DNA of 64,000 nucleotides. It comes from Deroplatys truncata (lineage: Eukaryota > Arthropoda > Insecta > Mantodea > Mantidae). Location of the stretch: contig CM060985.1 of the NCBI GenBank assembly GCA_030765065.1, forward strand, positions 7,750,001-7,814,000, given 5' to 3'. Of the stretch, positions 1 to 64,000 are shown in pieces. Both the position numbers and the translations under genes were made by a program. The notes below the pieces were generated by a model that had not been told where the DNA came from, ran no database searches, and saw only the letters and a list, made by a program, of their open reading frames with translations. How positions within the stretch are numbered: position 1 is the first letter of the stretch; the number at the start of each line of letters is the position of its first letter.

Positions 1-820
1 CTCTGGCATCAGCGTCTCCTTCCTGTGGACTCCAGGTCATCTGGGCAGCTCAGGGAACGAGTCTACCGACGCCGCTGCCAAATCGGCGATTTTATTACCC
101 AGATTTTTTTACCTCTGTTCCCTCGTCAGATTTGTGTGTTTTTTACGTCGCCGCATCCTCTCGCTTTGGCGCGATGAGTGGACGGCCCTCCGGGGGAACA
201 AGTTGCGGGAGATTAGACCTCTTCCGTTAGTCTAGGGTACCTCTTCTCGTTCTTCTCGTCGGGAAGAGGTACTTTTAGCCCGTCGACGAATCGGACATTG
301 TCTTTTTAGTCATCGATACCTGCTTAGTGGTGGCCCCGCACTAGTGTGCGAGCAGTGTGATGCGCCCTTAACGGTGCGTCACATTTTAAGTGTCAAGTTT
401 TAGTTTCATTGAGCGGTCGCGTGGGTCTGCCTGTTGGCCTGGCCAACGTTTTGGCAGACGACGCGCATGCTGTAGAATGTCTTTTACGCTTTATCCATGA
501 CAGTTATTTTAATCGGCGCAATTGATGCGCTGAGCGCCTTTTAACATTGTGATTTTATATTGCCTTTTTAATGGGGTTCTACTCCCCAGTGGACATATGG
601 CGCTCATGTCCCATGCGTTCTACAGTTTTTACACTTTTTACTAATTTTATTGGTTTGTTTAACATGTTTTTGTGGTGGTTTTAACATTTGACGACTTGTT
701 TTAGAGTAATTTTGACTATGCTGTTTTTTACTCGTATTTTATTTTTGGACTTTAAATTTTATGCCTTGTAAGGGCGCTGATGATCTTAGCTGTTTAGCGC
801 CCTTAAACCGCATCTCATCT
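1..820 (+). mobile_element. 3' end of LINE-1 (I-like non-LTR retrotransposon), copy A
   Basis: This stretch matches the 3' end of the full-length element at 12589-18420 almost base for base, starting inside the RNase H domain (the GNES motif of the last catalytic block) and running through the C-terminal zinc-finger region and 3' UTR. It begins before the window, so its 5' end is unseen. It ends in the same tail, CCGCATCTCATCT, after a 9-bp hairpin. The reading frame is broken by several small indels and a TAG near 233-235, so it is dead. It is inserted in a reverse-oriented LINE-2 fragment that starts right after it. It is useful as a reference: at 161-182 it keeps a base that copy B has lost. 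Confidence 0.88.
770..804 (+). other. 3'-terminal hairpin of LINE-1 copy A
   Basis: AAGGGCGCT (770-778) pairs perfectly with AGCGCCCTT (796-804) around a 17-nt loop, just before the terminal CATCT tail. The other copy keeps the same hairpin with one G-T wobble (18373-18407). Many non-LTR elements use a 3' stem-loop as the site where their reverse transcriptase binds; that role here is inferred. Confidence 0.7.
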
Positions 821-825
821 CATGT

Positions 826-1160
826 GTCAATGATCTCCACATGATCATATCGTCTGCAAAAGTAGCTTTCTTTACGTCTATACCTGATACAGCTGAGGGA
901 ACATATATGTTGAACAAGATTGTACTCATGACTGCTCCTTGGGGGATAACCCATTTTTATTTGTCAGAATTTTGATGTGCTATCATTGTATCTTGTAGCA
1001 CAAAAGCATTGGGAGAGAAGCTGCATGATCCAGCTTAACATATCATGAATGCTTAGCTTTGTGAGCTTTCCAAATAATTTGTACTTCCATACTGATTCAT
1101 AGGCTTTTTCAAAATCAACGAATACAACTAGGGTCCTGGTTTTTGTTAAAGGCATCCTTT
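826..1160 (-). pseudogene. Reverse transcriptase core fragment of LINE-2
   Basis: On the minus strand this encodes the middle of a non-LTR reverse transcriptase. Motif A is seen as FVDFEKAYESVW, motif B as IPQGAVMSTILFNIY, and the catalytic motif C as FADDMIMW, with a frame change between the first and second. It is unlike LINE-1, whose motif C is FVDD. Similar RT and endonuclease pieces on the same strand lie at 4250-4420 and 5266-5490, so they may be one element later split by about 3 kb of other DNA; that link is inferred. There is no complete frame. LINE-1 copy A ends at its left edge. Confidence 0.75.
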
Positions 1161-1485
1161 CTGAATCCTATGTGTGTTGGTTTAGCAGATTATTAGTTTC
1201 TAAATATCAATTTAGCCTTGCTGAAATCTTGCATTCCGCTGTTTTTGAAATACTTTTCAAAGAAATCGGCCAATAAGTATGTCTTGCTGTTTTTTCCCCA
1301 CTCTGCAGGAATACTAGGGGTCCACAATAGTTTAGTGGCATGCCTGATATTTTTCAGGGGGACCAGCTCCGTCTTTAACTACAATGTACTTATCGGCGGC
1401 CTATTTGCTTGTATATTCGTTGTATTTCTGGCAAACTTTAGGTTTTATTCATTAGATAATACGGAATAATCTTGAAACAAAAATG

Positions 1486-1568
1486 TCCACCCCCAGCCGA
1501 GAATGGAAACCGGGATCCGTTGCATAGTAGGCAGGTGCTCTACCGACTGAGCTACGAGGCCAGTCATG
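1486..1568 (-). repeat. tRNA-like sequence (SINE head or tRNA pseudogene)
   Basis: On the minus strand a good RNA polymerase III A box (TAGCTCAGTCGG) is followed about 40 bases later by a degenerate B box (GGTTTCCATTC). The acceptor ends do not pair well, so this is not a working tRNA gene. It is more likely the head of an old SINE. Confidence 0.4.
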
Positions 1569-1569
1569 A

Positions 1570-2653
1570 CAGTAACAAATTTACACTGGAGAAAAATACA
1601 AAAAATATGTTATACATATTAGAACGAAAATAAAGCATACCTCCTCACTGTACAACATACATCAACAGAATCCCCTTCTCGTTTCGGACAAATTTTTCTA
1701 TGACATGATCATAGATCATCTTTGATTTTGAAGTTTGTGCAGTAGAGAGAGCCTTTTCTATCGATAACACTCAGGGCTTAGCCGAGGGATCTGCGCGTGT
1801 AAAACTCGAATGATTCACGTTCGCAGAAACAAATATCGCATATTTAGCGGATTTCAGTTTTTATTTAGGTTGTCGCTTGTCAGTTCCCATTTTGCATGTG
1901 CTTTAGCGAAAAAATGGCTGCGTTTGTTGTGTTCATAACGCGATTTTCCTATAAAAGTAAAACACCTAAAAGGGGCGGGCAAATGGGCACCAGCTATTGA
2001 AGAGATCACATCTACTTCTAAACTCACTTTTAAGGTAATTTATTCACTTTCCTTTTGCTTTTATAAGCATTCTCAATAACGATACTCTTAGGAATATTAA
2101 CGACTTACTGCTCTTAGTGTGTTTTCCACAGCGTTCTCAATAACGATACTTTAAGTGCAGATAAGCCAAAACTAATTTCAATCAGTGACCTGCCTGAAAA
2201 GTCTCATAACCTATAAACAGACACTGATTGACTTCGCAAATTTTAGAAATGAACCAAAATTGTTATAGACTGATTATAACATTTCGGGAAATCTAGTTTT
2301 TAAACATTCAAACCTTTTCGAATCAAGTATTTCAATAAATTTTAGTTCTTCTAAATAAGGAGATCGGTTTTCCATTTGGCTATCATGTTAATTATCTTGT
2401 AAAGACGCAAATATTCCATTCTGGGATCGTCTAATTCACCTTTCCAGCTACATTCTCATTCGTGTTACTTTCTTCAAGTGTTGCATACATATTATCAAAA
2501 TTGTTTCAAGATTCTTGAATGACAGAAATGGTCTCTCTCACTTTCGCAATGCAATAATTTACATCAGAAGTCTTTGTCTGGAGGATATTGAACAATATAC
2601 CAGTACATTTTATCTATCAGTGAAAGCAAAAATATTAATGAACATTTCAAAAA
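1570..2653. other. No gene recognised
   Basis: AT-rich DNA. The only pattern seen is a short direct repeat: a segment containing TTCTCAATAACGATACT occurs near 2070 and again near 2134. Nothing else could be assigned. Confidence 0.5.
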
Positions 2654-2662
2654 TAAAATGCG

Positions 2663-3421
2663 GTAATTATGCAGAACTACGGCCGCTCGAAAAAAACAAC
2701 GAATTCCGGTGTTAATGGTAGATTCTTTTATGCTGATTACGTTTTTACCAATTTGGTTTGTCGGAAAGGTTCCGTAATGGTGTTACACGTTAATTTATTG
2801 CATGCGCGTAGCGACGCTTATTTGCGGATATTTATTAAGAATGCTGGCTAGAAGGAGCAGGATATGGATAAAGAAGCTTTATGACACATTTGAGATGTAA
2901 ACATATAGTTAATATAAATTTGTATTACCTAAAACCTGGGTTTCATTGTCGGACTTAAGCTTATATAAAAATAAACTAACCTAACGCTAACCTTCCGTGA
3001 ATTCAGAAACTTACGCTTATATAAAAAAAAAAACTAACCTAAGGCTAACCTTCCGTGAATTCAGAAACGTAAGCTTATCATAACCAACTTTAAGGAACGC
3101 ACGCTCGCTTCGCTCGCGTGCTTTGAGGATAGCTACGCCTGCTAATTAACGTAAGTTTTTATAAAAAAAAACTAAACCTAACCTCCCGAAAATCACAAAG
3201 CTTAGGTTTTATAAATAGGTAATCATAACCATCGTTAAGGAACGCACGCGAGCGAAGCGAGCGTGCTAGCGTCGCTACGCGCATGCAATAAATTAGCGTG
3301 TAACACCATTACGGAACCTTTCCGACAAACAAAATTGGTAAAAACGTTATCAGCATAAAAGAATCTACCATTAACACCGGAAATCGTTTTTTTCGAGCGG
3401 CCGTAGTTCTGCATAATAACC
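2663..3421. mobile_element. Mutator-like non-autonomous DNA element with long inverted ends
   Basis: About 155 bp at the left end (from 2663) reappear inverted at the right end (to 3421). The ends begin (G)GTWATTATGCAGAAC and continue through CTACGGCCGCTCGAAAAAA. The 9-bp sequence TAAAATGCG flanks both sides (2654-2662 and 3422-3430), which fits a target-site duplication. Long terminal inverted repeats with a 9-bp duplication are typical of Mutator-like elements; the class is inferred, as there is no transposase. The interior holds two similar ACCTAACCTTCCGTGAAT-type segments and two GC-rich hairpins. Short frames inside it are chance. Confidence 0.8.
3098..3270. repeat. Pair of GC-rich hairpins inside the Mutator-like element
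   Basis: GCACGCTCGCTTCGCTCG-CGTGC (from about 3100) and its near reverse complement (from about 3243) each fold back on themselves and also pair with each other. They are strongly GC- and CpG-rich in an otherwise AT-rich region. Confidence 0.65.
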
Positions 3422-3430
3422 TAAAATGCG

Positions 3431-4249
3431 AAGTGTTTCAACGAGACTAAATATCCTCTGGCACAAATAAAAGTGTGTCTATCCCAGTAGTTTGGGTCAT
3501 CAACAATATGTTCAAAAACTGAGATAAGTTCTGTCTTATTTTCATGCACCGTGTTCACAATTGTAGAGTTGTAATTCCAACATGTAACTGACACCGATGC
3601 ATTCCATGTACTTACACACTTTGTTGAATGAGAAAAAAAATGAACAAAAACCACTCAATGCCTTGATAAATATATTACATTCCTTTATGAACTGTACTTA
3701 CTGAGCGATAAAACTAGGTGAGCATAACAGTGAATGAATAGCGCTTGCAACACATTGCAGCCCTGTAATATCCTTGTTGTTTTCGGACACACTGAAAGTC
3801 GGTACATGCTCACTTAACGCAATTGCTGACATCTGTAAAGCCTAAAAATCTCTCCTCAATTTTACCCTCATTTACATAACAAATGACATTGAAAGCTGAG
3901 ATAATTATGTAAGATCCAGAATTAAGGCAACAAAAGGGCCCATTTTACTTATTCACTAATACTTTCAATAATGTTTTGAATTGGATTTTATGTTCGTTTG
4001 AAAACTTGAGTGTGTGTCATAGCATGTGCTTGCTACGACCTCTGAAAGATAGCTCTTGCTTTACCAATAGGCAATTCACCTAACCTAAAGGTTTCAATTT
4101 TGTTACTGCAGATACGCCCAACCGTGTGCTATTTATAATGTGGCACGATGAACCTAGTCCTAGGCGGCAAAGAGTGCATGAATCAATGAGCAGAGTTAAA
4201 ACATGAAATATAATAAAGTTTATATTGTATAAGCTGAAGATATTTAGGG
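3431..4249. other. No gene recognised
   Basis: AT-rich DNA with no motif that could be assigned. A 77-codon frame on the minus strand (3421-3654) has no recognisable feature and overlaps the element edge. Confidence 0.45.
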
Positions 4250-4847
4250 GGCTACTGGATCACTGGCCTCCTGAATGCATTTCTTCCTTTCTGCCCAAGG
4301 TGCTTAAAAAATTCAGCATGTATTTTATCCGGTCTGGGGGATTTATTATCTTTTAACTCGCCAATAGCAGAATTTAGTTCGCTTATGGTGAATTCTTGAC
4401 TCAAAATATCATTTGTTTGTTCTTGCCTTCTTTTAAATAATTTAAGACCTTATCTGTCTATCCTTCTTTTTGGATGCAGGAGCAAGTTTATAAAGGGAAC
4501 TGTAGTGTTAAAAGTTTCAGCAATTGATTTGGTCCATTATGTTTCAGAGGTTCCTTCTTTGTTTCTTGTGACATGTGATTTTGTTTATTTGTAATATCTT
4601 TTTTTATAATCAACTTTCTCAATAAAATCACTGAAAGCATTTTTCTTGGCTATATGAATTTCTTTTTTAAACTTAGCTGCATTTCTCTCCATTCTTGTGT
4701 GTCTGTTAGGTCATTGGATGTTCCTGCTTTTTTTTTCTTGTTGAATCCCGATCTTTCTTTAGGTTAGATAATTCTGTCATCCAAAAGGGTTTGTAATGTT
4801 TCATTTTGCTGTTTCAAGAATTATGTTAGAGATAGTTTTGTTTAGTT
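4250..4847 (-). pseudogene. LINE-2 reverse transcriptase N-terminal fragment
   Basis: The minus strand of 4270-4420 reads as the entry region of a non-LTR reverse transcriptase: SELNSAIGELKDNKSPRPDKIH followed by AEFFKHLG, i.e. the conserved KNRKAPGPDKIH block with one change of G to R. The sequence up to the SINE at 4860 is degraded. With the endonuclease piece beyond the SINE it forms the N-terminal half of a LINE ORF2 in the order expected for the minus strand. Confidence 0.7.
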
Positions 4848-4859
4848 TACATCATGGGG

Positions 4860-5253
4860 GGGCGGCGCCGTGGCCGAGCGGTTAGACCGCTCGCCTCCCA
4901 TCTAGGCGGCCCGGGTTCAATCCCAGGGACCTGCATGTGGGATTTGTGGTGGACGAAGCGGCATCTGGGCGGGTTTTCTCCGGGTTCTCCGGTTTCCCCC
5001 GCCATTCATTCCACCAACTGCTCCATCATCACCTTTCCTTTCATCCATTTCACCAACATTTCGTTTCATCTACTTCCTTCATCCCATACCAGGCATCGGG
5101 CTGATCACCCATCCTGGATGCTCTGTCTGATCCATGAGTGTCTGCTCCTCGACGGGCCTCTGACCCCAGGCACCCGCTTGTAAGTCCTGGGGGGTGTAAG
5201 TCCTACATAAGAGGAGGGTAAACAGATAATGAATGAATGAATGAATGAATGAA
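4860..5253 (+). mobile_element. SINE-A copy 1 (tRNA-derived)
   Basis: The head is tRNA-like with a clear A box (TGGCCGAGCGG) and B box (GGTTCAATCCC), the two internal promoter parts of RNA polymerase III. The body contains GGTTTTCTCCGGGTTCTCCGG and ends in a simple (GAAT)n tail. It is flanked by a perfect 12-bp target-site duplication, TACATCATGGGG, at 4848-4859 and 5254-5265. It is inserted in the LINE-2 relic. Further copies lie at 11924-12176 (minus strand, lacking the head) and 35755-36124. Frames of about 100 codons across it are not genes. Confidence 0.93.
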
Positions 5254-5265
5254 TACATCATGGGG

Positions 5266-5490
5266 AATGAGATGTAATTTGTGTTCAGTTCCTTCTGTAA
5301 ATCTAGCATTTCTAAAATTCCAGAAGCAATTTGTTTTAGATTGAATAGTGTTTTGATATGGACACAATAACAGCTTGATGTCTTCATGTGTTGTTTTATC
5401 TTTTAAATCTGATGATATTAGTAGGAGATCTGGATTTGTACATTGACCATTATGTTGGACAATTGTCAATCTTGTAAATAAGTTCAATGT
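5266..5490 (-). pseudogene. LINE-2 endonuclease C-terminal fragment
   Basis: The minus strand encodes NPDLLLISSDL, the usual sequence near the end of the apurinic-type endonuclease of LINEs, followed by TNCFWNFRNARF, which resembles the WNFRKANW linker after that domain. The catalytic residues further upstream are not seen. It lies upstream, on the same strand, of the RT fragment at 4250-4847, separated only by SINE-A copy 1. Confidence 0.6.
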
Positions 5491-5529
5491 GCTTGAATGT
5501 AAGAGCTCTTCTATAGTTTTGTCACATGC

Positions 5530-5790
5530 ATTGTCTGGGAATAGCCTGAAGTCTTCTTCATTTGGAAGGAATTTTATATAACTGGTAAACTGTAAGAGAT
5601 ATACAACTTACTACAAATTATGTCAAACATTTTGAGTTACAGGTTCTTATACACCTTTTTCTAAAACTTGTTTCTTTTGGAGTATATTACTGCAGGTAAG
5701 TAAACACATGAATGACATATTCACTTCACTAATAAAATGCATATCTTCAATTTTCTATAAACAACCTGTGAAGTCTTTTTCATCCTGAAC
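5530..5790 (-). repeat. Fragment of repeat family R
   Basis: Segments such as GGAAGGAATTTTATATAACT and AATTTTCTATAAACAACCTGTGAAG match the R family on its minus strand (compare 38700-38790 and 59880-59950). The copy is partial and degraded. Confidence 0.45.
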
Positions 5791-7800
5791 AAAAACTTGT
5801 TTTTAAACAGGTCATAATTAAAACATGGATTTCAGTCAAAATGCCTTTTTGACTATTTACAATAAATAAAAATTTATGTAAATACATTGCTAAAAAAATT
5901 GAAGGAACGCATGTTTAAATCAAAGCCCAAAATAAAAAATTTGATACAATGTAAATTTTGACAGTCAGATATTATGTTTTGAAGTATTGTTTAAAACTGG
6001 AATAAAGTTATTTTAAAACTTTGTTAGTTTTTCCTCATAATAAATTAGTGAAGATGAAAGTGAGCGCACTTTGATTTATTATTTTGGAGAAGGTGTATTA
6101 CTTCTCCTACAGATGTCATGTTTAGCTGCCTGCGGTTCCCAAATGTACAAACAAAATACTGCCAGCGATCAAGCAACTGTGTGATTCTTTTATATAAGCT
6201 TAGGTTAGTTAGTAACCAATGGTTATACCAAAGCAAGTTCCTGAGCTTAGGTTAGGTTAATTAGCATAGTTTGTGAACAGTCACAAATGTTAATATTAAT
6301 TACTATCATCAGTTAGGCTTGGAGTGGAAAGTGCTTCTACTAGCAGATGATGGATTCGTGTTTAAATATGTATTCAGAAAGATGCTCTGTGAAGTCTTGC
6401 TTCTTTCGACAGAACATCGGAGTTGTTCCACTTAGACTCTGTGGTGTTTATGAGGAGAGACAGCGGCTGCCTTTGTGTGTTGACTTCCCTGCTTGTGCAG
6501 TTGCTAACACAGAGGATGACCATGAGATAAGCTGCATTATTGACACAATATGCTTACAATACGGCGACTTTACAAAGTAAAATTAACAATAATAATTACA
6601 TGACATGAAAATGGTATAATGGCAATAGTACTAACCTAGGAACAAGGTTTACTGGATTTAATACAACATGCATGTAATTTACAAAATGACCAAACACTTG
6701 TAACTTGTCATTCATATATTCAATGCTAATCTGTGCATGGGTTTTGTGACTATGTTGTGTTTGAACTTATACAGAGCTTTAAAATTTGAATGTATGTATT
6801 TATTTAATATAGAAATTTGATGGTGCAGTATTTTATCAATCAACACATGATGACAGTTTTCATTACATTAGTGTGTATGAACATCTTGCTATATACCGCT
6901 GAAATAAATAAACGGGTAGATATATTATTTAGTAATAACTTGTTTTGTACATTGTTTTGCCTGAGAGCTACACTTTTGTGTTCAATTCTTATGAATTACA
7001 ACTGTTACAAGATTTCTTATTTTACATTCTTATTCATTGATACAAATTTATATTTCCTTCCCTTTCAAATTGTTTCTTTCTTTACAAAATCTTGAACGAT
7101 TTCTATTGTTCAGCTACATTCCAGATTGAATACAATAATTTGTTAGTTTTCTCTTTGAAGCACTGCTTTCATCTTTCCTTGAGATTTTGTTAGGTATTAC
7201 ATTACATTTTACAATATCATTACTTTCTCTTCTTTTGTTGATGTGACTGAATATAATTATTTGATTTCTTTCTTTTTAGCACTGTTTTGGCTTTACCATG
7301 TTCTTAAAAGTTTCTTACTAAATATTCTATTACTTTATTGTGACTTTCGAATTTTGGTTTCAATTAATTCCCACTTCATGTGTAAATGATAGCAGAGTCT
7401 AACACAAGAACATTCACGTTGTGGTAATCTGCAACAATAAAAATGTATAGTTTGTATGATTTTTAAACCAAATATGTTTTAGCTATTAAATATTGTAGCA
7501 ATCATTGAGGCTGTCTGACAACAGGGGTGATGGGCGCCAAATTGTTGAATAAATTAGAGTGGGGATTGGTCGTGCAAGAAGTTAATTATGCCTGCCCATA
7601 TGACTTTGAAACACAATGTTAAAAGTTTACTAGTTAGGTGGAGCCCTAAACTGAGATGGCAAGCTGGTGCTCTGGTTGCTACCATGCCTCTCTTACATTT
7701 GTTGCAAATGCCTAAACATCTGCGTTCACAGCTTTATTGTGAATGAGCAAATGTCAGGTTTAATTCTCATCATAGAATGATAAATTTATGTCAATAAAAA
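5791..7800. other. AT-rich DNA, no gene recognised
   Basis: Several frames of 60-90 codons occur but none has a recognisable domain, codon pattern or partner elsewhere in the window. The 92-codon frame at 6817-7095 is rich in F, L and I, as expected from AT-rich DNA. No repeat family could be assigned. Confidence 0.45.
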
Positions 7801-8180
7801 CACTGATGTGTTGCATTCACATGAATTTCTCCTCTACAAACCATTCTTACAGAAGCTTATTCTTGTATCTACTTTTTGTTAATCAAGATAATCACATATT
7901 TACACGTTTTGTTGCAGTTATAAGAAGGATACAGTAGCTATAGTGATAGTCAGATTTTTATATCACTATGTGAGGCCTTTAAAATTCAGAGTTCTTTGCA
8001 GAACTACAAAAAAAAAGTGACTTGAAAAAAGTATAAAGTATTTGAAAATTCAAACCAATAACAAAGAATATCCTGGAAATGGTTAATGCCACAAAAAAAT
8101 TCATTTGACATAAATTTTGTGCTTTAATGAGATCTACTTTTCATGTAGTAAGATTTTGTCTATCTCTTACGATTTTACAG
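7801..8180 (+). repeat. Repeat family R, 5' part
   Basis: This starts with the family's GATGTGTTGCATTCACATGA block and continues through TAGTAAGATTTTGTCTATCTC, as in the copies at 46264 and 56400. It stops where the LINE-2 fragment begins, suggesting a junction near 8180. Confidence 0.6.
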
Positions 8181-8945
8181 GTGTATAAAAGTCTACCAGA
8201 TATAAATGTTAAATGGCTAGAGAAAATATATAACATGGTAGTTGAAGCAAAAATGTTATAAATATGGGGAGTATGAGGAGGGTTGAAAGTGATAGATATG
8301 GTACATACGAGTTTTTGTAGGCCTGCCAAATGCCACAGTAAAGGGGAATTCAGAGATTGGGGAGAAAAGGAGAGAGCTCTCAAATATTGGTACAGACTAT
8401 TAAATTTAGAGGAGAAAAAACTTGTTGAGGCAGTGTTTGGAATTTCAAGAAAAGAGCTTAAAGGAAAAATGGGTGGAGTTATAGTATAGAAACTAACTTG
8501 GAAAATGGTGGTTTGGGAGAAATTTGGAGGAGGAGGGAAAATAATGTTAAGGGTTTTTGGAAAGAAGCTAGGCGGAGGTTTGAAGATATAAAGATAGTAG
8601 CATCGGGAAGAAAAGTTCCTTGGAATCATATATATTAATAAAAAATGTATGGGTTAGAGAGTATGTGGATAATTCAAATAAGGAACAAAGACAGAGTATA
8701 GCTTGGGTACGAGCAGGTGTATGGAGACTAATAGGAATGAGAAATGGGTTCCCACAGAACCAGTGTCCAATATGTGGGGAAAGAGAAGATTTAGAACATA
8801 TCATGTTTGATTGTAATGGTACACAGCATCAAGCTATAAATGGGAAATAGTTAAAACTGGGCAGGAAAGTAGCCTCAAGTAAGATGTTTAACAAGGAGAG
8901 TACCGTCCAAAGTAAAAAAGAAATGGTCATGGACAATAAAAAGAG
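8181..8945 (+). pseudogene. LINE-2 ORF2 C-terminal fragment
   Basis: Frames at 8181-8275, 8283-8489 and 8620-8850 together resemble the C-terminal third of a LINE ORF2. They carry a WLEKIYNMVVEAKML segment as in the copy at 31912-32109, and end with a cysteine-histidine finger, CPICGEREDLEHIMFDC. Several frameshifts and stops separate the pieces. The same finger type (CPLC..HIVLEC) closes the copy at 31212-31604, so these belong to the same or a closely related LINE. Confidence 0.7.
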
Positions 8946-8999
8946 ATGTGAATTAATTTCATCTCGAGATGTTAAGATATGTAATTATATTATCATTAT

Positions 9000-11151
9000 T
9001 AGGGCTAGGATATTTATGACCTAAAAATCACCATAATATGCACAAAAAAATATGCTGTTATGACCAAACATTTACAAAAATATGCACAATAACATAATAA
9101 ATTTGACTAACAATATTAAAATGAGGTAAAATTTCTATTGTTTAAATAAATTAGTAAGTCAGTTTTGATAATGAACTATTTATTTGAGAATAAAATGCAC
9201 ATGAGAAGCAAGTTAAACTATGCAATTTGACATTCCAGTATGATTTTTATTAACATTATAGGAACCTATGTGCTGTTTACATCCTCATTTTACTTCATAT
9301 AAGCTCTGAGTTGCAATACACAATGAAGACCTTGTGCAAATTTTCAAATGAAAAAGATTTCCTTTCTACTTCAGCTGACACAAGAGGAGCATATTTAAAA
9401 TTTGAATCTAAATCTGAATGATTAAGACAGAACTTTTCACCCAACAAAATCATTGAAATGGAACACAGTGTATGATACCCTTCGATTTTTTCTAACACCT
9501 TTTCCATTTTCTTTGACACTTCTTTTCCCACTTTACCACAAACACCCTCTAATTTATTCACAACTTTTTTCACTTGTTCTATCTGCTTCACTAGTGACAC
9601 TTCTGATTCCTCCAAAGCAGTTATGACAGCAGAAATAAATCCAAAATTTGATTTTATGTATGAAAGTTTGCCTGAAATTTCACCATTAGACATTAATTCT
9701 TGGGCTAGTCCTATTGAAGTAGCTTCACTGCTATTGAATGAAACAATGATGCTTTTCACAACGTTGAAGTTCTAGCAGTAATAGTTGCAGGCATCAACCC
9801 AGGACCCCCATCTTGTCAAAATGGGAGATGCTGGCAAGGGAATGTCTGGAGCTAACAACTTAAATGCTGCAACACGTGAAGGGACTTTCAAAAATACCTT
9901 TTTGACACACCCAATAAATTTGTCGTCACTGAGTTTACTACGAATCTCCTCTGCAACTCGGTGCACGGCGTGAGCTAAACAAGTCACATGCACCATTTTA
10001 CTGTACAATGCTTTTAGAGAATTGGCAGCTTTCACCATATAAGGTGCAGCATCCGTTACGAAGAGAAGTCATGCTTAACACCTTCGGGCCATATGGCACC
10101 CATAGATCTGTCGAACAACTTAGAAATGGTGGAAAAATTTACTTTTTCTAAATGTTCACAGTTTATTAGAAACTTTTCGCCTGGACCATCTTCTTTCAAA
10201 GTTCCCACAATGACATTTGCAATATATCTTTCCATAGAGTCTGTAGTTTCATCAATTGATACCCAAATTTTTTTATTTGCGAGCTGTTGTCTGATTTGTG
10301 GTATTGTTTTTTTGTAGCTTCGGCTGACAAAGTTCTTTCTTAATGTGGAAGAATCAGGAAGAGATTTGCCTGTGTATTTTTCTAAGAATTCACGAAATTT
10401 TGGATGGTTTAGTTTACTTAAGGGAATATCAGCACAAAGGAAAGCTTTACAAAGTTCTTCGCAGAATGGTGAATAAGACTGGCAGGATTCCCCTAGGAGT
10501 ATGTGCTGAACTGTTTTTTAATTTTCAATCCATTGTACTCCGCGTTTGTGTTTATCTGTTGCCACATGCTGCTGAACATTAAATGACTTCTCTGCAGTTA
10601 CTCTTACGTCGCACAGTTTACAATACAGTATTTTACCATCACTTGAAAATACTTTCTCACCATATTGAGACACAAACGTTTTCAGTTTTACTTGAACATT
10701 TTGCTTCACTTTAGGCATTTTTTCTGAACTGCGCTGCACACACTTATGACTTCAATAAGACTGAATAACACACTGAGTGAATTAGACACTTGTCTGCAGT
10801 CCAGGGTCCAGAATGACTTAATCAGCTACCTGCTCATAGAGTAACAATAGCTTACACAAACTCACTGATGCGTAAGGGTGAAGTCCATATTGTGAATTCA
10901 AAGGAAACAGGGAAGGAATGTAGATACTTGCCATTTTCCAGGAAACAAAATGAGGTGCGCAATTCTGGGAAATGTAACACGGAATAAATAAATTGCATGA
11001 GAAAGTTCTTTTCTTCTTGAAAGAGTGAAAATATGACTTAACAAATTAGGTTAATTCATTTCGCTGTTTCATAAGAAACATTTATATGTATTTAAGGAGC
11101 ATGTCAGTCCTACCAACAAATATATGCCCTATCATAAAAATCCTAGCCCTA
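9000..11151 (-). mobile_element. hAT DNA transposon, nearly complete
   Basis: Terminal inverted repeats are TAGGGCTAGGATATTTATGA (9000-9019) and, inverted, TAGGGCTAGGATTTTTATGA (ending 11151): 19 of 20 bases agree. The flanking 8-mers ATCATTAT (8992-8999) and ATCATCAT (11152-11159) agree at 7 of 8, as expected for the 8-bp hAT target duplication. A TAGGG-type end also fits hAT. The one gene inside runs on the minus strand and occupies most of the element. It can no longer make a full transposase. Confidence 0.87.
9295..10739 (-). pseudogene. hAT-type transposase with BED-like zinc finger, broken
   Basis: The protein starts MQRSSEKMPKVKQN at 10739 and carries a zinc finger (YCKLCD, then H and KH) near residues 39-64. 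The next block contains WVSIDETTD, resembling the first catalytic aspartate region of hAT transposases. Later blocks include [16 protein letters not shown] and [16 protein letters not shown], typical of this transposase group, which resembles CGG-binding-protein-like hAT genes of insects. The frame is interrupted by a TAA after residue 73 (10518-10520), a frameshift near 10065 and a TAG at 9772-9774. Otherwise it stays open for about 480 codons, so decay is recent. No typical C-terminal hAT dimerisation motif was recognised. Confidence 0.82.
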
Positions 11152-11203
11152 ATCATCATCATAAAATCAGTATTATTAGATTATCATTTTGGTATTACTA
11201 CTA

Positions 11204-11209
11204 CTATTA

Positions 11210-11257
<48 letters not shown>
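11204..11257. repeat. (TTA)n microsatellite
   Basis: An uninterrupted run of TTA/ATT trinucleotides of about 54 bases just outside the hAT element. Confidence 0.95.
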
Positions 11258-11258
<1 letters not shown>

Positions 11259-11379
11259 ATTTTTATGTTATAAATAAAGCAATATGGGTAGAATATGGCA
11301 CGATAACAGCTTGGGCTGATGTATAGCCATATTGTAAGGAAGATTGCTAGCACAAATAAATAAATATAAAAGTTATTCG

Positions 11380-11830
11380 GGATGAAGAGGACTTAATAGC
11401 CTATTCCCAGAAAATTCAGTATATATATTTTATTTGTCATGTGCTCTTGTATTCAGAGTTGGATTTTCCAAACTTCATTTCTTAGGGCAGCCCAGGATGG
11501 GATCCTACTAGTGTGCATTCTTGTCCATGCCTCGCTAAAGTCTTGTGCTGTTTATAATTCCCATGGTTCTGGTATATCTACTTCATCCACAAAATATTCT
11601 TTATGGCCAAGATATGAAAATTCATTCACTCTTTCAAATAGTTTGATGTTTTAAATATATGATATTTGAATCAAAATCGTTAAATAGCATTTTTGAGAAA
11701 ATAAACAATTTTCCGTGTAAATGGTGGAAGGAATTTTCTTAGAAATATCTGTGTCGTGATGCTGTTCACAGCCTCAAAACTTGTATTTCTGGTGAAATGT
11801 CAACATTTCTCTACTTACTGTAAGTAGCAG
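11380..11830 (+). repeat. Repeat family R, internal part with a ~200-bp insert
   Basis: The R sequence CCCAGAAAATTCAGTATATA...TTATTTGTCATG stops at about 11447 and resumes at about 11653 with ATATATGATATTTGAATCAAA, continuing to CTACTTACTGTAAGTAG. The ~205 bp between is absent from other R copies and has no recognised identity. Confidence 0.6.
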
Positions 11831-11923
11831 ACAGAAGAAGTAAAGCTATCTCAGAACAAAACCTTAGCTTATACTGCCTGGTTGAAATTTCAAACATATA
11901 CATTTTATGGCCAACAACTTACA

Positions 11924-12176
11924 TTCATTCATTATGTGTTTACCCTCCTCTTATGTAGGACTTACACCCCCCAGGACTTACAAGCGGGTGCCTGGGGTCA
12001 GAGGCCCATCGAGGAGCAGACACTCATGGATCAGACAGAACAGCCAGGATGGGGGATCAGCCTGATGCCTGGTATGGGATGAAGGAAGTAGATGAAACGA
12101 AATGTTGGTGAAATGGATGAAAGGAAAGGTGATGATGGAGCAGTTGGTGGAATGAATGGCGGGGGAAACCGGAGAA
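11924..12176 (-). mobile_element. SINE-A copy 2, 5'-truncated
   Basis: Reverse complement of the SINE-A body from GGCTTCTCCGGTTTCC to the GAATGAAT tail; the tRNA-like head is missing. A perfect 14-bp target-site duplication, GCCAACAACTTACA, flanks it (11910-11923 and 12177-12190). The truncation at the 5' side is typical of LINE-driven retroposition. Confidence 0.92.
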
Positions 12177-12309
12177 GCCAACAACTTACAGCACTTTTTT
12201 AAAATGCAAGCTACAAAAGTCTTGATCCCACTCACACAGCATTGCATATTTTATTTCTGAGCACAGTCAGAGAAATACCTACTGTGAGAGGCCTGCCAAA
12301 GAATTATAA

Positions 12310-12576
12310 CCAGTTAATTTTTCCAGGCTAATAAGCCGTGGTTTGTTGGAGTTTTGACGTCTATGTCTTCAGTGGCGTGGTCTTAATCTCCTGGGCAAAG
12401 GTACAGTCGCAACTGACTTGTTGGCTGGACAGGGTAATTTGCTGCCTCTCCAGTGTTGTTGGTATTGGAAGCCAAGTTTTATTCAGTTTAAGAGCTTCTT
12501 CCTTTCTGTTAAAGCTTATTCAGGTGTTTTCAAATTTCTATTGCTTCTTGTTGTAGTCTGGCACAAGAAAGAATGG
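12310..12576 (-). pseudogene. PLE-1 relic, C-terminal end and 3' flank
   Basis: Read on the minus strand, the DNA from 12576 downwards encodes TILSCARLQQEAIEI, then KHLNK after a stop, and the degraded KEEALKLN-type tail typical of Penelope-like endonuclease ends. Its frame joins directly to the fragment at 18433-19300 once LINE-1 and one target-site copy are removed. Several stop codons make it dead. Further downstream (12351-12372) lies a worn hammerhead-like motif. Confidence 0.75.
12351..12372 (-). ncRNA. Degenerate hammerhead ribozyme core of PLE-1
   Basis: The minus strand reads CTGAAGACATAGACGTC followed by AAAAC. The first part fits the hammerhead core CUGANGA, but the second core element GAAA has become AAAA and the stem between them is short. 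PLEs are known to carry hammerheads at this place. It is probably inactive. Confidence 0.4.
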
Positions 12577-12588
12577 TCTTCTCATTAT

Positions 12589-13190
12589 CCCCCCAGAGGC
12601 TCACCTTATGTGAGTACGGGTGTTGGCGTACCCGAGCCACTCATCGCCATTTTCATCCGTTCATCCCCGTCCGGTCGAGGTGGGTTCGTCCTCGTGACCG
12701 GGGGACTCAAGGTGTGCATTTCATTACATGACGCCCCTCGCCATCGTTTCTTACTTCTCTCTTCTATTTCCGCACATTTCGCCCCAAGTCCATTCATTTA
12801 CACATCTCTTTTACTACTTCGCCGGCCTACCGTGAGTGCGAAACGCCCACACACTTTTAGTTCCTTTTAACCTTTTATTTTAATCCTCCGTGGACACAGC
12901 CTGACGGATACCCGCGCACTGGGTGAGTGGGTAATGGCGTCATCCCCACCAGCCGGGGTCGTCATGTAGCGTTTGTGTTCGTATCCGCAGTTCAACTGCA
13001 GTCCCGCGGGGGGGGGGCATTGCATGAGCTGTTGACTTCTGATGGCGATTGGGTCCCTCTGTCTATGTTCTGGGAGGTGTGACCTTGAGTTGAGTTTGGT
13101 ATAGATAGGCCACACCCAAGCCGGGGTAACGCCCGGGAAGTCAGAGCCCGAGGTCGGAGACGGTTGCAATGGTGGAGGATTTATTTCGCT
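12589..13190 (+). promoter_or_regulatory. 5' UTR of LINE-1 copy B
   Basis: This region is much richer in G, C and CpG than its surroundings and has no long sense frame. In full-length elements of this type the 5' UTR holds the internal promoter, which is inferred here and not visible as a specific box. It contains a run of nine G at 13009-13017. Confidence 0.6.
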
Positions 13191-14426
13191 ATGGAGCACC
13201 CTTTCTCCATTAATACCAACAAGCCCGAAAAGTTTATGTAACAGAAGTAGCACCACCGACAACTGGTTGTTACTTGGTCATTTCACGTACAGAAGAAGGA
13301 CAAAGTTTTGAGAAGGTGAACCCTTTCATTATCCAGAAGGGCGTTGATGCTATTGCTGGTGCGGTTCAGTCCTGCACTCATCTTCGAATTGGTTCATTGT
13401 TGGTTCAAACCAAATCCGAACTTGTTGCGCGCCACGCTTCTCCACAGTTATCCTATCCGTGTCGAGAAGCACCGCACCTTGAATTCCTGTCGAGGCGTCA
13501 TTACCACACATAGCCTCGATGGTATGTCGGACGAAGAACTTGTCGACTATCTTTCTGATCAAAAGGTGGCAGCTGTTCATCGAGTGCAGGCTAAACGCGA
13601 CGGAATTTTGGTACCAACTCGTTCTCTGTCGACCTGCCCACGAGTCTTTCAGCAGCGTATTGCAGTGAGGCCCTATATACCTAGACCTCTGCATCGTTTT
13701 GGGCATACACAAGTCTCATGTAAGAGTGCCGTTACCGTCTGTGCAACATGTGGCCAGCCCTCACACGAAGGTACCTGTTCAACAGTCCCCGTCTGCGTTA
13801 ATTGCAAAGGGTCTCATTCTGCTTCATTTGCCGACTGTCCACGGTATTTGGACGAGAAGGCGATCCAGGAGATCCGGGTAAAGGAGAAACTCTCCTTCGC
13901 CGAAGCCCGGAGGCGTTACCATGCGCGCCAACCTTCGCTCCTGCGATCGGGAACATTTAGTTCTGTTGTTTCCTCGCCGGTACCCCGGAAGGATGCAGAG
14001 ACTCAAACTTGGACCATGACTGCATTGACCGCCACTACCATCGGGCCGTCCATTTCCACTACCGTTACCAAGCCCTCTAAACCTGGTCCAAAGTCTATGA
14101 AGTCACAAGGCACTGAGAAGAAATCCAAGCAGAAATTTCGCAGGGAAGATTTTTTGAAAGACCCTCCGCGTGCGCGCGGCAAGACAAGTTCACCTTCTCC
14201 TCCTCCTCGGAGGTCGCAGTCCCAGGATGCTCCTGGGACAAGCCGCGCTCAAAGGCCCCCTTCACCCGTTGCCACCCAGAACCGATTCCTGGCGCTTGAA
14301 TCGGTTTCTGGCTCTGAGCGCGTAGACCCTCCCTTCGAGGAGGCTATGGAGTCTGACCAACTCCATTTTAAAAGCCCGAGCCCAAAGGTTAAGCAAAAGA
14401 TAATTTTAAGCCGCCCTTCTAAGTAG
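13191..14426 (+). pseudogene. LINE-1 ORF1, Gag-like nucleic-acid-binding protein, frameshifted
   Basis: The likely start is ATG at 13191 (MEHPFSINTNKPEK), chosen because it is followed by the conserved Gag block after one frame change. Frame 1 ends at a TAA (13239-13241); the next block (VISRTEEGQSFEKVNPFIIQ) is in another frame from about 13230 to 13435, then the frame returns to the first and stays open to TAG at 14426. The C-terminal half has zinc knuckles CATCGQPSHEGTC and CVNCKGSHSASFADC. A third, upstream knuckle keeps only its second half (FGHTQVSC); its leading CxxC appears to have been lost. The last ~150 residues are basic and S/P-rich. It would bind element RNA. ORF2 starts 21 bases downstream. 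Confidence 0.85.
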
Positions 14427-14447
14427 ACAGTTTATCCCTTTTTCTTA

Positions 14448-17400
14448 ATGGCTATCCTGACCTGGAATTTACGTGGTGAACGATCGCATAGGTCGGAACT
14501 GTAACTTTTATTGCGTTCCTATTCACCTATGGTCGTGTGTTTGCAGGAGACCAAGCTTCGCCCTCACGACCCTTTTGATCTTCGAGGGTATACTCCGGTT
14601 CGCTACGATCTTGAACCGGAGGAGGGTGTTCCTGCTCATGGAGGTGTCATGCTATTAGTGCGTAGCGGCGTTTATTTTCAAACTCTCACTATTACTTCCG
14701 ACTTGAAAGCTGTTGCCGTTAAACTACAATTACCTGGCTTTTTCTTTTCTGTTTGCTCTATGTATTCACCTCCATCGTCTCCCCTCGCTAACGCGGACAT
14801 TCGAGCTCTCCTGTCCGCTCTACCAACATCATTTCTTCTGTTGGGAGATTTTAATGCCCATTACCCCCTGTGGGGTTCGCCAAGGGCTTGTGCGATGGGA
14901 ACTCTTCCTTCCGACGTTTTTTACCAGTTCAATCTCTCCATCCTCAATTCAGGTGAACCTACTTTTATTTCCGATTCTTCTGGTACATTCTCTCACCTAG
15001 ACCTTGCCGTTTGCTCACTCCAGATTGCTAGTCGTCTGCAGTGGAACGTCGTCGCTGACACCTACTCCAGCGACCATTACTCCTGCATCGTTTCTCTTTT
15101 GTCTCACCACGTCCAGCATTCCAGAGTACCTACCTGGATATTCAGTAAAGCCGACTGGAGATTGTATTCCAGCCCTGTGTATTTTGACAAGCCCTTCAAC
15201 GACATTAACCAAATGGTGCAGCACCTTACGTCTACGTTGCTATCCGCCGCCGAACGGGCCATTCCCCGTTCGTCCTCTCACCTTCGGCGTATCTCTGTTC
15301 CGTGGTGGAACGAGGATTGTCGGGACGCCGTTCGTGCCCGTAGAACTGCGTATAGGATGTTTCGGCGACATCCTACACTTGATAATTTAGTTACTTTTAA
15401 ACAATCGCGCGCCAGGGCTCGTCGCATTATTCAGGATAGCAAGAAGGCGTCTTGGACTCGTTTTGCCGAGTCTTTTAATCGCATTACGCCTTCAACTGTC
15501 GTTTGGGATAAACTTCGTCGCTTCTCAGGTAAAGTGTCGCATTGTACTGTTTCTGGCCTTCAGGTTCCCAATGCAACCATAGTGGATCCGGTTCCCATCG
15601 CTAACACTCTGGGTGCTGCCTTTGAGGCGGTTTCCAGTTCAGACCATTATTCCGCCGGCTTTCGTTCTATCAAAGACCGGCTGGATTCAGCAACATATAA
15701 TTTTCGGTCTGCTAATAAGGTGTGTTATAATGAACTTTTCACAATGAGGGAGCTGGAACACGCTCTTCATTGCTCTAGGCACTCCACTCCTGGGCCGGAC
15801 GGCATTCATGTCCTGATGTTAAAGAACCTTTCAGCCGACAGTAAACTCTTTCTCTTACAGGTCTATAACCGTATTTTCCTTCCTTTGGCGCGAAGCCACC
15901 ATTGTCCCTATACTTAAGGCTGGGAAGGATCGCCAACTACCTTCCAGCTACCGCCCTATCTCCCTCACCAGTTGCATTTGCAAGGTGATGGAGCGCATGA
16001 TCAATGGGCGTTTGACATGGTGGCTTGAGTCTCAGAAACTTCTAGCGAACGCTCAGTACGGATTTCGCCGCTATCGCTCTACCGTCGACCATCTGGTGTC
16101 CCTGTCGACGCATATTATGAATGGATTTCTGAGAAAGTGTCAAAGCGTGGCTGTGTTTTTTGACCTAGAGAAAGCTTATGACACTTGTTGGAGGGGCGGC
16201 ATTTTACGTACACTTCACGCATGGAATATCCGCGGTCGTCTTCCCATATTTCTTCGGGAGTTTATGACGGACCGCGTCTTTCGTGTACGTGTGGGCTCGG
16301 TTTTATCTAGTCGTTTTATTCAAGAGAACGGAGTACCGCAGGGCTCTGTACTCAGTGTCACACTTTTTGCAATTGGTATCAACCCCATTGTTGATGGTAT
16401 TCCACCTGGCATTTCATCGTCCCTTTTTGTTGACGATTTTGCCATTTATTGCAGTTCACGGCGGACCTGTCTACTCGAACGCCGTCTCCACAGCTGTATC
16501 GACCGTCTCTACGCCTGGAGTAATGCTAACGGCTTTAATTTCTCCGCCGAGAAATCCGTCTGTATCAATTTCTGGCGCCGGAAGGCTTTTCCTCCGCCCT
16601 GTCTCCATCTTGGGCCAGGGATACTTCCGTTTGCAGACGAGGCGAAATTTTTGGGGTTGATCTTTGATAGGAAGCTGAGCTGGATTTCGCACATTTCCTT
16701 TTTAAAAGCAAGGTGTGGCCGTTCTCTTAATATTTTACGTGTTTTAAGTGGCACATCCTGGGGAGCTGATCGGACTGTCCTACATCTTTATCGCTCTTTG
16801 GTCCGATCCAAGCTTGATTACGGGTGCATTGTCTATTCGTCGGCGCGTCCATCTGTATTACGTCGATTGAATGCCATTCACCATCGTGGCATAAGAGTCG
16901 CTACAGGGGCCTTTCCAACCAGCCCTGTACCCAGTCTGTATGCTAATGCTGGAGAGCCTCCACTGTCCTTCAGGCGTGAGATGCTTTTGTGCAGCTATGC
17001 CTGTCGACTCTCCAGCTTGCCTGACCACCCGCCCTTCGCGATTCGCTTGATCGGCAATATTTAGTTAGCTCCTCTGCATTGCTCCCTCCAGGGGTTCGAT
17101 TTCGTCAACTTCTTCGGTATTTGGACGTTACACCAGCGCCGGCCCTTCCAAGGGGAGAAACACGTTTTCCTCCATGGTTGCACTCTGAGGCCCACTGTCA
17201 CCTTAGGTTATCGTCGATGCCGAAGAATGAGACCCCTTCTTCAGTCTTTAGATCAGCATTTTTAGAACTGCAGGCGCAATTCGGGGACCTTCATTTTATC
17301 TTTACAGATGGATCTAAGACTGATGTTGGAGTAGGATGTGTCTTTGTTTGTGGTGGAAATAGTTTTACTTTTCGTTTACCGGGGGAATGTTCGATTTTTA

Positions 17401-18100
17401 CCGCCGAACTTTTTAGCATTTGTCAGTCTCTTTTTTACATTCAGTGGCACGACTTACGGCACTGTTTTATTTGTTCAGACTCCCTGAGTGCTCTTCAAAG
17501 TATTAGCTCGCTGTACAGTTACCACCCGCTCGTACAGCGCATCCATGACCTGCTCCACTCGCTTGGTGTCTCTGGCATCAGCGTCTCCTTCATGTGGAAT
17601 CCAGGTCATGTGGGCATCTCAGGTAATGAGTCTGCCGACGCCGCTGGCAGGTCGGCGATTTTATTACCCAGATATTTTACCTCTGTTGTTCCCTCCACAG
17701 ATTTGTTTGTTATTTTACGTAGCCGCATCCTCTCGCTTTGGAGGGATAGTGGACGGCCCTCCGGGGGAACAAGTTGCGGGAGGTTAAGCCTCTCCCGTTA
17801 GTCAGGGGTACCTCTTCTCGTTCGTGTCGTCAGGAAGAGATACTTTTAGCCCGTCTACGAACGGGACATTGCCTTTTTAGTCATAGCTACCTGCTTAGTG
17901 GTGACCCCTCACCGGTATGCGAGGAGTGTGATGCGCCCTTAACGGTGCGTCACATCTTAACAGTGTGTCAAGTTTTAGCTCCATTGCGCGTTCGTGTGGG
18001 TCTGCCTGTTGGCCTAGCCAACGTTTTGGCAGACGACGCGCGTGCTGTAGAATGTGTTTTACGTTTTATTCGTGACAGTGATTTGAATCTCCGCATTTGA
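14448..18100 (+). pseudogene. LINE-1 ORF2: endonuclease, reverse transcriptase, RNase H, broken
   Basis: The start is ATG at 14448 (MAILTWNLRG), which supplies the WN motif of the endonuclease. A single TAA at 14502-14504 interrupts it; the same frame then continues. Endonuclease residues are present: QETK, LLGDFNAHYPLW and SDHYS. RT motifs follow: STPGPDGIH, FFDLEKAYDTCW, GVPQGSVLS and the catalytic FVDDF at 16426-16440. RNase H is complete by motif: FTDGSK (from 17301), TAELFS, SDSLSAL and GNESADAAG. A CEECDAPLTVRHILTVC finger closes the protein. Frameshifts lie near 15885, near 17045 and at 17746-17747, the last a one-base deletion shown by comparison with copy A. It would nick target DNA and copy the RNA there. 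It is not functional now. Confidence 0.92.
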
Positions 18101-18372
18101 TGCGTTGAGAGCCCTTTAGCTTTCTAATTTTATTATGTCTGTTTTAATGGGGACTCTACTCCCCAGTGGGCATATGGCGCCCATGTCCCTTGCATTCTAC
18201 AGTTCTTGACACGTTTTACTCTTATTGCCTATGCTTTTAGTGTGTTGGTTTTTGGGATTGGTGTATTGTTATGTTTAGCTTTTTGGACATCGCGGGTTTG
18301 TGTCCCGTTTTTTAATTATGCGGTTTTTTTTACCCGTCTTTTATATTTTGGACTTTAAATTTAACACATTTT

Positions 18373-18407
18373 AAGGGCGCTGATGACCTTAGCAGTTTAG
18401 TGCCCTT
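18373..18407 (+). other. 3'-terminal hairpin of LINE-1 copy B
   Basis: AAGGGCGCT (18373-18381) pairs with AGTGCCCTT (18399-18407), with one G-T wobble where copy A has a perfect pair. The loop begins GATGACCTTAGC. Confidence 0.7.
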
Positions 18408-18432
18408 AAACCGCATCTCATCTTCTCATTAT

Positions 18433-19300
18433 ATTGAATTATGTGTTCCCATAGAGCATGTTCTGCAACAGTGGACGTATTGGGCTGGTCCAGACGGCAG
18501 CATCTCCTGTGTTGATGCCAATGTATGCAAGAACATGGGATCTTATATACACCAGCAAAGGTGAGCGGGTCCCTGGCACAGCATAGTAAAGTACTTATCT
18601 TCCTAAAGGGCTTAAAAATTGTTTTTATATTCTGGCAGTCAATCCTGTGTGTGACTTTTGAAGGGAGGCTGTGCCATTGTTCTTGAGCCACTGGCCGGCT
18701 GAGGTCTAGTTCTGCGGACTTCTTGGGGTGTAACCAGTTGAAGTTGCTGTTCAGTGGCAGATGCACTGTCAGAGAGTCTTTATAATGTCACGTTTCTGCT
18801 TGGGATGATGCAGTTCTGGTCCGTGTCAAAATGTCCTGACCAGAACATCTAAGAAGACTAACTGATTGGTACTGTTTGAATGCTGAAGAAAATCATCAAG
18901 GACTGACTCTAAATGACCAATGTGTCATCTATATAGTGCTACCAAACGTACAGTTTGTGAGAGCAGAACTCGAAGAACTCCATATTGAAGTTGGCAGCTA
19001 CTGGGCTCAGCTGGCTGCCCATGGCAACCCTGTCAATCTGTTTGTAAAAGGTAAGTGGTGGTGAGGACGTGATGCGGCATTTGTCATCAGGTGGAGGAAT
19101 GAAGTTTTTATTAGACTGTTGGTTTTGCATAAAATACGGGATGTAGGATCCTGTATTATATATACGGCTTCAGAAGATCCATCATATTTTCCTGGTAGTT
19201 GAGCCGATTCAGGACAGACAGCAGCATTGCCCATATCTGCAACAATCATCTCTTCTCTGCTATATCACCTACATGGGAGTAAACCCCAAATCTCTACACA
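18433..19300 (-). pseudogene. PLE-1 relic: Penelope-like reverse transcriptase and GIY-YIG remnants
   Basis: Minus-strand pieces, in order from the right: DPTSRILCKTNSLIKTSF (thumb-side RT region), QIDRVAMGSQLSPVAANF (RT motif typical of Penelope-like elements), then YIDDTLVI with the catalytic YIDD near 18920-18940 flanked by stops. Next comes LLCCARDPLTFAGVYKIPC, the linker and the GVYKIPC start of a GIY-YIG endonuclease, whose YIG part is damaged, then STVAEHALWEH. Frames change several times. LINE-1 copy B cuts the element at 18432/12577. The right edge is the 84-bp array. Confidence 0.82.
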
Positions 19301-19314
19301 GAAATGCAGCTTCT

Positions 19315-20640
19315 GGGTTAGGCTAACATGGCTGTTGCCTTTTCTCTCTACAAAACTAAATTGTCTTAGTTTCACTAGGATAGTTGAAACTGCAGGTTGG
19401 GTTGGGCTAACATGGCTGTTTCCTTTTCTCTCTACAAAACTAAATTGTCTTAGTTTCACTAGGATAGTTGAAACTGCAGGTTGGGTTGGGCTAACATGGC
19501 TGTTTCCTTTTCTCTCTACAAAACTAAATTGTCTTAGTTTCACTAGGATAGTTGAAACTGCAGGTTGGGTTGGGCTAACATGGCTGTTTCCTTTTCTCTC
19601 TACAAAACTAAATTGTCTGAGTTTCACTTGGATAGTTGAAACTGCAGGTTGGGTTAGGCTAACATGGCTGTTTCCTTTTCTCTCTACAAATATAATTGTC
19701 TGAGTTTCACTTGGATAGTTGAAACAGCAGGTTGGGTTAGGCTAACATGGCTGTTTCCTTTTCTCTCTACAAAACTAAATTGTCTGAGTTTCACTTGGAT
19801 AGTTGAAACTGCAGGTTGGGTTAGGCTAACATGGCTGTTTCCTTTTCTCTCTACAAAACTAAATTGTCTGAGTTTCACTTGGATAGTTGAAACTGCAGGT
19901 TGGGTTAGGCTAACATGGCTGTTTCCTTTTCTCTCTACAAAACTAAATTGTCTGAGTTTCACTAGGATAGTTGAAACTGCAGGTTGGGTTGGGCTAACAT
20001 GGCTGTTTCCTTTTCTCTCTGCAAAATTAAATTGTCTGAGTTTCACTTGGATAGTTGAAACTGCAGGTTGGGTTGGGCTAACATGGCTGTTTCCTTTTCT
20101 CTCTACAAAACTAAATTGTCTTAGTTTCACTAGGATAGTTGAAACTGCAGGTTGGGTTGGGCTAACATGGCTGTTTCCTTTTCTCTCTACAAAACTAAAT
20201 TGTCTGAGTTTCACTTGGATAGTTGAAACTGCAGGTTGGGTTAGGCTAACATGGCTGTTTCCTTTTCTCTCTACAAATATAATTGTCTGAGTTTCACTTG
20301 GATAGTTGAAACTGCAGGTTGGGTTAGGCTAACATGGCTGTTTCCTTTTCTCTCTACAAAACTAAATTGTCTGAGTTTCACTTGGATAGTTGAAACTGCA
20401 GGTTCGGTTAGGCTAACATGGCTGTTTCCTTTTCTCTCTACAAAACTAAATTGTCTGAGTTTCACTTGGATAGTTGAAACTGCAGGTTGGGTTGGGCTAA
20501 CATGGCTGTTTCCTTTTCTCTCTACAAAACTAAATTGTCTTAGTTTCACTAGGATAGTTGAAACTTAACATGGCTGTTGCCTTTTCTCTCTATAAAATTA
20601 AATTCTCTTAGTTTCACTAGGATAATTTAAAATGCAGGTT
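19315..20640. repeat. 84-bp minisatellite
   Basis: About 15 tandem units of 84 bp, each containing GGCTAACATGGCTGTTTCC, CTCTACAAAACTAAATTG and AGTTGAAACTGCAGG. Because 84 is a multiple of three and the unit lacks stops in one frame on each strand, long frames run through it on both strands. Units with TACAAATATAATTG (one base shorter) occur near 19690 and 20277, 587 bp apart, so seven units were duplicated as a block. The last units decay into the next array. Confidence 0.95.
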
Positions 20641-23600
20641 GGGTTAGGCCAACATGGCACCTGGCTCTTCTCTATAGAAAAATTAAATTAGCATAGGTTG
20701 AGTTAGGCTAACATGCCTTTTCTCTATAGTGAAATTAAATTAGCATAGCCTAAGATAGGCTAACATGCCTTTTCTCTATAGAAAAAATTAAATTAGCATA
20801 GCCTAAGATAGGCTAAAATGCCTTTTTTCTCTATAGAAAAAATTAAATTAGCATAGCCTAAGATAGGCTAAAATGCCTTTTTTCTGTAAATTAAATTAGC
20901 ATAGCCTAAGATAGGCTAACATGCCTTTTTCTCTAAATTAAATTAGCATAGCCTGAGATAGGCTAACATGCCTTTTTCTCTAAATTAAATTAGCATAGCC
21001 TAAGATAGGCTAACATGCCTTTTTCTCTAAATTAAATTAGCATAGCCTGAGATAGGCTAACATGCCTTTTTCTCTAAATTAAATTAGCATAGGTTGAATT
21101 AGGCTAACATGCCTTTTCTCTATAGTGAAATTAAATTAGCATAGCCTAAGATAGGCTAACATGCCTTTTCTCTATAGAAAAAATTAAATTAGCATAGCCT
21201 AAGATAGGCTAACATGCCTTTTTCTCTAAATTAAATTAGCATAGCCTGAGATAGGCTAACATGCCTTTTTCTCTAAATTAAATTAGCATAGGTTGAGTTA
21301 GGCTAACATGCCTTTTCTCTATAGTGAAATTAAATTAGCATAGCCTAAGATAGGCTAACATGCCTTTTCTCTATAGAAAAAATTAAATTAGCATAGCCTA
21401 AGATAGGCTAACATGCCTTTTTCTCTAAATTAAATTAGCATAGCCTGAGATAGGCTAACATGCCTTTTTATCTAAATTAAATTAGCATAGCCTGAGATAG
21501 GCTAACATGCCTTTTTCTCTAAATTAAATTAGCATAGGTTGAGTTAGGCTAACATGCGTTTTCTCTATAGTGAAATTAAATTAGCATAGCCTAAGATAGG
21601 CTAACATGCCTTTTCTCTATAGAAAAAATTAAATTAGCATAGCCTAAGATAGGCTAACATGCCTTTTTCTCTAAATTAAATTAGCATAGCCTGAGATAGG
21701 CTAACATGCCTTTTTCTCTAAATTAAATTAGCATAGGTTGAGTTAGGCTAACATGCCTTTTCTCTATAGTGAAATTAAATTAGCATAGCCTAAGATAGGC
21801 TAACATGCCTTTTCTCTATAGAAAAAATTAAATTAGCATAGCCTAAGATAGGCTAACATGCCTTTTTCTCTAAATTAAATTAAATTAGCATAGCCTGAGA
21901 TAGGCTAACATGCCTTTTTCTCTAAATTAAATTAGCATAGCCTAAGATAGGCTAACATGCCTTTTTCTCTAAATTAAATTAGCACAGCCTGAGATAGGCT
22001 AACATGCCTTTTTCTCTAAATTAAATTAGCATAGCCTAAGATAGGCTAACATGCCTTTTTCTCTAAATTAAATTAGCATAGCCTGAGATAGGCTAACATG
22101 CCTTTTTCTCTAAATTAAATTAGCATAGCCTGAGATAGGCTAACATGCCTTTTCTCTATAGTGAAATCAAATTAGCATAGCCTGAGATAGGCTAACATGC
22201 CTTTTTCTCTAAATTAAATTAGCATAGCCTGAGATAGGCTAACATGACTCTTTCTCTATAGTGAAATTAAATTAGCATAGCCTAAGATAGGCTAACATGC
22301 CTTTTTCTCTAAATTAAATTAAATTAGCATAGCCTGAGATAGGCTAACATGCCTTTTTCTCTAAATTAAATTAGCATAGCCTAAGATAGGCTAACGCCTT
22401 TTTCTCTAAATTAAATTAGCATAGCCTGAGATAGGCTAACATGCCTTTTTCTCTAAATTAAATTAGCATAGCCTAAGATAGGCTAACATGCCTTTTTCTC
22501 TAAATTAAATTAGCATAGCCTGAGATAGGCTAACATGCCTTTTTCTCTAAATTAAATTAGCATAGCCTAAGATAGGCTAACATGCCTTTTTCTCTAAATT
22601 AAATTAGCATAGCCTGAGATAGGCTAACATGCCTTTTTCTCTAAATTAAATTAGCATAGCCTGAGATAGGCTAACATGCCTTTTCTCTATAGTGAAATCA
22701 AATTAGCATAGCCTGAGATAGGCTAACATGCCTTTTTCTCTAAATTAAATTAGCATAGCCTGAGATAGGCTAACATGACTCTTTCTCTATAGTGAAATTA
22801 AATTAGCATAGCCTAAGATAGGCTAACATGCCTTTTTCTCTAAATTAAATTAGATTAGCATAGCCTGAGATAGGCTAACATGACTTTTTCTCTAAATTAA
22901 ATTAACATAGCCTAAGATAGGCTAACATGCCTTTTCTCTATAGTGAAATTGAATTAGCATAGCCTGAGATAGGCTAACATGCCTTTTCTCTATAGTGAAA
23001 TTGAATTAGCATAGCCTGAGATAGGCTAACATGCCTTTTTTTCTCTAAATTAAATTAGCATAGGTTGAGTTAGGCTAACATGCCTTTTCTCTATAGTGAA
23101 ATTAAATTAGCATAGCCTAAGATAGGCTAACATGCCTTTTCTCTATGGAAAAAATTAAATTAGCATAGCGTAAGATAGGCTAACATGCCTTTTTCTCTAA
23201 ATTAAATTAGCATAGCCTGAGATAGGCTAACATGCCTTTTTCTCTAAATTAAATTAGCATAGCCTGAGATAGGCTAACATGCCTTTTTCTCTAAATTAAA
23301 TTAGCATAGCCTAAGATAGGCTAACATGCCTTTTTCTCTAAATTAAATTAGCATAGCCTAAGATAGGCTAACATGCCTTTTCTCTATAGTGAAATTAAAT
23401 TAGCATAGCCTAAGATAGGCTAACATGCCTTTTTCTCTAAATTAAATTAGCATAGCCTGAGATAGGCTAACATGCCTTTTCTCTATAGTGAAATTAAATT
23501 AGCATAGCCTGAGATAGGCTAACATGCCTTTTTCTCTAAAATAAATTAGCATAGCCTGAGATAGGCTAACATGCCTTTTCTCTATAGTGAAATTAAATTA

Positions 23601-26600
23601 GCATAGCCTAAGATAGGCTAACATGCCTTTTTCTCTAAATTAAATTAGCATAGCCTGAGATAGGCTAACATGCCTTTTTCTCTAAATTAAATTAGCATAG
23701 CCTGAGATAGGCTATCATGCCTTTTCTCTATAGTGAAATTAAATTAGCATAGCCTAAGATAGGCTAACATGCCTTTTTCTCTAAATTAAATTAGCATAGC
23801 CTGAGATAGGCTATCATGCCTTTTCTCTATAGTGAAATTAAATTAGCATAGCCTAAGATAGGCTAACATGCCTTTTTCTCTAAATTAAATTAGCATAGCC
23901 TGAGATAGGCTAACATGCCTTTTCTCTATAGTGAAATTAAATTAGCATAGCCTGAGATAGGCTAACATGCCTTTTTCTCTAAATGAAATTAGCATAGCCT
24001 GAGATAGGCTAACATGCCTTTTTCTCTAAATTAAATTAGCATAGCCTGAGATAGGCTAACATGCCTTTTTTTTCTCTAAATTAAATTAGCATAGCCTAAG
24101 ATAGGCTAACATGCCTTTTTTTCTCTAAATTAAATTAGCATAGCCTGAGATAGGCTAACATGCCTTTTTCTCTAAATTAAATTAGCATAGCCTGAGATAG
24201 GCTAACATGCCTTTTTCTCTAAATTAAATTAGCATAGCCTGAGATAGGCTAACATGCCTTTTCTCTATAGTGAAATCAAATTAGCATAGCCTGAGATAGG
24301 CTAACATGCCTTTTTCTCTAAATTAAATTAGCATAGCCTGAGATAGGCTAACATGACTCTTTCTCTATAGTGAAATTAAATTAGCATAGCCTAAGATAGG
24401 CTAACATGCCTTTTTCTCTAAATTAAATTAGCATAGCCTGAGATAGGCTAACATGCCTTTTTCTCTAAATTAAATTAGCATAGCCTAAGATAGGCTAACG
24501 CCTTTTTCTCTAAATTAAATTAGCATAGCCTGAGATAGGCTAACATGCCTTTTTCTCTAAATTAAATTAGCATAGCCTGAGATAGGCTAACATGCCTTTT
24601 TCTCTAAATTAAATTAGCATAGCCTAAGATAGGCTAACATGCCTTTTTCTCTAAATTAAATTAGCATAGCCTGAGATAGGCTAACATGCCTTTTTCTCTA
24701 AATTAAATTAGCATAGCCTGAGATAGGCTAACATGCCTTTTCTCTATAGTGAAATCAAATTAGCATAGCCTGAGATAGGCTAACATGCCTTTTTCTCTAA
24801 ATTAAATTAGCATAGCCTGAGATAGGCTAACATGACTCTTTCTCTATAGTGAAATTAAATTAGCATAGCCTAAGATAGGCTAACATGCCTTTTTCTCTAA
24901 ATTAAATTAAATTAGCATAGCCTGAGATAGGCTAACATGCCTTTTTCTCTAAATTAAATTAGCATAGCCTAAGATAGGCTAACGCCTTTTTCTCTAAATT
25001 AAATTAGCATAGCCTGAGATAGGCTAACATGCCTTTTTCTCTAAATTAAATTAGCATAGCCTAAGATAGGCTTACCTGCCTTTTTCTCTAAATTAAATTA
25101 GCATAGCCTGAGATAGGCTAACATGCCTTTTTCTCTAAATTAAATTAGCATAGCCTAAGATAGGCTAACATGCCTTTTTCTCTAAATTAAATTAGCATAG
25201 CCTGAGATAGGCTAACATGCCTTTTTCTCTAAATTAAATTAGCATAGCCTGAGATAGGCTAACATGCCTTTTCTCTATAGTGAAATCAAATTAGCATAGC
25301 CTGAGATAGGCTAACATGCCTTTTTCTCTAAATTAAATTAGCATAGCCTGAGATAGGCTAACATGACTCTTTCTCTATAGTGAAATTAAATTAGCATAGC
25401 CTAAGATAGGCTAACATGCCTTTTTCTCTAAATTAAATTAGATTAGCATAGCCTGAGATAGGCTAACATGCCTTTTTCTCTAAATTAAATTAAATTAGCA
25501 TAGCCTAAGATAGGCTAACATGCCTTTTCTCTATAGTGAAATTGAATTAGCATAGCCTGAGATAGGCTAACATGCCTTTTCTCTATAGTGAAATTGAATT
25601 AGCATAGCCTGAGATAGGCTAACATGCCTTTTTTTCTCTAAATTAAATTAGCATAGGTTGAGTTAGGCTAACATGCCTTTTCTCTATAGTGAAATTAAAT
25701 TAGCATAGCCTAAGATAGGCTAACATGCCTTTTCTCTATAGAAAAAATTAAATTAGCATAGCGTAAGATAGGCTAACATGCCTTTTTCTCTAAATTAAAT
25801 TAGCATAGCCTGAGATAGGCTAACATGCCTTTTTCTCTAAATTAAATTAGCATAGCCTGAGATAGGCTAACATGCCTTTTTCTCTAAATTAAATTAGCAT
25901 AGCCTAAGATAGGCTAACATGCCTTTTTCTCTAAATTAAATTAGCATAGCCTAAGATAGGCTAACATGCCTTTTCTCTATAGTGAAATTAAATTAGCATA
26001 GCCTAAGATAGGCTAACATGCCTTTTTCTCTAAATTAAATTAGCATAGCCTGAGATAGGCTAACATGCCTTTTCTCTATAGTGAAATTAAATTAGCATAG
26101 CCTGAGATAGGCTAACATGCCTTTTTCTCTAAAATAAATTAGCATGCCCTGAGATAGGCTAACATGCCTTTTCTCTATAGTGAAATTAAATTAGCATAGC
26201 CTAAGATAGGCTAACATGCCTTTTTCTCTAAATTAAATTAGCATAGCCTGAGATAGGCTAACATGCCTTTTTCTCTAAATTAAATTAGCATAGCCTGAGA
26301 TAGGCTATCATGCCTTTTCTCTATAGTGAAATTAAATTAGCATAGCCTAAGATAGGCTAACATGCCTTTTTCTCTAAATTAAATTAGCATAGCCTGAGAT
26401 AGGCTATCATGCCTTTTCTCTATAGTGAAATTAAATTAGCATAGCCTAAGATAGGCTAACATGCCTTTTTCTCTAAATTAAATTAGCATAGCCTGAGATA
26501 GGCTAACATGCCTTTTCTCTATAGTGAAATTAAATTAGCATAGCCTGAGATAGGCTAACATGCCTTTTTCTCTAAATGAAATTAGCATAGCCTGAGATAG

Positions 26601-27870
26601 GCTAACATGCCTTTTTCTCTAAATTAAATTAGCATAGCCTGAGATAGGCTAACATGCCTTTTTTTTCTCTAAATTAAATTAGCATAGCCTAAGATAGGCT
26701 AACATGCCTTTTTTTCTCTAAATTAAATTAGCATAGCCTGAGATAGGCTAACATGCCTTTTTCTCTAAATTAAATTAGCATAGCCTGAGATAGGCTAACA
26801 TGCCTTTTTCTCTAAATTAAATTAGCATAGCCTGAGATAGGCTAACATGCCTTTTCTCTATAGTGAAATCAAATTAGCATAGCCTGAGATAGGCTAACAT
26901 GCCTTTTTCTCTAAATTAAATTAGCATAGCCTGAGATAGGCTAACATGACTCTTTCTCTATAGTGAAATTAAATTAGCATAGCCTAAGATAGGCTAACAT
27001 GCCTTTTTCTTTAAATTAAATTAGCATAGCCTGAGATAGGCTAACATGCCTTTTTCTCTAAATTAAATTAGCATAGCCTAAGATAGGCTAACGCCTTTTT
27101 CTCTAAATTAAATTAGCATAGCCTGAGATAGGCTAACATGCCTTTTTCTCTAAATTAAATTAGCATAGCCTGAGATAGGCTAACATGCCTTTTTCTCTAA
27201 ATTAAATTAGCATAGCCTAAGATAGGCTAACATGCCTTTTTCTCTAAATTAAATTAGCATAGCCTGAGATAGGCTAACATGCCTTTTTCTCTAAATTAAA
27301 TTAGCATAGCCTGAGATAGGCTAACATGCCTTTTTCTCTAAATTAAATTAGCATAGCCTGAGATAGGCTAACATGCCTTTTTCTCTAAATGAAATTAGCA
27401 TAGCCTGAGATAGGCTAACATGCCTTTTTTTCTCTAAATTAAATTAGCATAGCCTGAGATAGGCTAACATGCCTTTTTCTCTAAATTAAATTAGCATAGC
27501 CTGAGATAGGCTAACATGCCTTTTCTCTATAGTGAAATTAAATTAGCATAGCCTGAGATACGCTAACATGCCTTTTCTCTATAGTGAAATTAAATTAGCA
27601 TAGCCTGAGATAGGCTAACATGCCTTTTCTCTATAGTGAAATTAAATTAGCATAGCCTGAGATAGGCTAACATGCCTTTTTCTCTAAATTAAATTAGCAT
27701 AGCCTAAGATAGACTAACATGCCTTTTCTCTATAGTGAAATTAAATTAGCATAGCCTAAGATAGGCTAACATACCTTTTCTCTATAGTGAAATTAAATTA
27801 GCATAGCCTAAGATAGGCTAAGATACCTTTTCTCTATAGAGAAATTAAATTAGCATAAGCTGAGTTAGGC
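20641..27870. repeat. 47-bp minisatellite with higher-order structure (~150 units)
   Basis: The basic unit is about 47 bp: TTAGCATAGCCTGAGATAGG plus CTAACATGCCTTTTTCTCTA plus AATTAAA. Longer variants carry CTCTATAGTGAAATT or CTCTATAGAAAAAATT. Many units contain TAGCCT-AAGAT-AGGCTA, a 6-bp hairpin. Rare marks recur 2588-2593 bp apart: CTAACGCC at 22391/24979 and 24495/27088, GCGTAAGATAGG at 23168/25761, TGACTC at 22245/24833. So two 2.59-kb higher-order copies lie in tandem from about 22140 to 27320. The unit shares AGGCTAACATG and TTTTCTCT with the 84-bp unit and is probably derived from it. Confidence 0.95.
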
Positions 27871-27903
27871 TAACTTGCCACCTGGTTTTTCTGAAGAGCA
27901 AAG

Positions 27904-28007
27904 GTGGCGAAAGCGACTCCTGAGTTATTTTGACTCACAGGCGCCCTTCCCTCCCTTTGTTTTTCGCATGCTGCTGAGTGAGGTATATTTGGTCGTTTTC
28001 GCCACCC
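27904..28007. repeat. Inverted repeat at the edge of the satellite
   Basis: GGTGGCGAAAGCGAC (27904-27918) is repeated inverted as GTCGTTTTCGCCACC (27992-28006) with one mismatch, around a 73-base GC-richer interior. It could be a small transposon relic or a folded RNA; neither is shown. Confidence 0.65.
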
Positions 28008-28369
28008 TTGCTGATGAGTATAGGAGAATAAGTAAAGAGATTTAGAATAATTGTTTATTAACTTGAGGAATACAGAGCATTACACACACAGAAGAATGCT
28101 GAGATACACATTTAAATTAATGTCTGCAAACACACAAAATCTTACTAAGTCAATGCACACACATGTACAGTTGTGTTGAGATACATAACATTTATTCTAT
28201 TATACCCAAAACTTGTGCTATTATTTTATAAGACATACATGCTTTGATCCCCTTGCATCCAAATAGAAAGTGGGTATTAAAAGTTCAGTATCTTCCAAAC
28301 TTGCAACACACACACTTTCAGAAAATTGCCCCGCGTGAATGCATGGAAAAATGTTCAAAGTTTCCTATT

Positions 28370-29870
28370 AAAATAGATATATTCAAGATATGTATAATTT
28401 TATTTTCTTTGAATAGCTTGTGAAGGAAGTCCTGTTCATTTGGAAGGAATTTTGTGTAAGAGGTAAATCTTATGAGCTAGACCAAAATGAGAGAAAAAAT
28501 AGATCTCTTTAAAAAACACAAATTATTTCAAATAACTTTTTCTGGGGCATCAGCGCTATTTCCATTCATTATTATTATTGGTTTGAAGTTTTCAACTTTG
28601 TTAAAGTGGTATCACTGTTTGTTTCTCGAGGTGCCCTGAAAAGAGCATAAGGGCAGCATATAGCATCCCACTTTTGAAACCTGTGACTGTTGATACAGTT
28701 TCTTCTACGTACAATGAAGCCAGTTTGCAAATATTTGTGTCAATTAACATTAACTGGATTTATATTGCTTTCTCTACCCTCTATCGTTTATTAGTGGCTA
28801 TACAAACTATACTTTTCTACCTACTTCGTTTTAATAGAGATAAAACCTTTAGAAACAGCTACATTACACATTTCGTTATAGAGAACAGCGATAGTCAAAT
28901 GTTTAACAACTGCACGCTATATGCTGGCCTTAAAATAACATACTGTTTCCATGACATCGCGAGAAACAAGTGAGTGTTGACAGGACTTTAAATGGATAAC
29001 TTGCAAAAACTATTTCAGACAAAATTAAATATTCTAACTCTGTACTCACTATATATCTAAATCATACAGCCAGATTCACTAGGGAGAATACACATTTCCA
29101 CATAACTTCACACAGATTACAATTGTTCATAATGAAACCCACTGTTGCTGCTTGTATGTTTTTTAATAAACTAACAACAAATAAACAATTTAAAAGGGAG
29201 CTGAAAGATATGTTATTCAATACACGAGTTTATAAATGATTAAATTTTAGTATTGTTATGCTTTCTGTAGCATACATTATTGAATTGTTCTATTAGACAA
29301 AACTGTATATATTAGCTTAAGGATAAACGTACATACATTTTCTTTGACAATGTCATGAGTTCCTGTAATTTTAATCGGAGGATAAATAAATGAAAAGTAT
29401 CGGATAGTTTGAAGCATTAATTAACAGATATCTTGGAAATGGCTTACACCATAAAAAAGTTGTTTGTAATGCTCTGCATATGACCTTTGGGGGATAATTC
29501 ATTTCACCAAGCAATGACTGGACCTAGAGCTTTTACTGTGAACTCCAAATGACATTGGGCTGATTTAAAACAACCAAGCTGGAACCTCAGTACAAGAGCC
29601 AAAAATGAAACCTTGGGTACCCCCCAAAAAAGTTACTACTATTTGAAATATAGTGTGTGTTTTAAAGAGATGTACATTTTTTTTTTGTCTATTGCTTTAC
29701 GTTTGAGTTATACAACATTAAGACTTCGCAAGCTATTCCCAGAAAATTCAATATATACATTTTATTTCTCATGTAAAGGCAGTTTGGGGTGGATGATTTT
29801 CTTGAAAATCTTTGTGTCACATCTTTCTTAAATACCAAGTTCGGTGTTTATATAAGCTGTATAAAAATAA
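28370..29870. repeat. Repeat family R, several rearranged pieces
   Basis: 28370-28680 is an R piece on the minus strand. 28735-28990 is the 5' half on the plus strand (TTTCTCTACCCTCTATCG, then AGCGATAGTCAAATGTTTAAC), and 29390-29870 continues on the plus strand through CCCAGAAAATTCAATATATAC. The ~400 bp between the last two (28990-29390) has no R match and holds nothing recognised. Frames at 28674-28973 and 29613-29974 lie in R sequence. Confidence 0.6.
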
Positions 29871-30194
29871 AGTGGGTGGTGAATGGTACAGTTAAAGCAT
29901 GGGCTCATGTTTACATCCTTTACCAACTAAGTACAGCAGGAATTGTTGACATATACCTTCACAGCATGTTTTAATGTCAATCTCAGAATGATTGTTAAAC
30001 ATGTGCTATTTTAACTAAAATACAAAGATAATTATAGTGAGATTGCCAACACCTGAAACAATGTAAACAACAAACAATTAAATCATCATTAGAGGAGTGA
30101 AAATTTGCTGTGTTGCATATCTTGTTTAGTACAACAAGAATAAAGTGGATCACTGTGTGTTGTTTTGGAGATTTCATGATGTATTGCATTTACA
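29871..30194. other. No gene recognised
   Basis: AT-rich spacer between R copies; a 64-codon minus-strand frame (29995-30189) shows no recognisable motif. Confidence 0.4.
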
Positions 30195-30900
30195 TCACTA
30201 TCGTTTACTACTGCATATACAAACTATTCTTATGAAATAATATTTTCTATCTACTTCGTTTTAATCTAGGTAAATTTTACTGGAAATAGCTACATTTCGT
30301 TATAGAGAACAGCGATAGTCAAATGTTTAACAACTGGACGCTATATGCTGGCCTTCCATACTGTTTCCATGACATCGCGAGAAACAATTGAATGTTGATA
30401 GCACTTTAAAAGAATGAATAACATATAAACAATTTGAACCATTAATAACAGACATCTCGGAAATGGTTTATGGCACAGGAATGTTATTTCAAATAAATTG
30501 TGTGCTTTAAAGAGATCTACATTTTAGTCTATCACTTAACGTAACATTGCCCAATACAAGTTATACAATACTACATAAAGTTCCTTCCAAATGAAGAGAA
30601 CTTCACAGGCTATTCCCCAAAAAATTAACATACACATTTTGTCTTGTAAATATCTTTAATATATGATATTTTAATAAAATATTTTACAGCCATTTTTCGG
30701 ATAATCAAGAATTTTCAAAAACATTCCATGTAAAGGGCAGTTTGTGGGGAGGGGATTTTCTTGAAAATCTTTGGAAGATGCTGAACTTAAATGCCAAATC
30801 TGGTATCTATCTGACTTTGTTTTGGGGTTATACTGTTCGCAGAGCTTTTTCTAAATATCTGATGTGTTACATTCATATGAGATTCTCTATTGCTTATTAG
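30195..30900 (+). repeat. Repeat family R copy
   Basis: R sequence from the GTTTTAATCTAGGTAAATTT region through ATATGATATTTTAATAAAAT to the TTGTGGGGAGGGGATTTTC block. It ends with a new R start (GATGTGTTACATTCATATGA, about 30865), which is then cut by the LINE-2 insertion. Confidence 0.65.
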
Positions 30901-32114
30901 TAAGTAAGTAATTTTATTAACCCAATTAATTGTACAAATTTATTCTTAACCCAATTTCTAAAAATAACAATAAAATAAAAAATAAAGAAAACTAACCTCT
31001 TAACTACTGGTAGCCAGCATTCCTCCTAATCTAAAAGTACAGTTATTAATTTATTTAATCTCTAATACTAACTCTACCTTGAGTTGCTTTCCTTGGACCA
31101 CAACAAACTCAAATCTTGAGGTTGTCGAGTTGTTAGTCCTACTTGCAACATATCAAATAACACTACTGTAATTTAATACTCATTTGCCTCTTTGTTGCTA
31201 ATTTTCCTCATCTATTTTGCTCTCACTCTGCCCAAAAAGTTCCCTACTTCTATTATATTTTCCCTTGATTTTACATTTACTATCTTTTTAGCTTGAATTT
31301 CTATTGGTAAATTTAACCATTCTCTCTTCTCTATCCTCTTTCTAAGTAACTTTGTTTCTTCACACTCTAAAACTATATGCCACTCTTTAACTTTTCGGTG
31401 GCATAGTGGGCATTTCTCGAAATCAATCTCTTTTGTCAAACCTTTCAAATTCACCACCCTTGTCCTAGCCCATGCAAATTCTGCTCTTGCTGTTTTATCA
31501 CACATATCAGCATACTGTTCCCTGCTCCATACTACTTTCATTTCTCTGTATAATCTCAGTGAGCTCTTAAAAATAAAACTCGCTAATAAATCTTGTTTTT
31601 CCATATTCTCTATTCCTGTCCTAATTTCATTCCAGAAACTTATTTGTAGTAATTCTTCAGCTCTCCAAATCTCCGCAAAAACCTATCTTCATCAAGGTTT
31701 CCTTTATCTTAGCCAAGACTTTATAACTAAACCTTTCCTTTACTATCAAACATTGATGTAAAATGTTCTATCATCAAAATTTCTAATTCTATTCCAATAT
31801 TTTAGCACTCTTTCCACAATTTTTCCTTTAATTCCTATTCTTCCTAATTCGGCTTGAGCTACTCGGTTGGTTGATGATCTTGTTAAGCCCAATATTTGTT
31901 TACAAAAGCTCCTATGGATGATGTCTATACTTACCCACCCTTCTTCCAGGCCCCAAATCTCTGCTCCATAACATTTTTGCTTCTACTACAGTAGTATAAA
32001 TTCTCTCTAACCATTTTAATTGCATTTCTGGTAATTTATCTATACAAGTTTTGATGGCTTTCATTGCCATTTTCCTTTGGCTAATACTATTCTCTTTTGT
32101 TGGCTCCATCCACC
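30901..32114 (-). mobile_element. LINE-2 3' end inserted into an R copy
   Basis: Minus-strand LINE with its 3' UTR at the left, ending in a (TTAC)n-like tail at 30900-30912. The R sequence stops at TTGCTTATTAG on the left and resumes at 32115 on the right. The coding part is described separately. It is 5'-truncated within the RT. Confidence 0.68.
31212..32109 (-). pseudogene. LINE-2 ORF2 C-terminal part
   Basis: Two frames, 31912-32109 and 31212-31604, with a broken stretch between. The first contains KWLERIYTTVVEAKMLWS, the region after the RT core; the plus-strand copy at 8181 has nearly the same segment. The second, 130 residues, ends with a finger CPLCHRKVKEWHIVLEC near residues 78-94, then a charged tail, and is open and complete to its stop. 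This is the C-terminal zinc-finger end of ORF2. The RT catalytic core is missing because of 5' truncation. Confidence 0.78.
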
Positions 32115-32830
32115 ATTATTCTTAAAATTTATTTTACTATCTACTTCATTTTAATTGAGATAAACACTTGCAGAAATAGTTACATTACACACTTTCTTAC
32201 ATATACAAAGGGAATAGCAATAGTAAAATGTTTTAGAACTGGATGCTATATGTTGGCCATCCCCTTTTCATGACATTGAGAAAACTGACAGGACTGTAAG
32301 TATTGAACAATTTGAACCATTAACAATGGATATCTTGTGCCATAAAAAAAAATATTTGAAATAAATTGTGTTTTTTAAAGAAATCTGCAATTTTTGTCTA
32401 TTGCTTAAGACTTACCGGTTATACAAGATACCTTCCGAATTAACTGGATTTCACAGATTATTCCCAGAAAAATTCAAGATACACATTTTATTTGTCATGT
32501 AAATATCTTTAATATATGGCATTTTAATGAAAATCATTACAGCCATTTCTTAGAAAATTAAAAGTTTCGTAAATGGTTCCATGTAAAGAACAGTTAGGGT
32601 GGGAAGAGTTTCTTGAAATGTTAATGTTGCATTTGGAAAACATTGAGCTTAAATACCAAGTTTATCTGACTTTCTGATTTTGACTTATGGCTGTTTACAG
32701 ACACACAGATCTTTTTCTGAAAATGCTTTTTTTGGGGGGGTTTGGAGAGCCTCAAAACATATATTTCCAATGAAATCTTGACATCAAATTTTTGGGTGGA
32801 ATACAAAATACTTACTATACATAGAAGAGA
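32115..32830 (+). repeat. Repeat family R, remainder of the interrupted copy
   Basis: Continues the copy cut at 30900, from TACTTCATTTTAATTGAGAT through TTGTCATGTAAATATC to TACTTACTATACATAGAAGAGAAAGT, the usual R end. Together the two halves make a nearly complete R element. Confidence 0.7.
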
Positions 32831-34120
32831 AAGTTAAAATTTAAGAAGAGTACTTAATGATTGTCTGGCCAATAGACAACATTGAATCCAAACACGACTC
32901 CTAAAATTGCTATGCTTTTGCTGGATGACGGAAGGTTTTACGAGTTTCAGTTTCAGAACTTGGCAAGCATGGACATGAAATATCAGCAGATTTTGTATTT
33001 TTGATTCCTTAATCTTACCCTGATAATCTTCCAAATCCTGGAAATGTTGTAAAGTAACTGAGGAATTATCAGATTGGTTGTATAATGTTTAGGTAGTGAC
33101 AGTAGATGAAATTTTATAAACTTCTATACCTTCTCTTTGGTCCCATAGTTATTAAAGGACACAAGTTTTCATATAATACAGAAGCCCATAACATCAGTAC
33201 ACAATGCAGTAAGGTGAAGGTGGTGAATATGAAGATTCCCTACTTCCGGACCAGTAAGTTAAACATTCTGGAAATGGCACACAGTTGGTAACCATCAAGA
33301 AACAACTGAAAAGATAAATGTTGGTAGAGTAATTTTTTATGTTAAGCTGCACAAAATGTTCTCTCTTTATAGTTTTAAGGTTGGACATGCTGTTCAGGAC
33401 CACATAAAGATATTTACAGCTGATATTTTTATATTTACAGTTAATGGTATGTTGCCTGTGAGAAGATGTCTATTCTGAGTGGCAGACTTTAGGAAGACAG
33501 TTGGTATTACTGCTGCTCATCTCCTCTGTTATAATGGTGAGTTATTTTGGTGCATGCCATGAATCATTTGATGATACTGTGTTACGTATCTGTCATCAGC
33601 AAATTGAGGATAGTTTCTGATATTGAGCTGCACAATATTTTCTCTCTTTATGTAATTACCAGCTGGCTTATCTAACATTGCATGGTTTGTTTTAAAACTC
33701 AAATGATTTAATTTACTCCCCCATTGTTAATGAAATTACTACAGGTACAATGATCTAGGACATTTTTATGGTGAATCCTCCCCTTTATCCCCTTAAAATT
33801 GTAATATCCATACAGCTGATAATGGGTGAAAAATCTCATATTCACACAAAAGGATGTGAAACATCGAACTTCCTTAACCTTGCGACAACCATTCTGGAAA
33901 TGCTGCTGCATAGTCGTTTGGTGGTGGAACAATCCTTGGTCAAAACGGTCGAGTTGGTGAAATTTTAAACCTTTGTACCTCTCTTTGGTCCCATAGTTAT
34001 TTAATTACATAATGCAGAAACCCTTAACATATACAACCAAATAGAGTTGCAGATTCTGTACTTCCAGGCCACCAAGTTAACCTCTTTAGTCTGCGATCAC
34101 CGAGAAAAATAATATTCTCA
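32831..34120. repeat. Diverged direct duplication in AT-rich DNA
   Basis: A segment with CTCTTTGGTCCCATAGTTATT occurs near 33134 and 33980, each followed by a similar CTTCCGGACC/CTTCCAGGCC and CAAGTTAA part; CTGCACAA and TTCTCTCTTTAT also recur near 33345 and 33629. The units are about 850 bp apart. No coding function is seen; frames of 60-75 codons in it are not convincing. Confidence 0.5.
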
Positions 34121-35742
34121 GTTGTTAATTATAAAATGTTAGTTGACTGAATTTTAATGTTAGCAGTTTTCTTCCTTAAATACAATTATTTAGCATGCCC
34201 TGCTAACGAAGGAAATAATGCAAAAGTTTATTACATGAGGGATAGTGAAATATTTTGGCATTGTTGTCAGAAACGTATTGTAGCTTTATTAGCAGATTCG
34301 ATTCTCTTGTTAAATCATGACCATCTCAGGGCTATTCTGTAAGTTCATTGTTAAGAGGGCAACTACAATAATTTGTTAAGCTTAAAGAACCATTCGTAAC
34401 AAATGTGCTGCTATTTGCTTTCTAGCCATTTGTTAGCCAACTGGAGTGACTGATTAGAAATTCGTACACCTGTGATGGCATTTTGTATTCTCACTAATAC
34501 CAGAATACTGACTGAGATGGAGACAAAGGTGCTGTGAAAACATCACACAAAAATATAGAATATATGTGGGTTCTTAAAATAGCAACACTTTCACCTTCTT
34601 GTGAACCCAAAGAATTAGATATTTTCATGGGAAAAACTTATCCACCTGTGGCAGTGGCCTTGTAAAATGAGTAATATTAGGTTAGGAAACAGAAATATCA
34701 GCATAGTTTCACTTTCACTAATTAATATCAACTTGCAATTACTGCTTACTTACCTTTTAAATACTTTTTAATTTTTTAAGGATACCAGTTGTTATGCAGA
34801 TTTTTCTGAAATTTTAATGTATACCCTCAAACATAAGTAGGTAGTTCTTTTTTTAATTGTGGTTTGCTTATGTTCAATTCTGTGGAAATGTCCTTGCATC
34901 TTAACATTATTGGTATAAGGTTGGAGTGAAAAGAAAGGTTACTTTCCCTAGTTGTGTTATTGGGGAATGTTGCAATTACAAGATCATATGCAAATTTAAG
35001 TATACATTATCATTATAAGGGAAGTGACTGCTATATTCCTCCTCAGTATACTGGTAAATAGCTTTCTTTTAGCAGGTTGGAACAAAAGTGTATCGCTGCA
35101 ATAGCACACAGTTTCTAATCTTAACATATATATTTGTGAACCATACAAATCAACATTTATTTTGTTATTAACAGTTGTCTCCAATGTTATCACATGGATT
35201 ACCATACTCAAGATTACTGTAACATTTAAATATTGTATAATGCCCAATAACGTTCTCTTGGTAGTAACTCAAATATGTTAGTATATATTTGTCATTAATC
35301 CATCCATTACTCGAGGTCCAATATAAGCCATAAGCAATCATATTTCATAAATGATTAAAGACTTGGCTTTCCCCTTTCTAAATGTGTATATATATCATAA
35401 AGTAAGTATTTATTACAAGTTAGTCTTCCCCTTTCCTGTTCCACGAGTTACATTAGTTTGAAGCAATTAATTATAAGATAAACATTTAGAATACGACTCA
35501 ACTCACTCTCTTTGGTAATTATCAATGATATAAATGATCTTAGATGTTTTCCCCAACTCTCTGACAGTATCTTAGGCTAATTACTTGTACTCACGCATTA
35601 CAGTTGTTAGACGCACATCCACGCATCTAGTTATCTGGACCGCATCCTGTTACAAAGCTGAGTTCTTGCATGAAATGAAGCAATTCTTCATTGTGAAATT
35701 TAACATACGTATAATGCTAAATATTTAAAGATACTTTTAATT
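34121..35742. other. AT-rich DNA, no gene recognised
   Basis: No motif, repeat family or convincing frame was found. The 83-codon minus-strand frame at 34996-35247 is unsupported. Confidence 0.4.
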
Positions 35743-35754
35743 TGTAATTTAGAA

Positions 35755-36124
35755 GGCGGCGCCGTGGCCGAGTGGTTAGACCGCTCGCCTCCCACCGAGG
35801 CGGACCGGGTTCAATCCCAGGGACCTGCATGTGGGATTTGTGGTGGACGAAGCAGCGTCTGGGCGGGTTTTCTCCGGGTTCTCCTGTTTCCCCCGCCATT
35901 CATTCCACCAACTGCTCCATCATCACCTTTCCTTTCATACATTTCGCTTCATCCACTTCCTTCATCCCATACCAGGCATCGGGCTGATCACCCATCCTGG
36001 ATGTTCTGTCTGATCCATGAGTGTCTGCTCCTCGACGGGCCTCTGACCCCAGGCACCCGCCTGTAAGTCCTGGGGGGTGTAAGTCCTACATAAGAGGAGG
36101 GTAAACAGATAATGAGTGAATGAA
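35755..36124 (+). mobile_element. SINE-A copy 3, full-length
   Basis: tRNA-like head with A box TGGCCGAGTGG and B box GGTTCAATCCC, the common body and a short GAATGAGTGAATGAA-type tail. The 12-bp target-site duplication TGTAATTTAGAA lies at 35743-35754 and 36125-36136. Compared with copy 1 it lacks about 15 bases in the body (around 35940). Overlapping frames are not genes. Confidence 0.93.
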
Positions 36125-36567
36125 TGTAATTTAGAAACTTAATAAAGCAAAATTAGTCCCCAATTGTCTGCCAATCTACCAGAAAGTTTCGATGGTCACC
36201 ATATTTGATAATTAAAATGCCAAATTTCTATCATCTTTTCCTCTTAAAGCAGCATTAAAACAATGCGTACATGAATCTGTTATGTAACACATCCTTTAAC
36301 AAGGGAGTCTTGGGGTTTGTTGCATTCAACAACCAAATCTTTATTCTTGACAATACTTTGTTTTGTTCTGAAGTTACAGAATGCCAAACAATGGTTAGCA
36401 GCTTTAACAAATTGTTACCTATATATATGATATACACAGAGTTGGGAAGATCCATGTTCCAATCCTGGCTATGTCATTGAATCTTTCCAACCTTGTCCTG
36501 AACACAGCAACTAATTGCATGGAATGAAATACTTGCAGCATTTCCTGTGGAGCAGCAACAACAACTA

Positions 36568-37509
36568 CGAGGAGTGATCAGAAACTAAGGTTACATTTTA
36601 TTTCATACTGCCAAATTAGCTTATTCTTTGACAGTTTCCACATTGGTTTCATGGGATGAGTTTGAATATTCCCTCCTGCTGAAAATCCTGTCCTTGTGTC
36701 TTCAGTCACGTGCTCCTTCAAGTGAGGTCCAGGCTGTAGGGAGGGTGGTCTTCTGGCCTGTTTCTTCCTGATTGCTTCATATCAAGGTCTTGCAGGATCA
36801 GTCAGCGGTCACTGTGTGACCTCTTTCTGAAAACTGACACCTGCGCTATCTCAAAACCTTCCTCACAGATGGCATCATCTTTGTCTTTGGAGAGGAGGGG
36901 TGTTTTCACTCCACTAACAACTGCTTACTGCTGGGGTGTAGTGGTGGATCCAGGTTTTCTTTTATTTATGGACGCTCTTTAGCTGCTGTGGTCCTTGGCA
37001 TCCCATTCTATGTTGGGTGTGAAAAACTGGTAATTTTGCTCAGAGGCTTTGGTTCTTTTACATGCCGTAAATCTACAACATGGGATCATCGGCTTTACTT
37101 CCCTTCCGAAGGAAGCCATGCTAAGGATTTTTACACCCTAAAAAAATCCATTGCCCTGCAACTTCGGGAACTAGTGGCTAGCATGGTAACCGTTACACCA
37201 TGGGGGACGACAGATCCATGTTTCATCACCCATGACAATGTGGTGGAGAAAACTGTGCCCCATTGCAAAAGTGAAGACTTGCCCCCACTGGCACTTCTCC
37301 TTGTGTTGATTGAAAACAAACTTTCCGGTACTGCAGAATATTGTGATGAATGCTTCTAAACAACATTCCCAATTCTACTATCATATGCGCAATAGCACTG
37401 ACCAGTTTACCTAGAACTAGTGCTGAAACTCTGCACAGTTGCCAACAGCGTGTATAGACTAAACTCTAGGATCATTGGCCTTGTAACCTTAGTTTCTGAT
37501 CACCCCTTG
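36568..37509 (-). mobile_element. Mariner relic containing a SINE-B
   Basis: Inverted ends CGAGGAGTGATCAGAAACTA (from 36568) and, inverted, CAAGGGGTGATCAGAAACTA (ending 37509) are each flanked by TA (36566-36567, 37510-37511), the mariner target. On the minus strand the interior reads HHIVMGDETW (the catalytic DETW block, about 37222-37260) and HPPYSPDL (about 36730-36755), both mariner transposase signatures, in a frame broken many times. SINE-B copy 1 sits between these two blocks. Confidence 0.85.
36966..37212 (-). mobile_element. SINE-B copy 1 (tRNA-derived)
   Basis: Minus strand: a tRNA-like head (CCCATGGTGTAACGGTTACC, A-box-like) with a worn B box, then a body with CCTTAGCATGGCTTCCTTCG and ending TTAAAGAGCG-type sequence. 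The flanks GATCCAGGTTTTC and GATCCATGTTTCA may be a worn target-site duplication. Relatives lie at 45805-46025 and 59968-60236. The 123-codon frame at 36988-37359 runs across SINE and mariner and is not a gene. Confidence 0.75.
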
Positions 37510-37511
37510 TA

Positions 37512-38570
37512 TTTTCTCAATCAAAATTCAAAGTCTTCTTTGCAAGCACGTTCTTTTGTTAATATTGTAGTACATAGGTATCTTATAGTCCATGGCCATC
37601 AGAAAGAATAGGACTTCTCAGTGGTTAAAGAATTACCATATATATACAGCATACGCTGGCAGTAATCTTGATTAAAACATAGGGAGGAAATTCAACAAGA
37701 GTTGGTATCACATAAGTATTGTACTGTTATAAACAAGTCAAAACCATCTTTATGAGTCCAATGTGTGTATATTCTAATATCCAGGCTTTGTAAATGCATT
37801 TTAATGATTCAGAATCTGCAATAAAGTTGTCTGATACTGTGTCTGTCAGAAAGAACAGTGCTTTACAATGGTGAAAGAATTATCAAAATTGCTTCCATGA
37901 TCTATGTACACGCAAACTTTCTCTATAATATTAGTACAGATTTTGTAATGAATACCTGTGTTCCTAATGGTTACAAAATGTTTTTTCTATAAATTAACTT
38001 TTGTATTTATTTTTAAAAGAACGTAATTTCCAATAATAGCCACATTTACTGGGACACTTTTCATGTATTTAGGATGATACATCTTTCTTATCCACCACGG
38101 CATGAAATCATTAATAACATCAATGTTGACAAGTTGTTCTACACTAATCAATGAAATTTGATCCTTACTCTCCAACACCCAGCAATCTTGTCCTTATCTT
38201 CAGAGTTTTATGCAGCTAAAGTTGGTAGAATAACTGCCATCTTAAACTATAGGTGCTTTTTTATGGTAGCAACTTATTATTTTGGATAATTTTTGCCAAA
38301 TTAGGATCCAATCTTACTTTATCTAGGTAGATGTAAGTGCAGTATCAAAAATATAACAGTTTTAGGTCCACTGAGCTGGGGTGTGTGTGTCTTTAAACAG
38401 CATAACCAGACTTGGTATAAAGTGTAATATTTAAAAAAAAACAAGAACCTTCCCACGCTAAGCTAAGCTACCCTGTACATGGAAAATATGTTTTTATTTT
38501 TTAAAAATGGCTTTAACAATTTTGATTAAAATATTACCTGTTTAAGATAAACCATAAGAGACAGACAAAA
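37512..38570. other. AT-rich DNA, no gene recognised
   Basis: TCAGAAAGAATAG/AACAGTGCTTTACAATGGTG-like segments recur near 37597 and 37849, a weak internal duplication. Nothing else could be assigned. Confidence 0.4.
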
Positions 38571-38574
38571 AATG

Positions 38575-39115
38575 TAGGTGTTGTAAAAAACCTCTACTAC
38601 ATATAATAACTGGGAAAAGTACTTTGAAATTTGATGTCAAGATTTCACCATAAATATATGTTTTGAGACACCAATTTAATATCATATATTAAAGCTATTT
38701 ACATGACAAATAAAATGTTTATCTTTAATTTTCTGGCAATAGTCTGTGAAGTCTCTTCATTCTGTATAGCTGGTAAACTTTAAGCGATACACACAGGAAA
38801 TATGGATCTCTTTAAAACACACAATTTATTTGAAATAAGTCAGCCATTTCCGAGATATCCATTATTAATGGTTTGAATTGTTCAACACTTGGCCATTCTT
38901 TTTAAGTCCTGTCGATTGTCAGTTGTTTCTCCCAATGTGGCCAGTGTTTAGCATCCAGTTCTAAAACATTTGACTATCACTGCTATTCCCTTTGTATCTA
39001 TAGTACAGCTATAGGAAAATAAACTTTAGTAACAATAATCTGTGTACCTGCTAATAAGCAATATAGGGTAGAGAAAGTTATGTGAATGTAACACATCAGA
39101 TTTTTTTAAATGTTA
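38575..39115 (-). repeat. Repeat family R copy, minus strand
   Basis: Runs from CTACTACATATAATAACTGGG through TTTTCTGGCAATAGTCTGTG to AAGTTATGTGAATGTAACAC ATCAG, the reverse complement of the R start. Internally deleted compared with the copy at 46264. Confidence 0.65.
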
Positions 39116-41160
39116 CAGGTTTGCTCCATCCCAAGTATACAACCTGATGGACATCTTTGAAAGTTTACAAGATCCCATTCCATTACCAAGACTAAACATT
39201 TGAATGCTGTTTCTGTTTATTGTATGTAAGTAAGTACTTATTTTAAGTTGAATTACTGTTACAAAATCGACTAAGTACTCGTACATGATAAGTACTTACA
39301 GTTTAAATTTGAAATAATTTTTAGGCGAAAGCTTAAGATGCAGATAGATATTTTGTATACAGTAGAACGCCACTTCACTGAAGTAAAGGAGGCAGAGATA
39401 TTTACAAAGACTATTTCATAAGATGAGTAATTATTTTCTGAACTTTCTTCTCGCAACACTTGTGCACAGTTAATATCACACCCAAGTTTGATTGGTAATG
39501 TAACTGCTTTGTTCCAAAGAGGTTATTTAACATAGTCAAGAATTAACACTCGTTGTTTGTGATTCCTTCCTCTAATACTGTTGAGAGCAGGAAGCACATA
39601 GTGTAAAGTCAGTCCTGCATACAATCAATGTCACCAAGTCCCACCTCTCGTTATACAGTAGAGCAAAGATTATCTCAGGTGATGGTACAATTCAACATTT
39701 ATGTGATCAAGTCGTTTTAATCCTTTAAGGTTAAATATATTCTTCAAACAACTCACACTATCCTGAATCAAATCTTTTTTTGTTTTGTTTAACCTAGGTG
39801 GTCATATCAGACGATGAATGAGCTCCAGGTGCATAGAGTTTAAAGTTACCTGCCATTTATCTTCTTAGGATAAGGGAGAACCCCAGAAAAAACCTTATCC
39901 AGGTAACTTGCCCTCTTGAATGGAGGCAGAGACGCTACTACCCGCACACCACAGAGACATTCCCCTCTGCATCATGTCTCACCTATAGCAGTATCCACAA
40001 AAACAAGGTTTCCCAGGCAGGCTTGATGCAGTCCGTAATGAAAACATTCATGCTACTCATTGCAATCAATAAATTAAATCAGGGAGTGCAGAAAATAATG
40101 ACATTGATGTTATCCTTCCTTTCTTTTGTTTTTACAGGCATTCATTCATGGGGAGGGCAGCGCCAACTGCCATTGTAATGGTTAATCGGGCTTGTTAGGT
40201 ACATAAGTTCTTTTGTTTCTAGACCAACAAAATAATATTAGCTAGGCCTTGGTTTACGTTGAATCACAATGTTTATAAATCAACAATCATATCATTAATG
40301 AAGATAAAATAATTGTATGCAACTCTTGAAATATGAAAATTACTGCTCTCATGCAATTGCAGAACTTGCCTTATGCTACATGCAACTTATATATGAGTCA
40401 TTCCATATGAAACCGAACACACACAAACAATTTTTGAATTTTAGTCAATGTGTTCCACACATAAAATAAATTGACACGTATTTTATATTTTGTGGATTTA
40501 AAGCATACTTAACATTTTTGTTATACATGCACAATGTTACAGAATATAGAATGCTCAGGGATAAGAACAATACATCATTTTGTAGATAAAAACATTGTAG
40601 ATTTCCTTATATAAAATATTTTTTTCGGAATAGGAAAAAGTCACTTTTTAAAATATGAATATTTTAAATCACCTAATAATAAAACCTGTAAAAAATCGGG
40701 AGGAATCGGTGATATATTTTGTTTTAAACCTGTTAATATCAGGTCTTAGAAGTACGCTGTTACATAATTTATTTGTGTTAGCGCACATAGAGTTTTAAAA
40801 CATAGATTGCTGAGAGCTTTTTCACTGCAGCACGCCACACTGCAGCACGGAGTACGAACGTGATAGGCTATCTCTTCCGGTGTTTGGTTTAACTTAGCAA
40901 CTGGAATCTGATATTCCCCACTGTTTCATTTAAATGTTACTTGGTGTTCAGCTTTCTGCATTAGAAGTTCATTCTTAGCTCTCTGATTTCTGAAAGTGCA
41001 TACTCAGTAAACTCGAGAAATGTAGCTATGACTATTGCTTCAATCCATTTAATGTTTTCAAATGTAACACAAGGCAGAAGTCATTAAGCTTAGCTACCCG
41101 CAGAATGTAACAAACTTAACTTTTATTTAAAGGTGAGTCGGAATTGTTACACTAACATCA
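39116..41160. other. AT-rich DNA with a possible SINE fragment
   Basis: 39860-39990 (AGAACCCCAGAAAAAACCTTATCC, then AGGCAGAGACGCTACTACC) looks like a fragment of a SINE body, but no head or second copy is present. A short direct repeat ACTGCAGCACG occurs twice near 40825-40850. No gene is seen. Confidence 0.4.
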
Positions 41161-41226
41161 CTTAAGTTTACTCACTTAACATGTTTCGGGAAACCGTTGT
41201 TCCCATCCTCAGAAGGTTAACTCGAC
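41161..41226 (-). ncRNA. Hammerhead ribozyme of PLE-2
   Basis: On the minus strand, directly after the ORF stop: core CTGAGGA, stem II GGGAA...TTCCC with a 7-base loop (CAACGGT), then GAAA, a minimal stem III (AC, two-base loop, GT), and U at the cleavage position. Stem I forms by CTT/AAG next to the core and GAGTT/AACTT further out, separated by an internal loop. Every invariant core base fits. One unpaired T lies between core and stem II. Hammerheads with very short stem III are known in Penelope-like elements. Cleavage would fall after the T at about 41178. Confidence 0.75.
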
Positions 41227-42023
41227 TGGCCCGTGTTGTTGGTGTTTCCGTTTTTTGGACTGGATCCTGTGGTGGCATCTTGTGGTGGAGAAATGTACTT
41301 CCAGAGAGGATTTGGTGGCGGCAAATCAAAATTCATTAGATGTGTGTTGTGTTTTAGAATGGTGATCTTCTCCCATGCATCTAATTCGGCTGCAAATTTG
41401 GCTGGTTTGACTAATGTAATATTGGGTTTGATGTTGCGATTAGTGATCCAAAAATGGTGTGAAACTGCAGATTTGTCCATTTGTTTGTATTTAATACATC
41501 TCATGTGCTCCTTTAGCCTAGTTTCTAAGTTTCTTTTTGTCTTACCTATGTATACTTTATTGCAATCTGAACAATTGATTTTATAGATTCCAGCTTTTTT
41601 GTCTTGTGGAATGGGGTCTTTTAACTTGTTACAAAGTAATTTCTCTATGTTAAATTTGTTCTGTGGAGCTAGGCTGATGTTATGTTTCATGAAAATCTTC
41701 TTAAATTTGTGAAATGTTCCTGGGTGGTATGTGAATTTCTTGAACTTTAGCTCTTTATCTTGCTGGCTGAGATTTGTTGTGTCTACTATATGCTGGTATT
41801 CTAACTGGTATTCTTTTTTATTTAAGGGGGTATATACCAGTCTATGTGTTAGGCTGTTTAGTACTGCATGTTTGTGTGTGGTGGGATTGAAACTCTTATT
41901 TTTTATGTAATTAGTAGAGTGTGTTGGCTTCCTGTATATGCCAAAGGTTAGGTTCTTTTGTTCTCTGATGATTTTTAGGTCTAAACTTAACTTTGTCACC
42001 AGACCTAAAACTATGCAATGCAT
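41217..42023 (-). CDS. PLE-2 C-terminal protein with GIY-YIG endonuclease (partial)
   Basis: An open frame of 268 codons. It begins in the tail of the reverse transcriptase (LKIIREQKNLTFGIYRKPTH, the conserved end of the RT part), passes through a linker, and carries a GIY-YIG nuclease: AGIYKINCSDC near residues 144-154 and KVYIGKTKRN near 156-165, followed by RLKEHMR and an acidic residue in DAWEKI near 218. The CxxC between GIY and YIG is typical of Penelope-like elements. In the intact protein this nuclease cuts the target and the RT copies the RNA. The frame has no lesion, but the RT catalytic core is absent, so it cannot work by itself. The first ATG is just the first in the fragment. 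The stop codon abuts the hammerhead. Confidence 0.88.
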   Translation of the reverse strand: MHCIVLGLVTKLSLDLKIIREQKNLTFGIYRKPTHSTNYIKNKSFNPTTHKHAVLNSLTHRLVYTPLNKKEYQLEYQHIVDTTNLSQQDKELKFKKFTYHPGTFHKFKKIFMKHNISLAPQNKFNIEKLLCNKLKDPIPQDKKAGIYKINCSDCNKVYIGKTKRNLETRLKEHMRCIKYKQMDKSAVSHHFWITNRNIKPNITLVKPAKFAAELDAWEKITILKHNTHLMNFDLPPPNPLWKYISPPQDATTGSSPKNGNTNNTGQSS

Positions 42024-42030
42024 GTCAACA

Positions 42031-43660
42031 GTGGTTGTGTGCTACAAGTACCAGAAGTGGTTTGAAACAGAGTGACCATTTTAAGGCAAGATGAAAGGGA
42101 TCCCTGGTACCTTAGAGCTAAACACTTTTCACAACTTGGTCAATATAATTTAAAATATTATGATTCAGGGGGGGGGAAAAACAAGAATTTAAAACATAAT
42201 TCATTTTGTTTTTGTAATCCATGGACAAAATTTGAAGTGAATCGCAGACATGATTGTCAGATGTTGTGCAATTTGACGTGGAATAACTCATATTTAAGGT
42301 GTAAAATTATATCTATGCAGTGTTGATCTAAAATTCATGAATTGTCACATGCACAACCACACGTAAACAACTCTGTCTGTAAAGTAATAATGTAATTAAG
42401 GTTGATTTTGAAGGTGTCAATTACAGAAACTATTAATATGGCCATAAACAAGATGATAGTATTCCATTCAAACAACTAAAAGTATGAGGTTTATTTGTGA
42501 TAGTTGTACACTAATTAATTTTGCTTTGAAATTAACCGAGGTCATCGCATACATACATTATTTTATAAGTGTACTTTCTCTGTTAAGTAGGGGAAGTACT
42601 GTTTTCCACACAAATTATAATGAAGACTTCACTAGAAATACATGTTTTGAGGTCCTGTGAACTCAAAGAAAGTACAGTTACAGAAAGGTTCATATGTGAA
42701 TTATCTGTTTATTGCTTACAAAGCTTGCTTCTTGTTCATCATGATCAATAAACAGCTACAGTATGACAGTCAACATTTTGAAAAGCAGTTCACTATATGC
42801 TTGTCCCGATATTCCTTTCATCGACTGCTAAGAAACAAAAGAACAGGAAGTAATACTGAAATGGTAATTCTACCAATTTTTATCCTGGATTTGCTCAACA
42901 AAATTACAATAGAAAATTAATTTTTGTGGTCCTATTCCTTGCTTGTTTCAAAGAAAAGACTTTTACAAAAATGAAGATTGAGTCATGCAAAATGTTTTTA
43001 AATTTTGGATATTATTTCTCAAATATTGTTCTTTACAAATTAAATTTTGGGTAGTAATATTAAAAAAAGCCTAAATCCAAAACCATTGTTAATTTAAAGA
43101 AAAGATTCTATAGATCTCTACAAACATCTTCAAAGAACTTGCACTGAAAATTTGAAAGAAACTGTACAAAAATTGCATCACAAGGAATATTTAAAAGTGG
43201 CAAACATTTAAAAAATTAAGTTTCAAAACGTTATGTATTACTTTTTAAATAATTACAAAGCTTTCACATCAAAACTATCCTGGACATGTAGAGTTTTGAT
43301 TTTTGCCAGCTGGGCATGTCACGACTGCCTAGAGCGTGCTTTTAAGTTTGCTCCTAATATTGTATAAAATGTTACAGTAGATGCTGCAAATGTCATCCCC
43401 CTCCAAGAAGAAACATTCAGACTGACACGTTTTAAAGTTAAAAAACTGTAATGTTTCTGTGATATTTTACTTTAGTTCCTTCTGGCCACACCACAGGTGA
43501 GCAAGAAGGCCATACACCAGCACTTCCACTGTTGGGGGTCAAAATGTTTCTTCAGTACCTTTCTGTGACCTTGGGCTGACACAATGTGGATTTTTGATGC
43601 ACTAGTAACACATGTTTTAATTGTTTGCATGGTTGTTCATGTGAAAACAGCAGCAGCAGC
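42031..43660. other. AT-rich DNA with an R fragment
   Basis: 42566-42680 is an R end on the minus strand (TACTTTCTCTGTTAAGTAGG, GAAATACATGTTTTGAGG). No other element or gene is recognised; frames of 84-87 codons have no support. Confidence 0.4.
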
Positions 43661-45059
43661 ATTGGGTTCATTAAACCTTCGTTTACAGAGAGAAACACCT
43701 CTCTTGTTACTGGGTCACCCTGTTTTAAACAATGGACACGTGTACAGTTTGAGGTTTAATAATTTTGTTGCCTTATTAGCAGAAGCCCATTTCTGCTAAC
43801 TTTGAGAGTAAATTTGTTGACAAGGTTTTCACCAATCCTCTGTTAAACTGCAAGTTTCCACATGTACTTTTTTTGTTATGCACTGATACAGCATAATCTA
43901 TTTAACTGCAGTAACGTGAATTGCTTTTCTGGAAGGAGGTAAATTGTTCAGAAAACTGCAAACACGACGAGCGGACTCATATTTGTGGTAACATTTAAAT
44001 ATAAAAATGCATTGTCCCATCTTGGCGAACCTCAAGAACTATGTGGGGAGCTGCCGAAAGTCAGAACGCCTTGCATGCAAGCTCTGTAGAAGAGCAGACC
44101 ACAATTGTATCCTAGTTTTACAATGTCAGAGATCCCCTCCCCAATATTCAGTAAATGTTGGAAAACTCAAACTTAAAATGGTTTCCTATTTGCAGAAAAT
44201 TCAAAGAGAATACTGAGGATGTATGACATTCAAAATATACATTTTATTTGTGCCAATATTGAAAACACGTGTTACAATATTCAAAGAGCCATTTTTGATA
44301 AGATCAAAATTAACAATTTTTCATGTAAAGTGTTTTGAGGAAGAAATTTTGTGAAAATCCGTGAAATATGCCGAAGTTACGTAACAGACTTTGTTAATGC
44401 TGCTTTGACTCAGGGGACCTCAAAATGTGCGTGAAACCTTGGTATGGAAGTGTTGGAGAAAGTAAAAGTCTAATTGAAATAAATCAGTTTATCAGAGACA
44501 ATAACACTGAAAATAGTTGCGTATGGAATTGTGATCAGTCAATTTAACTATAAAATGGCTAGGGAATGGACATTAGCAAGAAAAATGTACTACCACATCG
44601 TTCAGTCCATCCATGGCACACGCATTTGTATACAGTTAAAGTGTTAATATCCATGTCAGAAACCTTATATTTGTTTTCACAAAGTAACAGGAAACTGATT
44701 TGGCCCAAATGTAGAAAACAAAATTCATGACAATCTTCCACCAAATATTTATGTGGATTGTAGTTCTAGTGGGAAAATGACTGAGAAACATTGTCAATGA
44801 TACACTGCAGTCTACTCATAAGGTTGAAAATGAAAGTCCATTTACAACTACAGGAACGTTTGGTGTGTAAATAGTTCTAAGCCCTCCTTTAGGATGTCAT
44901 TATTGATAATTCTACCAAGTTATGTGGTAATCAGAAACATATCCGTCTTCATTGTCAGGGTTTCTCTAATTCAGTGTCGGTTGTACTGCTATCTGCACTG
45001 TGTCATACATCATTGAAATTTCATTAGGTCTGGTAAATCCCTCATTTCTTAGTGTTCAA

Positions 45060-45830
45060 TATAATGTCCTTTATCAGATGATGAAGCAAGTTTCTAAGGT
45101 TGTGTATATTGTATGGAGCCAATTTTATGCCATATTCTAGAAACAGTTTTTTGAATTTGTTATGAATTTTTGGGTGGAACGTGAATCTGCTCTACCTTTC
45201 AGTGAGATATCCCCGCTGTTGAAAGCGGTGATGTCCACATTTTTTTGTGTTTTCTATTATTGTATTAGTTTGTCCACTATGTGGCTATTTTTGAACTTTT
45301 TGATATTACCTGTTTGTGTTCATTTTCTTGGAGTGGTAAGTTTATCAAGCTATGGAATATGCCATAGAGGATTATAACCATGATTTGGTCTTGCAAATTT
45401 AACAGTTTCAGGGCGTCATCTAACTGCTTCTTTGGTCATCCAGGTACCTTACCCAGGTTTAAGCATGTGTAAAAAGGATTTTATTAGACAAATCTCATAA
45501 GTCCACTGACGCCAATGAAAAAATCTAAAGTTTGCTCTAACCCTAAGTTTGTTCAATTTTCTAGTCCTATTTAACTTTTTGGCAGTTTTAATACTTCTAA
45601 CTAATCCTTATGCTATTTTTGTATTTGGCCAGTAAGAATGTTTGTGAAAAGTGATGTTACATCAAAAGAGACTAGCATTTCTTCTGGTGGTGAAGGAATA
45701 TCTTGGATTTTTTGGACTAATTCTGTCGGTTCTTTATGTTCAGGTGTTCATATGTTTCAGAAGAGTTGAACTTGTTCACTAGCCATGTGACTAATAAGTG
45801 AAACAAGAGTCATTCCGGCTGAGGTCAATG
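45060..45830 (-). pseudogene. PLE-3 relic, left arm
   Basis: Reverse complement reads as a Penelope-like RT piece: PSPPEEMLVSFDVTSLF near 45640-45700, followed by the degraded linker with the sequence shared with 61440-61640. Frames are broken. It is the inverted counterpart of the relic at 60880-61735. Confidence 0.68.
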
Positions 45831-46025
45831 GATTTTTTCGGGCGTAAAAAGCCTTAGCATGGCTTCCTTCGGAAGGGAAATAAACCTGGTGGTCACATGT
45901 CATAGGTTTATGGCATGTAAAATAACCTCAAGCCTGATAAAAGAGGCCTCTGAACATCATTTCCAGTCTTTCATGTCCAATATACAATAAGACGCAAGGA
46001 CTACAGCAGTTTAAGAGCGTCCATA
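45805..46025 (+). mobile_element. SINE-B copy 2, head missing
   Basis: Matches the SINE-B body: CCTTAGCATGGCTTCCTTCG, then GGGAAATAAACCTGGTGG and a TTTAAGAGCGTCCATAAA end. The matching place in the right arm (about 60800-60830) lacks it, so it was inserted after the arms formed, or lost from the other. Confidence 0.7.
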
Positions 46026-46263
46026 AAAAAAAACTCAATTTAATTTTAAAAGTGTTATTAATCCACCCACAATCTCTATATGTTAAAAAGTTTTTCTGTA
46101 TATAATCACTTCCAATAACTTATAAGCATAAAAATCGGCATGTAATTTTTTAGATATTGATTAATCACTTTTGATATGCTAATACAAGACACACCTTACA
46201 TCAAATGATTTATTATAAATGTGCAGAAATGTTATTTTGAGCTTATGAAAACCAATATAAAAA

Positions 46264-47120
46264 AAAATCTGATGTGTTACACTCACATGACTTTCTCTAC
46301 TCTTGTACAAACTATTTTTACAAACGCTTATTCTCCATATGCTTCATGTTAATGGAGATATCGAGATGTCAATCTTATTGGTAATTTTCATGTAGATGCA
46401 AGGGGAATATGGTAGGTTTTAAGCGATAGTCAAATATTTTAACGCTGATTGCTATGTGGCGCATTCCATTCTCTTTGCATGTCCAGGACATAAAAAAAAT
46501 GAATAACGAATTTGAGAAAAAGTATAAGTATTGGAAAATTTAAGGGAATAACAAGCAATATCTCGCAAACGGTTCACTCAACAAAAGAAATGTATATGAC
46601 ATAAATTGTGTATTTTAACGCGATCTACATTTTTCGTGTAGTAAAATTTTGTCTATCTCTTATGGTTTACCAGTTATGAAAAAGTCGTTCATAATGAAGA
46701 ATACTTTTGGAGACATTCCCAGAAAATTCGAGATATACATTTTATTTGTCATGACAATATCTTAAACATATGATATTTTAATCAAAATCGTTAGAGCCGT
46801 TTTAGAGAAAATTAAAATTTTCGAAAAATGTTCCATGTAAAGGGTAATCTGGGGTGGGGGGATTTTCTTGAAAACCTTCGTGTCGCATCTCTGAAAGATA
46901 CTGAACCTAAATACCAAGTTTGGTGTTTAACCGACTCTTCGTTTTTGAGTTATGCTGTTCACAGACACACAGACAGACACACACACGGACATGTTTCCAA
47001 AAATGCTTTTTTTGGATTCAGTGAGTCTCAAAACATGTATTTCCGGTGAAATCTCGGTATCGAAATTTTGGGTGGAATACAATACTTCCCCTACTTACTA
47101 TACGTAGTAGAGAAAGTAAA
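46264..47120 (+). repeat. Repeat family R, best-preserved copy
   Basis: About 857 bp from GTTACACTCACATGACTTTC to TATACGTAGTAGAGAAAGT. Landmarks in order: AGCGATAGTCAAATATTTTA, TAGTAAAATTTTGTCTATCTC, CCCAGAAAATTCGAGATATA, TTCCATGTAAAGGG, GGTGTTTAACCGACTCTT, CACAGACACACAGACAGACA, TATTTCCGGTGAAATCTCGG. No coding frame. ACTTTCTCTA occurs near both ends in opposite orientation. A reverse copy in the other arm is 58905-59537. Confidence 0.8.
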
Positions 47121-47410
47121 AATGCTGTGCAGATATTAATTTTAATTAGTGTAGACAAAAACTGTTCTGTAGTCTCGTATGAGTTGGCAGCCAGAGCTCT
47201 TACTCCTGAGCAATCGGATAAAAGAACATGGTAGTGATTCAGGTTCTTACAATTACAATGAAAGTAAGCCCTTACCTCATCACAACAGAGGTTGAAGATT
47301 TCCTTCTCCTGCATCTCTGGCAACTTGTCTTCAGTGCACTCCAGACCAGCTCCCAAACTAATTTCTCTTCTGATAGTTTCATGCACCTCTTCTCACATTT
47401 GGAGGTTTAA
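47121..47410 (-). other. Exon-like block, left arm (possible gene fragment)
   Basis: The minus strand has an open frame REISLGAGLECTEDKLPEMQ..., with GATGAG/GTAAGGGC, a good splice-donor match, at about 47270-47285. The right-arm partner (58590-58905) differs at only a few positions and by an in-frame 3-bp indel. Beyond the donor the frame stays open into HYHVLLSDCSGVRALAANSY. The amino-acid composition is mixed and unlike the AT-rich neighbours. I do not recognise the protein. It could be a captured or duplicated host exon. Confidence 0.4.
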
Positions 47411-49027
47411 CCTATATACTTTGAGATCTGGAGACCATACAAGCCATAATCCTGTTTTTAAAAGTTTTCTAAATAATCACTTTACTTGTACAGTGTAACA
47501 GTCTTGCTGAAAGTAACCAGACCAAGAATAAATATCAATCAGTTCACAAGTTAACGCATTCCGAACACCATACCCCAATTTTTTCATCTTAGTATTTCCT
47601 ACATTAAATCAAGTTTCTTTGAGCTTCAATACTACCTAACCTAAGTCAAAACATAGCCAAGTAGTTGAAACTGTGCTTCATTGGAGAAGTTTACCACATC
47701 TAGTTCTTAACATTTCTATAAAAACACTGATCATGTCTGGTTTAAATTTACAGAATTCTTTAGCTGAACTCATTCAAATCACAGTTTCCTTTGAAAACTG
47801 TCACAGAGGCATTTGAGGAGAATGTTTTAATTATTTTGTCTTAATTTCTCCTGCGTTAAGTACGCACTGCTTCACTTCTTATTGAGAATTGAACCATTTC
47901 CCACAGCTTCTCTGCTTGGAGCAGGCACACCTAGAATAATGAAATGTGTATTAAATAAAAAACACTGGTAACTAACATGTAAATACTAAAATCCCTTCAG
48001 AACTTGATGCAAACCCCTGGGGAATGAAGAAACAAGGTTTCAAGATGTGCTGCGGTATGCCAAGCACTTGTGTGTGTGTGTGTTATTGAATGTTTCTACT
48101 TTTATCAACATTACCTATTGAAAATATTTAATTGCAAATGAATTACTTAATATTTTCAAATAATTGTACTAACATTTTCAGCATCTTCTTTATATTCAAA
48201 ATTCTCCTAAAAATTAACTTTGGTACACATAGCATTTTGAATAATAAAATGTTGCTCGAGTGATTTTCTTCATATCCTTTGCCTGGCATTCTTGAATGCT
48301 GTCCAACCAAAGTACAATTTGGAATTCAATTGATTTTTCATGTTTGTGTTATGCTCTTTACTGACACACAAGTACACATAAATTTTTTTTCTAAAATGCA
48401 CTTCTGTATTAAAAATTCAGGAGACTTAAAACATGAATATTTGGTTAAATCTTGATATCAAATTTTTTGGCTTAAATGCTGTACTTCCTTCAACATAATT
48501 ATCTAACATTAGAAAAATATGATAACACATTATGAACTTTTGTGTTGTGTAAGATGACTTTTGTAGGTGCAAGATGAAATATTTTCAAGTAATCCCCCCA
48601 CCCACCTTAGTCCAAAGTACTTTATATGGGAAAAGTTTCTTAATTTTTTTTAAAAAATACTTAAATAAATGCTACTAACAATTTTGATCATCTCATAAAC
48701 TTGAGATATTAACATGATGAATAAAGCATATCTGTTAAGCGTTATGCAATTTGGAAACTATGAAACATATATATGTACTTATTTAAATTCAGCTGTTTTG
48801 TAGCATCAACCTTCTGAGATATTTGCTTTTATATCTTTAAATTATTCCACGTTATCAAATTGTTTTCTTGTGAGCTTGTAACTGGTATATCAGTTTACAA
48901 GTAGTTATTATGATATATACATATTAATGGTGATCAGCACCAAAAGGATAGGGAAATAACATTTCATATGAATAACTATGAAATAGTATTGAGAAGAAAA
49001 AGTCATGTGACTGTTGCACATCAGAAT

Positions 49028-50205
49028 TTGGGTCGAATTCATAGTTGTCACTTATTTCAACGAAGTCCTTAAGCAGCAATTTTCAATACACAGACCCTAC
49101 TCATTCAGGCGAATAAGGAAATGCTTATTCATATAAGGAAGCTCCAACATCCATTTATATGCAATATGTAGAGCCAATGGCATCTTGCATCAACTGCCTA
49201 CAACAGGGGTTAATGATAATAGCAATTTTGTGGAGTATATGGAATTTCATAACAAAATTGTACTATGCATTAATAACAAATTCACTTGAAATGCATAGAG
49301 ATGCTGAAATTAAGAAGTGATATTGGTTTACCAAACCACTGTTGTAATAATCTAATGCCTCTGCTAAACAACGTAACCTTAATAAACAGGATTACTTTAA
49401 AAGATAATGTATAGAATCTCAGTGCCATGACACTATCCATGTTTTCTGTTCAGATGCTTTCCCATTTATGTTGTCCAAAGTCCTTAGTTCCCTAGAAAAC
49501 GAGATTCTGCTGTACTTATCAAATCCTTAAAATAAAATGCAGAAATATTTCTGCAATAATTAAAGTACATCTCTGCAATGTTTTTCTTGATCAAATTGCC
49601 TATTTTGCATAATTACCGCCACTGCAATGGATCATTTAACAAGTCACATATCTTTACCACTAATTTGTAAATATACATTGGATTATCAAAATCTTGAACA
49701 GAGGTTTATTAATTTTGCATGTAAAACCACTGTTAAAGCCAAACATTGTAAGTTATTGGGTACTTTTGCTTCTCTGATTACTGCTAGATGGTGTAGTAAT
49801 TGCATTTGTGATTTGCATATACACAGGTGCATGTTGTAAATACTTCTAGCTACTGACACTTTAATAATCTTAATATCTCAGCACCAACTCTTTCTACTTG
49901 CTGAAATGTTTTCCCTTTGGCATGTTTTCGTCCTAAGTAAGGGAACTGTATAACTATTACTACAAACCCTTAACTAAATTTACAATCTACTTGATTTTAA
50001 ATGAAAGTTAACTAATCAATAAATGTACCATTTAAAACTCGCAAACTTCTGCCACATGTGCTTTGGAAATAAGTAAGCTTTTATGGCTGAGTATATTAGT
50101 ACCGTCTATGTATACCAAATGGTAATAAGCATTTCCTTATCACAAGGAATACTTATTGCTTAAGAATCTCCTTTTTACATAAGCAATGACTATGAATTCA
50201 AATCC
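49028..50205. mobile_element. Left-arm-only element with ~95-bp inverted ends
   Basis: The left end (TGGGTCGAATTCATAG...AATAAGGAAATGCTTATT, 49028-49130) is repeated inverted at 50115-50205 (AATAAGCATTTCCTTATC...CTATGAATTCAAATCC). The right arm of the giant repeat lacks the whole 1.18 kb at the matching place (about 55400-55420). No transposase is present and the target duplication is unclear; likely a non-autonomous DNA transposon. Confidence 0.65.
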
Positions 50206-50224
50206 TAAGTGCAAAATCAGTGTG

Positions 50225-50625
50225 GACTTACAGTAACATTGTATTGTCTGTTTACATCCTTCCCTATCCTCTCTCTGCACCTCTGTTAGCTGTAGATATA
50301 GCATTATGTATTATATGTGTATAATTGTATTATCCATTTACAACCCTCTCCCTTTTATAATAAAAATCCTTTTCCTATCCTCTCCCTGCACCTCTGTTAG
50401 CTGTAGATGTAGCATTATGTATTACTATATGTGTATAATTGTATTATCCATTTACAACCCCCTCCCTGCACCTCTGTTAGCTTAGATATAGTGTTATGTA
50501 TCCATTTATTGTGTAAATTTGTTATCCATTTATAGCCATCTTCCTTTTACAATAAAAAATCCCCTCCCTATCTTCTCCCTGCACTCTCCTTCGTGTACCC
50601 ATCATACGTTTTCATCATTGTGTTG
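50225..50625 (-). repeat. 114-bp minisatellite, left-arm copy
   Basis: Three to four units with CCTATCCTCTCCCTGCACCT, GTTAGCTGTAGATGTAG and ATTATCCATTTACAACCC. It is the reverse complement of the array at 54640-55330, with fewer and more diverged units. Confidence 0.85.
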
Positions 50626-51260
50626 TGTGTTTATTTCCCTCCCGCTTCCCTATGCCTCTATAAACTTTTGATGGACTGTTTGTTACATCTGCAATTTTTA
50701 GGGGGTGATTTCTAAAAGATGCAGAAAACAAAATACAGCGGAATCTCAGTGATGTCAGAACATCTTTAATGGACTTTAACTAACTCCCATGCAAGAAAAT
50801 AATTTTAATTGCCTTTGCAGTTTAAATAAAGGGTTTAATAATCACTTAATGTTGACAAAATTAATCAGATTACTTAAATGTTGTTCTAATGCTAAAATCT
50901 TCTGTCATTTACACTGAATATTATGTACCAAAATTTATCTGGCTTGATTGAAAGTGATTCCAAATACTTATTTTTAACCTAATTGCAGGGTGGGAAGGGA
51001 AGGCTGTTTACAGGTCTTTCTCATTCATTCAAACTAATTGTAATAGGAACGTGCCTTTACATCATTTAATGCTGAGCCCATCTTAAATTGTTCACGTTTC
51101 CCCATTCAATAAAAAATGTATGAATTCATTGTATTTTGAACTTCTTCAGAAATCCCCTCTAAAATAAAGGTAAAAATAAAAGACATATGTGGTAACACAT
51201 CATAAATAGCCAAATACTGCCATTTAACAGTGGCAACATACGGTAACTGGTTAAACACAC

Positions 51261-51469
51261 TAGAAGGCAGTGCAAGAATAACGAAACATAAAAATAAATT
51301 CCTGCACCATATGAACAGTCAAACAAAGATTAGTAAGTCATGGTAAGTAGCCAAACACAAAAAAAAATAGATTCCTACACCATATTTATAGCCAAACAAT
51401 AATTGGTACCACATGAATAGCCAAAAAAAAAAAAAAAAAACTTGCCCCACTTTAGATCAGGCACACTAG
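51261..51469. other. Left edge of the repeat centre
   Basis: Short, poorly ordered similarities to 53560-53690 in reverse orientation (CAAACAATAATTGG, ATAGCCAAACA), and a run of 18 A at 51424-51441. A CTAGAAGGCAG motif at about 51262 resembles the core of the 62-bp unit next to it. Confidence 0.5.
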
Positions 51470-53245
51470 ATGGCAGTACATAACCAAAAGGTTAGAAATT
51501 GCAGCCTCACTTTTGCCCAAGCACACTAGGCAGTACATGAAGAAAAAGGTTGGATAGTGTAGCCTTAGTTTTGGGCAATCACGCTAGATGGCAGTACAGT
51601 TCAAAAAAGGTTGGATAGTGTAGCCTTAGTTTTGAACAATCACGCTAGATGGCAGTACATGTCAAAAAGTTGGAGACTTAGTTTTGGGCAATCACATTAG
51701 ATGGCAGTACATGCCAAAAAAAGGTTAGATAGTGTAGCCTCAGTTTTGAGCAAGCACGCTAGATGGCAGTAAAGTTCAAAAAAGGTTGGATAGTGTAGCC
51801 TTAGTTTTGGGAAAGCACGCTAGATGGCAGTACATGTCAAAAAGGGTCAGATAGTGTAGCCTTAGTTTTGGGCAAGCACGCTAGATGGCAGTACAGTTCA
51901 AAAAGGTTGGATAGTGTAGCCTTAGTTTTGGGAAAGCACCCTAGATGGCAGTACAGTTCAAAAAAAGGTCAGATAGTGCAGCCTTAGTTTTGGACAAGCA
52001 CGCTAGATGGCAGTACAGTTCAAAAAAAGGTCAGATAGTGCAGCCTTAGTTTTGGACAAGCACGCTAGATGGCAGTACAGTTCAAAAAAAGGTTGGATAG
52101 TGTAGCCTTAGTTTTGGGAAAGCACGCTAGATGGCAGTACAGTTCAAAAAAAGGTTGGATAGTGTAGCCTTAGTTTTGGACAAGCACGCTAGATGGCAGT
52201 ACAGTTCAAAAAAAGGTTGGATAGTGTAGCCTTAGTTTTGGACAAGCACGCTAGATGGCAGTACAGTTCAAAAAAAGGTCGGATAGTGTAGCCTTAGTTT
52301 TGGGCAATCACGCTAGATGGCAGTACAGTTCAAAAAGGTTGGATAGTGTAGCCTTAGTTTTGGGCAAGCACCCTAGATGGCAGTACAGTTCAAAAAAAGG
52401 TCAGATAGTGCAGCCTTAGTTTTGGACAAGCACGCTAGATGGCAGTACAGTTCAAAAAAAAGGTTGGATAGTGTAGCCTTAGTTTTGGGCAATCACGCTA
52501 GATGGCAGTACAGTTCAAAAAGGTTGGATAGTGTAGCCTTAGTTTTGGGCAAGCACCCTAGATGGCAGTACAGTTCAAAAAAAGGTCAGATAGTGCAGCC
52601 TTAGTTTTGGACAAGCACGCTAGATGGCAGTACAGTTCAAAAAAAAGGTTGGATAGTGTAGCCTTAGTTTTGGGAAAGCACGCTAGATGGCAGTACAGTT
52701 CAAAAAAAGGTTGGATAGTGTAGCCTTAGTTTTGGACAAGCACGCTAGATGGCAGTACAGTTCAAAAAAAGGTCAGATAGTGCAGCCTTAGTTTTGGACA
52801 AGCACCCTAGATGGCAGTACAGTTCAAAAAAAGGTCAGATAGTGCAGCCTTAGTTTTGGACAAGCACGCTAGATGGCAGTACAGTTCAAAAAAAGGTCAG
52901 ATAGTGCAGCCTTAGTTTTGGACAAGCACGCTAGATGGCAGTACAGATCAAAAAAAGGTTGGATAGTGTAGCCTTAGTTTTGGGAAAGCACGCTAGATGG
53001 CAGTACATGTCAAAAAGGGTCAGATAGTGTAGCCTTAGTTTTGGGCAAGCACACTAGATGGCAGTACATGTCAAAAAAAAAAGGTTAGATAGTATAGCCT
53101 TAGTTTTGGGCAAGCACACTAGATGGCAGTACAGTTCAAAAAAGGTTGGATATTGTAACCTTAGGTTTGGGCAATCACACTAGATGGCAGTACATGACAA
53201 AAAAAAGTTAGAAATTGTTGCCCCAGCACACTAGATGGCATTACA
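51470..53245 (+). repeat. 62-bp minisatellite with CTCF-like motif
   Basis: About 27-28 direct units of 61-64 bp: GGTTGGATAGTGTAGCCTTA, GTTTTGGGCAAGCACGC, TAGATGGCAGTACAGTTC and an A run of variable length. Each unit holds CTAGATGGCAG, which fits all 11 positions of the core SYAGRKGGCRS of the animal CTCF motif. The outer units (for example 51465 and 53050) have CACACTAGATGGCAG, a closer match to the longer motif. It fills the centre of the giant inverted repeat. The short frame at 52377-52604 is a by-product. Confidence 0.93.
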
Positions 53246-53689
53246 TAAAAAATATAATTTTGACAGAAAAACACTACACTGAAGATATGTATATGCTGCA
53301 CCAATTCAGTCAAGCACACAAATATATAAAATGACATAAAGCAAACAACCAGTAACCATAGAATATTGTATAACTGAAACACCCAGTATATATAATGCTT
53401 TTGAAACATGTTATATACAGAGTAATTAAACTTTGTGTATTAAACAATTGAGGCATTGGAAATGTAAAATTGCTCATAAAAATGCAATTGAAGGCATCCT
53501 TTGGAACAGCCTGCACATATATCACACGCCACCAATAGTTTCACAATTTATCATCTACTGCAAGTCACTGATTAGCTAGTAATATGGTGCTGCCATCTAC
53601 TGTGTTTATTACTTACCATGTTGCCTCCAATAGCTGCACAATTTATCTTTTACCGCCATTTATTGTTTGGCTGTTTACCATATACTTCC
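53246..53689. other. Right edge of the repeat centre
   Basis: AT-rich DNA with no gene. A further motif, in the other orientation, GCTGCCATCTACTGTGT, lies at about 53589 and fits the same CTCF-like core. Frames of 71-82 codons on the minus strand are unsupported. Confidence 0.4.
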
Positions 53690-54639
53690 ACAACTTTTTG
53701 CTAATAATTAAGATTACCACATAATAGTACTTGTTGGTTATTTATGAAGTGTTGCCACATAATGACGGTTTGCTTCCAAAATGTTCAATTTTGAGTTTTC
53801 TACGCATCCTGGGCCAGAATCTAGTCACCTATCACTTCCAAAAAGTATCTAACTGATAAGTATAAAATGGGGGCTCAAACAATGATGCATCACAGTAACT
53901 ATGTGAAAACTAATATTACGGGTCGGTTCCAAATGTGGCTTAAAACACATAGAAAAGTTACAATTTTGTAAATGGATACATTTGGAACCAAGCCATTGAT
54001 ATCTTTTATTTTTACCTACAATATTTCAGAGGGGATTTCTGAAGAAAGAAAAAACTTGTATGAATGCGTTCACTTATTTTCATTTCTTGAATAGAAGCAT
54101 GAAGTATTTAAGATGGATTTAGCAGTACATAATTTAAAGGGACATTCCTATTAAAATTAGTTTCTCCGAATGAATGAGAAAGACCGTAAACTGCCCCCTC
54201 CCAATTAGATTAAAAATCAGTACCTATTCAGATTCACTTTCAATCTAGCCCAGATAAATTTAATGAACTTTCCTACATAAAATTTAGTCTAAATGACAAA
54301 AGGAATCAGATTACTTAATTGTGGTCCTGATGTAAAAAGTTGAAGTGATAATTCTAATTGCTTTTGCGGTCCAAATAAAGGGTTTAATAATTTTCTTGCA
54401 TGGGTGTTAATTAAATTCCATTAAAGATATTCTAACATCAGAGATGAAACAAGTTAATGACACAGATCAACTGAGATTCCACTGTATTTTGTTTTCTGCT
54501 CTAAAACACTGAATCTTTCAGAAATCACCCCTAAAAATTGCAGATGTAACTGCTTCGTCTACACTTACATTTTCATCATTGTATTGTGCGTTTATATACG
54601 TCCTGCTTACCTATACCTCTGTAAACTTACGATGGAGGG

Positions 54640-55335
54640 TGCAGGGAGAGGATAGGGAAGGGATTTTTATTATAAAAGGGAGAGGGTTGTAAATTGATAA
54701 TACAATTAACAAAATACATGGATACATAACACTACATCTACTACTTACAGAGCTGCAGGGAGAGGACGGGAGGGGATTTTTATTGTAAAATGCAGAGGGT
54801 TGTAAATAGATAACCCAATTAACAAAATACATGAATACATAACACTACATCTACAGCTAACAGAGAGGATAGGGAACAGATTTTTATTGTAAAAGGGAGA
54901 GGGTTGTAAATGGATAATACAATTAACAAAATACATGAATACATAACACTACGTCTACAGCTAACAGAGGTCCACAGAGAGGATAGGGAACAGACTTTTA
55001 TTGTAAAAGGGAGAGGGTTGTAAATGGATAATACAATTAACAAAATACATGAATACATAACACTATGTCTACAGCTAACAGAGGTCCAGGGAGAGGATAG
55101 AGAACAGATTTTTATTGTAAAAGGGAGAGGGTTGTAAATGGATAATAATTTAACAAAATACATGAATACATAACAGTACGTCTACAGCTAACAGAGGTCC
55201 ACAGAGAGGATAGGGAACAGATTTTTATTGTAAAAGGGAGAGGGTTGTAAATGGATAACACAATTGTGAACATATACTAATACATAACACTACATCTACA
55301 GCTTAGTGGTGCAGAGAGAAAATAGGGAAGGTACA
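54640..55335 (+). repeat. 114-bp minisatellite, right-arm copy
   Basis: About six units of 113-114 bp with GGGAGAGGGTTGTAAATGG, ATACAATTAACAAAATACATG, CATAACACTACGTCTACAG and AGAGAGGATAGGGAACAG. Unit starts at 54867, 54981, 55095 and 55208 give the period. The minus-strand frames at 54611-55163 are a consequence of the repeat and are not genes. Confidence 0.93.
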
Positions 55336-55749
55336 TTTAAGGGATGTAAACAGACAATACGATGGTATAGTAAGCCCATACTCATTTTCGTACCCTATGA
55401 TGTAATTATGAAGGTATTCTGATGTACAACAGTCACATGACTTTCTCTTACCAATACTATTTCATAGCTATTCATATGAAATGATATTTTCCTATCCTTT
55501 TTGTGCTGATCACCATTAATATGTATATGTCATAACAACTACTTATATATTGATGTGCCAGTTACAAGAAAACAATTTGATAGCACAGAATAATTTAAAC
55601 ATACAAAAGCAAATATTTCAGAAGGTTGATGCTACTAAACAGCTGGATTTAAATGAATATTTTAACATAAGCTTTATGCAATTTGGAAACTATGAAACAT
55701 AACAGGTATGCTTTATTCATCATGTTAATATCTCAAGCTTATGACATCA

Positions 55750-56085
55750 AATTTGGAAAGGTAGAATCATGCAACTGAAAAGTTCAATGCCATCGCCAGA
55801 ATTTGAACCACGGATCTCCCAGTTTCTGTCCCGTTGGTCTAACCACTGAGCTACCATAGCAACATACCGGCACGACACTAAATACCCCAGCTGATTTGCA
55901 TTTTTCCCAGTAAACGTCAAATTGTATTGAAATGGCATACCCCAATGGTGACATATAATGCTATAAGTGGTTTAAGTCCCAGGCTTTATAGTTTTGACCA
56001 CTACTAGGCAAATTAACAGAATTAATTGTTCTTCCATACAAGCCTTGTCCAACACACGCTTGTGTGGAAGAACAATTAAAAAATG
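55750..56085 (-). mobile_element. tRNA-like unit (SINE-C) with terminal hairpin, right arm only
   Basis: 55788-55860 on the minus strand is 73 nt long and tRNA-like: A box TAGCTCAGTGGT, B box GGTTCAAATTC, weakly pairing ends. Next to it, at 56022-56079, is a 22-bp inverted repeat. The left arm lacks this stretch at the matching place, between CTTGAGAT (about 48700) and the GATCAT block (about 48688). It may be one SINE or two neighbouring insertions. Confidence 0.55.
56022..56079. repeat. 22-bp hairpin
   Basis: TTAATTGTTCTTCCATACAAGC (arm 56022-56043) pairs with the inverted copy at 56058-56079, 21 of 22 bases, with a 14-base loop. Confidence 0.85.
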
Positions 56086-56401
56086 TTACTAAAAATGTTG
56101 ATCATGGAATTAAAGTATTTTTTTAAAAAAAACGAGGAAAATTTTCTCATATAAAGGCCTGTTTGGATTGAGGCAGGGGGGGGATTCCCCAAGAATCTTT
56201 CATCTTGAACCCATAAAAGTCATCTGGCACAACACAACACAAAAGGTCATTCTGTTTTATGTTATTTATCTAATGCTAGATAATTATGTTGAAGGAAGTA
56301 CAGCATTTGAGCCAAAAAATTTTATATCACGATTTAACCAGATATTCATTCATGCTTTTGAATTTTTAAAACAGAAGTGCATTTTAGAAAAATTTTATGA
56401 G

Positions 56402-57284
56402 TTACGCTCACATGACTTTCTCTACTCTTGTACAAACTATTTTTACAAACTCTTATTCTCCATCTATTTCATATTAATTGAGATAAACATCTGCGGAAAC
56501 GATCTTTTGAGAATTACATTTTACACATAGCGACCAGTTCTAAAAATATTTGACTATCGCTTAAGGCGTACTATGTTCCCCTTGTTTTGTAATTGCAAGG
56601 GCAATATAGAAATGCAGTAGCCTTTAAGCATCGACATATATCTTAATACCTGGTTGCTAGGTGCAGCACCATTCTCTTTGGCACACATTAATACTCTTTG
56701 CATTCCAAGACAAAAAAATGAATAATGAATTCCCATTTGAGAAAATAAGTATTGAAAAATTTAAGGGAATAACAAGCAATATCTGAAAATGGTTCACTCA
56801 ACAAAAAATATGTATATGACAAATTGTGTATTTTAATGTGATCTACAGTTTTTGTGTAGTAAAATTTTGTCTATCTCTTATGGTTTACCAGTTATGCAAA
56901 AGACATTCACAATGAAGAATACTTTTGGAGACATGCCCAGAAAATTCAAGATATATATTTTATTTGTCATGAAAATATCTTAAACATATGATATTTTAAT
57001 CAAAATGCTCCATGTAAAGGCTAATATGGGGTGGGGGGGATTTTCTTGAAAACCTTCGCGTCGCATCTCTGCAAGATTCTGAACCTAAATACCAAGTTTG
57101 GTGTTTATCCAACTGTTTGTTTCTGAGTTATGCTGTTCACAGACACACACACGGACATGTTTCCAAAAATGCTTTTTTTGGATTCAGGGGGTCTCAAAAC
57201 ATATATTTCCGGTGAAATCTCGGTATCGAATTTTTGGGTGGAATACAATACTTCCCCTACTTACTATACGTAATAGAGAAAGTA
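56402..57284 (+). repeat. Repeat family R copy with empty site in the other arm
   Basis: Starts GTTACGCTCACATGACTTTC and ends TATACGTAATAGAGAAAGT. The flank AAAATTTTATG is present on both sides. The left arm has the same flanks without the element (about 48395-48415: CATTTTAGAAAAAAAATTTATG in reverse complement), giving a filled/empty pair that sets the ends and shows that R is mobile. Confidence 0.8.
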
Positions 57285-58589
57285 AAAAATTTTATGTGTA
57301 CTTGTCTGTCAGTGAAGAGCATAACACAAACACGAATGCTGTCCAACTAAAGTAAAATTTGGAATTCAGTTAATTTTTCAAGAAAGCCAGACAAAGAATA
57401 TGAAGAAAATCACTCCAGCTCTTTTAGCTTTTGACAAAACTGCCTCAAATTATTTTCATAAAAACTTATATGTTGGGGATGTAAATATGTACAGGGTATA
57501 ACCGATACAGATTATGCTTTAAGATAATCCATCAGTAAATCTGGGGGATTCACCTTCTACATTCAATTTTTTTAGCTTACGGCACTGAGTTAAGCAAGGT
57601 GTTAAACTGAAGTCCATTTTTCTCAGTTCCCCATCCTGCTGCAACATTTTAATATTCAAAATGCTATGCATACCAAGTTACATTTTTAGGAGAACTGAAT
57701 ATAAAGAAGATGCTGAAAATTTTAGTACAATTATTTGAAAATATTAAGTAATGCATTTGCAATTAAATATTTTCCATAGGTAATGTTGGTAAAAGTAGAA
57801 ACATTCAATAACACTTATATAAGTGCTTGGCATACCGCAGCACATCTTGAAACCTTGTTTCTTCATTCCCTAGGGGTTTGCATCAAGTTCTGAAGGGATT
57901 TTAGTGTTTACATGTTAGTTACCAGTGTTTTTGATTTTATGTTTTAATAATGCCATGAGGTAACCTAACTACACATTTCATTGTTCTAGGTGTACCTGCT
58001 CCAAGCAGAGAAGCGGTTCGATTCTCAATAAGAAGTGAAGCAGTGCGTACTTACTCAGGAGAAAACATGACAAAATAATTAAAACATTCTCCTGAAACGT
58101 CTCTGCAACAATTTTCAAAGGAAACTGTGGTTTCAATGATTTTATTGTGGTAAGCTAACGGATTCTGAAAATTTAAACCATACATGATCAATCTTCTAGG
58201 AGTGTTAAGGATGATGAAATAATTGATCTAGATGTAGTAAAGTTCTCCAATGACGCACAGTTTCAATTACTTGGCTATGTTTTTACATAGGACAGGTTGT
58301 ATTGAAGCTCAAAGAAAATCCATTCAGTGCAGGAAATGCTATGATGAAAACATTGGGGGTTGGTTGGGCCAGTTAATTCATTCCTTTAACGTTCTGAATT
58401 TGTAGTATCTGTAAAGTATATTGGTCCCACTATAATGTATGCATTATCTTTTGAAATGATTGATATTTAATCTTGGTCTGGATATTTTCAGCAAGACTGT
58501 TACACTGTACATATAACCAAAGTCATTAAATTTCATTCAGAACATTTTTAAAAGTAGGGTTATGACTTGCATGGTCTCTACCTAGGTCG

Positions 58590-58905
58590 ATCTCAAAGTG
58601 TATAGGTTAAACCTCCAAATGTGAGAAGAGGTGCATGAAAATATCAGAAGAGAAATTAGTTTGGGAGCTGGTCTGGACTGCACTGAAGACAAGTTGCCAG
58701 AGATGCAGGAGAAGGAAATCTTCAACTGTTGTGATGAGGTAAGGGCTTACTTTCATTGTAATTGTGAGAACCTGAATCACTACCATGTTCTTTTATCCGA
58801 TTGCTCAGGAGTAAGAGCTCTGGCTGCCAACTCATACGAGACTACAGAACAGTTTTTGTCTACACTAATTAAAATGAATGTCTGCACAGCAGTTTTTACT
58901 TTCTC
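58590..58905 (+). other. Exon-like block, right arm (possible gene fragment)
   Basis: Open frame REISLGAGLDCTEDKLPEMQ... with a GTG, not ATG, as its first start-like codon and a stop just upstream at 58622-58624, so if it is an exon its beginning is elsewhere. GATGAG/GTAAGGGC, a good splice-donor match, occurs at 58734-58747. The block ends against the R copy at 58905. The left-arm twin is almost the same. I do not recognise the protein. Confidence 0.4.
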
Positions 58906-59537
58906 TACTACGTATAGTAAGTAGGGGAAGTATTGCATTCCACCCAAAAATTTGATACTGAGGTTTCAGGAAATACATGTTTTGAGGTGCACTGAATGCA
59001 TATAAAGCATTTTTGGAAACATGTCCGTGTTTGTGTCTGTGAAGAGCATAACTCAGAAACGAACAGTCGGATAAACACCAGACTTGGTATTTAGGTTCAG
59101 TATCTTCCAGAGATGCGACACAAATGTCTCCAAAGTATTCTTCATTGTGAACGACTTTTGTATAACTGGTAAAACATAAGAGATAGACAAAATTTTACTA
59201 CACAAAAAATGTAGATCGCATTAAAATATACAATTTATGTTATATAAATTTTTTTTGTTGAGTGAACCTTTTTCGAGATATTGCTTGTTATTCCTATTTG
59301 TTATTCATTTTTTTATGTCCCGGTAATGCAAAGAGAATGGAATACTCCACATAGCAACCAGCTCTTAAAATATTTGACTATAGCTTAAATACTACCATAT
59401 TCCCCTTGCATCTACAAGAAAGTTAGCAATTAAATTAACATCTCGATTAACATGAAGCATATGGAGAATAAGCGTTTGCAAAAATAGTTTGCACAAGAAT
59501 AGAGAAAGTCATGTGAGTGTAACACATCAGATTTTCA
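58905..59537 (-). repeat. Repeat family R, inverted partner of 46264-47120
   Basis: Reverse complement of the left-arm copy, sharing its flanks on both sides, so it belonged to the segment before duplication. It is about 220 bp shorter because of an internal deletion around 59120. Confidence 0.78.
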
Positions 59538-59539
59538 CT

Positions 59540-60650
59540 TTCTCTGCCATGTACATAGTAGGTATGCACCCAACCCAAATAATTAATACTGAGATTTCAC
59601 TGGAAATACAAGTTTTGAGGGCCTAATATCCAAAAATAGTACTTTTAGAAAAACGTCCATGTCTATGTCTGTGAACGGAGTAACTCAAAAAGAAAAAGTC
59701 AGATAAATACCAAACTTCAAGTTCAGTATCTTCCAAAGATGTGTCACAAAGATTTAAAAAAATAATTTCTCCACCCCCAAATACCCTTTACATATAAGAT
59801 TTTGCAAGATTCTTTTATTTTTTCAAAAATTACTATTTTGATTAAAATACCATATATTAAATATATTTATATAGCAAATAAAATGTATATTTTCTGGCAA
59901 TAGTCTGTGTAGTTCTATTCATTCGGAAGGAATTTTGTATAATCTTATATACCTAAATTAATTAAGATGCTCTTTAACTGCTGTGGTCCTTAGTTTCCCA
60001 TTCTAAACTGGACATGTAATTTTGCTCAAGAGGCCTCTTTATGACGCTTGAGGTTCTTTTATGTGCTGTAAATCTATGTCACGGGCCCACCAGCTTTACT
60101 TCCCTTCCAAAGGAAGCCATGCTAAGGATTTTACGCCCCAAAAAAAACCATCACCCTCTGCCGGGTTTGAACACATGACCTCAGGAACTAGAGGCTAGCA
60201 TGGTAACCACTACACCATGGAGGACGACCATCTTACACCTGATAAACGTTAAGCAATAGATGAAAATGTATTAAACAAAAATTTTAGATCTCTTTCAAAC
60301 ACACAGTTTACTTCAAGTAACTTTTTTGTGGCACAAGCCATTTCTGAGATATCCGTTATTAATCGTTTGAATTGTTAAATACTTTTGCCGAAGTCCTGTC
60401 AACATTTCCTCATGATTGCATGGAAAAGGTATGGAATTTTAAGGCCAGCATATAGCTTCCAGTTCTTGAACATTTGACTATCACTATTCCCTTTATATTC
60501 ATAACAAAATGTGTAAATTTGCTATTTCTGCAAATGTTTATCTCAATCGTAATGAAATAAACAAAAAAATAAGCTTTCGTATGAATAGCTCCCATACCCA
60601 CTAATAAATGATAAGAGGGTGGAGAAAGTCATGTGAATGTAACACAGATT
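59540..60650 (-). repeat. Repeat family R copy interrupted by SINE-B, right arm only
   Basis: Runs from ACTTTCTCTGCCATGTACAT (59546) to AGTCATGTGAATGTAACAC (60645) on the minus strand, cut at about 59950 by SINE-B copy 3 and resuming with ACCTGATAAACGTTAAGC. It lies end to end with the R copy at 58905-59537 and is absent from the left arm. Confidence 0.75.
59968..60236 (-). mobile_element. SINE-B copy 3 (tRNA-derived), most complete
   Basis: Minus strand: head TCCATGGTGTAGTGGTTACC (A-box region) and B box TGTTCAAACCC, then CCTTAGCATGGCTTCCTTTG and a body ending TTAAAGAGCATC. Flanks ATCTTATATACCT and ATCTTACACCT may be a worn target-site duplication. Nested in an R copy. Confidence 0.78.
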
Positions 60651-60879
60651 TTTTTCATAATGGTTTTCATAAGTTCAAAATAACACTTTTGTAGAATTAT
60701 AATAAATTATTTGGTATAAGGAGTGTATTGTATTAGCATATCAAAAGTGATTAATCTCAAACATTACATGCTAAATTGCTGGAAGTGATTATAAACACTC
60801 ATGTTTACTAGCCTTGAGGCTAATGAGTGAAAAGCTCAACTCTTTTGGAACATATTATAAAAGCCTGAGCGTAAAGATT

Positions 60880-61735
60880 TCACAGAACTAGTTAACAAAA
60901 ATCCTAGATATTTGGATACCACCAGAAGAAATCCTAGTCTCTTTTGATGTTACATCACTTTTCACAAACATTCCTACTGGCCAAATACTAAAACTGCTAA
61001 AGGATTGGTTGTTAGAATTATTAAAAAGAAATAAAATTACTGGTAAAACTGATAAGGTTATAGTCTTTCAAGTAAAACACATTGTCAGACTGTTTGAAAT
61101 TTAAGAGATTTGCCTAATAAACTCCTTTTGACACATGTTTAAATTCAGGATGACATTTTTGCCAGGGTACCCAAGAAGAATTACATGACGTCCTGAAACT
61201 TAAATTTGCAAGATCAAATCATAAAATTCATCTTGAAGATACAAAAAGATGGGTGACAAGCTTTTCTATATCTCAAAATTATGAGATACCATAAGAGAAA
61301 TGAATTTTGGATATACAGAAAAGCAACCCATGTGGACAACTACATCAAAATTGGTAATTACAATCCTTATATCACATCAACATTTCACAGATTCGTATAC
61401 TTGCCTCTCCAAGAAAATGAATACAAGGAGGTAATATCAATAAATTCAGAAAGTAACCACACAGAACAGATTCAGCACACACATAGTGGACAAACTAATA
61501 CAATAGTAGAAAACACAGAAAAGGTGGGCATCACCGCTCTCAACAGCAGAGTTATTTCACCAAACAGATATAGCAGATACACGTACCAACCAAAAATTCT
61601 TAATGTATTCAATCAACTGTTTCTGATTATGGCATATAATTGGCTTCATACAATGAACATGACACTAAGAACGGAGGGATTTACCAGATTTATTGTGAAG
61701 AATGCCATGAAATATACACAGTCTGACCATAAGTT
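60880..61735 (+). pseudogene. PLE-3 relic, right arm: RT and GIY-YIG remnants
   Basis: Plus strand: PPEEILVSFDVTSLFTNIPT (about 60925-60985) is a hallmark of Penelope-like RT. After a damaged middle, FWIYRKATHVDNYIK (61308-61352) matches FGIYRKPTHSTNYIK of PLE-2, and after a linker GFTRF...CEECHEIYT (about 61676-61725) is the start of a GIY-YIG domain with its cysteine pair. Frames shift several times. The catalytic RT region is largely deleted. The mariner relic follows at once. Confidence 0.75.
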
Positions 61736-62580
61736 CTGATACAAACTTTTGACCTTTGTTGCACCAGGTGTTGGGCAATTAGATAAAATGCCTGCAACCT
61801 TATACTTTGAGTTCAAATGCAGCCAAGTGAACACGCTAGTTAAGTTAGTCATGAACTGGGGAGATTACGAAAATCATGTTGCAGTGAGTGTCATGAAATT
61901 GCCACTTGATATTTTTGAGGCACTTAAGAAGTTGAAAATGAGCAGGATGTTAGTATTCCACACCAGAAGCTGGTACAATTGCTGACCGACCAAGATCAGG
62001 ACGTCCAGGACAGTGGTGAAAGCAGCAGCAGTTCATATTAGGAGAAATCCAATGCGGAAGCAAACATTAACATCTCCAGGAGATCAATGTCCAATAGCTC
62101 AGAAAAACCTTGGGCTGAAGGCTTATTGCTGGAGTACTGCACATAAAACTTAAGCAGCTGAGAGAGTCGAAATACAAATGTCTACTTTAATTTGCGCCAA
62201 CAACAGTTGCAGAAAAATCCTTTTTATGGATGAAAACATTTTCACAACTGAACAGAGCTACAACCGCCAGTGACCAAGTGTATGCCAGGACTTTAGAAGC
62301 TCATGGGTGGGTCCCATAGATCCAAAGGGGTCACGGTCCTGCTTTTGTGATGGTTTGGTGGGCAGTAAGCTACAATGATGTCACAACAACCAGAAACAAC
62401 CCTCCTTCAAATTGTGGTGAAACATTTGAACACCACTTTGTGGACCTTCACTTAAGTAAACAGACAGTTTTGGTCAAGAGAAGATGACATTAAACAGGAA
62501 ATAAAGCTTTTAAAACACCAGCAGAGAAGTCACAGTATGGGAAAATATCCACATCACCAAAACTGCACATAGAGTAATGA
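61711..62580 (+). pseudogene. Mariner/Tc1-type transposase relic, right arm only
   Basis: Starts with ACAGTCTGACCATAAGTTCT, like a mariner terminal repeat; the other end is not found. Pieces in order: IFEALKKLKMSRMLVFHT (helix-turn-helix part), DRPRSGRPG (the linker motif), KTLGLKAY, KILFMDENIFTTEQSYN (first catalytic aspartate block), and VMVWWAVSYNDVTT (second block). Many frameshifts. The left arm passes from the PLE-3 end to the next shared segment (about 45035) without it, so it was inserted after duplication. It is a different mariner from the one at 36568. Confidence 0.72.
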
Positions 62581-64000
62581 ATTTTGAAATTTCAATGATA
62601 AATGACACATTGAAGTTCCTCTTCCAGACACCAGTGGACCTACACAATGGAGACGAATGTCTTTGTAACATGTTCCGAGTGTAAACTTAGTAAGAGATAC
62701 TAAAAGTGCAAGCAATCCACTCACTGTTTGGTGATACTCATTAAAATAACTTAAGTTCCATTTATTTTATACTTTGCGTAAGTTAATCAAAATGAAACTG
62801 GATTCTTAATTTTTCAGATACACTGCCTTAAACCAGTAATGCTATATACCATTTTGAGGTTTCATTAATAACACTTTGATCCATCTTTAGCTGTAATGTT
62901 ACATTAATTAATATTGCAAGATGTCTTCAGGTTGATCCAAGTTGTAAGGCTTACACAACCATTCACCATCTGGTGTTGAAATATGTTAAACTAATATAAA
63001 CAACCCTTAAAACTGTGGTCACTACAATTTTACTTTCTGCGCCACTTCCCTATGACATTCTATACCAATATTTCACTGAAAATCTACATTTTGAGCTTTC
63101 TTGAGTCAAATAATGCAGCATTCCCAAAGTATGTTATTTAAGTTATATTTCACAAAATTTCCCCTACTTAAAAAAAAAGAAAGAAACCTCTAACTGTAAA
63201 AAGCGTTACATAAAAAATAGCTCTTTGAATATCTTAACAATTTTTTTTGATACTGACATGAATAAACTGTATATCTTGAATATTGTGTAAAATATCATAT
63301 ATCCTGACATTCATATTGAATTTTCTGCAAATAGGAAACCAGTACACATATTTCTCAGTTATGCAATTTAAATTAATGCAAAATTAAAAGTTGGAACATT
63401 GACCACTCCAGAAATACTTGCCATTTTAAGTGTGAATTTTCCAATATTTTATTAAGGGTACTCAATACTGGGGGGGGGGGATCTCCAGCATTGTAAAACC
63501 AGGATCCAATTGTGGTCCTGCTCTTCTGCAGAGCTTTCATGTTAAAATGATATGCATGCAATGCGTTTGATTCTCAGCAGCTGTTAACAGTGCTCCCCAG
63601 TCTTTCCCCTACAGTTCTTGAATGTCAGTAATTGAGGTGCACCAGTTGACTCTAGAGCAGTGCATCTTCATGTGTAAATGTTACCACAAATACGAGTCAG
63701 CTCATTGTGTTTGCAGTTTCCTGAATAATTTACCAGCTTCTAGAAAAGCCATTTACAAAACTGCAAATTCATTTGATTATGCTATATCACTGCATAGCAG
63801 GAACGTACAGTTTTAACATGAAATTGATGCAAACCTTGAATGTCCATCAACAAATTCACTCCCAAAATTAGCAAACAAAACGGTTCTGCTAATTATTTAC
63901 ACCTCAAACTGTATAAGCCCATTGTTTAAAACAGGGTGACCCAGTAACAAAAGTGCCTTTTTTTTTCTCTCTCTGTAAATGAAGGTTTAATGGACTCAAT

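Follow-up and report, generated by a model that had tools for sequence, protein, structure and literature searches.

How does a large palindrome behave once its arms no longer resemble each other closely? Large palindromes of mammalian sex chromosomes, as portrayed in the sections of PMC8981503 used here, have arms more than 99% identical, convert sequence from arm to arm and carry unstable spacers. The large palindromes described there are near-identical sex-chromosome structures; the one on contig C11 is worn.

Here, we analyse a window of 64,000 nucleotides (C11:7750001-7814000) within a 4.29-Gb genome, giving coordinates as window positions that are extended by the flanks. We conclude that the palindrome is probably one old inverted duplication that was later copied between C11 and C15 and recently caught in a tandem triplication on C11. 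The processes involved are known; their combination is unusual.

A colinear, degenerate inverted repeat

A sensitive comparison including the flanks revealed a colinear, degenerate inverted repeat, with a left arm at 40041-51192 and a right arm at 53993-65964 that runs past the window end at 64000. In self-blastn, inverted blocks followed one another in opposite order in the two arms, the outermost being 43661-44181/64000-63421 and the innermost 50260-51186/54990-53999, and mean identity between the arms was 79% (12 arm blocks, 5,872 aligned sites). The best inverted chain scored 2552, its seven blocks covering 7,392 bp of the left arm. Reversing the right arm without complementing it gave a score of 0, placing it in direct orientation gave 560 (1,478 bp, from dispersed repeats), and 40 random 14.8-kb segments, some of them overlapping, reached at most 758 (median 218; longest chain 1,811 bp among the ten best listed). 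As none of the 42 controls scored above 758, two opposed colinear arms are present beyond chance.

An earlier, sequence-only reading had described reverse-complement blocks in reversed order around a 2.4-kb centre, with edges that might continue. Self-blastn and the controlled chain bear out that arrangement, and once the flanks are included the arms reach out to 40041 and 65964; the unpaired centre exists, but it measures ~2.8 kb.

Part of the arm-to-arm matching comes from dispersed repeats at 46-47k and 56-60k, which have further matches, in direct and inverted orientation, at 28-33k and 36-39k. Another dispersed repeat, at 49027-49850, has copies at 79-85% identity (more than 30 among the 40 scored candidates) and explains why additional inverted copies appear near 69k and 177k. 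The arms contain low-copy sequence as well: matches to 50590-51224 all fell within the palindrome family (13 of 13 candidates scored), and 47118-48400, for which 40 of 210 candidates were scored, matched strongly there and only weakly, over short lengths, elsewhere.

Table 1. Features of the palindrome, its flank and the tandem unit (window positions)
Feature	Position	Strand	Remarks
Left flank outside palindrome	37514-38551	+	matched beside C15 palindromes
Outer left arm	40041-44828 (40041-40376 + 42289-44828)	+	outside tandem unit
Partners of outer left arm	65964-65591 and 65537-62585		69-81% identity by block
Left-arm-specific insertion, 1.9 kb	40377-42288		gap in sensitive arm comparison
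ORF in left-arm insertion	41220-42041	-	GIY-YIG domain (Pfam PF01541, E 1.6e-6); presumably Penelope-like
Left edge of tandem unit	44829		inside old left arm
Inner left arm	45005-51192	+	sensitive comparison, chain, block identities
Dispersed element, ~0.86 kb, left arm	46256-47123		unit 1 only
Candidate conversion tract i	47121-47423		partner ~58590-58893
Microinversion, 30 bp	47823-47852		inverted in units 2 and 3
Candidate conversion tract ii	47896-48255		partner ~57641-58010; right arm groups with left arms
Microinversion between arms, 47 bp	48294-48328		right-arm copy 57334-57368
Microinversion between arms, 34 bp	48742-48769		partner 55674-55701
Dispersed repeat, left arm	49027-50210		no counterpart at matching right-arm place
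Short tandem repeats, left arm	50256-50587	+	counterpart of right-arm 114-bp repeats
Unpaired centre	51193-53992		~2.8 kb
62-bp tandem array of centre	51677-53209		self-matches 51444-53252
Right arm	53993-64000, continuing to 65964	-
Microinversion, 26 bp	54057-54082		unit 1 right arm vs unit 2 right arm
Microinversion, one event	54294-54391		right arm of unit 1 vs unit 2; inverted match in two rows, best segment 46 bp
Microinversion, one event	54564-54629		right arm of unit 1 vs unit 2; inverted match in two rows, 88 bp including flanks
114-bp tandem repeats, right arm	54638-55329	-	~6 copies
Part of right arm absent in units 2 and 3	55400-59591	-	comparison of units
Tandem-unit junctions	153140/153141 and 261987/261988

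Two core forms in a tandem triplication

Contig C11 carries a direct, head-to-tail tandem triplication of ~108-kb units that are mostly at least 99% identical. Start-to-start distances of the three units are 108.3 and 108.8 kb, and a probe placed 40 kb inside the unit gave spacings of 111.0 and ~118 kb. At the breakpoint, 44829, the junction shows no extended homology. No unit sequence was found at C11:8116001-8126000, and the right end of unit 3 lies between C11:8066879 and 8116001, provided that no large insertion occupies the latter site. A unit probe at 85-88k was swamped by dispersed repeats and is uninformative on sharing with C15. That the palindrome sits at the edge of a recent triplication was beyond what the earlier reader could see.

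The units differ most within the palindrome, which has two core forms (one in unit 1, another common to units 2 and 3), a replaced centre array and a 4.2-kb right-arm deletion; the 0.86-kb element of unit 1 has an empty site in units 2 and 3. Divergence between units 1 and 2 climbs towards the centre, from 0.7% at 44829-46266 through ~2% at 47130-47694 and 48400-50058 to 8.4% at 50590-51224, with an outlier of 7.8% at 47694-48250 that is partly due to a microinversion.

It is possible, though we would not call it probable, that the interior differs between units through fast mutation of palindrome centres and not through exchange of an older core. This explanation fits the rise in divergence towards the centre, the clustering of microinversions in the interior and the similar instability of primate X palindrome spacers in the sections of PMC8981503 used here. 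Against it, units 2 and 3 are 99.4-100% identical in core bins outside the array, above the 98.0-99.6% of the adjoining left arm, and a steadily high rate therefore fits poorly without recent homogenisation.

We consider it improbable that the triplication, as distinct from the palindrome, is an assembly artefact such as haplotypes set in tandem. The likeness of the units speaks for it, identity of at least 99% falling within the range of allelic difference. However, the copies number three, individual units carry insertions of their own whose empty sites are clean, the palindrome has two core forms, and the 264 kb of window and right flank contain not one N base.

Paired arms on a second chromosome

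Paired arms also occur on C15 at 5.27, 7.60 and 8.72 Mb, the latter two pairs coming from the inner-arm search (13 of 13 candidates scored). With 50590-51224 as query, inner-arm copies were confined to two contigs, C11 and C15. The inner arm is present at seven places and lies on both strands at six of them; the copy at C11 10.35 Mb shows one strand only. The C15 pieces, known as match coordinates apart from 1,551 bases read, are mostly 64-88% identical to the C11 palindrome. Since such diverged copies occupy other loci, the palindrome is old and real, in agreement with the previous claim of an old structure that is no assembly artefact.

The DNA next to the palindrome is shared too. Left-flank sequence outside the arms is colinear beside all three C15 palindromes, with matches that start at 37514 and end at 38205, 38335 and 38551, in a search that scored 40 of 15,680 candidates and may miss flank copies elsewhere. 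The right-flank query is a dispersed repeat and is uninformative on C15. Copies within C15 are mirror images 1.13 Mb apart. As in interchromosomal segmental duplications, flank and palindrome are common to C11 and C15 and recur within C15; unlike those, this one is old and most copies have paired inverted arms.

Two origins had been proposed from the sequence: a segmental inverted duplication, which these results support, and a fold-back transposon, which they do not support. The latter would be a giant element with long terminal inverted repeats and internal tandem repeats, moved whole between C11 and C15. Its long inverted arms, with tandem repeats inside them and in the centre, do recall Tetris and Galileo (PMC4079207, in the excerpts used here, where Tetris has inverted repeats of up to 1,735 bp and complete copies with target-site duplications), and presence on both strands at six of seven places would suit it. 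However, because paired arms recur and the left flank is colinear at three C15 loci, we regard a fold-back transposon as very unlikely. Inner-arm copies are restricted to two contigs and not dispersed through the genome, no terminus is evident at the arm ends, unlike in Tetris and Galileo, and no transposase was seen in the arm ORFs tested. The palindrome does not resemble a discrete mobile element.

For the inverted duplication that we favour, we infer a single origin and the following order of events. One inverted segmental duplication would have formed a palindrome with arms of ~11-12 kb, and the region bearing it would then have been copied between two chromosomes. The palindrome would have evolved through drift, insertion of dispersed elements, occasional short arm-to-arm conversion, microinversions and turnover of its centre. 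Finally, the C11 copy would recently have been taken into a direct tandem duplication of ~108 kb with its breakpoint in the left arm, now represented by three units.

Possible limited exchange between the arms

Like the sex-chromosome palindromes described in the consulted text of PMC8981503, the C11 structure has long inverted arms, a spacer and apparent arm-to-arm conversion. Unlike them, it has arms that average 79%, below the >99% identity of primate-type palindromes, with short converted-looking patches only.

A first scan for conversion between the arms gave no clear tract, and whole-arm conversion was not seen. Two short tracts, of ~300 bp and at least 360 bp, with limits set after the data had been inspected, suggest arm-to-arm gene conversion. 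In tract i the left and right arms are 95-100% identical per 60-bp bin, and C11 and C15 74-83%. Events that split left from right arms made up 20 of the 23 informative events in 47560-47856 versus 0 of 18 in 47896-48255 (Fisher test; the events within the 47823-47853 microinversion and three at the edge, 47553-47555, were left out of the count). The proposal that conversion keeps the palindrome is thus weakly true: the two short tracts agree with it, but the arms overall have drifted to 79%. A cluster of "c" sites first taken for conversion was rejected, as these sites are microinversions.

Pfam scans of ten listed ORFs gave matches for four and none for six; the matches were Myb/SANT-like, two of HTH/transposase type, a mariner-type Transposase_1 and DDE_3 below cut-off. 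ORF 61257-61736(+) had one match, below cut-off, and ORFs 47021-47392(-) and 58625-58921(+) had none. Rfam gave no match at gathering score in the window, and no tRNA was found there. We rejected protein-coding arms, as the frame of 47021-47392(-) is shifted by 2 bp in units 2 and 3; five arm differences within it show no codon-position bias. No gene was demonstrated in the palindrome among the arm ORFs scanned. That the arms are kept because a host gene or the precursor of a hairpin RNA lies in them is most improbable: the two arms agree at 98% over a 260-bp stretch with what we take, from the donor consensus, to be a splice-donor-like site, but C15 is only 74-83% identical over it, and the shifted frame, the two ORFs there without Pfam match and the empty Rfam search all argue against such a role.

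Microinversions in the palindrome interior

Comparisons of the inner palindrome yielded eight distinct microinversions of 26-88 bp, with reverse-complement identity from 58/68 to 30/30 (clusters of at least four k-mers, leaving out single-k-mer rows at 45652 and 50609). At 47823-47852, both arms of unit 1 and C15 agree on the orientation opposite to that of units 2 and 3, and the right-arm copy 57334-57368 is the inverted form relative to the left arm and C15.

The unit-to-unit alignment of the palindrome held four microinversions in 5,462 bp. The rest of the unit, aligned over 74,566 bp, held none; this control starts at 59592 and thus covers the outermost 6.4 kb of right arm as well. Nine repeat pairs, four of which involve elements within the arms, added 12,531 bp of control alignment without any, bringing the controls to 87 kb. 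Outer arms (2,192 bp, 491 substitutions) and the two arms of unit 2 compared with each other (823 bp, 115 substitutions) likewise contained none. When events are counted per substitution, the excess is weaker than per base because the palindrome interior is also more diverged: p = 0.015 with the remainder of the unit as control, and 0.0018 once the repeat pairs are included.

Somewhat doubtfully, we raise the idea that degenerate palindromes can stay mutation hotspots long after their arms lose near-identity. If they do, local template switching would continue to create microinversions and fresh centre arrays in the inner arms and centre of this family, and unit copies recent enough to be 99% identical would for that reason already have two different palindrome cores. 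Recent tandem copies, together with older copies on another chromosome, provide internal clocks for a worn palindrome; with flanking DNA as the reference, they allow microinversion, spacer turnover and arm exchange to be polarised and counted. The system thus allows a test of whether palindromes remain unstable once their arms diverge.

Inverted repeats of 5-11 bp, perfect or imperfect, lie near the ends of each microinversion (a raw tally), and the segments may have arisen by template switching or break repair at such repeats. Microinversion and short-range template switching are also treated in the portion of PMC7954356 used here, and the corresponding portion of PMC8755829 describes 59 definite cases between human and chimpanzee, 17-33 nt long and all bordered by inverted repeats. 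The C11 segments resemble those cases in their short length and may do so in their nearby inverted repeats; in contrast to them, eight fall within a few kilobases of one palindrome family and are not scattered genome-wide.

A diverged palindrome at the edge of a tandem array

The sequence-only reading proposed a giant, diverged inverted repeat, and self-comparison bore this out, returning inverted blocks in reversed order between 43661–51186 and 53999–64000. The best colinear chain between the arms scored 2552 (seven blocks, 7,392 bp), against a top score of 758 among 42 control chains (one reversed, one direct and 40 random segments, some overlapping), and aligned length was at most 1,811 bp in the best 10 of the 40 random segments. 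Arm-to-arm identity is 79.0% across 5,872 aligned sites in 12 blocks picked from the arm matches, with individual blocks ranging from 69% to 93%. The 2.8-kb centre contains a 62-bp tandem array, and 114-bp repeats in the right arm have shorter counterparts in the left.

Searching the genome (4.29 Gb, 818 contigs), we located the palindrome at one edge of a direct tandem array on C11, the contig holding the window at 7750001–7814000. The array's three units have start-to-start spacings of 108.3 and 108.8 kb, and because the first start falls inside the left arm, the palindrome predates the array. Units 1 and 2 are 98.2% identical over 91,834 aligned bases, with 37 of 51 aligned 2-kb bins at 99.0% or more; identity is lowest in the bins of the palindrome and of the tandem-repeat stretches at about 101–108k. 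A probe from 85–88k matches three units spaced 111.0 and about 118 kb apart, indicating that unit 3 carries extra DNA upstream of the probe site. Two dispersed elements of ~0.86 kb occupy sites in unit 1 that are empty in unit 2; unit 3 also lacks the first, and both were probably inserted after the tandem duplication. At the left edge we found no extended homology between flank and unit end, and therefore no sign of long-repeat recombination at the junction. C11:8116001–8126000 and 8224001–8234000 showed dispersed repeats only and no unit sequence.

Features of the palindrome, the array and their surroundings (window numbering, continued past 64000 into the right flank, unless a contig is named; C15 is a second contig of the genome)
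Feature	Position	Remarks
Left arm	40041–51192	extent when flanks were added to the comparison
Right arm	53993–65964	extent when flanks were added to the comparison
Unit starts	44829; 153141; 261988	units 1, 2 and 3
Dispersed elements	46256–47123; about 146634–147494 (right-flank stretch L017)	~0.86 kb
Repeat flanking the palindrome on both sides, outside the arms	32967–34262; 66750–68033 (right-flank stretch L009)	~1.3 kb, opposite orientation, 97% alike
TATG array	within 99910–107453 (right-flank stretches L012–L013)	~2 kb, listed in unit 1 only
77-bp tandem array	within 99910–107453 (L012–L013)	~46 copies in unit 1, 51 in unit 2
84-bp tandem array	19314–20565	followed by the 47/99-bp array
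47/99-bp tandem array	20680–27879	~147 copies of 47 bp
Non-LTR retrotransposon copy	about 13320–18100	endonuclease and reverse transcriptase domains
Second non-LTR retrotransposon copy	from stretch L029 into window start	92% alike, 5,761 aligned bases
ORF with DUF659 match	10059–10517	under curated cut-off
Inverted outer-arm pair	C15:5255140–5258658; 5283869–5287453	matches 42289–44828
Mirror-image copies with flank	C15:7594556–7612733; 8708652–8726173	1.13 Mb apart

Two core forms

The largest differences between units lie in the palindrome. Units 1 and 2 share 99.3% identity at 44829–46266, about 98% at 47130–47694 and 48400–50058, 92.2% at 47694–48250 (partly from a microinversion) and 91.6% at 50590–51224. 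The inner right arm falls to 79%, with microinversion accounting for much of the loss, and the two centre arrays are about 70% alike. Units 2 and 3 both lack right-arm bases 55.4–59.6k and are 99.4–100% alike in core bins outside the array, with the adjoining left arm at 98.0–99.6%. This pattern defines a core form A in unit 1 and a form B in units 2 and 3. Form B may have been homogenised, form A may derive from another allele, or palindrome centres may change in bursts.

Microinversions and candidate exchange between the arms

A k-mer scan of units 1 and 2 (92,649 bases aligned) gave six rows representing four microinversions, all within the palindrome interior, and found none between units 2 and 3 (14,526 bases). 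A stricter scan placed four events in the 5,462-bp unit-to-unit palindrome alignment (503 substitutions) and none in the rest of the unit (74,566 bp, 946 substitutions), a control that takes in 6.4 kb of outer right arm. The nine repeat-pair controls (12,531 bp, 1,019 substitutions) were likewise free of events, as were the outer-arm comparison (2,192 bp, 491 substitutions) and that of unit 2's inner arms (823 bp). The excess has p about 2e-5 per base; per substitution, p is 0.015 when the rest of the unit serves as control and 0.0018 when the repeat pairs are included as well. Including arm-to-arm and C11-to-C15 comparisons, the total is eight distinct events of 26–88 bp. Perfect or imperfect inverted repeats of 5–11 bp lie near the ends of all eight, though these may be chance occurrences; definite human–chimpanzee microinversions also have flanking inverted repeats (PMC8755829). 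The 30-bp event at 47823–47852 seems to be the derived state in units 2 and 3, because both arms of unit 1 agree with C15.

At 47121–47423 the arms are 95–100% alike per 60-bp bin. Constraint is a poor explanation for this likeness, because C15 is much less alike there: its plus-arm pieces show 81–83% identity, and its minus arm 74–75% at 47230–47423, a figure lowered by a microinversion. At 47554–48255 we scored informative events using one C15 arm (L036) as outgroup. Events split between left and right made up 20 of 23 at 47560–47856 and 0 of 18 at 47896–48255 (Fisher 7.5e-9, leaving out edge and microinversion events, with the boundary set post hoc). Two gene-conversion tracts between the arms are the simplest reading. 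An earlier look for conversion, made without an outgroup, found none.

A family of copies on two contigs

The palindrome is a family of copies. Between the inverted outer-arm pair on C15, mid-arm sequence occurs on both strands. For inner-arm sequence 50590–51224, all 13 of 13 candidates were scored. Both strands carry it at C15 5.270/5.274, 7.595/7.597 and 8.723/8.726 Mb as well as in each of the three C11 units; at C11 10.355 Mb it is found on a single strand. On both contigs the copies found lie within 10.4 Mb of the contig start. The mirrored arrangement of the 7.6- and 8.7-Mb copies suggests that a large stretch of C15 was duplicated in inverted form.

Outside the arms, left-flank sequence running from 37514 to 38205–38551 adjoins all three C15 copies (40 of 15,680 candidates scored), which favours segmental duplication and argues against a discrete mobile element. 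The 37514–38551 sequence has no inverted counterpart past the right arm within the stretch compared; the right-flank query is a dispersed repeat and uninformative on C15. Among known kinds, the palindrome fits both an inverted and an interchromosomal segmental duplication. Unlike primate-type palindromes, which are defined by near-identity (PMC8981503), the C11 arms are not near-identical. The palindrome is unlikely to be a fold-back element (PMC4079207). Among the literature matches listed, judged on titles and abstract starts, we found no description of the combination seen in the C11 palindrome, and one may exist.

The arm ORFs tested revealed no host gene, and the window held no RNA family match. 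Ten other unit ORFs were scanned: six had no match, and four carry transposase-type, HTH or Myb/SANT-like domains. DUF659, matched by an ORF in the window, is associated with hAT-type transposase.
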